From assembly GCF_000428585.1 (NCBI RefSeq), contig NZ_AUAF01000037.1, positions 1 through 36,498 of the forward strand: DNA of 36,498 nt. The letters are read 5' to 3'. The notes under the pieces were generated by a model, which worked only from the letters and a program-made list of their open reading frames with translations, was not told the origin of the DNA and ran no database searches. Both the position numbers and the translations under genes were made by a program. Position 1 is the stretch's first letter, and each line of letters opens with the position of its first letter. Of the stretch, positions 1 to 36,498 are shown piece after piece. The stretch comes from Zooshikella ganghwensis DSM 15267. GTDB lineage: Bacteria > Pseudomonadota > Gammaproteobacteria > Pseudomonadales > Zooshikellaceae.

Positions 1-126
1 TACAACGGGATAGACTTCAACCTCTTCAATGCGGATAAACTCCAGTTCCTGGAGGGAAACTCTGGCTACTCGTATCCCTAACCTGCCATCGTAGCCAAAT
101 GCTTGGTAATGCAGTCTGTCATACAT
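1..126 (-). CDS. Partial hypothetical protein, runs off the window
   Basis: A 42-codon open frame on the minus strand enters from position 126 and is still open at base 1. Its translation is clearly protein-like: it begins MYDRLHYQAFGYDGRLG and continues with alternating hydrophobic and charged residues ending in VEVYPVV. I do not recognise the family with certainty; a DUF6402-like C-terminal segment is a guess. The frame is open upstream of the ATG only as far as a TAA at 168-166, which lies inside the palindrome at 142-250. The gene therefore either starts at the ATG at 126, with a weak AGGA about ten bases upstream, or is a fragment whose 5' part was replaced when the palindrome arrived. 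It has the same orientation as the next small gene (317-673). Confidence 0.5.
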   Translation of the reverse strand, partial: MYDRLHYQAFGYDGRLGIRVARVSLQELEFIRIEEVEVYPVV

Positions 127-141
127 CCATGTTACATCCTG

Positions 142-250
142 CCCAACCTTCGCATAACAGGTAAGTTATATTAAAAAGGCGTTACAGCCTGGGAGATTAT
201 CTGTAACGCCTTTTAAACATAACTTAACATCGACATTATGCGAAGTTGGG
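142..250. repeat. 109-bp imperfect palindrome, attC-like or MITE-like
   Basis: The outer arms CCCAAC(C)TTCGCATAA (142-157) and TTATGCGAAGTTGGG (236-250) are complementary apart from one extra base. Next come TAAGTTAT (162-169) and ATAACTTA (219-226). The innermost arms are 171-187 and 201-216, 16-17 bp with one extra A, enclosing a 13-nt loop. With one flanking base each side, the ends read GCCCAAC and GTTGGGT, which fit the RYYYAAC and GTTRRRY core-site consensus of integron attC sites; the 111-bp span is within the attC size range. Against attC, the spacers next to the core boxes pair here, whereas attC spacers are normally unpaired. A MITE, a tyrosine-recombinase site or a bidirectional terminator are alternatives. 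Confidence 0.6.
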
Positions 251-259
251 TAAATAGCT

Positions 260-283
260 TGAGAGGGGTTCTAAAACCTCTCA
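260..283. terminator. Short hairpin after the 118-aa gene
   Basis: TGAGAGG (260-266) and CCTCTCA (277-283) form a 7-bp stem with a ten-base loop. It lies 34 bases downstream of the stop codon of the minus-strand gene ending at 317. There is no U-rich tail, so it is a weak candidate transcription terminator or a 3'-end stabiliser. Confidence 0.3.
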
Positions 284-316
284 GCACTTGATTATTACTC
301 TAGTTTTCAATACCTG

Positions 317-673
317 TTATGCTGGGTGCTGGTGAATACGAAGGTCGCCAGGATCTAAAAAACCCTCACTTGTGAAGGATCCTGAAACATAAAGTAATGA
401 ATAATTAAAGCAATAATCGCTGTCACTCCCAAACTTTTCGTATAAATCTTGCTTTAAGCTATTCAAAAGCCTTAAAAGTAAACTTGTACACCCTTTATCT
501 GGAGATAATCCTTCCACGCGCCAAATCGACAGGACTCCGGTCAGTCGTTTGCGTCTAGCCTGTAACTTATTTTCAAAAAACTTTATGTAGTCACTGTAAT
601 CGAAAGGATTGGACTCAACTAACACTAAATAACCAGAGTTGCCGATAATATCTTGATAAGATTCAGAACTCAT
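317..673 (-). CDS. Hypothetical protein, about 118 aa
   Basis: The frame opens with GTG at 682, but the ATG at 673 is the better start: a GGGGTG sequence sits six bases before it. The predicted product is a small soluble acidic protein beginning MSSESYQDIIGNSGYLVLVE, with no signal peptide, membrane segment or recognisable catalytic motif. Mixed helix and strand is likely. I do not recognise the family. Its TAA stop lies within a TACCTGTTATGC sequence (311-322) that repeats, inverted, the left arm of the palindrome at 142-250. The arrangement of small orphan gene, hairpin, palindrome, then another small gene in the same direction resembles an integron gene cassette or a toxin-immunity tail, but nothing in the protein proves either. 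Confidence 0.6.
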   Translation of the reverse strand: MSSESYQDIIGNSGYLVLVESNPFDYSDYIKFFENKLQARRKRLTGVLSIWRVEGLSPDKGCTSLLLRLLNSLKQDLYEKFGSDSDYCFNYSLLYVSGSFTSEGFLDPGDLRIHQHPA

Positions 674-807
674 AAACTTCACCCCGTCAAATTAAGCTAA
701 GTCTCAACTGAAAGGTTAGCTGAATTAGTGAAAAACACCTTCTAGGGCTGGAGGTTTTAAAGTGTGATTTTCGAAGTGAATATCAAGGTGCTCAAGTTAC
801 TGGGCAC

Positions 808-3288
808 TCATGAATTATATGCTGGCTGTAATAGTTCACCAATGGCTTCCGCTAGTGCACTGTCTTTCGCCATCAACTGTTTGAGTTTTTCTCCAGGTAG
901 CCACAGCATATTCACTAAGCTCATTGCCTGGTAGTCGCCAGGGCTGACACCACTGAGTAAGGATAATGTCCCTACCAGTTCACCAGGGCCAAGGGTTTTT
1001 CTGAATTTTTTACCTAAGTGGTATTCATACGCTTCAATTGAGCCCTTGGCGATGATGCCTAAACCATAGAATGGTTTACCTTGATGGACAACCCACTCAC
1101 CACTGCTGTACAGTGTGTGTTCAATGATTTTGATGAGTTGTTGCTGGGTTTCCACGGCTAAGTTTTTACACCAGTTTAACTGACTGAGTAGCTCTTCTGG
1201 TGAAGTGGGCTTGGCAAAGGTAGCGACCCGCTGTAATCGAGCCATACGTTGCTCAATATTTTGTACTAAGCGTTTGGCTTCTGGCTTATCTAAAACCGCT
1301 TGATTGAGTAATTGTTTGACTACTGTTCGCTCTCGATTGAGTAAGGTTCGAATAGCTGAGTGGGTTTCGAGGGTGTGTACAAGGTCTGGAAAGGTATTAC
1401 GTAATTGCTCAATATATTCTTGTGTTTTTAGTTTATTTTGGGCAATGAGCTGCTTAACTGCTACGGCCTCCTCCTCATTGGGGGCTAATGAGGGTATGTA
1501 ACTTTCTAAGTGATCCTGAGCCTGAATAAAACCCCGTGCTATTTCATAACCAAGGGTAATTCTTGAAAAGCTCAGCGATACGGCAATTTTTTTGATGCCT
1601 CGTATATTGCGTAAGAGGTGTAATAAAGGGGGCGTTTGCCAATAGCGATAAAGCGTTTCTCGAGGTGCAATTTTCGGTTCACCATCAAGGGCATGTTCAA
1701 CGGCTTCCACCAGTTTATTTGTCGACTGCTTACCCAGTGTTCCCTTTTCAAATTGCAGCCAGTAATGCTGACGCTCAGTTTCTAACAGGCGGCGTCTAAA
1801 TGCGATCGTGAGTTCTTGTGAGGATACCTGGTTGGGTTCGTGGTCTTTGTCTTTAACCTCAATGGGTCTGAGTAATCCTGTATTATGCTTAACTTCATCC
1901 CAGTCAGCTCCTTTTAAAAAGCTATTGCCCATTAACTTTGGCAATAATTTTAATAGGTCTTCAGTAATTAACCGTTGGGCTTTGTCGACGGTGGCTTGCT
2001 TAGCAGCAGGCAGCTGGTTGAGATGTAAGCGGGCAAGTATCCAGCTCATGGTTGAGCCGTTAATGACAATACTTAACACCACAATGCCAGCACATAAAAA
2101 CAGGACTTGATCGCCAATTTCTTTTGGTAATAGATTTTCCTGTGCAACGATCAGTGCTAGTGCCAAAGATACAGCGCCGCGTAAGCCTCCCCAGGTTAGT
2201 ACGATGGCTTTTTCGCGGGTGATACCCCCACTAAAGCGTTTTAAAAGTGGGGTCAGGATAAATACGGAGAAGGTACGAATGATTTGAATTCCTATGTATA
2301 AAATACCCAGCGTAACCCATGACTCAGGGTTATCCCAATGAACTCGGCTGGCGATGAGAATACCTACCAGTAAAAAGATCAGGGTATTGGCCATATGGGC
2401 CATCATGCCCCAGAAATTATGTAAGAACTCCCCTACTTCAGGTGAAATGCGCGTTCGCCCTATTCCGGCAAACATTAAGGCAAGTGCTACAACCGCCACA
2501 ATGCCAGAGACATGTAGGCTCTCTGCGATGTAATACACCAAATAGGCGGTGGCAATTGATAAGGTTATCTCGATTAGCGGGTCATTAAAGACTTTACCGA
2601 TCCAGATCATCACTAAACCACCTGCGACTACGCCGACCAGAAGCCCTGCTGTGACCACCCAGGTAAAATTTGCTGTCAGGCTGACTAAGCTTATTTGCTG
2701 GCTAGCTTGACTGCTGATAACCCAGCCAAAAAACAGCGTAAATAAGACAATCGCTGTGCCATCATTTAATAGTGATTCTCCTTCCAGTAAGGTTTCCAGT
2801 CGCTTACGGGAACTTACTTCTTTCAAAAGCGCTACCACAGCAACAGGGTCTGTCGCACTAATAAGTGCCCCAAACATCAAACATAATGCCCAGCTCCAAT
2901 CCCAGGGGAACATCCATTTAGCCAGGCTAGCGGTAAGGGTGGTGGCAATAACTAAGCCTGGAACGGCTAACAGGGCAATTTGAGCGAATATACGACGAAA
3001 TAAGTGAACCTCTAAAGAAAAGGCACTTTCAAATACCAATGTGGGTAAAAATAAAAATAAGATGAGGTGGGGGTCAACGCCTGCAACCAGTGCCAGGGTT
3101 TTGTCCAAAAGAGGAGCATATTGCTCAGTAATACCAATACGCTCTAAATAGCCCAGGCATAGCCCAATGGTCAATAAACAAACGGTATACGGCAGTTGGA
3201 TACTTTTAACCAGGCTTCTGACACCCGCACCTATGATCAGCGCAAGACTGACAAATATTAAAATCAGAACACCAGCTTCACTATGCAT
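808..3288 (-). CDS. Na+/H+ antiporter, CPA1 family, with C-terminal cyclic-nucleotide-binding fold
   Basis: This 826-residue protein begins with about twelve hydrophobic helices (residues 1-420) typical of NhaP/SOS1-type CPA1 exchangers of the inner membrane, which swap Na+ or K+ for H+. Diagnostic motifs are SATDPVAVVALLKE and ESLLNDGTAIVLF, which supply the acidic transport residues and the conserved ND pair. A long cytosolic helical region (about 430-715) follows. A cNMP-binding-like beta barrel then occupies about 725-815, with G-rich loops including LGPGELVGTLSLLSG. In that domain the usual PRxAT arginine of the phosphate-binding cassette is missing (SPGDYQA instead), so canonical cAMP binding is doubtful. 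The ATG start is preceded by GGGACCAGAG. No partner gene is adjacent. Residue-level domain limits are estimates. Confidence 0.9.
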   Translation of the reverse strand: MHSEAGVLILIFVSLALIIGAGVRSLVKSIQLPYTVCLLTIGLCLGYLERIGITEQYAPLLDKTLALVAGVDPHLILFLFLPTLVFESAFSLEVHLFRRIFAQIALLAVPGLVIATTLTASLAKWMFPWDWSWALCLMFGALISATDPVAVVALLKEVSSRKRLETLLEGESLLNDGTAIVLFTLFFGWVISSQASQQISLVSLTANFTWVVTAGLLVGVVAGGLVMIWIGKVFNDPLIEITLSIATAYLVYYIAESLHVSGIVAVVALALMFAGIGRTRISPEVGEFLHNFWGMMAHMANTLIFLLVGILIASRVHWDNPESWVTLGILYIGIQIIRTFSVFILTPLLKRFSGGITREKAIVLTWGGLRGAVSLALALIVAQENLLPKEIGDQVLFLCAGIVVLSIVINGSTMSWILARLHLNQLPAAKQATVDKAQRLITEDLLKLLPKLMGNSFLKGADWDEVKHNTGLLRPIEVKDKDHEPNQVSSQELTIAFRRRLLETERQHYWLQFEKGTLGKQSTNKLVEAVEHALDGEPKIAPRETLYRYWQTPPLLHLLRNIRGIKKIAVSLSFSRITLGYEIARGFIQAQDHLESYIPSLAPNEEEAVAVKQLIAQNKLKTQEYIEQLRNTFPDLVHTLETHSAIRTLLNRERTVVKQLLNQAVLDKPEAKRLVQNIEQRMARLQRVATFAKPTSPEELLSQLNWCKNLAVETQQQLIKIIEHTLYSSGEWVVHQGKPFYGLGIIAKGSIEAYEYHLGKKFRKTLGPGELVGTLSLLSGVSPGDYQAMSLVNMLWLPGEKLKQLMAKDSALAEAIGELLQPAYNS

Positions 3289-3364
3289 GTCTCTGGTCCC
3301 TGGATCTATGGCGTCAGTGCGTGAGAAGCAATAATCGTTATCTCAATAGCCCACCTGTAGGCTA

Positions 3365-3628
3365 CTAGGACACTTGTGGTACTTTTTCTAGTCGTCGCCA
3401 GCCGTCGGCGGTTAAGCGAACATGAGTGATGATACGGTCCTCTGTCATCACAAGCTCAACCAGGTTGTCGTCCTCAAGTAGAAATAGGTATTTTGATAGC
3501 TGCTCACCTTCTGCCAGGCTGTAACGGTCAGAGTTGGCCACTTCACTGCGGAGAAAGTCGTATTCAACAAAGGGAGGGGGCTGATCATGAATGAGCTTGA
3601 GCAGGTGGTTGATATAATGAAGATCCAT
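3365..3628 (-). CDS. Small hypothetical protein, winged-helix-like
   Basis: The frame opens with ATG at 3640, but the second in-frame ATG at 3628 is preceded at close distance by GAGGTG, so I place the start there (87 aa, beginning MDLHYINHLLKLIHD). The sequence has an N-terminal helical segment, a middle region with YSLAEGEQLSKYLFLLEDD and a C-terminal beta hairpin followed by LTADGWRRLEKV. That is the pattern of a small winged-helix or DUF2513-like fold. I cannot assign a function. It lies downstream of galU in the same direction, separated by a hairpin at 3664-3688, so it may be transcribed separately or by read-through. Confidence 0.6.
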   Translation of the reverse strand: MDLHYINHLLKLIHDQPPPFVEYDFLRSEVANSDRYSLAEGEQLSKYLFLLEDDNLVELVMTEDRIITHVRLTADGWRRLEKVPQVS

Positions 3629-3663
3629 TATGCACCTCATGTTGTTTGCCTATAGTTTAGTAG

Positions 3664-3688
3664 GCCAAGTCAGTCGGACTGACCTGGC
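3664..3688. terminator. 25-bp palindrome between galU and the small downstream gene
   Basis: GTCAGTC and GACTGAC flank a single central G and are extended by GCCA and TGGC across one mismatch. The palindrome begins 17 bases downstream of the galU stop codon. There is no T-run after it on the minus strand, so it could be an attenuating hairpin or an operator rather than a classical terminator. Confidence 0.35.
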
Positions 3689-3704
3689 ATAGGCGCTTAT
3701 TGCA

Positions 3705-4532
3705 TTATTTTTTCAAATATAAATTATCATAGCAGTAATTGGTTGCTTCGATATAACCTTCAATGCTACCGCAATCAAATCGTTTGCCCTTAAATTTGTA
3801 ACCCAACACACAGCCACTTTTGGCCTGAGACAGAAGCGCATCGGTAATTTGCACTTCGCCATTTTTGCCTGGGGGTGTGTCGCGGATAATATCAAAGATA
3901 TCAGGTGTTAAGATGTATCGGCCAATGATGGCCAAGTTACTGGGGGCATTTTCAGGTTTAGGTTTTTCAATCATATCCGTAATTCGGAACAAGTCTTCAC
4001 GAATAATATCACCTGCAATCACACCATATTTATGCGTTTGGTCCTTGGGGACTTCTTGTATAGCCACAATGCTGCAGCGAAACTGGTTATAAAGCCTAAC
4101 CATTTGGGATAAGACGCCATCATCTGGGTGAATGCATAGGTCATCCGCCAGAACCACAGCAAAAGGCTCATCACCAATAATGGCACGGCCTGTTAAAATA
4201 GCATGCCCTAACCCTTTCATCTCGCGTTGACGTGTGTAGGAAAAGGTGCAGCTTTCAATAAGGTGACGTATGTCTTTAAGTGTTTCTTCCTTGCTGGTGC
4301 CTTTAATTTGATGTTCAAGCTCGTAGTTGGTGTCGAAATGGTCGGCCAGTGCCCGCTTGCCTCGACCCGTCACAATGCAAATTTCATTGAGACCTGCATC
4401 AAGTGCTTCTTCAACACCATACTCAATCAGGGGTTTATTGACGATGGGCATCATTTCCTTAGGCATTGACTTGGTTGCAGGCAAAAACCGAGTTCCATAC
4501 CCTGCTGCCGGAAATAAACATTTTTTAATCAT
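3705..4532 (-). CDS. galU: UTP--glucose-1-phosphate uridylyltransferase
   Basis: This cytosolic enzyme makes UDP-glucose from UTP and glucose-1-phosphate, for envelope polysaccharides, LPS core and glucosylated lipids. The 275-residue length is normal for bacterial GalU. The N-terminus carries the nucleotidyltransferase signature LFPAAGYGTRFLPATKSMPK (residues 6-25). Further hallmarks are the VLADDLC metal/sugar-nucleotide motif near residue 128, DMIEKPKPENAPSNLAI near 186-202, and YKFKGKRFDCGS near 246-257. The ATG start is preceded by AGGT at somewhat long spacing. It lies 68 bases downstream of manC/algA in the same orientation, so the two probably form a sugar-nucleotide operon. Confidence 0.96.
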   Translation of the reverse strand: MIKKCLFPAAGYGTRFLPATKSMPKEMMPIVNKPLIEYGVEEALDAGLNEICIVTGRGKRALADHFDTNYELEHQIKGTSKEETLKDIRHLIESCTFSYTRQREMKGLGHAILTGRAIIGDEPFAVVLADDLCIHPDDGVLSQMVRLYNQFRCSIVAIQEVPKDQTHKYGVIAGDIIREDLFRITDMIEKPKPENAPSNLAIIGRYILTPDIFDIIRDTPPGKNGEVQITDALLSQAKSGCVLGYKFKGKRFDCGSIEGYIEATNYCYDNLYLKK

Positions 4533-4600
4533 TCGTAAAAAATACCTTAACTTAGTCAGTTAATGAGTGAATGAACACTTGGCTTTCAGTAAGCGTAGTT

Positions 4601-6022
4601 TTATTGTTGGTCACTCCGGCCATAAACATCGTCAAACCTGACAATATCATCCTCACCTAAATAACTGCCTGACTGTACTTCGATGAGTTCCAGCGGAATT
4701 TTGCCTGGGTTTTCGAGACGATGTTTTTCGCCAAGCGGAATATAAGTCGACTCGTTTTCTGAAACAAGGAACGTTTTTTCGCCGCAAGTGACTTTTGCGG
4801 TTCCTTTGACGACAATCCAGTGTTCTGCTCGATGAAAATGCTTTTGTAAAGACAGACTAGCACCTGGCTTGACAGTTATCCGCTTCACTTGAAAACGATC
4901 TTCTTCATCAATGCCTTCATAAGATCCCCAAGGACGGTAGACCTGTTTATGAAGCTGGTATTCTGTGCGCTGTTGATCGGCGAGCTGATTCACTAGCTGC
5001 TTGACGGACTGAACCTGATCTTTATTCGCCACCAGAACGGCATCTTTAGTTTCAACGATGACCAGGTTGGATACGCCAACGGTGGTGACCAGTCGATGCT
5101 CTGCCCGAATGTAGCAATCACTGGTATTTTCAACAAGTACATCACCACGCTGAACATTACCATGAGCATCTGGAGGGGTTAGATCTGCCAGTGCGGTCCA
5201 AGATCCTACATCACTCCACCCCAGGTCAGCAGGAATCACAACGCTCGCTTGAGTATGCTCCATGACCGCATAATCGATGGAGTCTTCTGGGCTGCCTGCA
5301 AAAGCCTTTTGATCTAGACGAACAAAGTCCAAATCTTCAATAGCCTGCTCAAAAGCTTGTTGGGTTGCCTGGTGAATTTGTGGAGCAAATTGTTTGAGCT
5401 CTTGTAGGTAGCGATCAGCCCTGAACATGAACATACCACTATTCCAGAAGTGATGGCCTGACTGACAGTATTGCTTGGCAATTTCTGCACTGGGCTTTTC
5501 AACAAACTGAGATATATGACGTACCCCTGTACTGACCTCCTCGCCAGCATCAATATAGCCGTAACCCGTTTCTGGGTAGTCAGCTACGATACCAAATGTC
5601 ACAAGTTTGCCGGCAAGAGCTTGTGCATTGCCCTGTGCGATGACTTGGTGGAAATGGGGTAAGTTGGCAATGGTGTGATCTGCAGGCAGTACCAACAGGA
5701 CAGCCTCTGCATTAATAGCCATGGCCTGCCAGGCTGCAATAGCAATGGCCGGTGCCGTATTACGGCCAATCGGTTCGAGTAAAATGCGGGTTGCAGGTTT
5801 ATTAATCGCATGCAGTTGTTCGGCAACCATAAAACGGTGGGCTTCATTACACACCACAATAGGGGCTTGTATGTCAGGAGTGGTGGGTAGCCTGAGCACG
5901 GTATCTTGCAGCAGACTGGTATCCTGATTGACTAGGTTTAAAAGTTGCTTTGGATAAAGCTCCCGAGACAGTGGCCAAAGTCTTGATCCTGTTCCGCCAG
6001 ATAAAATTACGGGAATCAGCAT
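4601..6022 (-). CDS. manC: Mannose-1-phosphate guanylyltransferase / mannose-6-phosphate isomerase
   Basis: This bifunctional enzyme of GDP-mannose synthesis (AlgA/ManC/CpsB/XanB family) isomerises fructose-6-phosphate to mannose-6-phosphate and couples mannose-1-phosphate to GTP. The N-terminal nucleotidyltransferase domain (about 1-340) opens with PVILSGGTGSRLWPLSREL and contains the FVEKPS motif near 173. The C-terminal cupin-type type II phosphomannose isomerase domain (about 355-470) has RPWGSYEGID, a metal-binding QKHFHRAEHWIVVKGTAKV stretch and IPLGEKHRLENP. The 473-residue length is typical of the bifunctional form. The ATG is preceded by AAGGAAT. A phosphomannomutase (AlgC/ManB) is needed to link the two reactions and is not in the window. 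The symbol algA would also fit. Confidence 0.95.
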   Translation of the reverse strand: MLIPVILSGGTGSRLWPLSRELYPKQLLNLVNQDTSLLQDTVLRLPTTPDIQAPIVVCNEAHRFMVAEQLHAINKPATRILLEPIGRNTAPAIAIAAWQAMAINAEAVLLVLPADHTIANLPHFHQVIAQGNAQALAGKLVTFGIVADYPETGYGYIDAGEEVSTGVRHISQFVEKPSAEIAKQYCQSGHHFWNSGMFMFRADRYLQELKQFAPQIHQATQQAFEQAIEDLDFVRLDQKAFAGSPEDSIDYAVMEHTQASVVIPADLGWSDVGSWTALADLTPPDAHGNVQRGDVLVENTSDCYIRAEHRLVTTVGVSNLVIVETKDAVLVANKDQVQSVKQLVNQLADQQRTEYQLHKQVYRPWGSYEGIDEEDRFQVKRITVKPGASLSLQKHFHRAEHWIVVKGTAKVTCGEKTFLVSENESTYIPLGEKHRLENPGKIPLELIEVQSGSYLGEDDIVRFDDVYGRSDQQ

Positions 6023-6303
6023 GAATATTCCTTACTCAGTAGTTGCATGCATGTCTGTATGATGAATAAAAATTGATCATCATGGATTCAAAAAATTTGA
6101 GGCTAGTATACAGGGTGATTTGTGCGTTCTTTTTTAAATAACACTGATTTTGGCATTTTTCTCTCAATTATAAACAGCCGCTTTTTTTGTAGTCATGTTT
6201 GGTTGATTTTTAAGGTACTGGAAAATAACAAATACTGACGTGTATTTTAAGAAATCATGCTGTTATGTTTAATTAATAAAGAAAAATCATGACATGTTTA
6301 TGA
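6023..6303. other. AT-rich intergenic region upstream of manC
   Basis: About 280 bases without a coding frame lie between the manC start and the hairpins after sqr. The stretch is A/T-rich with several T-runs. I see no protein gene or RNA gene in it. It should contain the promoter for the manC-galU operon, but I cannot pick one confidently. Confidence 0.5.
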
Positions 6304-6356
6304 CCCAACTCAACGGCTTTAGGTGTTGGGCCATAAATATGTTACCAAGGCTTGGT
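6304..6356 (-). terminator. Two hairpins following sqr
   Basis: Directly after the sqr stop codon, ACCAAG and CTTGGT (6344-6356, one central base) form a short stem. About 20 bases further on, CCCAAC (6304-6309) and GTTGGG (6325-6330) form a second stem with a 15-base loop. Neither is followed by a strong U-tract on the minus strand. Together they probably mark the end of the sqr transcript. Confidence 0.4.
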
Positions 6357-6359
6357 GTT

Positions 6360-7718
6360 TTAGGGGTGCTGTTTATTTGCGCTGTTTGATGAGGCTGCTT
6401 GAGCCTGATGTTTAGGGTGTGCTTCTTCTGCACGGTGCTTCGGTTGTGCGAGCCACTCGTGTCCCTTTAGTAATACATCCCAGTATAGAAAGGGTAAGCC
6501 ATGTGTTTTTAACTGCCAATAGCTGCGCCTTGCAATCGTTGGGTTAAGTGGCAGCGTCGGTAACAGTTTTCCATCATAACCGAACTCCGCCAGAATGACT
6601 TTGCCTCGTTCCACGGTTAAAGGACAGGCACCATAGCCATCATAGTATGCTGTCAGTGAGTGACCTTTTAGAAATGCCAGCAAGTTTTCTGCGACTACGG
6701 GGGCTTGTTTTCGGATAGCGGCAGCTGTTTTTGCGTTACTGGTTGAGGTGACATCTCCCAAACTGAAGATATCATCAAACTGGTTGTGGCGAAGTGTGAG
6801 TGGGTCAACATCAACCCAGCCTGTAGCATTACTGAGTGGGCTATTACGGATAAAAGCAGGTGCTTGCTGGGGAGGTACTGCGTGTAGAAAATCAAATGAC
6901 TTGGCGATGATTTCTGTCTGCTCGCTGTCTGCAGCTTGTTGGCTAAAATAAGCTGTCTTTGTACTGACATCCACTTCAACTAAGTTGGAGTTATACGTCA
7001 GGTCAACACCATAGCGCTCAATATAACGTTGTAATGCAGGAACAAAGGCTGCGACGCCAAATAAAGCAGCTCCTGCTATATGGAATTCAACATCAATTTG
7101 GTCTAAATACTGTTGCTGTCGCCAGTAATCACAGGACAAATAAACGGCTTTTTGTGGTGCACCTGCACACTTGATGGGCATTGCTGGTTGAGTGAAAATG
7201 GCTTTACCTTTAGTCAGGTTTTTCACTTGTTGCCAAGTATAAGGTGCAAAATCCAGGTGATAGTTGGAGGTAATACCTTGTTGTCCTAGCGCTTCAGGAA
7301 GACCTTTAATCCCTTGCCAGTTTAGACAGAGTCCAGGACAAACGACAAGCGTCTGGTAGACTAATCGTTCATTATTATTGAGTGTGACAAGATGTTGGTA
7401 TGGGTCAATGGCGGTGGCTTCTGCTTTAATCCAGGTCACCTTTTTAGGTAGAGAGTCTGCCATTTTATGGATGGTTTGTGCCTGAGTAAAAATCCCAGCG
7501 CCAACTAATGTCCATCCTGGCTGGTAATAATGATGGTCACTAGGTTCGACAATCGCAATACTCAGCTGCTTTGTCCTTTTTAAGAGGCTGCTGGCACAGG
7601 CTGTCCCTGCTGCTCCGCCGCCGATAATAACTACGTCATATCGAGCTGGGCGCGGGTTGTGTTCATGGTCAAAAGCCGCTGCTGCAGAGTTAGTCGAAGA
7701 ATGTGTTGTATTTTGCAT
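6360..7718 (-). CDS. sqr: Sulfide:quinone oxidoreductase, type II-like
   Basis: A membrane-associated FAD enzyme that oxidises sulfide to protein-bound or acceptor-bound sulfane sulfur and passes electrons to quinone. The frame extends to ATG 7784, but ATG 7718 is preceded by AAGGAAGG and gives a 452-residue protein, a normal length. The dinucleotide fold reads DVVIIGGGAAGTACASSLL (about residues 28-46). SQR hallmarks are the PIKCAGAPQKAVYLSC segment, holding the first redox cysteine, and YGACPLTVERGKVILAEF, holding the second. These correspond to the two catalytic cysteines of the human SQOR/type II group. LNWQGIKGLPEAL also matches that group. The N-terminal extension is low-complexity (Ser/Ala-rich) and the C-terminus ends in an Ala/His-rich tail. 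No persulfide dioxygenase or rhodanese lies beside it. Confidence 0.87.
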   Translation of the reverse strand: MQNTTHSSTNSAAAAFDHEHNPRPARYDVVIIGGGAAGTACASSLLKRTKQLSIAIVEPSDHHYYQPGWTLVGAGIFTQAQTIHKMADSLPKKVTWIKAEATAIDPYQHLVTLNNNERLVYQTLVVCPGLCLNWQGIKGLPEALGQQGITSNYHLDFAPYTWQQVKNLTKGKAIFTQPAMPIKCAGAPQKAVYLSCDYWRQQQYLDQIDVEFHIAGAALFGVAAFVPALQRYIERYGVDLTYNSNLVEVDVSTKTAYFSQQAADSEQTEIIAKSFDFLHAVPPQQAPAFIRNSPLSNATGWVDVDPLTLRHNQFDDIFSLGDVTSTSNAKTAAAIRKQAPVVAENLLAFLKGHSLTAYYDGYGACPLTVERGKVILAEFGYDGKLLPTLPLNPTIARRSYWQLKTHGLPFLYWDVLLKGHEWLAQPKHRAEEAHPKHQAQAASSNSANKQHP

Positions 7719-7953
7719 AATTTTTACCTTCCTTAGTGTTATTTGAGGTGAGAAACGCTGTAGCAATGATTCCTTTATTGCCACTTTGATGTTTGCTCGG
7801 TGAAGACATAGCCTCCATAAAAAGTATACCGATTATGTTGTACCCTCTTTCAGGTATTAAATGCTGTCCAGTGGGATGTGCTGCTCTTGCAGTCTTTTTC
7901 TGTTCATTATCGGCAGTTTTATCAAGTAACTTTATAAGTGTATGACATAAGTC

Positions 7954-7981
7954 TTGCCAACATAATACTTCTATGTATAAT
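7954..7981 (+). promoter_or_regulatory. Strong sigma70 promoter with GC-rich discriminator
   Basis: TTGCCA (7954-7959) and a perfect TATAAT (7976-7981) are separated by 16 bases, followed by a GC-rich discriminator (ACGCCTCG). This resembles stable-RNA promoters. Transcription would start near 7988, about 190 bases upstream of tRNA-Leu. Confidence 0.65.
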
Positions 7982-7987
7982 ACGCCT

Positions 7988-8150
7988 CGTCGCTGAGGGG
8001 AAACAGCCCAGCAAAGCAGCCGGCCTTGTTACTAAGCTTAAGTCTGAAGAAAATGTCTGCAAAGATAAATTATTTAGACAGAAAAGTTTGGTAGCGCTAA
8101 AACGGTTTGATAGCTTTGTCTAAGCTGATTACAAGATTGACAAAATCAGC
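7988..8150 (+). ncRNA. Candidate structured non-coding RNA upstream of tRNA-Leu
   Basis: The stretch follows the promoter at 7954-7981 and contains no convincing gene; a 61-codon frame at 7938-8123 starts upstream of the predicted transcript and lacks a ribosome-binding site. It contains inverted repeats: TTAGACA (8074-8080) with TGTCTAA (8117-8123), and GCTGATT (8124-8130) with AATCAGC (8144-8150). The second is followed by CTTTC and could end the transcript. The tRNA downstream has its own candidate promoter, so this segment could be an independent small RNA. It could equally be a long processed tRNA leader. I do not recognise it as a known RNA family. Confidence 0.4.
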
Positions 8151-8165
8151 CTTTCAGTAGATCAT
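8137..8165 (+). promoter_or_regulatory. Candidate tRNA-Leu promoter
   Basis: A perfect TTGACA (8137-8142) is followed after 17 bases by GATCAT (8160-8165), four of six bases matching the -10 consensus. The tRNA begins at 8179, so the start site would lie a few bases upstream of it. The -35 box sits in the loop of the hairpin at 8124-8150. Confidence 0.45.
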
Positions 8166-8178
8166 TTCTAAGCGTGAA

Positions 8179-8266
8179 GCCCGGGTGGCGAAATTGGTAG
8201 ACGCAAGGGACTTAAAATCCCTCGGAGGTTAACTCCGTGCCGGTTCAAGTCCGGCCCCGGGCACCA
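8179..8266 (+). tRNA. leuZ: tRNA-Leu (UAA)
   Basis: The acceptor arms GCCCGGG and CCCGGGC close the cloverleaf and the CCA end is encoded (8264-8266). The anticodon loop CTTAAAA sits between GGGA and TCCC, giving anticodon UAA. A long class II variable arm and GGTTCAAGTCC T-arm are present; the total length of 88 is normal. In E. coli the equivalent tRNA (leuZ) directly follows glyW-cysT. Here it stands alone on the opposite strand about 3.5 kb from the tRNA-Cys/tRNA-Gly pair. Confidence 0.97.
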
Positions 8267-8272
8267 CTTCTT

Positions 8273-8329
8273 CTTAAGTTTATATTATATTCATGTTTGT
8301 TTTTTTATGGTTTGAATATAAATTTTAAG
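8273..8329. terminator. AT-rich stem-loop between tRNA-Leu and the convergent zinc-ribbon gene
   Basis: The segments 8273-8286 and 8315-8329 are complementary over 14 positions with one extra base. The loop contains a run of seven T. The hairpin begins seven bases after the tRNA CCA end. It is a plausible tRNA terminator, although the loop is long. Confidence 0.4.
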
Positions 8330-8464
8330 CGGCTGATATTTTTAATCCTGCATTGCCACCCCTCTTTTTGGTTTTATTCTTATTTAAAAGAAAATTTATA
8401 TTCGAACTATTAGTGCGATTTTTATCTTATTTTTAATTGCAACTAGAGCTTGGTTTTAGAGTTG

Positions 8465-9616
8465 CTATGGCGACTGATGCCAATAATAAACTCCAGCACC
8501 GACGACAATCACTGCCAAAATCGCCAATGTAATTTTAACCCAGCTGTAAGGGCGCTCTCCTTGAACTTCTCCAGTGCGAGCATTAACCAAAAAGCGGTAA
8601 ACTTTTTCATGATAGTGATAAGCGCTGAGCCAAACGGGCAATAAAATATGTTTAAAGGATATATTTTTGTAGTGAGTGTTGACGGAGTGAATACGCTGCT
8701 CATCACCGCCGATATCCCTTCTAATGGTTTCTCGAATTTCATCATCCATAATATCTTTAGCGAGCTTAAATCCCTTTTTTAAATTGACTTGGTAGCTCTC
8801 TGCTTTGAAACCGCTTAAATACTTATCTTGGTAGGGAACTAAGTTTTTTAAATCCCAGGGTTCAAGCGCTTCTGTGTATTTTCTGGGTAAGGTACGGCTG
8901 GCAAGAACCAAAACATCGTTAAAGTCATTAGATACCCTACCCTCTGTTGAATACCAACGGGTACGTCGCTCTCGTTCAGTATAGGTTTCCTGCTCTCCTT
9001 CAGCGTTAGTACGTGTTTTTGTTACGGTAACATAATAATACTGCCCACGTTCTCCCGTGTAGTCGCTAGTGGTGATTGAATCGAATGTCCAATAGGGTAC
9101 AAAAATGCCATTTAATGATGCTTCTAGTCGAGCTTTCTTTTTTAAAGCGTTAGGCGCAAACCATAGGCTGTGTAGCCATGTTTTATAGCTTTCTCGAGCG
9201 GTATTTCGAGTGACCTTGAAAGGGAGTAGGGAGCGTGGTTTGATAAGCTTTTTAGAGTGGGCTGTAGAGACAATTTCACTACCGCAAAAGGCACACTCTT
9301 GTGATGTGACATTGGCTTCAGAGGTAGACTCTGCCCCACAGGCATTACACTTTATATAAAGCTTTTCCTCTGTAACATCGCCAGCTTCTGCTTTTTTCAA
9401 GTATTCATGGTAATCAAGCTCTTCAATAGGTTCCTTGCTGGCTTTTATGACGTTTTTAAAATTACAGTACTGACATACTAAGGCCTGACTACCAGGCTTG
9501 AATGTGAGTTTGGCACCACATTGCTGGCATTTAAAGTCGCTACTGGCTTTGCGAGCAGGTTGTTCATTGTTTCTATTTTCTTGATCTGGAGGCATTGGGG
9601 GTGGGCTGCTGGCCAT
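8465..9616 (-). CDS. Double zinc-ribbon protein with C-terminal membrane anchor (YdjG-like)
   Basis: This 383-residue protein has a Pro/charged N-terminus, then two four-cysteine zinc ribbons: CQQC with CQYC (residues about 25-50) and CNAC with CAFC (about 90-112). A long beta-rich middle domain follows, containing TSDYTGERGQYYYVTVTKT and further Tyr-rich strands. One transmembrane helix (ITLAILAVIVVGAGVYYW) lies at the extreme C-terminus, so most of the protein faces the cytosol. It resembles the TFIIB-zinc-ribbon/primosomal-protein-N'-like family and the B. subtilis YdjG type of membrane protein. It lies 57 bases downstream of the SPFH gene in the same direction, which repeats the YdjG/YdjI partnership. 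No PspA gene is present. The precise function is unknown. Confidence 0.8.
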   Translation of the reverse strand: MASSPPPMPPDQENRNNEQPARKASSDFKCQQCGAKLTFKPGSQALVCQYCNFKNVIKASKEPIEELDYHEYLKKAEAGDVTEEKLYIKCNACGAESTSEANVTSQECAFCGSEIVSTAHSKKLIKPRSLLPFKVTRNTARESYKTWLHSLWFAPNALKKKARLEASLNGIFVPYWTFDSITTSDYTGERGQYYYVTVTKTRTNAEGEQETYTERERRTRWYSTEGRVSNDFNDVLVLASRTLPRKYTEALEPWDLKNLVPYQDKYLSGFKAESYQVNLKKGFKLAKDIMDDEIRETIRRDIGGDEQRIHSVNTHYKNISFKHILLPVWLSAYHYHEKVYRFLVNARTGEVQGERPYSWVKITLAILAVIVVGAGVYYWHQSP

Positions 9617-9673
9617 AAGCGTGACTCACTGTAATCGGCGATTAAAAAACAGCTTCCGTGCTGTTTTAACATA

Positions 9674-10792
9674 CTATTGTGGTGGTAAGGGTGGAGGTGT
9701 CGCGGCAAATAAGCCATTGAGTGCATCAACCTCTGTGGCTTTTTCCCAATTACTCATACCTTCACACCATACTAAGCTTTCCCTCGTGACCATGCCATTA
9801 TTGACTAATGCCTGTAATTGACTGATTGGCATAGGGCCTTGCTGTTGGCCATTGATGGCGACATAAAAGGGTTTTTCTTGAGGTAGAGGGGGCGGTACGG
9901 GAGTAGATGGCTGATTCGGTGTTTGAGACTCTTGATTATGTTGCATGCTTTGCCCCATTTGATTTGCCATCACAAAGCCCATGCCCATACCCATGCCTCC
10001 ACCCGCCATACCACCTTCATTTTCAGCCGCTTTTTCAATGGCTGTAGCGGTTTGAAACTGAGTGTACTGTTGCAAGTTCCCCAAAATTCCCATGCTTGTA
10101 CGTTTATCCAGTATTTCTTCAACTGCAGTGGGTAAGGATATGTTCTCGACCAGCATTTTGGTGATGTCGATACCATACGCTAAAAAGTCACCATGAATCT
10201 TCTTAGTGATAAACTCTCCTAGTTCATCATAGTTGGCGGCCATATCCAGAATGGGGATTTTGGTTTCGCCAAGAATATCGGCAAAACGGGAGACAATAAG
10301 GTTTCGAAGTTGGCTGGTAATTTCGTCAGTAGTGAAGTGGCCATCAGTACCGACAATTTCTTTAATAAAATCTACGGCGTTGGTAATACGAATAGCATAG
10401 GTGCCAAATGCACGGATGCGCATTGGGCCAAACTCAGGATCACGTAAGGTAATAGGGTTTTTAGTTCCCCACTTTAAATCAGTAAAGCGGCGGGTATTGA
10501 TAAAATAAACTTCTGCTTTGAATGGGCTGTGAAAGCCATGCTTCCAGCCTTGCAGTGTTGAAAGTATAGGTAAGTTATCAGTTTCTAATGTGTAATCACC
10601 AGGTTCAAATAAATCAGCGATCTTACCTTTATTGATAAATACAGCTACCTGAGACTCTCGGACAACGAGCCTAGCACCCATTTTGATCTCGTTATTGTAT
10701 CGCTCAAAGCGATAAACCATGGTGTCGCGGCTATCATCAGTCCATTCAATGATGTCGATAAATTCGCCACGGATTTTATTAAAGAGGTCCAT
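9674..10792 (-). CDS. SPFH-domain (virion-core-like, YdjI-type) protein with GYF_2 domain
   Basis: The first ~230 residues form an SPFH/virion-core-like domain, starting MDLFNKIRGEFIDIIEWTDD and including MVYRFERYNNEIKMGARLVV. A helical segment and a Gly/Met-rich linker with GGGMGMGMGF (about 265-280) follow, then a Pro-rich stretch and a C-terminal GYF_2 domain (about 308-358, beginning PFYVAINGQQQGPMPISQLQ). The protein ends in PPPLPPQ. Members of this group in Bacillus bind the membrane through YdjG/YdjH and recruit PspA; the zinc-ribbon gene immediately downstream supplies the YdjG-like partner. The GYF_2 domain could bind proline-rich segments, possibly its own PPPLP motifs. A membrane-stress role is inferred from the family, not shown here. 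Confidence 0.85.
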   Translation of the reverse strand: MDLFNKIRGEFIDIIEWTDDSRDTMVYRFERYNNEIKMGARLVVRESQVAVFINKGKIADLFEPGDYTLETDNLPILSTLQGWKHGFHSPFKAEVYFINTRRFTDLKWGTKNPITLRDPEFGPMRIRAFGTYAIRITNAVDFIKEIVGTDGHFTTDEITSQLRNLIVSRFADILGETKIPILDMAANYDELGEFITKKIHGDFLAYGIDITKMLVENISLPTAVEEILDKRTSMGILGNLQQYTQFQTATAIEKAAENEGGMAGGGMGMGMGFVMANQMGQSMQHNQESQTPNQPSTPVPPPLPQEKPFYVAINGQQQGPMPISQLQALVNNGMVTRESLVWCEGMSNWEKATEVDALNGLFAATPPPLPPQ

Positions 10793-10893
10793 TGCTACAT
10801 CCTTCTCTGCTAATCCTACTTCAAAGCAAATAGAGGCACATTACTAATAATAGCATTACATAAGGTGTAGCAAATAGCGCAAAATGGGATGAC

Positions 10894-11505
10894 TCACTGT
10901 CGGCAGAGCCAGGCTGGATAATGAATATGAAAGTATATGCATGCCGCCCGAAATAAAAATGTTAGCGCAATACTAAGGGGGATTAGAGCCGCCAGTTGAA
11001 CATTGAAGTGATACAGTAAGGCTAAAATGGCTGAGCCTGCTAATAAAGGGGTGGCATAGAGTTCCTGGCTCATGAGTAAGGTGGGTCTTCCCGTCAGGAC
11101 ATCACGAAGAATACCGCCGAAAATAGCTGTAATGAGGCCCATGATAATAGCAACTATCTCGGGATAACCTGCTTGTAAAGTGTTATGAGTTGCTAAAATG
11201 GCAAACAGTGAGGCTCCTAATGCATCCAAATACAGTAATAATGCTTGTTTATTTGAAATAATATTGACTGTAAAAAAAGCGATGATAGATGCAAAAATGG
11301 CAACCCATAAAAAGTTTAAATCAGCAATCCAAAAAATAGGATAGTTGGCTAGGAGTAAATCACGAATAGTACCCCCGCCTATGGCGGTTACAACGCCTAA
11401 TAAGACGACAGAAAAAATATCAAGCCCTTTATTTTGTGAAGCAATAACACCTGTGATTGCAAAGACCCCACCACATAAAAGCCCAATATAATAAAGTGTG
11501 TCCAT
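10894..11505 (-). CDS. TRIC/UPF0126 family membrane protein (YicG-like)
   Basis: This 203-residue inner-membrane protein has about seven hydrophobic helices arranged as two repeats, each with the family signature: GGGTIRDLLL (about 43-52) and FGGILRDVLTG (about 129-139). It belongs to UPF0126, related to trimeric intracellular cation channels, which in bacteria form K+-permeable trimers. The start at ATG 11505 gives the usual N-terminal helix. No operon partner is evident: the SPFH gene begins about 100 bases further on in the same direction and could be co-transcribed. Physiological substrate is not deducible from sequence. Confidence 0.88.
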   Translation of the reverse strand: MDTLYYIGLLCGGVFAITGVIASQNKGLDIFSVVLLGVVTAIGGGTIRDLLLANYPIFWIADLNFLWVAIFASIIAFFTVNIISNKQALLLYLDALGASLFAILATHNTLQAGYPEIVAIIMGLITAIFGGILRDVLTGRPTLLMSQELYATPLLAGSAILALLYHFNVQLAALIPLSIALTFLFRAACIYFHIHYPAWLCRQ

Positions 11506-11699
11506 CGTCAGATTAACCTACCTCAAATGACATCGATACGCTTGGAACAGCTGAGTACTGCCCTGCTCTTTTTTCTGCTCAGAAAGCAAAGAGGCAAAAA
11601 TATTCAAAGTATTTAGTAATGAGATGCTTTATCTTAAACAGGTAGAACGTTCTTAGTGTTATTCAGAAATTTTTAAGAAGATAAGTATAAAAGAGGTGT

Positions 11700-11737
11700 T
11701 TAGCAATAGATTGAAATGTTGGGTGGACTATTGCTAA
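11700..11737 (-). terminator. Terminator of the tRNA-Gly/tRNA-Cys transcript
   Basis: TTAGCAATAG (11700-11709) and CTATTGCTAA (11728-11737) are perfectly complementary over 10 bp with an 18-base loop. The stem begins five bases beyond the tRNA-Cys CCA end on the minus strand and is followed by ACACCTCTTTT. Confidence 0.65.
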
Positions 11738-11742
11738 GAAAA

Positions 11743-11816
11743 TGGAGGCTGGGGTCGGAATCGAACCGGCGTACACGGAGTTGCAGTCCGCTGCATGACC
11801 ACTCTGCCACCCAGCC
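11743..11816 (-). tRNA. cysT: tRNA-Cys (GCA)
   Basis: On the minus strand the cloverleaf starts GGCTGGG, has the D-arm GGCAGAGTGGTCATGC and anticodon loop ACTGCAAC (anticodon GCA). It ends GGTTCGATTCC, then CCCAGCC and an encoded TCCA. It is 74 bases long and 13 bases downstream of tRNA-Gly. Confidence 0.97.
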
Positions 11817-11829
11817 ATTATCTCAAGAA

Positions 11830-11905
<76 letters not shown>

Positions 11906-11921
11906 CTGAGACACGCTGCGT

Positions 11922-11949
11922 ATTTTAGGCATCTCAGCTTTTCTGTCAA
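11922..11949 (-). promoter_or_regulatory. Promoter of tRNA-Gly/tRNA-Cys
   Basis: Read on the minus strand, TTGACA (11949-11944) and TAAAAT (11927-11922) are separated by 16 bases. The predicted start is about ten bases upstream of the tRNA-Gly 5' end, and the discriminator ACGCAGCG is GC-rich, as in stable-RNA promoters. Confidence 0.65.
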
Positions 11950-12008
11950 GCAGTTATTAATAAAAACCGTCATTATAACTAAAAGCATCTACTACAAATG
12001 GTCAACCT

Positions 12009-12566
12009 TCACTCTTTTAAGGGGATCAGGTCTGCCCAGGCTGTCCGTAAATAAACTACCATAGACCAAAGCGTGAGTATTGCTGCAAGATAGAGACAGC
12101 TTATACCAATATAAAAGATTGTACTGGGGTATCCAGCAGGTGATGCCAATAGTAAAAATATCGCTAGCATTTGTACGGCAGTTTTTAACTTACCTACAAA
12201 GCTAACAGCAACACTGGTTCTTTTGCCTATTTCGGCCATCCACTCTCTTAAAGCAGATATCACGATTTCTCGGCCAATAATAATGATGGCAGGAATTGTC
12301 AGCCATAGATGAGAGTATTCTTCGACCAGCAATGCCAAGGCAATAGCTACCATGAGTTTATCGGCAACAGGGTCCAGAAAAGCACCAAAAGGCGTTGCTT
12401 GATTCAGTCTGCGGGCTAAATAGCCATCGAACCAGTCAGTAATTCCTGCCAGGGCAAAAATACAGGCACTGGCCTGATAACTCCACGGTATAGGTAAATA
12501 GTAAATAAGCACAATAACAGGAATGAGGACAATGCGGAGTAACGTTAAATAATTCGGAATGTTCAT
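12009..12566 (-). CDS. pgsA: CDP-diacylglycerol--glycerol-3-phosphate 3-phosphatidyltransferase
   Basis: This inner-membrane enzyme makes phosphatidylglycerol phosphate from CDP-diacylglycerol and glycerol-3-phosphate, the committed step to phosphatidylglycerol and cardiolipin. Its length of 185 residues is typical. The CDP-alcohol phosphatidyltransferase signature is complete: DWFDGYLARR, then GAFLDPVADK, with D-G-x2-A-R-x8-G-x3-D-x3-D spacing (residues about 43-65). Several transmembrane helices and the N-terminal MNIPNYLTLLRIVLIPVIV match PgsA. It follows uvrC by 61 bases and precedes tRNA-Gly, as in E. coli and pseudomonads. Confidence 0.96.
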   Translation of the reverse strand: MNIPNYLTLLRIVLIPVIVLIYYLPIPWSYQASACIFALAGITDWFDGYLARRLNQATPFGAFLDPVADKLMVAIALALLVEEYSHLWLTIPAIIIIGREIVISALREWMAEIGKRTSVAVSFVGKLKTAVQMLAIFLLLASPAGYPSTIFYIGISCLYLAAILTLWSMVVYLRTAWADLIPLKE

Positions 12567-12627
12567 GCGACTTCTGGGCTATTCCTTGGTTGGCATTCTT
12601 CTTAGTTCGGCCGCTAGTGTAGAGGCT

Positions 12628-14478
12628 TCATTCGTGATGTAAAGTATCATATATCTGTTGCGCCAAAGATTTACTAATACCTTTTACTTTTTGCAGCTCG
12701 GTGATTGTTGCAGCGCTAATACCCTGTATACCACCAAAATATTTCAGTAATGCCTGACGGCGTTTATGTCCAATTCCCGGGACATGCTCAAGAACCGACT
12801 GTTGCCGTGCTTTACTGCGTTTATTGCGGTGGCCAGCAATGGCAAAGCGATGTGCCTCATCCCTCACTTGTTGTATAAGTAAAAAGCCACCATGGTCAGG
12901 TGCTGGATCAACTTGATTATACGACGTGCGTTGCTCGTTTGAGACAAGGAGTGTTTCTAGTCCTGGCTTTCTGGAGGGGCCTTTAGCCACGCCCACCAAT
13001 GTGATGGATGATAATGAGTAATTAGCTAACACTTGCTGAGCAATAGTCAACTGTCCTTTTCCCCCATCGATAAGTAATACATCAGGTATGTTGCCGCCCT
13101 CCGCTGAACCGGCAAAACGTCGCTGGAGTGCTTGCTCCATCGCAGCGTAATCATCACCCGGGGTAATATTTTGGATGTTATAACGACGATAATCCTTTTT
13201 TAATGCGCCTTCTTGGCCAAATACCACACACGATGCTACCGTCGCTTCACCTTGAGTGTGGCTGATATCAAAGCACTCAATGCGTTCAGGTAAAAACGTC
13301 AGTTGCAGTAAAGCTTGTAGTTGCTGACAGCGTTGCAGCATATGATGTTTATTTGCTAAACGGCCAGCGAGTTGCTGTTTGGCATTTTTTTCTGCCAGCT
13401 GAAGCCAACTGAGGCGTTCAGCTCGAACATTATGTTTTAATGTTATGCATTGCCCACAAGTCTGCTGTAGTGCAGTAATAAAAATAGAGGGTTCTGGTAT
13501 CGCTTGGCAAATAATGACTTCTTTGGGAAAGTCTCGCTGCTTGGCATTGGAAATATAAAACTGCGCCAGAAACTCCTGTAGCTGCTCTTCCTGGCTTAAT
13601 TCAAGGGCTATATCATGAAAAAAAGTACGCTGGCCTAGTAAGCGCCCTCCCCTAATCATTAACACGACAAAGCAGATTACCCCTTGTTGCTCTATGAAAG
13701 AGACACAGTCATGATCACCTTGCCCTGAGCCAACAATGGCCTGTTGCTCCTGAATTTGACGTAAATGATTAATGCGATCTCTAAGGGTGGCGGCATGCTC
13801 AAATTCTAACTTATTTGCTGCATTTTCCATTTCTTCAATCAAGTCATACATCAGTTGTTGACTTTTACCCTGTAAAAATAGTCGGGATTGAGCTACATCT
13901 TTGGCATACTCCTCCTGATTTACAAGGTCTACACATGGGGCTTTACAGCGTTTAATCTGGTATTGCAGGCAAGGCCGGCTTCGGTTACTAAAAAAGCTGT
14001 TTTCACACTGGCGAACCTGAAATATTTTTTGTAACCAGTTTAGGCTTTCTTTTACTGCATAGGCAGAAGGAAAAGGCCCAAAGTATTCTCCAGGTGCACT
14101 TCGCCGTCCTCGGTGTAAGCTGAGGCGTGGAAATGTGTCATTGGAAAGATAAATAAAGGGGTAGGATTTATCGTCGCGCAGGAGAATATTATAGGGTGGT
14201 TTTAGGGCCTTAATTAAGTTTTGCTCTAGCAGGAGAGCCTCAGTTTCTGAGTTGGTCACCGTGGTTTCTATTCGGGCAATCTTTTTCACCAAGGCACTGG
14301 TTTTTGGTGCTAAAGGCTGGCGGCTAAAATAGCTGGCTAGGCGTTGACGTAAACTTTTCGCTTTTCCTACATATAAAATTTTGTCTTGCTGATCATACAT
14401 TTGATAAACCCCGGGCTGTTTGGGGGTGAGCTGTAAAAAGTGCTTGGCATCAAATGTTTTGGCAGCCGGTTGAGTCAT
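12628..14478 (-). CDS. uvrC: UvrABC excinuclease subunit C
   Basis: UvrC makes the dual incisions around DNA lesions in nucleotide excision repair, acting on UvrB-DNA complexes. The 616-residue protein has all expected parts. The GIY-YIG nuclease (about 17-95) reads PGVYQMYDQQDKILYVGKAK. The UvrB-interacting UVR helix pair is near 205-240 (LIEEMENAANKLEFEHAATL). A UvrC/RNase H-like nuclease domain includes ECFDISHTQGEATVASCVVF and LLIDGGKGQL. Tandem helix-hairpin-helix motifs end the protein (VPGIGHKRRQALLKYFGG). No strong ribosome-binding site precedes ATG 14478, so it may be translated weakly or coupled. The gacA-uvrC-pgsA order is conserved. Confidence 0.97.
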   Translation of the reverse strand: MTQPAAKTFDAKHFLQLTPKQPGVYQMYDQQDKILYVGKAKSLRQRLASYFSRQPLAPKTSALVKKIARIETTVTNSETEALLLEQNLIKALKPPYNILLRDDKSYPFIYLSNDTFPRLSLHRGRRSAPGEYFGPFPSAYAVKESLNWLQKIFQVRQCENSFFSNRSRPCLQYQIKRCKAPCVDLVNQEEYAKDVAQSRLFLQGKSQQLMYDLIEEMENAANKLEFEHAATLRDRINHLRQIQEQQAIVGSGQGDHDCVSFIEQQGVICFVVLMIRGGRLLGQRTFFHDIALELSQEEQLQEFLAQFYISNAKQRDFPKEVIICQAIPEPSIFITALQQTCGQCITLKHNVRAERLSWLQLAEKNAKQQLAGRLANKHHMLQRCQQLQALLQLTFLPERIECFDISHTQGEATVASCVVFGQEGALKKDYRRYNIQNITPGDDYAAMEQALQRRFAGSAEGGNIPDVLLIDGGKGQLTIAQQVLANYSLSSITLVGVAKGPSRKPGLETLLVSNEQRTSYNQVDPAPDHGGFLLIQQVRDEAHRFAIAGHRNKRSKARQQSVLEHVPGIGHKRRQALLKYFGGIQGISAATITELQKVKGISKSLAQQIYDTLHHE

Positions 14479-14650
14479 ATGTGTAATTGAAAAAGAGTCT
14501 GTGATTTAGGGACCAGTGAAAACGACACTGGGATTTGTTTTATTTACGTGGATTCAAATTATTATTGTAACGCTATCTTGGAGGGGATAAAAATATGGCA
14601 AAGGATGGTTAGTCATTAATTGGTAGCAAAATACAGAAACAAGCTATATA

Positions 14651-14678
14651 AGGCGCACTTATCTGAAAAAGTGCACCC
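14651..14678 (-). terminator. Hairpin between gacA and uvrC
   Basis: GGCGCACTT and AAGTGCACC form a 9-bp stem with one mismatch and an eight-base loop, about 40 bases after the gacA stop codon. On the minus strand it is followed by TTATATA rather than a clean T-run. It may partly uncouple gacA from uvrC. Confidence 0.4.
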
Positions 14679-14719
14679 TATCCAGCTCAGGGGGTAACCA
14701 TTACATAATAGGCTAGTGC

Positions 14720-15370
14720 CTAGCGAATGGTTTCAGCATCCAGCATACCATGCTTCACGGCTAATAGGGTGAGCTCCACATCACTGGAGATATTCAGTTT
14801 GTCGAAGATTCGATAGCGATAGCTGTTAACGGTTTTGGGGCTAAGACATAGCTTGTCAGATATGGCCTGAACCTTATGACAATTAACGATCATCATTGCG
14901 ATTTGGATTTCCCGCTCAGACAAACTATCAAAAGGAGATTGTTTGCCTTCCTGGTCAAACTGTTTCAAAGCCAGCTGTTGGGCTATGTCTGGGCTAATGT
15001 AGCGCTTACCCTGGTGAGCCATGCGAATGGCGGTAACCATCTCATCCAGTATGGCACCTTTGGTGACATAGCCAGAGGCCCCTGCTTGTAATAAGCGGGA
15101 AGGAAAAGGTTCATCATCACAGACGGTAACGGCAATAATTTTGACATTAGGATTAGATCGAGTGATTTTACGTGTGGCTTCCAATCCACCAATACCTGGC
15201 ATTTTGACATCCATCAGCACTACATCGGGTGCTAATCGACGCGCCATATCTACAGCTTCTTCTCCGGATCGCGCTTCACCGACGACTTCCAACTCATTGA
15301 CATCTTGTAACATACGGGTGATGCCAGTGCGGACGAGGTCATGATCATCGGCAACAAGGATTTTAATCAA
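14720..15370 (-). CDS. gacA: GacA/UvrY family response regulator
   Basis: This is the DNA-binding response regulator of the Gac/BarA-UvrY system, which activates small RNAs that titrate RsmA/CsrA. The receiver domain (1-120) has the acidic pair in LVADDHD and phospho-acceptor Asp54 in VLMDVKMPG. The LuxR-type helix-turn-helix (about 150-210) reads LSEREIQIAMMI and ISDKLCLSPKTVNSYRYRI, nearly identical in pattern to pseudomonad GacA. The open frame begins at a GTG (15379), but a TTG at 15370 is better placed after GGAG (eight bases). It aligns exactly with the MIKVLV start of known GacA proteins, giving 216 residues. No small-RNA target or sensor kinase gene is visible in the window. Confidence 0.94.
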   Translation of the reverse strand: MIKILVADDHDLVRTGITRMLQDVNELEVVGEARSGEEAVDMARRLAPDVVLMDVKMPGIGGLEATRKITRSNPNVKIIAVTVCDDEPFPSRLLQAGASGYVTKGAILDEMVTAIRMAHQGKRYISPDIAQQLALKQFDQEGKQSPFDSLSEREIQIAMMIVNCHKVQAISDKLCLSPKTVNSYRYRIFDKLNISSDVELTLLAVKHGMLDAETIR

Positions 15371-15379
15371 ATGGAACAC

Positions 15380-15772
15380 TCCTCGGCATAAATCTTACTA
15401 GATCAACATTAGCGCCACTGAATAGGGTAGATATTGAATAAAATAGCAAAACCCTGTAGGTAAGAACAGTAACACCAACCGATGAGCGAATCAGCTCGCT
15501 ACAGTCTACTTCCATAGCAGGCTATTAAACGCTAAAGCCTGTTGCTGCTATGAATATATTCTGGACTTAATTGGTTATTTCGTCCAAGTTAATCCAGTCA
15601 GTTTATCCTTAATACTAATGCTTTCACAAGTCATGTTATTAAACTCAGCAAGTAACATAAAAAAGAATGTACGTGTTACCTTTTTGCTGGGCCTTACCGC
15701 AAATGTTGTTTAATGGTGCGGTATCATGCTTATTTTGTGCTGCATTGACTGCAAATTATGAGCACATTGATT
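15380..15772. other. Intergenic region between etfA and gacA
   Basis: No plausible gene is present in about 390 bases. It holds an imperfect stem-loop: CATAGCAG (15513-15520) and CTGCTATG (15545-15552), with nested CAGGCT and AGCCTG. AGCGA and TCGCT (near 15485-15500) form a smaller hairpin. The gacA promoter should be here on the minus strand, but I cannot define it. A small RNA is possible but there is no clear promoter-terminator pair. Confidence 0.4.
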
Positions 15773-15822
15773 ATCAGAAGATGCCTATAGTTATGTGTAT
15801 TAAGCTATCAGCATCTTCTGAT
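15773..15822 (-). terminator. Long-stem hairpin downstream of etfA
   Basis: ATCAGAAGATGC (15773-15784) and GCATCTTCTGAT (15811-15822) are perfectly complementary over 12 bp. The 26-base loop contains a smaller ATAG/CTAT stem. It lies 52 bases beyond the etfA stop codon. No U-tract follows on either strand, so it may act as an mRNA 3'-end stabiliser or a Rho-assisted terminator. Confidence 0.45.
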
Positions 15823-15874
15823 TTAACCAGCCATTTTAGCTAATGCCTGTATCTCTTTTGAGAATACTGACCAG

Positions 15875-16801
15875 TTACACAAGGTTTTCCAGCTGGGGAA
15901 CGACTTCAAAAAGATCAGCTACCAGGCCATAGTCTGCAACCTGAAATATAGGCGCTTCTTCATCTTTATTGATAGCGACAATAACCTTACTGTCTTTCAT
16001 GCCCGCTAAGTGCTGAATAGCACCCGATATACCAACAGCAATATATAAGTTAGGTGCCACAATTTTACCGGTTTGCCCTACTTGCATATCATTAGGGACA
16101 AAACCTGCATCAACTGCAGCACGAGAGGCACCTACTGCTGCATTCAGTTTATCTGCTAACGTATACAGCATTTCAAAGTTTTCGCCGCTTGCCATGCCGC
16201 GGCCTCCTGAAATGACAACATCCGCTACAGTGAGCTCAGGGCGGTCAGACTCTGCAATCTCTTCCTTAATGAAGGTTGCATTTGATGTGCTAAAGGTATC
16301 GTCCAATGTTTCGATAGGCGCGTTGCCATTGGTTGCTACCGCATCAAAGTTGGTAGCGCGGATAGTCATGACTTTAATTGCTGCACTGGACTGGACCGTA
16401 GCAATAGCATTGCCTGCGTAAATAGGTCTGGCAAAGGTATCTGGGCTATCAATACGGATTACGTCGGATAGCTGGTCCACATCCAGTAATGCGGCAACAC
16501 GGGGTAATGTATTTTTACCCTGAGTGCCTGCTGGCGCCAAAATATGGGAATAGCTTTTTCCTACTGTAGCGATTAATTTTGCAACGTTTTCAGCTAACTG
16601 ATGTTCATAGGCCGCATGGTCAGCCAATAATACTTTACGGATTTTAGCGATTTGGGCGGCTTGCTCAGCTACTTTGCCACAATTAGCACCTGCCACCAGG
16701 ATATCAACGTCATCACCCAGTGCGAGGGCTGCTGTCACGGTATTCAGTGTAGGCTTATGCAGGTCGAGGTTATTATGCTCAGCAATAACTAAAATACTCA
16801 T
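15875..16801 (-). CDS. etfA: Electron transfer flavoprotein subunit alpha
   Basis: EtfA binds FAD and with EtfB carries electrons from acyl-CoA and other dehydrogenases to ETF:quinone oxidoreductase. The 308-residue length is typical. The C-terminal FAD domain shows [14 protein letters not shown] (about 194-207), [20 protein letters not shown] (about 217-236), [20 protein letters not shown] and [20 protein letters not shown]. Its ATG overlaps the etfB TGA stop by one base (TGATG), so the two are translationally coupled. Located in the cytosol. Confidence 0.97.
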
Positions 16802-17550
16802 CAGATCACCTTCGCCTCATTTTTTAGTTTATCAACTAATTCTTCCACACTGGCGACTTTGATACCTGCCTGGCGCTCAGCGGGTGGCTCGACTTTTACT
16901 GTTTTTAGCGTATTGTTGAGTGTTACTCCTAAGTCGGCTGGTGTTTTGGTGTCCAGAGGCTTTCGCTTCGCTTTCATAATATTAGGTAGTGAAGCGTAAC
17001 GAGGCTCGTTAAGGCGGAGATCAGCAGTGATGACTGCTGGTAAAGACAGTTTTAGTGTTTGCAAACCACCATCAATTTCACGGGCTACATTGATATGGTC
17101 GCCTTCAACCTCAACACTGGAGGCAAAAGCCCCTTGTGGGTAATCTGTTAAAGCCGCAAGCATTTGGCCTGTTTGGTTGTTATCGGTATCAATGGACTGT
17201 TTACCAAGAATGATAAGCTGGGGTTGCTCTTCATCTACAACAGCCTTCAGTAGTTTAGCCACGCCCAGGGATGAAGGCATTTCTTCCGTTTGAATGAGTA
17301 GGCCACGGTCAGCACCAAGGGCAAGTGCAGTACGAATTTGCTCCTGAGCTTCTTTAGGGCCAATGGAGACCACGATAATTTCACTAGCGACGCCCTTTTC
17401 TTTCAGGCGAACAGCCTCTTCCACGGCAATTTCACAGAAAGGGTTAATTGCCATTTTTACGTTATTCAGGTCGACATCACTGTGGTCAGGTTTGACGCGG
17501 ACCTTGACGTTATAGTCAATAACTCGCTTAACCGCTACAAGAACTTTCAT
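16801..17550 (-). CDS. etfB: Electron transfer flavoprotein subunit beta
   Basis: EtfB is the AMP-binding partner of EtfA. The 249-residue sequence starts [20 protein letters not shown]. It carries the AMP/FAD-contact motifs [18 protein letters not shown] (about 36-53), [12 protein letters not shown] and [20 protein letters not shown], plus the ETF-beta signature [33 protein letters not shown] in segments. The ATG is preceded by GAGGAC. It is the first gene of the etfBA operon, divergent from the ETF-QO gene with about 530 bases between them. Confidence 0.97.
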
Positions 17551-18081
17551 AGCGTCCTCATTATGATGTTTATTAATGCCACCACCAGTATCCCTGGCGG
17601 AATTCTTTCTTTTAAAATACGACAGTAGTACATGTAATCTGCTGTATCTTGAACGTTAACCTACAACAGGTCAAGTCAACACTAACATGGTTTTCATGTC
17701 ATTTTGATCTGGCTATTTCTCATTATCATTCCATGGCCTTATGCCGTGATGTCAATAACCATGAGAAAGTAGCCTATGCACAGATGAGCTGTACGTTGAT
17801 CCAAGGTCGTATGCTGATTGCCATAAACTACGCGCTTATTAGACAAAAATCAAACAAGTGTTTAAAATGCGAAAAAAATATACTTTTTCACATCACGGGA
17901 TTAATTAGCCTTAGATGTTTGGGTAAATGATCGTTTTATGTCAGTTTATACGACACATAAACCTATCCACTAAGACTAAAAACAACAAATTTATAAGTAA
18001 AAACGTACTTATAAAAAAAGTACTAATAAACATATAAATACAGCGAGTTACTTATAATCGCCTACCTAGAGGAGATAAGCC
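17551..18081. other. Divergent intergenic region between etfB and the ETF-QO gene
   Basis: A 93-codon frame at 17649-17930 starts with TTG, lacks a ribosome-binding site and has an unprotein-like composition, so I do not call it. The region becomes very A/T-rich towards 18081. ATAAGTA and TACTTAT (near 17995-18015) form a small inverted repeat. TATAAT at 18053-18058 is a probable -10 box for the ETF-QO gene, with no good -35. An AACGTT-centred sequence (near 17652) is a possible regulator site on the etfB side. Confidence 0.4.
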
Positions 18082-19734
18082 GTGCAACGAGAATCGATGG
18101 AATTCGATGTTGTTATTGTAGGTGCTGGTCCAGCAGGATTATCTTCCGCTTGTCGACTAATGCAATTAGCTCAGCAACAAGAGCGGGAAATCACGGTATG
18201 TGTAGTAGAAAAAGGTTCTGAAGTGGGGGCGCATATTCTATCTGGGGCTGTTATTGAAAGCACGGCACTGGATGAGCTGTTTCCTGACTGGGCTCAGCGT
18301 GGTGCGCCTCTCAATACAAAAGTCTTGCGGGATGATATTTATGTCCTGCCAAATGAAGAAAAGAGTATAAAAATACCCAACCTGTTAGTACCTCGTCCAA
18401 TGCACAATGAAGGTAATTACATTGTGAGTCTGGGTAATCTTTGTCGCTGGCTGGCTGAGCAGGCGGAAAACCTGGGTGTAGAAATATTCCCTGGTTTTGC
18501 TGCCGCTGAAGTGCTTTATGATGAGCAAGGTAATGTGCAGGGTGTGATTACCGGAGATATGGGAGTTGGCAGTGATGGACAGCCCAAAGATAGTTATATG
18601 CCGGGGATGGAGCTAAAGGCAAAATATACGCTGTTTGCTGAAGGCTGCCGGGGGCATTTAGGTAAAGCGTTGATTGCTAAGTATAACCTTGATGCAGGTA
18701 AAACGCCCCAGCATTATGGTATAGGTATTAAAGAGTTATGGGATATTCCTGCAGAAAAACATGAACCAGGATTAGTAGTACATACGACAGGTTGGCCATT
18801 GCGTGAGTCAGGTAGTTTAGGTGGGACTTTTTTATATCATTTAGAAAATAACCAGGTAGCGTTAGGTTTGATTACTGACCTCTGCTACAGCAACCCCTAT
18901 GTCAGTCCCTTTGATGAATTTCAACGTCATAAATTACATCCAGTCATTCGGCATTATTTAGAAGGTGGCAAGCGCGTCTCTTATGGTGCTCGGGCCATAA
19001 CCAAGGGCGGTCCCCAAGCGCTGCCTAAAATGGTATTTCCTGGCGGAGTGTTGATTGGATGTGATGCAGGAACACTGAATTATGCGAAGATCAAAGGCAC
19101 TCATACTGCGATGAAGTCTGGTATGTTGGCAGCAGAAGCAGTATTTACGGCAATTGGCCAAGGTCTACAAGGTGATACTCTGGATGACTATGAACGTGCC
19201 TTTGCAGCTTCATGGTTACATGATGAGTTGCATGAGCAACGTAACTTTGGGCCAGCAATGCATAAGTTTGGCAATATTGTAGGTGCTGCATTTGCTTTTT
19301 TTGATTTAAATATTATGCGTGGCAAATTGCCTTTTACCTTGAAAGATGCCAAGCCGGATCATGCGACCCTTAAGCTTGCCGCTGATGCTAAACCGTTAAA
19401 CTATCCTAAGCCGGACAATACACTGACGTTTGATAAGCTCAGCTCGGTTTACTTATCTTTTACCAACCATGAAGAGAACCAGCCAAGCCATCTTCAGCTG
19501 GCAGATATGACTATTCCAATCAGTGAAAACTTACCGAAATATGCAGAACCTGCGCAGCGTTATTGTCCTGCCGGTGTTTATGAAGTGATAGAAAATGATC
19601 AGGGCCAGCCAGAGTTTCAGATCAGTGCACAAAACTGCGTACATTGTAAAACCTGTGATATTAAGGACCCTGCCCAAAATATCAATTGGGTAACGCCAGA
19701 AGCCGGTGGTGGCCCTAATTACCCCAATATGTAA
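18082..19734 (+). CDS. Electron transfer flavoprotein:ubiquinone oxidoreductase
   Basis: This inner-membrane-associated FAD and 4Fe-4S enzyme moves electrons from reduced ETF into the quinone pool. The 550-residue protein starts at GTG 18082, seven bases after GAGGAG; the ATG at 18097 has no such site. The N-terminal FAD fold reads DVVIVGAGPAGLSSACRL (about 9-26), followed by GSEVGAHILSGAV. The ubiquinone/membrane segment is in the middle (YGIGIKELW, ALGLITDLCYSNPYVSPF). The C-terminal iron-sulfur ligands are CPAGVYEV (first Cys) and CVHCKTCDIKDP. It ends GGGPNYPNM, the family terminus. It faces etfBA, so the complete ETF electron path is encoded here. Confidence 0.96.
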   Translation: MQRESMEFDVVIVGAGPAGLSSACRLMQLAQQQEREITVCVVEKGSEVGAHILSGAVIESTALDELFPDWAQRGAPLNTKVLRDDIYVLPNEEKSIKIPNLLVPRPMHNEGNYIVSLGNLCRWLAEQAENLGVEIFPGFAAAEVLYDEQGNVQGVITGDMGVGSDGQPKDSYMPGMELKAKYTLFAEGCRGHLGKALIAKYNLDAGKTPQHYGIGIKELWDIPAEKHEPGLVVHTTGWPLRESGSLGGTFLYHLENNQVALGLITDLCYSNPYVSPFDEFQRHKLHPVIRHYLEGGKRVSYGARAITKGGPQALPKMVFPGGVLIGCDAGTLNYAKIKGTHTAMKSGMLAAEAVFTAIGQGLQGDTLDDYERAFAASWLHDELHEQRNFGPAMHKFGNIVGAAFAFFDLNIMRGKLPFTLKDAKPDHATLKLAADAKPLNYPKPDNTLTFDKLSSVYLSFTNHEENQPSHLQLADMTIPISENLPKYAEPAQRYCPAGVYEVIENDQGQPEFQISAQNCVHCKTCDIKDPAQNINWVTPEAGGGPNYPNM

Positions 19735-19756
19735 TATATTTTAAATTGTTAATCAT

Positions 19757-19800
19757 CCCCTCCCCTGAATTAGGCTGCTTTCAGCTGTTTAAGGGAGGGT
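19757..19800. terminator. Bidirectional terminator between the ETF-QO and aldehyde dehydrogenase genes
   Basis: CCCTCCC (19758-19764) and GGGAGGG (19793-19799) form a GC-rich base stem with an inner CTG/CAG stem. It sits between two convergent genes, 23 bases after the ETF-QO stop and just before the minus-strand gene's stop codon. A/T-rich flanks support use in both directions. Confidence 0.6.
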
Positions 19801-19804
19801 ATAT

Positions 19805-21244
19805 TTAATTGGCAACCTTTAGCATCCAATGTCCACTGGTTTTGCTGCCGCTGGTGGCTTGCAAATAAAACGACTTTGGTCGTGTTAACTGATCAAAGCC
19901 AGTTCTAGATAACGACGAACCTATGCCTGACTGCTTACAGCCTCGCCAACTTAATGCTGGATCAACCAGATCACAGCGGTTCATATAAACCGTACCTGTA
20001 TCGAGGCGCTCTCCTATCAGTTCAACTGACTCAATATCTTCAGTAAAAATACCCGCAGAGCAGCCAAACTGGCAGTCATTCATCAAGGCGATGGCTTCGG
20101 CATCGTAATTTACAGGGGTGATAGTGACCAGTGGTCCTTGGGTAGGCTGTTGCATGATGGCCATACTCTGCCGAACGTTTGTAAGCACTTGTGGGGCAAC
20201 ATAGGGTGAGTGAGATGGTGCATTTTGAAAGTGGTTAGGATCAATTAAGGGCGTTGCCCCTTGTTTAAGTGCAAGTTTGAGCTGATTGCGGACATGATTG
20301 GCGGCAGCTTGATTAACGAGTGGCCCAAGGGTGGTTTCGGGTAAGTCGGGACGGTCTAGAACCAGCTGTTTTACCCAGCGGCTGACTTTTTCTTGCAGGG
20401 CTTTATACAAAGTATGATGGACATAAATACGTTCTACGGCACAGTTTGACTGACCCGCGTTATAAAAAGCCCCATCCATGACCTGAGGTACGGTGTAGTT
20501 AAGGTCGGCATCATGGCGAATGTAAGCAGGATCTTTGCCGCTGAGCTCTAGGTAACAGGGTTTGGCTGACGCTACCAGCTGCTGGCTTATGGCAGGATTG
20601 GCCCCGTACTGGTCGGTATAACAGACATAGTCAATTTGGTTAGAAGCAATCAGCTCACAAGTTTGGTCTGTTGTGATATGCAAATACTCCAGCACACCAT
20701 CAGGTATCCCCTCCTCTTTAAAAGCAGCAACCAGTCGCTCAGCGCACAAAGGCGCTTGGTGAGAGTGGCATAGCAATACTGTATTACCCGCAAGTAAGGC
20801 AGGAATGAGGGTATTGGCTAAATTCAAATAAGGGTAATGACAGCCGCTAATGATAAGTACTGTTCCCAGGGGAACGCGCTTAATATAGCGAATGAGTGCG
20901 GTATCACCAGAAATTGGCAAGGGTGCCAGTGACTCCTCAGCAATTTGTAGTAAATAGCTACAGCGTTCGGTAAAGGTTCTTATTTCCTCTCCGGCATGGG
21001 CAATTGGACGCCCTATTTGCCAGCAGATTTCTTCTGCTATTTCATGCTGCTGACTTTGTAACCGGGTCAGCGCAGCAATACACAGCTGGATTTTTTCAGG
21101 TAAAGCCAGTGATCGCCAACCCTGCTGAGCATTATGCAGGCGGTCGACAATGGCGGTTACTTGGCGAGGCTCTGCAAATGGGCGTTCAACATAAAGGCTA
21201 TTATCGATAGGGCTATATGTTGTTAAGTGGATATCCTGATCCAT
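19805..21244 (-). CDS. Divergent aldehyde dehydrogenase family protein
   Basis: The 479-residue protein has the overall ALDH superfamily plan: N-terminal cofactor domain, then catalytic domain. The catalytic Cys is in FYNAGQSNCAVERIYVHH (Cys268) and the general-base Glu is in YLELSGKDPAYI (Glu233). Several normally conserved positions differ. The PWNFP oxyanion motif reads GCHYP (His136 in place of Asn), the KPSE cofactor lysine segment reads CHSH, and the glycine-rich GS-x-x-x-G turn is not recognisable. Substrate cannot be assigned, and activity could be altered. The ATG is preceded by AAGGAATAAC. It is transcribed towards ETF-QO and stands alone. Confidence 0.85.
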   Translation of the reverse strand: MDQDIHLTTYSPIDNSLYVERPFAEPRQVTAIVDRLHNAQQGWRSLALPEKIQLCIAALTRLQSQQHEIAEEICWQIGRPIAHAGEEIRTFTERCSYLLQIAEESLAPLPISGDTALIRYIKRVPLGTVLIISGCHYPYLNLANTLIPALLAGNTVLLCHSHQAPLCAERLVAAFKEEGIPDGVLEYLHITTDQTCELIASNQIDYVCYTDQYGANPAISQQLVASAKPCYLELSGKDPAYIRHDADLNYTVPQVMDGAFYNAGQSNCAVERIYVHHTLYKALQEKVSRWVKQLVLDRPDLPETTLGPLVNQAAANHVRNQLKLALKQGATPLIDPNHFQNAPSHSPYVAPQVLTNVRQSMAIMQQPTQGPLVTITPVNYDAEAIALMNDCQFGCSAGIFTEDIESVELIGERLDTGTVYMNRCDLVDPALSWRGCKQSGIGSSLSRTGFDQLTRPKSFYLQATSGSKTSGHWMLKVAN

Positions 21245-21580
21245 TCGGTGTTATTCCTTGTCATGCTAGCCATCAAAAAAAACGTACTATGGCTATAAAT
21301 ACATAATCTATTGCCTATTAATAGTATATCCTTCGAGAAATGGGTATATCCCATCATACTTTTTTCCTACTTATAATCGCATATTATTTGTTATAGCTTT
21401 TTTTTAAACAGGTTGTGTTGCCAAAAATGTCTTCGTGCTTTTCAATAAATGCCTGCAACTAAGTTATAAAAATTAGGTTATGTTAATAAGTGACGTATAT
21501 CCTTATATACGTAGGGGCAGGTGCTTGCGAGGGTTGTGGTTATTGGGTTATGGTAGCGTTGAGCACTGACGACAACAATA
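21245..21580. other. Intergenic region with two inverted repeats
   Basis: This is a divergent promoter region. ACGTATAT (21493-21500) and ATATACGT (21505-21512) are perfectly complementary around CCTT, about 70-90 bases before the cNMP-binding gene; this is a possible operator. An imperfect repeat at 21325-21347 (TATATCC, GGGTATA) lies upstream of the aldehyde dehydrogenase gene. Otherwise I see no gene. Confidence 0.45.
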
Positions 21581-21598
21581 ATGATCGAGGGTTTGCAC

Positions 21599-22054
21599 GT
21601 GGATATTAATGAGGAAGTTGACTTGCTAAGTCACGTGCCAATGTTTGCCAAGCTGGATAAGAACAAGCTCAGGCTATTGGCATTCACCAGTGAGGCATTG
21701 TGCTATAGGGATAAGGAAATTATTTTTCACCAAAGTGAGTCGCCTGATGGTGCTTATGTCGTCATGTCAGGTGAAGTGGAAGTAGTTTCAAATACAAGCG
21801 CAGGAGAAGTGGTTAATGCGGTCCGCGGTAAAAATGCATTGATTGGTGAAATGGCGGTGATTACTAATCAGCCCCGTTCAGCAACAATTCGTGCAAAGGG
21901 ACCTGTGCAAATGCTGAAAATAAGCTCCGATCTGTTTTTAAAACTGTTGACTGAGAACCCTGATGTGGCACTGGATGTCATGCGTCAACTGAGTCGTAAA
22001 ATTGCTGAAGCTCAGCATCAATATGAAGTCCTACAGGTACAGCTACTACAATAG
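21599..22054 (+). CDS. Stand-alone cyclic-nucleotide-binding domain protein
   Basis: The predicted protein (about 151 residues) is almost entirely one cNMP-binding domain. LLSHVPMFAKLDKNKLRLLAF begins it, and DGAYVVMSGEVEVV and a phosphate-binding cassette follow. The cassette reads LIGEMAVITNQPRSATIRA and keeps both the Glu and the Arg that hold cyclic-nucleotide ribose and phosphate, so it probably binds cAMP or cGMP. There is no DNA-binding helix-turn-helix; a short amphipathic helix ends it. The frame opens at ATG 21581, but the GTG at 21599 is preceded by GAGGG at good spacing. It lies 29 bases before the HD-like hydrolase gene and near two cyclase genes, suggesting a cyclic-nucleotide effector role. 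Confidence 0.8.
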   Translation: MDINEEVDLLSHVPMFAKLDKNKLRLLAFTSEALCYRDKEIIFHQSESPDGAYVVMSGEVEVVSNTSAGEVVNAVRGKNALIGEMAVITNQPRSATIRAKGPVQMLKISSDLFLKLLTENPDVALDVMRQLSRKIAEAQHQYEVLQVQLLQ

Positions 22055-22083
22055 TAATGTGGGCTATTCTTGAGGGAGTGTGC

Positions 22084-22734
22084 ATGAATCGAGAGCGGTT
22101 TGTTGATTTATGGCGCCGGGTGGTTGATTCCGATTATGAGGAAGCTGAGGCGATTTTTAATCGACTCTATTCTTATTATGACTCTATTGAACGGCACTAC
22201 CACTCCGCAGAGCATATCACTTTTTGCTTAGCGCAATTTGATCAGGTCAAAGCTGAGCTGGATGATCCCGATGCGGTAGAGCTTGCATTATGGTTTCATG
22301 ACGTGATTTATGAGTGTGGTGCGCAGGATAATGAGCTGCAAAGCTCTGAGTATTTTAGTGAGTGTAGCTGTAAGCGTTTGAGTGAGCTTTATAATGGTAA
22401 AGTCCGTCAGCTGATTATGGATACTACCCATAAGGCTCCTCCCAAAACCCATGATGGTCGTTTTATTGTGGATATTGATTTATCCAGTATTGCCCTGCCC
22501 TGGCCAGAGTTTTTGCGTGATACCATGAATGTTCGTGCAGAGAGCCCTCTCTGTGATAACGAGTACTATCAGCGCCAAATTGCCTTTTTCACGGCTTTAT
22601 TAAAAAGGCCACGGTTTTTTTATACGGATTATTTTGAAAAATGCTATGGCAAACAGGCTAAGCAAAATCTTGAACGTTTTATTCTCGAAGTAAAGCAAGG
22701 CCGGCTGAGCTCTCAAGAGCAAGCAGCACCTTAA
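22084..22734 (+). CDS. HD-superfamily-like metal-dependent phosphohydrolase
   Basis: A 216-residue soluble protein of the family often annotated as predicted metal-dependent HD phosphohydrolase. Putative metal ligands are in RHYHSAEHI (His38, His40, His44), then ALWFHDVIYE with the HD pair (His72, Asp73), followed by QDNELQSSEYF and a conserved DTTHKAP. The open frame reaches ATG 22057, but ATG 22084 follows GAGGGAG at five bases and is preferred. Substrate is unknown; a nucleotide is plausible from the superfamily and from the neighbouring cNMP-binding and cyclase genes, but that is inference. It is probably co-transcribed with the cNMP-binding gene. Confidence 0.78.
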   Translation: MNRERFVDLWRRVVDSDYEEAEAIFNRLYSYYDSIERHYHSAEHITFCLAQFDQVKAELDDPDAVELALWFHDVIYECGAQDNELQSSEYFSECSCKRLSELYNGKVRQLIMDTTHKAPPKTHDGRFIVDIDLSSIALPWPEFLRDTMNVRAESPLCDNEYYQRQIAFFTALLKRPRFFYTDYFEKCYGKQAKQNLERFILEVKQGRLSSQEQAAP

Positions 22735-22762
22735 ACATTTTCTTTAATAGTGTTTCGATCGC

Positions 22763-24118
22763 TTATGGGGTTTGCTTCAGTCTAACAGTATAAATTTCAG
22801 TGCTATGTGTTAATCCGCGGGCTTTAATTTTATCTACTTGCTGATACACAAATGCTTCTTCACCAGCCGACAGCCTTGTTGACTCAGTGATGAGCAGTCT
22901 GGTGCCATAATCTTTGTTAAGGGCTTCAAGCCGGGCAGCAAGATTGACAGCTTCACCATGAACGGTATATGTCAGTCGGTCGCTAGTACCTATCAATCCA
23001 CCCACTACTCTCCCAGTATTAATACCTATGCGCGTTCGTAAGGTAATATCACCAATAGTGAGTGCCTCAGGAATGGCCAGGGCCGCTTGAATGGCATTAG
23101 CCGCGTGGGTCGCTGCAGAAATTGGAATATTGAATGAAGCTAAAATAGCATCCCCCTGGAACTGGTTAATAGTGCCACCATAGCGCTTTAAGGGTTCAGC
23201 AATAATACTGAAATAGTCATTCAACACTTGTATGAGCTGCTCAGGAGGTAAGTTTTCACTGAGGCTAGTGAATCCCTCAATATCTGTGAATAGTAGGGTT
23301 GCCTCTTTCACTTCTCCATTACCAGCCTGTAAACGTTCCTCACTGGTTGACAGGTTTTCTACGACAGTTTCTGGCACAAAACGAGATAAATCTTGCACCG
23401 TGCTGCTTTCAAAGACGGCTTCAATTAATAAGTGGCGACCACGCCCTATGGCTATTGCTAGAATCAAAGTGACGCAGACGATAGTGATAATTTTGTCTAG
23501 CTCTGCACCGACTAAAATAGTATTAGACGTCAGGTATTCCACATAATTACGCGTCATAAGGTTCTGGGTTGAATCGTGGTATAGCGCATAAAGCATGAGT
23601 AAAAGCCAGCCGGTTGCAGCACATAGCCCAGAAAACAGCACAAAACGTCGTTCGAAGCGCAAGGCTCGAATGGCAATAAAAATGAAAACATACAACATTG
23701 TGGGGGCTTTTAAATAAAAAGCAGCAGGTTGCATATACTGAATATGAAAGCTCCAAATTAGGCAGTAAAGCAGAGCGAAGTCCATAAAAATGGCGAGATA
23801 GGCATGCCAGTTATGGCTAGGATGACAATAAACTAATGCTAGGCGAAGGGTTGAAAAAATAAGGTAAAAGCCTAGCGCCCAAGGAACAGGTTCTGACTGA
23901 ATGAGCTCCCATAGTGTGCAGCAGTCACTCTGCCATTCTGTAAAGTTAAAAATACTATGTTGGCGGGTAAATGTTTTGGGAGAGCTGCTATAAAGCAGGA
24001 TAAACAGTAACACAATTACAAGTTCTACCCATGCAATCACTCGCTCACTTTCAGCCTGCTGTTGGCTAACAGCGTACAGAATGCGTTTAGGAAGTTGTCG
24101 AATCCGGGGTATATACAA
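22763..24118 (-). CDS. Membrane-anchored class III adenylate/guanylate cyclase
   Basis: The 451-residue protein has about six transmembrane helices (roughly 26-225), a short linker with DLSRFVPETVVENLS, and a class III cyclase domain (about 265-445). Metal-binding Asp residues are in TLLFTDIEGFTSL and FQGDAILASFN. Transition-state Asn and Arg are in TVHGEAVNLAARLEAL, and the RIGINTGRVVGGLIG loop is typical. All catalytic positions seem present, so cAMP synthesis from ATP is likely. The six-helix module may sense a membrane or envelope cue. It is divergent from a second cyclase gene beginning at 24216, with 97 bases between the starts. Confidence 0.92.
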   Translation of the reverse strand: MYIPRIRQLPKRILYAVSQQQAESERVIAWVELVIVLLFILLYSSSPKTFTRQHSIFNFTEWQSDCCTLWELIQSEPVPWALGFYLIFSTLRLALVYCHPSHNWHAYLAIFMDFALLYCLIWSFHIQYMQPAAFYLKAPTMLYVFIFIAIRALRFERRFVLFSGLCAATGWLLLMLYALYHDSTQNLMTRNYVEYLTSNTILVGAELDKIITIVCVTLILAIAIGRGRHLLIEAVFESSTVQDLSRFVPETVVENLSTSEERLQAGNGEVKEATLLFTDIEGFTSLSENLPPEQLIQVLNDYFSIIAEPLKRYGGTINQFQGDAILASFNIPISAATHAANAIQAALAIPEALTIGDITLRTRIGINTGRVVGGLIGTSDRLTYTVHGEAVNLAARLEALNKDYGTRLLITESTRLSAGEEAFVYQQVDKIKARGLTHSTEIYTVRLKQTP

Positions 24119-24215
24119 TGAATATTCCTCAGGTTGGGCGACATCACTATTGCCTTTTTAGCAAGCAAAGACTTGCCAATAGAAAAAAGTGTAGCCCCTG
24201 ACTGGATTATGGTGC

Positions 24216-25553
24216 ATGAGGGGACTAAGACTTAATAGGGTTAAAGTAGAGACACGTCATTCAACAAAAAATGAGTCAACGCCTGTGGCATCCAATAAAC
24301 ATGAAATATGGCAAGAGGTTTTGTGGGGTGGGTTTGATGGCTGGAGTATTTCAGAAACAGTGAGCTGGCTGTTGACTTCAGGTCGTGCGGTTACTGACCC
24401 TGCCCTTTTCTTAAAGTGTTTAGCTGCCCATTTGCTAAGAGCTGGAGCAGATGTTGCGCGTATCCGCATTACGCTTAATACCATTGACCCAGAGATTACT
24501 GGGCGTGCTTATACTTGGTGGCGTGACCGGGATGAAATTGAAGTATTTGCCCCTGCACATGGCATTGATAGTACCCCTTCCTATCGAGGAAGCCCTATTG
24601 AAGAGGTGCGAGAACAAGGACGAATGGTACGCTATTCACTTATAAGTGACTTGCCTCGAAAGGCTCATTCTGTGCTCAAAGAACTCAAGGTACAGGGGAT
24701 TACAGACTACGTCGCTTTCCCATTACAGTTTTCCGATCAATCAGTGAATGCATTTATTATTGCCAGTGACCATCCCGAAGGCTTTTCTTCGGAGGATTTA
24801 AAAAAGTGGCGAGCCTTATTGCTGTACCTGCTGCCAGTACTCGAAGTCTTTTCTGCTCGCAGTATTATTCGGTCGCTATTAAATACCTATGTTGGGCCTA
24901 GAACAGGCCAGAAAATATTAAAAGGTCGGGTTAAGCGTGGTGATTCTGAACTTATCGAGTGTGCGCTGTGGTACAGCGATTTGCGCAATTTTACCGAGCT
25001 GACAGAGTCTCTATCCACAGAGCCTATGCTGCAGCTGGTCAATACCTATTTTGAAGTGGTAACGAATGCGGTCACTCGGCGTGGTGGTGAGGTTTTACGC
25101 TTTATTGGTGATGCCATGCTGATTGTCTTTACCACTGAAGCGCTGGGGTCGGTTACCAAGGCTTGTTCTGCCGTATTAAAGGCGGCAGTTGATGCGAACG
25201 ATCAGTTACAACAGCTGAATAAAGACTTAGTCGCCAAGGGATTACCTGTCTTGGAGTTTGGGGTGGGACTCCATATGGGGGAAGTGGTGTATGGCAATGT
25301 GGGTTCACTTTCACGTTTGGATTTTACTGTGATGGGGCCCGCCGTTAACCGGACAGCTCGACTTGAAGAACTGACAAAAACATTAGGTATTGATCTACTG
25401 TTGACCGCCGAATTTGCAGAGAAAGTAACAGAGCCCACTGTTTTTCTGGGTAGCTACAGTGTACGAGGCGTGGCAGAACCTTTACAAATTCATACGCTTC
25501 AGCAATTTCTTCAAGGCCAACAGTCTACCAATACGCCGGGTGTTGCATTATAG
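24216..25553 (+). CDS. Soluble class III adenylate cyclase with GAF-like N-terminus
   Basis: The 445-residue protein has no membrane segment. The N-terminal half (about 30-215) looks like a sensory GAF-type domain, with LLRAGADVARIRITLNTIDP and VAFPLQFSDQSVNAFIIASD. The linker is SARSIIRSLLNTYVGPRTGQ. The class III cyclase domain (about 235-430) includes ALWYSDLRNFTELTESLS (first metal Asp), RFIGDAMLIVF (second metal Asp), GVGLHMGEVVYGNVGS and TVMGPAVNRTARLEEL with the Asn and Arg. This layout matches bacterial cytosolic cyclases of the CyaC/adenylate cyclase 2 type. No good ribosome-binding site precedes ATG 24216, so the exact start is uncertain. It faces the glycosyltransferase operon 140 bases downstream. 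Confidence 0.9.
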   Translation: MRGLRLNRVKVETRHSTKNESTPVASNKHEIWQEVLWGGFDGWSISETVSWLLTSGRAVTDPALFLKCLAAHLLRAGADVARIRITLNTIDPEITGRAYTWWRDRDEIEVFAPAHGIDSTPSYRGSPIEEVREQGRMVRYSLISDLPRKAHSVLKELKVQGITDYVAFPLQFSDQSVNAFIIASDHPEGFSSEDLKKWRALLLYLLPVLEVFSARSIIRSLLNTYVGPRTGQKILKGRVKRGDSELIECALWYSDLRNFTELTESLSTEPMLQLVNTYFEVVTNAVTRRGGEVLRFIGDAMLIVFTTEALGSVTKACSAVLKAAVDANDQLQQLNKDLVAKGLPVLEFGVGLHMGEVVYGNVGSLSRLDFTVMGPAVNRTARLEELTKTLGIDLLLTAEFAEKVTEPTVFLGSYSVRGVAEPLQIHTLQQFLQGQQSTNTPGVAL

Positions 25554-25692
25554 TTTGCCATTTTTCCGTGAGAAACTAGTAGCTTTATTGCACCACTAGG
25601 TGTTGCAAGGGCATTATATTAGTCCCAAAAACTGTGATTATACCGCGCATGATGTCTAATTTGTGGTATACGCATAATCACTGAGAGGACCC

Positions 25693-26907
25693 ATGGCTCA
25701 GGTTAGACTGAACAATGCACGTCTGTTGATTTATAGTCATGATACATATGGTTTAGGGCATTTACGCCGCTGTAGAACGATTGCTCATGCGTTGGTGAAG
25801 CGGTTTAAAGGTCTGTCAGTTTTAATAGTTTCAGGCTCGCCCATTATTGGTCGCTTTGAGTTTAGAGCCAGGGTTGACTATGTACGAATCCCCGGCGTGA
25901 TTAAACTCTACAATGGTGAATACACATCACTTGGTTTGCATATTGATATACAGCAGACATTGGATATTCGTAAAGCGATCATTCAGCATACTGCTTTGAG
26001 CTTTCAACCTGATGTATTTCTGGTGGATAAGGAGCCACTGGGACTTAAAGGTGAGGTTGAACCAACACTACGTGTACTTCGAGAAACTGGTGTGAAAACG
26101 GTTCTAGGACTGCGCGATGTGATGGATGATCCTCAATGGCTAGCAGATGAGTGGCAGCAAAAAGGCATTCCTCCCAAACTGCTTGATTTGTATGATGATA
26201 TTTGGGTTTATGGCCCAGCATCAATGGGGAGTCCACTGACGGGTATTGAGTTTCCTGAGCCAGTTGACCCGCGCTTGTATTTTACCGGCTATCTGGCACG
26301 TCATGTGCCGAAAACAGCTGAACTTGATTTAAGCGCCCTTCCAGATCGTTACCTCTTAGTCACTCCAGGTGGTGGCGGTGATGGCGTTGAAATGGTGGAT
26401 TGGGTTTTGCGCGCCTATGAGTCATCCAGCAAGCTTCCTGCTGCAGCTGTCATTATTCTTGGCCCCTTTATGGGGGCGGCAGAGCGTGAGCAGTTTGAAC
26501 GGCGTGTGGTAAGCTTACCCCAGGTCATTATCCACACGTTTGATCGACATATTGAAGCGCTTATGGCGAATGCCTCCGCTGTCGTTGCAATGGGAGGTTA
26601 TAACACTTTTTGTGAAATTCTATCCCTGCGCAAGCCAGCGTTACTGGTACCACGAAAAAAACCCCGCCTGGAGCAGTTTATTCGTGCGACACAAGCTGAA
26701 GCGTTGGGGCTAGTCAAGGTACTGGATCTTGAAGAGGATGACTCTACTGAGTGCATGGTTCAGGCATTACAGCAACTGTCTTGTCAGCCTCCACTTAAAG
26801 AAAATCAAGTCAATGGGCTACTGACTGGACAGGAAAGGATAGCCAAGCGTTTCCTTACATTATTGGGTCAGCACCAAGTGGAGCAACTCAATAAGGTGGA
26901 GGGGTAA
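25693..26907 (+). CDS. MurG-like glycosyltransferase (COG4671 type), first of two
   Basis: This 404-residue protein has the two-Rossmann GT-B fold of the MurG/GT28 group. The N-terminus reads ARLLIYSHDTYGLGHLRRCR (glycine-rich acceptor loop) and is followed by DVFLVDKEPLGLKGEVEPTL. The C-terminal donor domain has LVTPGGGGDG (about 223-232), an IIHTFDRHIEALM segment and the donor-binding VVAMGGYNTFCEILSLRKPALLV in pieces. It is related to the predicted glycosyltransferases of COG4671. Sugar and acceptor are unknown. ATG follows GAGAGGACCC. Its TAA overlaps the next gene's ATG by one base (TAATG), indicating translational coupling. Confidence 0.85.
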   Translation: MAQVRLNNARLLIYSHDTYGLGHLRRCRTIAHALVKRFKGLSVLIVSGSPIIGRFEFRARVDYVRIPGVIKLYNGEYTSLGLHIDIQQTLDIRKAIIQHTALSFQPDVFLVDKEPLGLKGEVEPTLRVLRETGVKTVLGLRDVMDDPQWLADEWQQKGIPPKLLDLYDDIWVYGPASMGSPLTGIEFPEPVDPRLYFTGYLARHVPKTAELDLSALPDRYLLVTPGGGGDGVEMVDWVLRAYESSSKLPAAAVIILGPFMGAAEREQFERRVVSLPQVIIHTFDRHIEALMANASAVVAMGGYNTFCEILSLRKPALLVPRKKPRLEQFIRATQAEALGLVKVLDLEEDDSTECMVQALQQLSCQPPLKENQVNGLLTGQERIAKRFLTLLGQHQVEQLNKVEG

Positions 26908-28067
26908 TGCGTCACCATATTTTGATGTATTGCCAGCACCTGCTGGGAGTGGGTCACCTGTATCGTTTTGCTCGGCTAGCGGCAGCTTGTGTGCAGTCAG
27001 GGTTTAAGGTCACTGTTGTAGCCGGTGGCGAGTCAGTAGGCCAATCTTTGTTTGAAGGGTGTCACTGGGTTCAGCTACCGCCGATTAAAGTGCCAGATGC
27101 CTCATTCAGTGAGCTAGTAACGGCTGATGGACAGTCAGTTTCGGCAAATTACTGGCAACAACGACAACACGTATTGAGAGAGACGATTAAGCAAACATTG
27201 CCAGATGTTTTTTTGGTTGAAATGTATCCTTTTGGTCGTCGGGCATTTCGGCATGAGCTTACCCCTATTCTGGCAGAGCTTAAAGCCGGTGATGCATGCA
27301 AGGTTATGTGTTCGTTGCGAGACATCTTGGTAGACAAGTTTGTACGGGATCCTCAGCGTCAAGATTGGGTTGTTGATCAGTTACAACAGTATTTTGATGC
27401 AGTACTCGTACATGGTGATGAAAATTTCATTGCTTTACAGGAGACCTTTCCAGCCGCGGAACGGGTCTCATCGCAGCTATACTACACAGGCTATGTTGGA
27501 CCAGAACATGATAGCCAGGTGAGTGTGGCACCACAGCGACAGGTGGTTGTATCTGCTGGCAGTGGTGCTGTGGCTGAGCAGATGATGATGGACTTACTGG
27601 CGGCTCGTCCCTACTCATCAGTTGCCAGCTGGTCTTGGCGCTTTTTACTTGGGCCTCGGAGTAGCCATCGGCTCCAGCAAGCACTTGCTGAGGCGGATAA
27701 GGAAGCTGGACTTGGTGACATTCAGGTTGAAGGGCTGCGAGATGATTTTGTATCCCTACTCGCCGCGTCAGGCCTGTCAATCTCTCAGGCTGGCTATAAT
27801 ACCGTGATGGATGTTTTAGTCGCCCAGTGTCCCGCATTACTTTTACCCTTTTCCAATGCGGATGAAACGGAACAACTGCTTCGCGCTCAACGATTAGCAG
27901 CTGCTGGGTACTGTCACTATGCACAACCTGAACAGTTGTCTCCCCAGAGACTGGCCCAATGTATAGATAACGCCGTCAGTCTAAACCCCAAGTCACTTCC
28001 TTCTCCCATTAAGTTAGGTGGACAATGGCAAACAGTGAACTTTATCAAACGGTGGTTGAATGAGTAG
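26907..28067 (+). CDS. MurG-like glycosyltransferase (COG4671 type), second of two
   Basis: This 386-residue GT-B protein is a paralogue of the preceding gene. The N-terminal acceptor loop is ILMYCQHLLGVGHLYRFARL; then come DVFLVEMYPFGRRAFRHEL and MCSLRDILVDK, paralleling the VDKEPLG and LGLRDVMDD segments of the upstream protein. The donor-side motif is LSISQAGYNTVMDVLVAQCP, followed by LLLPFSNADETEQLLRAQRL. It overlaps the upstream stop by one base and the downstream deacetylase-like start by eight bases. The pair may add two sugars in sequence or work as a heterodimer; that is inference. Confidence 0.85.
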   Translation: MRHHILMYCQHLLGVGHLYRFARLAAACVQSGFKVTVVAGGESVGQSLFEGCHWVQLPPIKVPDASFSELVTADGQSVSANYWQQRQHVLRETIKQTLPDVFLVEMYPFGRRAFRHELTPILAELKAGDACKVMCSLRDILVDKFVRDPQRQDWVVDQLQQYFDAVLVHGDENFIALQETFPAAERVSSQLYYTGYVGPEHDSQVSVAPQRQVVVSAGSGAVAEQMMMDLLAARPYSSVASWSWRFLLGPRSSHRLQQALAEADKEAGLGDIQVEGLRDDFVSLLAASGLSISQAGYNTVMDVLVAQCPALLLPFSNADETEQLLRAQRLAAAGYCHYAQPEQLSPQRLAQCIDNAVSLNPKSLPSPIKLGGQWQTVNFIKRWLNE

Positions 28068-28854
28068 TTTGCTTGGTGAGGCACCCGCGTTGTGGCGGGC
28101 ATTAACCATTGAGCTGGAACACTGGCAGCAACAATTTGGAGGGGTTCCTCTTTGGTGGCGAGATGATGATGCACAAACCTACACGCCAGCACTTGACCGT
28201 TTACTTCAGATCAATCGCCAGCAGTACAGTAGCACACTGGCTTTGGCGGTTATCCCGGCAGGTGCAACCAACACGCTTGCCCGGCGTTTACAGTCAGAAG
28301 CTAACTGCTGGGTCTTACAGCATGGTTATCGTCATAAGAACTTTGCACCGTCTACCCGAAAGAAGTGTGAACTTGATGAGGATCGACCATTAGCGGTTAT
28401 TGCCAAGGAGCTGCAAAGTGGCGCTACATACTTGGCAGGTCTATTGGGTGACCAGTTTTTACCTGTTTTGGTACCACCTTGGAACCGAATGCGGAGTGAC
28501 TTGGTTGTTCACTTACCCGCTTGGGGATACTGGGGGTGGTCAGGGCTGGGACCGGCAAGTGCTGTACCAGGACTTAAAGTGGTTAATGTACATATCGATA
28601 TTATTAACTGGCGAACCCGCCAGTTTGCGGGGACAGGACAGGTTCTTGGGCAGTGGCTACGGGTATTACAACAGCAGCGCGCAGCGACAACCCCGGATGA
28701 GTTGCCAGCGCCTATCGGTTTAATGACCCATCACTTGGCTCATGATGATAAATGCTGGCTGTTTTTAAATACTTTTTTGCCATGGATTGAGGAACAAGTA
28801 ACCGTCCGTTGGCAGTCACCTATGGCGTTATTTTCACCCAATCGCCGCTTGTAA
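28060..28854 (+). CDS. Polysaccharide-deacetylase-like protein
   Basis: The 264-residue protein shows features of carbohydrate esterase 4/NodB-like enzymes. VPLWWRDDDAQTYTPAL carries an Asp-Asp pair (about 33-36), WVLQHGYRHKNFAP supplies an H-x-x-x-H metal pair, VPPWNRM supplies the conserved Pro-Trp-Asn-Arg stretch, and LMTHHLAHDD supplies the final His. There is no signal peptide, so it would act in the cytosol, on a lipid-linked or nucleotide sugar intermediate rather than on an exported polymer. Its ATG overlaps the end of the upstream glycosyltransferase gene by eight bases. Its stop codon is only 33 bases from the stop codon of a convergent operon. Confidence 0.78.
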   Translation: MSSLLGEAPALWRALTIELEHWQQQFGGVPLWWRDDDAQTYTPALDRLLQINRQQYSSTLALAVIPAGATNTLARRLQSEANCWVLQHGYRHKNFAPSTRKKCELDEDRPLAVIAKELQSGATYLAGLLGDQFLPVLVPPWNRMRSDLVVHLPAWGYWGWSGLGPASAVPGLKVVNVHIDIINWRTRQFAGTGQVLGQWLRVLQQQRAATTPDELPAPIGLMTHHLAHDDKCWLFLNTFLPWIEEQVTVRWQSPMALFSPNRRL

Positions 28855-28887
28855 ATTCACTGACTTGCCGAACCTTTTGCGACACCC

Positions 28888-29496
28888 TCAGACCTCTGGT
28901 GGCGGCTGAGTAAGCGGTATGTTCAGTGACTTCAAGTGCCAGCCTTGGGCAGGGCTCCAGGTAAAGCCATGCACACGTTGCCAATTTAGCCGTGTTGGAT
29001 ATTTGTCCAACATGAGCCAACCTGTAGCGGCCGCGAGCAAGGGACGAATGACGCCTTTATGGGTCACTATGACTTTTGGAGAATGCGTTAATTGCTGAGT
29101 GTTTTCCTGGGCTGCCCATTGTGTAATTCTCTGTAGTACTTGATAGGGACTTTCGCCCTGAGCAGGGTGTAAATGAATGCCTCGTTGCTCTTGGTATATC
29201 AGTTCCTCTGGATGTTGTTGTCGTAGGTTAGCTAAGGTCTGCCCTTCCCAACATCCCCAGTCCATTTCCTGCCAGGGTTCTAGTGTTTGATAGTTCATAC
29301 CGAGTGCTTGGACCGTTTGCTGGGCCCGCATCAGTGGACTGCTATACCAGTCAAATTGCTTCCAGGTGGGGGCCAGCTGCAGGTGTTGTAGCCGTGATAC
29401 TTCTTCTGGTAGTAGAACGGTATCTTGTCGGCCTTGAATCCTGCGCTGTAGATTCCACTGTGTGGTACCGTGGCGTAAACAATAAATTGTGAGCAT
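28888..29496 (-). CDS. Histidine phosphatase family protein
   Basis: A 202-residue member of the branch 1 histidine phosphatase (phosphoglycerate mutase-like) family. The catalytic motif is TIYCLRHGTTQWNLQRRIQG near the N-terminus (RHG). SSPLMRAQQTVQAL follows, the Glu-bearing MDWGCWEGQTLANL comes next, and the second catalytic His is in KVIVTHKGVIRPLLAA. A GTG start at 29529 is possible, but the ATG at 29496 shares its A with the TAA stop of the upstream gene (TAATG) and follows AGGAAA; I use it. It is the last gene of a three-gene glycosyltransferase operon. It may dephosphorylate a sugar-phosphate or lipid-linked intermediate, by context only. Confidence 0.87.
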   Translation of the reverse strand: MLTIYCLRHGTTQWNLQRRIQGRQDTVLLPEEVSRLQHLQLAPTWKQFDWYSSPLMRAQQTVQALGMNYQTLEPWQEMDWGCWEGQTLANLRQQHPEELIYQEQRGIHLHPAQGESPYQVLQRITQWAAQENTQQLTHSPKVIVTHKGVIRPLLAAATGWLMLDKYPTRLNWQRVHGFTWSPAQGWHLKSLNIPLTQPPPEV

Positions 29497-30668
29497 TAAT
29501 CTGCTTTTCCTATCAGAGGTGTTAACCACTGGTTCAATTGGTTTGCTGCCGCGAGCAGACTATGGTGTTGATGACTCCACTGTTGGGCATGATGACTTAA
29601 TTGCTGCCGCAGGTTAGGTTGGGTGAGTAATTCAAATAACCCTTGCTTGAAGGTATCCGGCTGTTGTTGAGGAATAATGAAGCCACCGCGCTTATTGGGT
29701 GAATCAGCAAAGAGGCTGCAAACACCAGGGGTTGCACCTGTGATGACAGGTAGGCCGTTCATTTGTGCCTCTAAAATAGCCATGCCTAAGGCTTCATTGA
29801 TCGCCGGCCAAGCCATCAGGTCACAGGCTCTAAGCCATGGTGTAATCTGCTCAGTCGTAAGTTTACCCAGCCAGTGCACTCGGTGGCTCAAGTCGCTAGC
29901 CTCCTTTTGAAGCTGAGCAAGAGCTTGGCCTTCACCAATAACAACCCACTGCCAGGGTAAATCGGTTAATGACTGAAGGCAGTGCAAGAGATAGCGATAT
30001 GACGCGAGCTTGTCACCTGGTCGGACCATGGCGACCGATAACAACCAAGGCTGGTGCTCAGGGATAGGGTATTGCTGGGCTAGTTGCTGGCGAAGGCTCG
30101 ATCTTGCGATATTGTCTTGTGGGGGGATAGCCATAAAGGGTGGCAGGTAGTGACTCACATCAACGGCATGGCAGTAAGGTTGAATACCCGGTAAGTCTTT
30201 CGGGTTAAGGCTAATAACCGCATCTGCTTGGTGAAGTGCTGCCAGTGTTGCTCTAAAGTTATAGCGCCAAGGTCCATAACGCTGTTTTTCAGCAACAGAG
30301 GCTTCAGCAATAACATAAGGAATGCTGAGGGCATGGCTGACACGAGGACCTAACCAGTCAGGGGCTTTATGGTAAAGGTGATAGGTAAACCAGCACTTTG
30401 GACGTTGAGCTTCGGGCAAGGGAAGATAGTGCCTGATAAGTTTGTTGGCTTGCCACTTGCCCAGTCGAGCCAGGCGCTTTTGGTGTTGCAGGTCACCTTC
30501 CCGGCTAAAGCTACGGAGCTGGCTGGCTAACTCGGGCATCCAGCCACAGAGCTGTAGACATTGCCAGAAGTGCTGAGCAATCTTTTGATCACCTGAAGGC
30601 GTTGGGTAGTTGGGTGCCTTGAGGGGAGCATAAAATGCAACAGGACGGTTTGCTGCTGACGAGGTCAT
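29496..30668 (-). CDS. GT4 family glycosyltransferase
   Basis: A 390-residue GT-B retaining glycosyltransferase. The N-terminal domain begins AFYAPLKAPNYPTPSGDQKI, with a basic acceptor-side region. The C-terminal donor domain has WLLSVAMVRPGDKLASYRYL, VVIGEGQALAQLQKE, VHWLGKLTTEQITPWLRACD and the E-x7-E element in NEALGMAILEAQMNGLPVIT. No membrane segment is evident. Its ATG overlaps the stop codon of the upstream glycosyltransferase (ATGA), and its stop overlaps the phosphatase start, so the three products are made from one coupled message. Sugar specificity is not deducible. Confidence 0.86.
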   Translation of the reverse strand: MTSSAANRPVAFYAPLKAPNYPTPSGDQKIAQHFWQCLQLCGWMPELASQLRSFSREGDLQHQKRLARLGKWQANKLIRHYLPLPEAQRPKCWFTYHLYHKAPDWLGPRVSHALSIPYVIAEASVAEKQRYGPWRYNFRATLAALHQADAVISLNPKDLPGIQPYCHAVDVSHYLPPFMAIPPQDNIARSSLRQQLAQQYPIPEHQPWLLSVAMVRPGDKLASYRYLLHCLQSLTDLPWQWVVIGEGQALAQLQKEASDLSHRVHWLGKLTTEQITPWLRACDLMAWPAINEALGMAILEAQMNGLPVITGATPGVCSLFADSPNKRGGFIIPQQQPDTFKQGLFELLTQPNLRQQLSHHAQQWSHQHHSLLAAANQLNQWLTPLIGKAD

Positions 30669-31888
30669 GACTTACAAGAACCTGCAAAGCATGAGGTAAG
30701 TGTTGCAATCCCCTGTTGCAGGCTGAAATGGCTTGTAACACGCTTATAGCCTGCTTTTGCCAGGGTTTGCCGCCATTCTGGCTGGGTGATTAGTTGCTGC
30801 AATGCTTGGCTTGTGGCATTGATATCTTCAGGTGGCACTAACAGCCCCGTTTGTTGATCAATGATAAGTTCTGGAATGCCAGAAATAGCGGTAGCAATGC
30901 ATGCTACGTGCTGACTTTGTGCTTCCATTAGCACGTTAGGTAAACCATCGCGATCGCCATCCTCAGTGATGCGACTGCCTAAGATAAAGATATCTGCTTG
31001 GCGGTATTGGTTGAGTACCCTTTGCTGTGACTGAGCGCCTAGCCAAGTGACTTTATCGGCTATACCTAACTGTTCTGCTAGATTTTGTAGCTTAGCTAAT
31101 TCTGGCCCCTGACCAATGTGGGTAAAGTGCCAAGATAATTCAGAAGGTAGCTTTGCCAGTGCTTCTAAAATTACATCATAGCCTTTTTTAGGTACGGCAC
31201 GACCTACTGACAGAATCTGGACCTGATCAGAGGGTGCTGTTTCACGAGGCTCGGCTACAATGGGAAAGCGGTTAAAGTCCAAGCCGTGATAAACCAGCAT
31301 CACTTTTTCGGGGTCTGGGGTGAGGCTCTGTAAATAGTGCTGGTTGCTTTCGGTGCAGGTTGTCAGCCAGGCTAAGTCTGCCAGTTTGTCAGCTAGGTCC
31401 CAGCGAGGTGTGGTCCAGATGTCTTTAGCATGCGCCGAAGCTGACCAGGGAATCCCGGTCAGGTGGCTGGTATAGCGTGTTACTGATCCTGGGGTGTGGA
31501 TAAAGTGGGCATACAGCTGTTGTGTATCTGGGGGTAGCTCTGTGGCAAGTACCCATGACTGTCCTAGTCGGCGGATTCGATTACGGGTTGGATCACGGCG
31601 AAAATCCTGCCACCAAAGGCGTAGTACTGACCAAAAGTGTGGCCGAAACAGTTGCGCCCAAAAACTACGAATGATGCGTCTCGGCTCGTGGTGCAAGTAC
31701 TCTGGAAGATAGACAACAGGTGCTTTTATTTCACGATGAATCGGGTGTACTGTGTGATCAGTGGGGTGGCGTAATGAAATCAGGGTAATGGCAAATCCTT
31801 GCTGCTCTAAAGCATGGATTTCTTGCGCAATAAATGTTTCTGATAAACGTGGATACCCTTTCAAAACCAATGCAATTGATTTTGTCAA
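30665..31888 (-). CDS. GT4 family glycosyltransferase (colanic-acid WcaL-like)
   Basis: This 407-residue protein starts KSIALVLKGYPRLSETFIAQ, a pattern typical of WcaL/AmsK-like exopolysaccharide glycosyltransferases. The donor domain has VQILSVGRAVPKKGYDVILE, HFTHIGQGPELAKLQ, VTWLGAQSQQRVLNQYRQAD and DGLPNVLMEAQSQHVACIAT, including the expected E-x7-E region. The protein is the first of the minus-strand operon of three coupled genes. It is divergent from the ABC-exporter-like gene starting near 32295, across about 400 bases of regulatory DNA. Confidence 0.87.
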   Translation of the reverse strand: MTKSIALVLKGYPRLSETFIAQEIHALEQQGFAITLISLRHPTDHTVHPIHREIKAPVVYLPEYLHHEPRRIIRSFWAQLFRPHFWSVLRLWWQDFRRDPTRNRIRRLGQSWVLATELPPDTQQLYAHFIHTPGSVTRYTSHLTGIPWSASAHAKDIWTTPRWDLADKLADLAWLTTCTESNQHYLQSLTPDPEKVMLVYHGLDFNRFPIVAEPRETAPSDQVQILSVGRAVPKKGYDVILEALAKLPSELSWHFTHIGQGPELAKLQNLAEQLGIADKVTWLGAQSQQRVLNQYRQADIFILGSRITEDGDRDGLPNVLMEAQSQHVACIATAISGIPELIIDQQTGLLVPPEDINATSQALQQLITQPEWRQTLAKAGYKRVTSHFSLQQGIATLTSCFAGSCKS

Positions 31889-32233
31889 ACGATTACCTCA
31901 ATAACAGATGAATACAACATTAATTTCACTATTTGGATTGTGTTTACATGAACTTGGATAATGCTAGCAACACTTGCTGTGTTTTTTTACAAGCAAGCAA
32001 TAAATATCACTGTGGTGCAATTTGGTCATGTAACTTTTGCTCATATAACGAATGATTAGACTATGTAAACATATCCAGTGGTTGCACACTATATCATGTC
32101 CTCCTGGCTGATTTCGATGGTGGTGATCAGCCATAGACACTTTGCTTAGGGTGGTTTATAAGTCAAGTGTTGGCCATTAGCATTAGCGTAAGCATTTTTT
32201 AAATATAGTGCGCTAGCCTGCTATAGGTGTAGT
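31889..32233. other. Regulatory region between the GT4 operon and the ABC gene
   Basis: No gene is evident. TGGCTGAT (32105-32112) and ATCAGCCA (32126-32133) form an 8-bp inverted repeat with a 13-base loop. The rest is A/T-rich and should hold the promoters for both divergent transcripts. I find no clear match to a CRP consensus site despite the nearby cyclases. Confidence 0.45.
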
Positions 32234-32255
32234 TATACCCTTCATGAAGGGTATA
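32234..32255. promoter_or_regulatory. Perfect 22-bp palindrome, candidate operator
   Basis: The half-site TATACCCTTCA is followed directly by its exact reverse complement, with no spacer. It lies about 40 bases upstream of the ABC gene's start. A T-run occurs 15 bases downstream, too far for a classical terminator. A dimeric repressor site is the simplest reading. Confidence 0.55.
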
Positions 32256-32294
32256 CCATAACAAGCTCTCTTTTTTTCCTTGAGTGGGTATCGC

Positions 32295-34844
32295 ATGGAG
32301 CCATCAATTTATCGTTACATTCTCAAGCACACCCTAAAGGATCAAGTTCTCATATTGTTGTTAACGTTGGTTTCTTTTCCTATTGTTTATGCCTCATTGG
32401 AAGTCCCTAAACATATTATTAATAGTGCGATTAATGGCAAAGATATTCCTGATGCTGTCATGGGGTACCCAGTTGATCAACTTGGCTATTTGTTTTTTCT
32501 TAGTGGATTATTTTTGCTGCTGGTGGTTATCAATGGTGCCATTAAGTATGTACTGAACGTTTATCGTGGTGTTGTCGGTGAACGAATGTTACGGGACCTG
32601 CGCCTGGAACTCTTTAGTCGTATTTTGCGTTTTCCTATTCCTCATTTTAAAAAAGTCTCTCAGGGAGAAATCATTCCTATTGTGACAGCTGAGACTGAGC
32701 CTCTGGGTGGTTTTATTGGTGAAGCTTTTGCCCTCCCCGCCTTTCAGGGAGGATTATTGATAACCTATTTGTTCTTTATCTTTAATCAGGATGCGCTGTT
32801 AGGGGTGGCGGCTGTCGCCTTGTACCCTTTGCAGATGTGGGTGATTCCAAAACTACAAGCTAAAGTAAATCAACTGGGCAAGCAACGTGTACTGGCAGCA
32901 CGCCGCCTAGGTGATCGTATCGGTGACAGTATTGCGGGTATTCAGGAGATCCATGCGTTTGGGGCTGCGGGACGAGAACGGTCTAATGTACTGGAGCGTG
33001 TGCAACATATCTTTATGATTCGTTTGCGCATCTACAAACTGAAGTTTTTTATTAAATTCCTTAATAACTTCTTATCAAAAGTCACACCCTTTTTCTTTTA
33101 CTCCATTGGTGGTTACTACGTTATAAAAGGTGAGTTATCGCTAGGTGCGTTAATTGCTGTGCTTGCTGCCTATCAAGATCTGGATGCACCCTGGAAGGAG
33201 CTGCTGAAGTTTTATCAAACCAAAGAGGATGTGCGGATAAAATACGAACAAATTATTGAACAGTTTGACCCTGAAGGTTTGCTACCAGAAGCTTTGCAAT
33301 CAGGTAAAGCTGAATTACTTCCGGTTGAACAGCTTTCTTTGATGGCCCGTAATGTCAGCTATGCCGAGTACAGTAATGTCAATATTGTGAATAATCTTAG
33401 TGTTGAATTATTGCCTCAGCAGCATACCGCTATTGTTGGGCCTGAAGGCAGTGGTAAAACAGAGTTTGCTAAATTGTTATCTCGCTTGTTACAACCGAAA
33501 ACAGGACGTATTGAATTAGCGGGTCAAAATATTCAACTGCTTAATGAGCAGACATTAAGTAAGCATGTAGCGTATGTTGGTGCTCATGCACATTTTTTTG
33601 CAGGCACGATTAGGGAAAACCTTTATTATGGTGTTGATCCAGAGTCTGCCTCAGAGAATGCAAGTTGTTATTGTCAGCAGCAGGTTGACAAGGTTGATAG
33701 CGAGGTTATGGACCTGCTTGCAGAAGTTCAACTGCAGGATGATGTCTATCACTATGGTTTACAGAGCTATATTGATCCTGAACAAGACCCGGACTTAGCA
33801 GCCGCAGTGCTTGAGCTTCGTCATGCACTGCGTGCTTCACTGCACGCGGCGGAGATGGATGATTTAGTCGAGTTTTTCGATTGGGATAAATACAACGAGA
33901 ATTTATCTGTTGCGGAAAACCTCTTATTTGGTTCATCGCGCACCATTTCATTGGATTACAACAAGCTGGCTCGTCATCCATTGATTCACCAGTCTTTAAA
34001 AGAAGTTGATTTAATGGGTGAAGCACTCCGTGTAGGTTATGAACTGGCAAAAATCATGGTGGAATTGTTTGCTGATGTAGAACCTGGCAGTGACCTTTTT
34101 GAGCGTTTTAGTTTCATTAAGTCAGAGGAGTTACCGGAGTATAAACAGTTGCTCACAAAAACCAGTGTCGACTCGTTGCTGAAGTTGCCAGTAACACAAC
34201 AGGAGATGCTATTAGTCCTATTATTCCAGTTAGTGCCAGCCCGTCACCGTTTGGGGCTGCTGACGGAAAGCCGAAAAACCAAACTATTGCTGGTTCGTAA
34301 AAAATTATTTCTTGCCCTGCAAAAGGAAGCGCATGATTTACAGTTGTATGATGCTAATGAATATAATGCCGCATTAACCCTGCAAGAAAACATTTTATTT
34401 GGCAAAATCGTATATGGTCAGGCGCGTGCTCAAACAGAAATCAGTCAGCGCATTGATGAACTAGTGCAGGAGTATCAATTGCGTACGCAAATTATGTGTT
34501 ACGGATTGGATTTTTCGGTAGGGACTTCGGGTTCTCGTTTATCAGTAGCTACGCGACAGAAGTTGGCCATTGTGCGTGCATTGTTGAAAAAACCAAATTT
34601 TCTTATTGTTAATCAAGCCACCAGTGTGCTGGACCTCGGAGCTGAACGGCATATTATTCACTGTGTTTTGAAGCGAATGAAAGACCAAGGTGTATGCTGG
34701 ATATTGGGACGCATAGAACAAACATCTGCTTTCGATTATGTGCTGGTTATGGAAAAAGGTCATATCGTCGACCAAGGAGAATATGCCAGCTTGAAAGACA
34801 ATAGTCCGGCTTTTCAAGCATTATTGACTGGTAGTGCAGGTTAA
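32295..34844 (+). CDS. ABC-exporter-like protein with degenerate, insertion-bearing nucleotide-binding domain
   Basis: The 849-residue protein has an N-terminal ABC exporter transmembrane domain (about 10-310; six helices) and a single nucleotide-binding domain. An open TTG at 32280 exists, but the ATG at 32295 is preceded by GAGTGG and preferred. Walker A is intact (GPEGSGKT, about 382-389). A stretch of about 240 residues separates the Q-loop region from the signature region. The signature reads LSVAT instead of LSGGQ, Walker B reads FLIVNQATS where the family has LDEATS, and the H-loop His is Gly (WILGRIEQ). Three ENLxxG-type motifs (about 441, 541 and 698) suggest duplication within the insertion. 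ATP hydrolysis is doubtful. It may bind ATP without turnover, or act as a regulator or scaffold. Neighbours imply glycoconjugate export. Confidence 0.82.
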   Translation: MEPSIYRYILKHTLKDQVLILLLTLVSFPIVYASLEVPKHIINSAINGKDIPDAVMGYPVDQLGYLFFLSGLFLLLVVINGAIKYVLNVYRGVVGERMLRDLRLELFSRILRFPIPHFKKVSQGEIIPIVTAETEPLGGFIGEAFALPAFQGGLLITYLFFIFNQDALLGVAAVALYPLQMWVIPKLQAKVNQLGKQRVLAARRLGDRIGDSIAGIQEIHAFGAAGRERSNVLERVQHIFMIRLRIYKLKFFIKFLNNFLSKVTPFFFYSIGGYYVIKGELSLGALIAVLAAYQDLDAPWKELLKFYQTKEDVRIKYEQIIEQFDPEGLLPEALQSGKAELLPVEQLSLMARNVSYAEYSNVNIVNNLSVELLPQQHTAIVGPEGSGKTEFAKLLSRLLQPKTGRIELAGQNIQLLNEQTLSKHVAYVGAHAHFFAGTIRENLYYGVDPESASENASCYCQQQVDKVDSEVMDLLAEVQLQDDVYHYGLQSYIDPEQDPDLAAAVLELRHALRASLHAAEMDDLVEFFDWDKYNENLSVAENLLFGSSRTISLDYNKLARHPLIHQSLKEVDLMGEALRVGYELAKIMVELFADVEPGSDLFERFSFIKSEELPEYKQLLTKTSVDSLLKLPVTQQEMLLVLLFQLVPARHRLGLLTESRKTKLLLVRKKLFLALQKEAHDLQLYDANEYNAALTLQENILFGKIVYGQARAQTEISQRIDELVQEYQLRTQIMCYGLDFSVGTSGSRLSVATRQKLAIVRALLKKPNFLIVNQATSVLDLGAERHIIHCVLKRMKDQGVCWILGRIEQTSAFDYVLVMEKGHIVDQGEYASLKDNSPAFQALLTGSAG

Positions 34845-35103
34845 TGAGTGATCGTTATCAAACTACAATAGATACACATTTAAAAAGTGTCTCTTGGGCT
34901 GGCGGGCTTGACTCTCACTAGCCCATGCTGGATCTCATCTAACTACTTGTTATGGATGGCTTGTATTATTAGGCTTCGTGTTGTTTTTGGGTGAGATAGA
35001 CTTGGAAAAGGCTAGTAAATACAGTGATTATGGTTTAAATAATTTGCTTTATGCGTTATAAACCTCTATAAGTATTGCTGAATTCACAAGGCGCGAGAAT
35101 AGA

Positions 35104-35298
35104 ATGAGTACAGGTACAGTTAAGTTTTTTAGTGAAACAAAAGGTTTTGGTTTTATCACACCTAGCGAAGGTAAAGACCTGTTTTTTCATGTGTCACAAA
35201 TCCAAGGTCATGAGCCTCGCGATGGTGACAAAGTAGAGTTTGAGGTAGGCGAAAGCCAGAAAGGACCTTGTGCTATCAACGTTCAGGTTGTCGACTAA
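35104..35298 (+). CDS. Cold-shock protein, CspA family
   Basis: A 64-residue single cold-shock domain that binds single-stranded RNA and DNA. It starts MSTGTVKFFSETKGFGFITP with the RNP1 motif KGFGFI, followed by RNP2 in DLFFHVSQI. It ends in GPCAINVQVVD. The domain is complete, although the sequence is slightly short for the family. The upstream 250 bases have no gene; an A/T-rich 5' region is in keeping with a cold-shock leader but no cold-box is identified. A GGCGCGAGA stretch precedes the ATG. Confidence 0.93.
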   Translation: MSTGTVKFFSETKGFGFITPSEGKDLFFHVSQIQGHEPRDGDKVEFEVGESQKGPCAINVQVVD

Positions 35299-35313
35299 AA
35301 AACGATTAGGTAC

Positions 35314-35442
35314 CTATTGGGCCGGTGGAGCATCTTCAAACCCTTCCATTAGGTACTTCAATTCCTCCATTGCCAGCATATCCTCCCACCTAGCCTTCAA
35401 TGCTTCCAGCGTGCCCTGTTGTTGCTTATACAGCGGTATCAT
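35314..35442 (-). pseudogene. Small gene remnant
   Basis: The minus strand encodes a 42-residue frame, starting MIPLYKQQQGTLEALKARWE and ending EGFEDAPPAQ. The frame stays open about a dozen codons further upstream without an ATG before meeting a stop, and there is no ribosome-binding site at the ATG. The helical, charged composition looks like the C-terminus of a larger protein. I do not recognise it. The surrounding 35299-35728 holds no other plausible gene, so this is probably leftover accessory DNA. Confidence 0.35.
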
Positions 35443-35728
35443 TGGACCTACGGACGGAAGCTTAAATCGATCCTCATGTACTCCTTATACACTGTGATCC
35501 ACTGTCCAGTACTTCCTTGCTCTTACAAAAAAGTCACTACTTTTAGAGTGTGCCCGTAATGCTGTTTCTAGGTTTAGTTTCAAAGTCGTAAAAATGTTAC
35601 TCCTACAGTTGCGTTATACTTTTATGCTTCACAATCACCTCACTTGCAGTTGGCTATTTGATGCAATAATTAAGATAAGGAGTATGAAGTAAAGCCTGGG
35701 AAATAAAGCATCAAATGGAGAGGATGCC

Positions 35729-36175
35729 ATGAATAGCTATATAAAATTAATTACTAATTTATTTGTAGTTTTATTCACTCTGAGTGGAAAAATAAGTGCT
35801 AATCAATTCGATTGCTCAACATTGCCAAATGGCTCATAACCCGCATGCCCTTGCTGCCAAGACTTTTATGTTTGTGTAAGTGGTATGACAATATTACAAC
35901 GCTGTCCAGGAAATTTAGTTTATCAGCCCGAATTAGACCAGTGTTTACCACGGTCAGCAAATCCTGCGTGCGGTGCTTCTAAAGATGCATCTAGTTGTAT
36001 TGAAAACTGTATTGGACAACAAAATGGAATCTATCATTACTGCCAGAGTTGTAATGAGGCCATAGCTTGCTTTAGTGGCGCGTACTTTATTTTTAAATGT
36101 CCTGATCCTGATAAACCAGAAGGCTCTATATGGATTCCTAGGGGGGTTATATCAATAGCTCTATTAGATCATTAA
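35729..36175 (+). pseudogene. Secreted peritrophin-like (CBM14) chitin-binding protein, interrupted by an in-frame TAA
   Basis: The ATG at 35729 follows GGAGAGG. The first 25 codons give a signal peptide (MNSYIKLITNLFVVLFTLSG), then FDCSTLPNGS, then TAA at 35837-35839. The same frame continues without shift for 112 more codons to 36175: PACPCCQDFYVCVSG, RCPGNLVYQPELDQC, then a second Cys-rich unit with QSCNEAIACFSGAYFIFKCP. The Cys, Gly and aromatic spacing fits a CBM14/peritrophin-A chitin-binding domain and a second partial copy. A single point change restores one 148-residue secreted protein. The later ATG at 35885 would make a headless fragment. Either a recent pseudogene, a sequencing error or read-through. 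Confidence 0.65.
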
Positions 36176-36327
36176 GTAAGCTTTTTCCTCGGCACTTTAT
36201 AGTACCCCCTCTGCAATCGTGTGCTGCAGTAAATAACGTACAAGCCATACCGCTAATGTCTTCTTACTCAGTTCTCTGTCTGTTTAGTACGCTGCATTCA
36301 TTTCACGAATAGCCGTTTATTAGTTGT

Positions 36328-36498
36328 ATGAAGCAACCAAAGATTGAAACCTTATCGCCTGAAGCCTATCAGGATCTCCAGCAGGCTATTACGGCCTCAT
36401 CATTAAGTCAGGACCATAAAAACCTCGTCATAGGCGTGTTGGATCTCTGTTTATGGCTTCAGCAAAAACTCACCTTCTCAAAAATCAGCATTAATACC
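36328..36498 (+). CDS. IS66-like transposase, N-terminal part, runs off the window
   Basis: A 57-codon open frame from ATG 36328 runs past the end. It begins MKQPKIETLSPEAYQDLQQA and continues with LVIGVLDLCLWLQQKL and FSKISI. The LSPEAY, LWLQxxL and SIxxL pattern resembles the N-terminal helical region of IS66-type transposases that precedes the zinc-finger-like domain. No ribosome-binding site is clear and I cannot see terminal inverted repeats within the window. If correct, an insertion sequence starts just downstream of the interrupted chitin-binding gene. Confidence 0.5.
   Translation, partial: MKQPKIETLSPEAYQDLQQAITASSLSQDHKNLVIGVLDLCLWLQQKLTFSKISINT

Follow-up and report, generated by a model that had tools for sequence, protein, structure and literature searches.

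Evidence that the transmembrane domain (TMD) of an ABC transporter can act as a secondary transporter has come from artificial truncations of LmrA and MsbA and from one natural group, SbmA/BacA. Transport by NBD-less MsbA was driven by a pH gradient, with which the MsbA-MD construct moves ethidium (excerpt of PMC4979069). SbmA/BacA (the SLiPT family, with the ABC relatives YddA and BclA) is an exporter TMD freed from its NBD, and SbmA has lost both the NBD and the coupling helices and is proton driven (excerpt of PMC13316013). Non-hydrolysing nucleotide sites serve control in CFTR and in heterodimeric exporters with one degenerate site. SUR also uses such sites for control, and in all of these proteins at least one site still works or binds nucleotide. 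A D-loop mutation converted TAP into a nucleotide-gated facilitator, and degenerate sites are common among heterodimeric exporters (excerpt of PMC7756269). HetC of Nostoc is an ABC exporter that needs a domain of the cyclic-nucleotide-binding type; this domain is N-terminal and binds ppGpp, and the ATPase is required (excerpt of PMC10986499).

The window, the whole stretch of 36,498 nucleotides of Zooshikella ganghwensis DSM 15267 that was analysed, encodes on its forward strand an ABC half-exporter of 854 aa lacking a working ATPase site, termed here pABC (32280..34844). The span first assigned to this ABC protein covered the NBD but not the whole gene. The true start is probably the ATG at 32295, as Met6 is the first residue kept among the relatives. 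Residues 6 to 330 (32295..33269) form the TMD, which across the family is conserved more strongly than the rest of the protein. Pfam assigned both domains at values far beyond chance (ABC_membrane, E 3.8e-22; ABC_tran, E 2.5e-21), and the joining of a PF00664 TMD to a PF00005 NBD is the type IV ABC exporter layout. As in MsbA and other type IV exporters, the TMD is of the six-helix type, both intracellular loops are present and the NBD motifs follow the order Walker A, Q-loop, signature, Walker B and H-loop. Differences from MsbA lie in the family-wide loss of catalytic residues, a large insertion, an inverted pattern of conservation and a score of 203.6 against TIGR02203 (the MsbA equivalog and best NCBIfam match), which is below the cut-off of 602. 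The genome also has a separate MsbA-like gene. Proton coupling in SbmA/BacA runs through a glutamate ladder; in pABC the glutamates E101 and E138 are conserved and are simply listed here. AlphaFold2 prediction of the whole protein from a three-row alignment gave a mean pLDDT of 34, too low to be used.

The residues of the ATPase site (Walker A Lys, Q-loop Gln, LSGGQ, Walker B Asp and Glu, and H-loop His) were scored, and one of the seven catalytic residues was left in pABC. The intact Walker A GPEGSGKT (33438..33461, forward strand, as are all the NBD features) and the changes that the sequence-only reading had described were all confirmed: LSVAT within the signature region RLSVATRQ (34536..34559), VNQATS within the Walker B/D-loop segment FLIVNQATSVLD (34599..34634), where Asp is replaced by Asn and Glu by Gln while the D-loop Asp is retained, and Gly in place of His in the H-loop region ILGRIEQ (34701..34721). 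The Q-loop Gln has additionally been lost, with Ala in its place (YVGAHAHFF, 33573..33599).

An ordinary ENL motif, TIRENLYYG (33606..33632), is followed by the two extra ENLxxG-type motifs that had been reported, SVAENLLFG (33906..33932) and TLQENILFG (34377..34403). In pABC 311 residues separate the first ENL motif from the signature, compared with 49 in the MsbA-like exporter of the same genome, so that about 262 residues have been inserted; the insertion thus stands, and its earlier size of about 240 is revised. Its approximate borders are residues 456 and 690 (33645..34349), and much of it repeats the ordinary ENL...GL segment, repeat copies 2 and 3 resembling that structural segment with an hhalign probability of 98.4. 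No sequence match to the PDB was found for the insertion (E up to 1), and AlphaFold2 prediction of the insertion alone gave a mean pLDDT of 55, with a helical stretch in the middle above 70. It was present in all 44 full-length family members, among which R514, N547 and R673 were invariant and no acidic residue of the insertion reached 80% identity.

These 44 members, all from the Pseudomonadota, remained from 45 rows after a broken copy of 530 aa (L026) was dropped; the family tree left out 8 near-identical or congeneric rows. All 44 retained three or fewer of the seven catalytic residues. The H-loop His was found in 2 rows, the Q-loop Gln in 3, the catalytic Glu in 10, the Walker B Asp in 13 (with Asn in 30) and the Walker A Lys in 16. 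This Lys was retained in Zooshikella and its family-level relatives (L001 and L012 to L014) and was gone from the order-level relatives L015 to L017, which have the same gene cluster; four further rows, including Rhizobium, Sinorhizobium and Azospirillum, were also degenerate. Close homologues with canonical motifs were searched for and none was found, and the expectation that the protein should not hydrolyse ATP is supported across the family, as judged from these residues.

A family member was found in 39 other genomes, and 24 of these were used to compare conservation. Identity to the window pABC averaged 0.591 in the TMD and 0.393 in the NBD, the TMD being the higher in all 24 genomes. For the MsbA-like control in the same genomes the means were 0.375 and 0.585, the NBD being the higher in 23 of 24, and six motif residues were intact in every control. 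Constraint is therefore inverted in the pABC family relative to MsbA-like exporters. Between the window pABC and that of Zooshikella harenae, dN/dS was 0.023 to 0.036 in all four regions, including the NBD. Purifying selection acts on the NBD, indicating that this dead domain is kept for something. Both intracellular loops were constant in length in the 44 NBD-bearing rows, the window pABC among them, with 22 residues in ICL1 and 41 in ICL2.

NBD-less relatives of 313 to 497 aa were detected in copper-resistance clusters (Thalassospira, Azospirillum, Phaeobacter and Pseudosulfitobacter) and elsewhere. ICL2 was shortened to 29 to 37 residues in all 14 of these proteins. ICL1 had 17 to 18 residues in all eight rows of the copper clade, while a clade of short NBD-less proteins combined a shortened ICL2 with an ICL1 of 22 to 27 residues. 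To judge from these loop lengths, the usual docking of an NBD is probably impossible for the relatives with a shortened ICL2. Databases often label genes of this family, NBD-less ones included, as 'ABC transporter ATP-binding protein', which is misleading. The shortened loops recall SbmA/BacA, and the 14 relatives, unlike pABC, have no NBD; pABC further differs from SbmA/BacA in its full-length loops, its cyclic-nucleotide-binding (cNMP-binding) partner and its glycan cluster. Both pABC and the NBD-less TMDs matched PF00664 only: a Pfam scan of eight NBD-less proteins gave this family alone (below its cut-off for L101) and no match to the SbmA/BacA family. The pABC family looks like a case of NBD loss separate from SbmA/BacA with the intermediates still alive. 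Among the matches listed from the openly licensed literature, no description was found of the family, its dead NBD or the NBD-less copies of copper clusters.

Upstream of pABC the window encodes a stand-alone cNMP-binding protein (21581..22054, forward; PF00027, E 3.3e-20), in which we take GEMAVITNQPRSAT, read by eye against the cassette consensus, to be the phosphate-binding cassette; an ill-fitting cassette pattern matched 4 of 29 cNMP rows, and one of these matches was misplaced. The adjoining gene (22057..22734, forward) encodes a 225-aa protein with no Pfam match that, by eye, is presumably HD-hydrolase-like; its counterparts in relatives also adjoin the cNMP gene. Two proteins with class III adenylate/guanylate cyclase domains follow (22763..24118, reverse, PF00211, E 1.8e-23; 24216..25553, forward, PF00211, E 1.1e-12), and then two glycosyltransferases with GT28-like C-terminal domains (25693..26907 and 26907..28067, both forward), a homologue of an Azospirillum protein annotated as a polysaccharide deacetylase (28060..28854, forward; a weak assignment with no Pfam match of its own), a protein of the histidine phosphatase superfamily (28888..29529, reverse) and two family 4 glycosyltransferases (29496..30668 and 30665..31888, both reverse). 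Of the 26 ORFs of at least 150 aa in the window, 25 were scanned with Pfam, and no other candidate glycan exporter was found among them.

This arrangement was compared across 42 loci (after removal of L088 to L090 and L095). A cNMP-binding domain, predicted from sequence, was fused to or clustered with pABC in 37 loci: at the C terminus of pABC in 9, in a gene within 400 bases in 22 and elsewhere in the cluster in 6. The domain was not found in the other five stretches. Cyclases were seen in 14 loci with flanks of mostly about 8 kb, and longer flanks added two cyclase loci, L180 and L181. Glycosyltransferases were present in 29 loci; no listed glycosyltransferase was found in the stretches of the other 13, which include 8 of the 9 fused loci, and hence a single substrate class cannot fit all members. 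Opp-type importer ATPases were represented by 20 ORFs with scores above 400, of which 17 had two Walker A motifs, two DE motifs and, by a loose pattern, at least one SGG-type signature, the other three being cut by an end; only four of the 20 passed a strict two-signature test.

In Sinorhizobium meliloti the orthologue lies on pSymB at 841.7 to 844.4 kb of the 1021 record, where it is read as two overlapping frames. The name and the pSymB locus of MsbA2 (SMb21191) made it a candidate identity for this orthologue; this was rejected on map position, as the msbA2 operon is at about 938 kb (excerpt of PMC3687685) and these are, therefore, different genes. Gene order indicates that the orthologue is probably within smb21252-smb21271, and an uncharacterised surface polysaccharide depends on nine genes of this region (excerpt of PMC10128002). 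This PPP surface-polysaccharide locus likely holds the orthologue together with its glycosyltransferases, an Opp-type importer and the cNMP protein; the available excerpt of that report does not mention the ABC protein or its motifs.

The combination of a worn ATP motor, a strongly kept membrane part and cyclic-nucleotide signalling neighbours suggests that cargo is probably moved without ATP. We propose, with a probability of roughly 0.5, that pABC, by descent a type IV ABC exporter, is no longer an ATPase and acts as a non-hydrolysing exporter or flippase gated by cyclic nucleotides through its dead NBD. The TMD would still carry substrate, most likely an envelope glycan or a lipid-linked precursor made by the neighbouring glycosyltransferases; it would be a gated facilitator working down a gradient, or be coupled to the proton gradient, as in NBD-less MsbA and SbmA. 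The enlarged NBD would dock on the intracellular loops as what is now a regulatory domain, and the cNMP-binding partner, fused or separate and supplied by the cluster's class III cyclases, may open and close the transporter through it. The conservation of the NBD leaves room for another use, such as a scaffold, and this counts against the proposal, as does the intact Walker A within the window's own lineage. Further points against it are the loci in which no glycosyltransferase, cyclase or cNMP domain was seen, and the ICL1 of 22 to 27 residues in the clade of short NBD-less proteins.

The earlier suggestion of a scaffold for glycosyltransferases, here widened to a non-transporting protein that organises these enzymes as a membrane platform or cNMP receptor, is a possible but unlikely alternative. 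It accords with the glycosyltransferases of 29 loci, the cNMP domains of 37 and the selection on a dead NBD, but leaves unexplained why the TMD was the best conserved part in every genome compared and why loop lengths are constant; moreover, most fused members have no listed glycosyltransferase nearby, copper clusters hold NBD-less copies, and Pfam offered no other glycan exporter in the window. Improbable, too, for the window's own lineage is a switch in which ATP binding without hydrolysis brings the two NBDs together and thereby gates the TMD. Retention of the Walker A Lys in Zooshikella and its family-level relatives fits such a switch in the window's own lineage, where this part of the sequence-only reading survives; the Lys is gone from the order-level relatives with the same cluster, the window pABC lacks the ATP-contacting signature and H-loop, and with the Lys in only 16 of 44 rows the switch is not a family trait.

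A pABC homodimer would have both sites dead. A heterodimer might be considered in which pABC is the degenerate half and a canonical half-exporter encoded elsewhere hydrolyses ATP. Canonical MsbA-like exporters were indeed present in all 24 genomes checked. We nevertheless regard such pairing as quite improbable: the partner half is usually the product of an adjacent gene, yet a scan of 46 loci gave only three other MsbA-type ORFs, and none of those closer than 12 kb had a canonical signature. Two of the three, in the related records L096 and L097, are about 12 kb off, with an unrelated operon in between; LSGGQ is present in L097 and absent in L079, and the L096 ORF is cut by the end of the stretch. 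The Walker A Lys is, in addition, gone from 28 of 44 rows, and the NBD-less relatives with a shortened ICL2 could probably not dock an NBD normally. A new catalytic arrangement, in which the insertion provides substitutes for the lost residues and ATP hydrolysis continues, is very improbable: the insertion and its three invariant residues are found throughout the family, but it has no conserved acidic residue, largely repeats an ordinary structural segment and accompanies a Walker A without Lys in most rows. Recent decay has a negligible probability and is ruled out for the family by the catalytic loss in all 44 rows and the low dN/dS (0.02 to 0.04 throughout); one copy is broken (L026/L095) and the S. 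meliloti record has its two frames, but 44 rows have long open frames with like losses across Gamma- and other Pseudomonadota.

MsbA-MD and LmrA-MD, which resemble pABC in having a TMD without a working NBD, are laboratory constructs, whereas the loss of NBD function in the pABC family is natural and family-wide. A broader reading, held tentatively, is that an ABC exporter family has turned gradient-driven or gated independently of SbmA/BacA and that two stages of this change survive. In the intermediate stage a dead NBD, controlled by a cyclic nucleotide, would gate an exporter of envelope glycan; proteins of the end stage, in metal-resistance operons, would have shed the NBD and the second coupling loop. 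The family would thus provide proteins, both natural and widespread, that represent several steps in the change from pump to secondary transporter. Some members are in tractable organisms (S. meliloti, Rhizobium and Phaeobacter), and the gene has beside it a polysaccharide locus whose phenotypes are probably known. Furthermore, the family suggests that a bacterial transporter of the ABC fold may be under cyclic-nucleotide control, much as a gated channel is.

The gene studied here encodes an 854-aa ABC half-exporter, termed pABC (positions 32280-34844, forward strand), with a 94% identical counterpart in the related locus L001; Zooshikella harenae is a close genome. The sequence-only reading had claimed loss of the Walker B acid, catalytic Glu, signature and H-loop His. 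All of these substitutions proved to be real, and the Q-loop Gln was also absent. The first ENL motif was separated from the signature by 311 residues in pABC, whereas the MsbA-like exporter encoded by this genome has 49 there. As judged from profile comparisons, this insertion is composed in good part of copies of the ordinary ENL...GL segment. The hhalign probabilities between copies were 98.4 (2-3), 95.2 (1-2) and 95.7 (1-3); when the central part of the insertion was compared, the three values were 7.1, 48.3 and 98.3, the last being a realignment of only the stretch common to both segments.

Insertion-bearing homologues were detected at order level in 9 of 293 genomes (E up to 1e-60), at class level in 6 of 369 and at phylum level in 27 of 398 (E up to 1e-90), with the source genome being counted each time. 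Matches to pABC were also present in 339 of 72,556 plasmid records (E up to 1e-40), chiefly from Rhizobium, Sinorhizobium and Roseobacter-type genera, of which only 155 spanned >80% of the query, the remainder being in part relatives lacking the nucleotide-binding domain (NBD). The family is well separated, as the second-best match to pABC within its own genome was only 25% identical (E 8.9e-19). Homologues with canonical motifs, which the sequence-only reading had regarded as a sign of recent decay, could have been revealed by a query with the transmembrane domain (TMD) alone but none were found; with a limit of E 1e-25, this query had matches in 28 of 398 genomes, which were either full-length members of the family or short open frames. 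L175, the last full-length place of this list to be examined, was likewise degenerate.

Catalytic positions were counted in 44 full-length rows (45 family proteins minus one broken copy). The best retention was three of seven positions (8 rows), and 11 rows retained none. The Walker A Lys was present in 16 rows and the Q-loop Gln in 3; of the two LSGGQ glycines, the first was present in 3 and the second in 9. The Walker B Asp was retained in 13 rows (with Asn instead in 30), the catalytic Glu in 10, the H-loop His in 2 and the D-loop Asp in 38, although these rows share ancestry, so that the counts are not independent, and some of the motif columns are uncertain in the most divergent rows (e.g., L044 to L054). 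Four extra rows, among them Rhizobium johnstonii, Sinorhizobium meliloti and Azospirillum thermophilum, were degenerate too. Judged by these residues, no row examined would have a functional ATPase site.

Identity to the Zooshikella genome was compared for pABC and the best MsbA-like match in 24 genomes, drawn from the 39 others holding a family member. The MsbA-like control, whose matches in distant genomes may be non-orthologous, had mean identities of 0.375 for the TMD and 0.585 for the NBD, the NBD being higher in 23 genomes, and the Lys, both Gly, Asp, Glu and His were intact in all 24. For pABC, the means were 0.591 for the TMD, 0.393 for the NBD without the insertion and 0.378 for the insertion, with the TMD being higher in 24 of 24. 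Constraint is thus inverted in pABC, the TMD being more conserved than the NBD. In G001, a genome of the same genus, the two domains were nearly equal in identity for both proteins. Mean pairwise identity within the 44 rows was 0.515 for the TMD and 0.31 to 0.34 for three NBD parts. The dN/dS ratios between pABC and its Z. harenae counterpart were 0.029 for the TMD and 0.023, 0.036 and 0.032 for the NBD parts, at a near-saturated dS of 0.9 to 1.3; these low NBD values show that the domain is still under selection for something.

TMD-only proteins of 313 to 497 aa formed two clades. Among eight members examined of the copper clade, four were annotated inside copper-resistance clusters (Thalassospira, Azospirillum oryzae, Phaeobacter and Pseudosulfitobacter plasmids), three (L088 to L090) had surroundings resembling such clusters by eye, without annotation, and one (L142) was on a short contig. 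Genes in or beside these clusters were located at 8031-9230 (L089), 7001-8200 (L100), 6875-8134 (L101), 6848-8341 (L102) and 6761-8065 (L103). Two of the four annotated proteins are named ATP-binding proteins despite having no NBD. The TMD-only search gave 11 further short places, of which ten were fetched; L135, L137 and L141 were uncounted as no family ORF was retained. The short clade (313 to 348 aa) had diverse surroundings in the six members examined, all with a shortened second intracellular loop (L136, 6640-7683; L138, 6545-7483; L139, 6951-7970; L140, 6478-7473; L143, 6530-7492; L144, 6427-7410). A tree of 54 rows, with long branches and a root placed at the midpoint only, recovered each NBD-less group as one clade (bootstrap 98% and 96%), the copper clade in an unresolved fork among full-length clades and the short clade outside them.

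The coupling helices of ABC exporters sit on the intracellular loops. The second loop was 41 residues in 44/44 NBD-bearing rows versus 29 to 37 in 14/14 NBD-less rows. The first was 22 residues in 44/44 NBD-bearing rows, 17 to 18 in 8/8 copper-clade members and 22 (five members) or 27 (one member) in the short clade. As full-length rows keep full-length loops, their dead NBDs are probably still docked. SbmA is described as having lost both the NBD and the coupling helices (PMC13316013); NBD loss by an ABC TMD, already known from SbmA/BacA, is therefore not new in kind.

Neighbourhoods were tabulated for 42 full-length loci, with flanks of mostly ~8 kb. Of these, 29 contained a glycosyltransferase, 21 a deacetylase-like gene, 19 a histidine phosphatase and 21 the ATPase of an Opp-type importer (20 ORFs scoring >400); a cyclase was present in 14, with two more once flanks were lengthened. 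A cyclic nucleotide (cNMP)-binding domain was fused at the pABC C terminus in 9 loci, encoded within 400 bases in 22 and further off on the same stretch in 2; extending the flanks for 7 of the 9 remaining loci gave 4 more, for a total of 37/42. The five others were L001 and L002 (in both of which the stretch ends), L057, L063 and L092. The first fusion noticed was that of A. thermophilum (residues 912 to 996, E 1.9e-16), and glycosyltransferases were present in only 1/9 fused loci. In the window, the cNMP gene (21581-22054) is 10 kb upstream of pABC, and two genes for class III cyclases lie in the interval. Adjoining it is a gene (22057-22734, forward) for a 225-aa protein with no Pfam match, as also found in L176, L177, L178 and L180; by eye it resembles an HD-type hydrolase and may act as a phosphodiesterase in this cNMP circuit. 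A second cNMP-binding protein, a Na+/H+ exchanger (PF00999) with a C-terminal PF00027 domain (808-3288, reverse), is 18 kb from the stand-alone one. The Opp/Yej-type importer of many relatives (L096 4144-10114 and equivalents) comprises a tandem-NBD ATPase, a family 5 SBP and two permeases, and was not found in the window. A scan of 46 loci for MsbA-type ORFs detected no canonical half-exporter adjoining pABC; three ORFs were found, two 12 kb distant and one without LSGGQ.

The S. meliloti orthologue (pSymB, 841.7-844.4 kb) has a series of importer and glycosyltransferase genes on one side and a Crp/Fnr-type cNMP-binding gene on the other. In strain 1021 (L104 15944-18710) the gene is in two overlapping frames, and in another strain (L099) in one, reflecting either a sequencing error or a strain difference. 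In the range from smb21252 to smb21271, nine genes are reported as required for a surface polysaccharide, itself uncharacterised, that confers protection against phazolicin, with smb21265 called a 'glycosyltransferase family protein' (PMC10128002), a name also borne by the corresponding R. johnstonii gene, RL_RS30010. If smb21265 is this glycosyltransferase, the pABC gene would lie inside that interval in either tag direction. Seven of the nine genes are described as induced under predation (PMC10315480). The O-antigen enzyme pRL110056, reported as needed for root colonisation (PMC11103875), may, at a guess from its gene number, belong to this cluster on pRL11.

Precedents exist for parts of such a system. 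MsbA without its NBD is described as transporting with a pH gradient, if less efficiently than the full-length form, and an ATPase-impaired Walker A mutant as inactive in ATP-containing cells (PMC4979069), so that an ATP-trapping dead NBD can also block transport. A TAP D-loop mutant is reported to be a nucleotide-gated facilitator (PMC7756269), in SbmA an ABC-type TMD is driven by protons (PMC13316013) and HetC shows that an ABC exporter can depend on a ligand-binding domain of the cNMP-binding type (PMC10986499). Within the openly licensed literature searched, the apparently new features are a dead NBD retained throughout the family, its association with cNMP-binding domains, the inversion of constraint and the NBD-less offshoots in copper operons. 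While the anatomy of the family is directly evident, transport, binding and gating are putative. The best reading is that pABC would export or flip an envelope glycan without ATP hydrolysis, with the dead NBD transmitting cyclic-nucleotide gating to the transporter.
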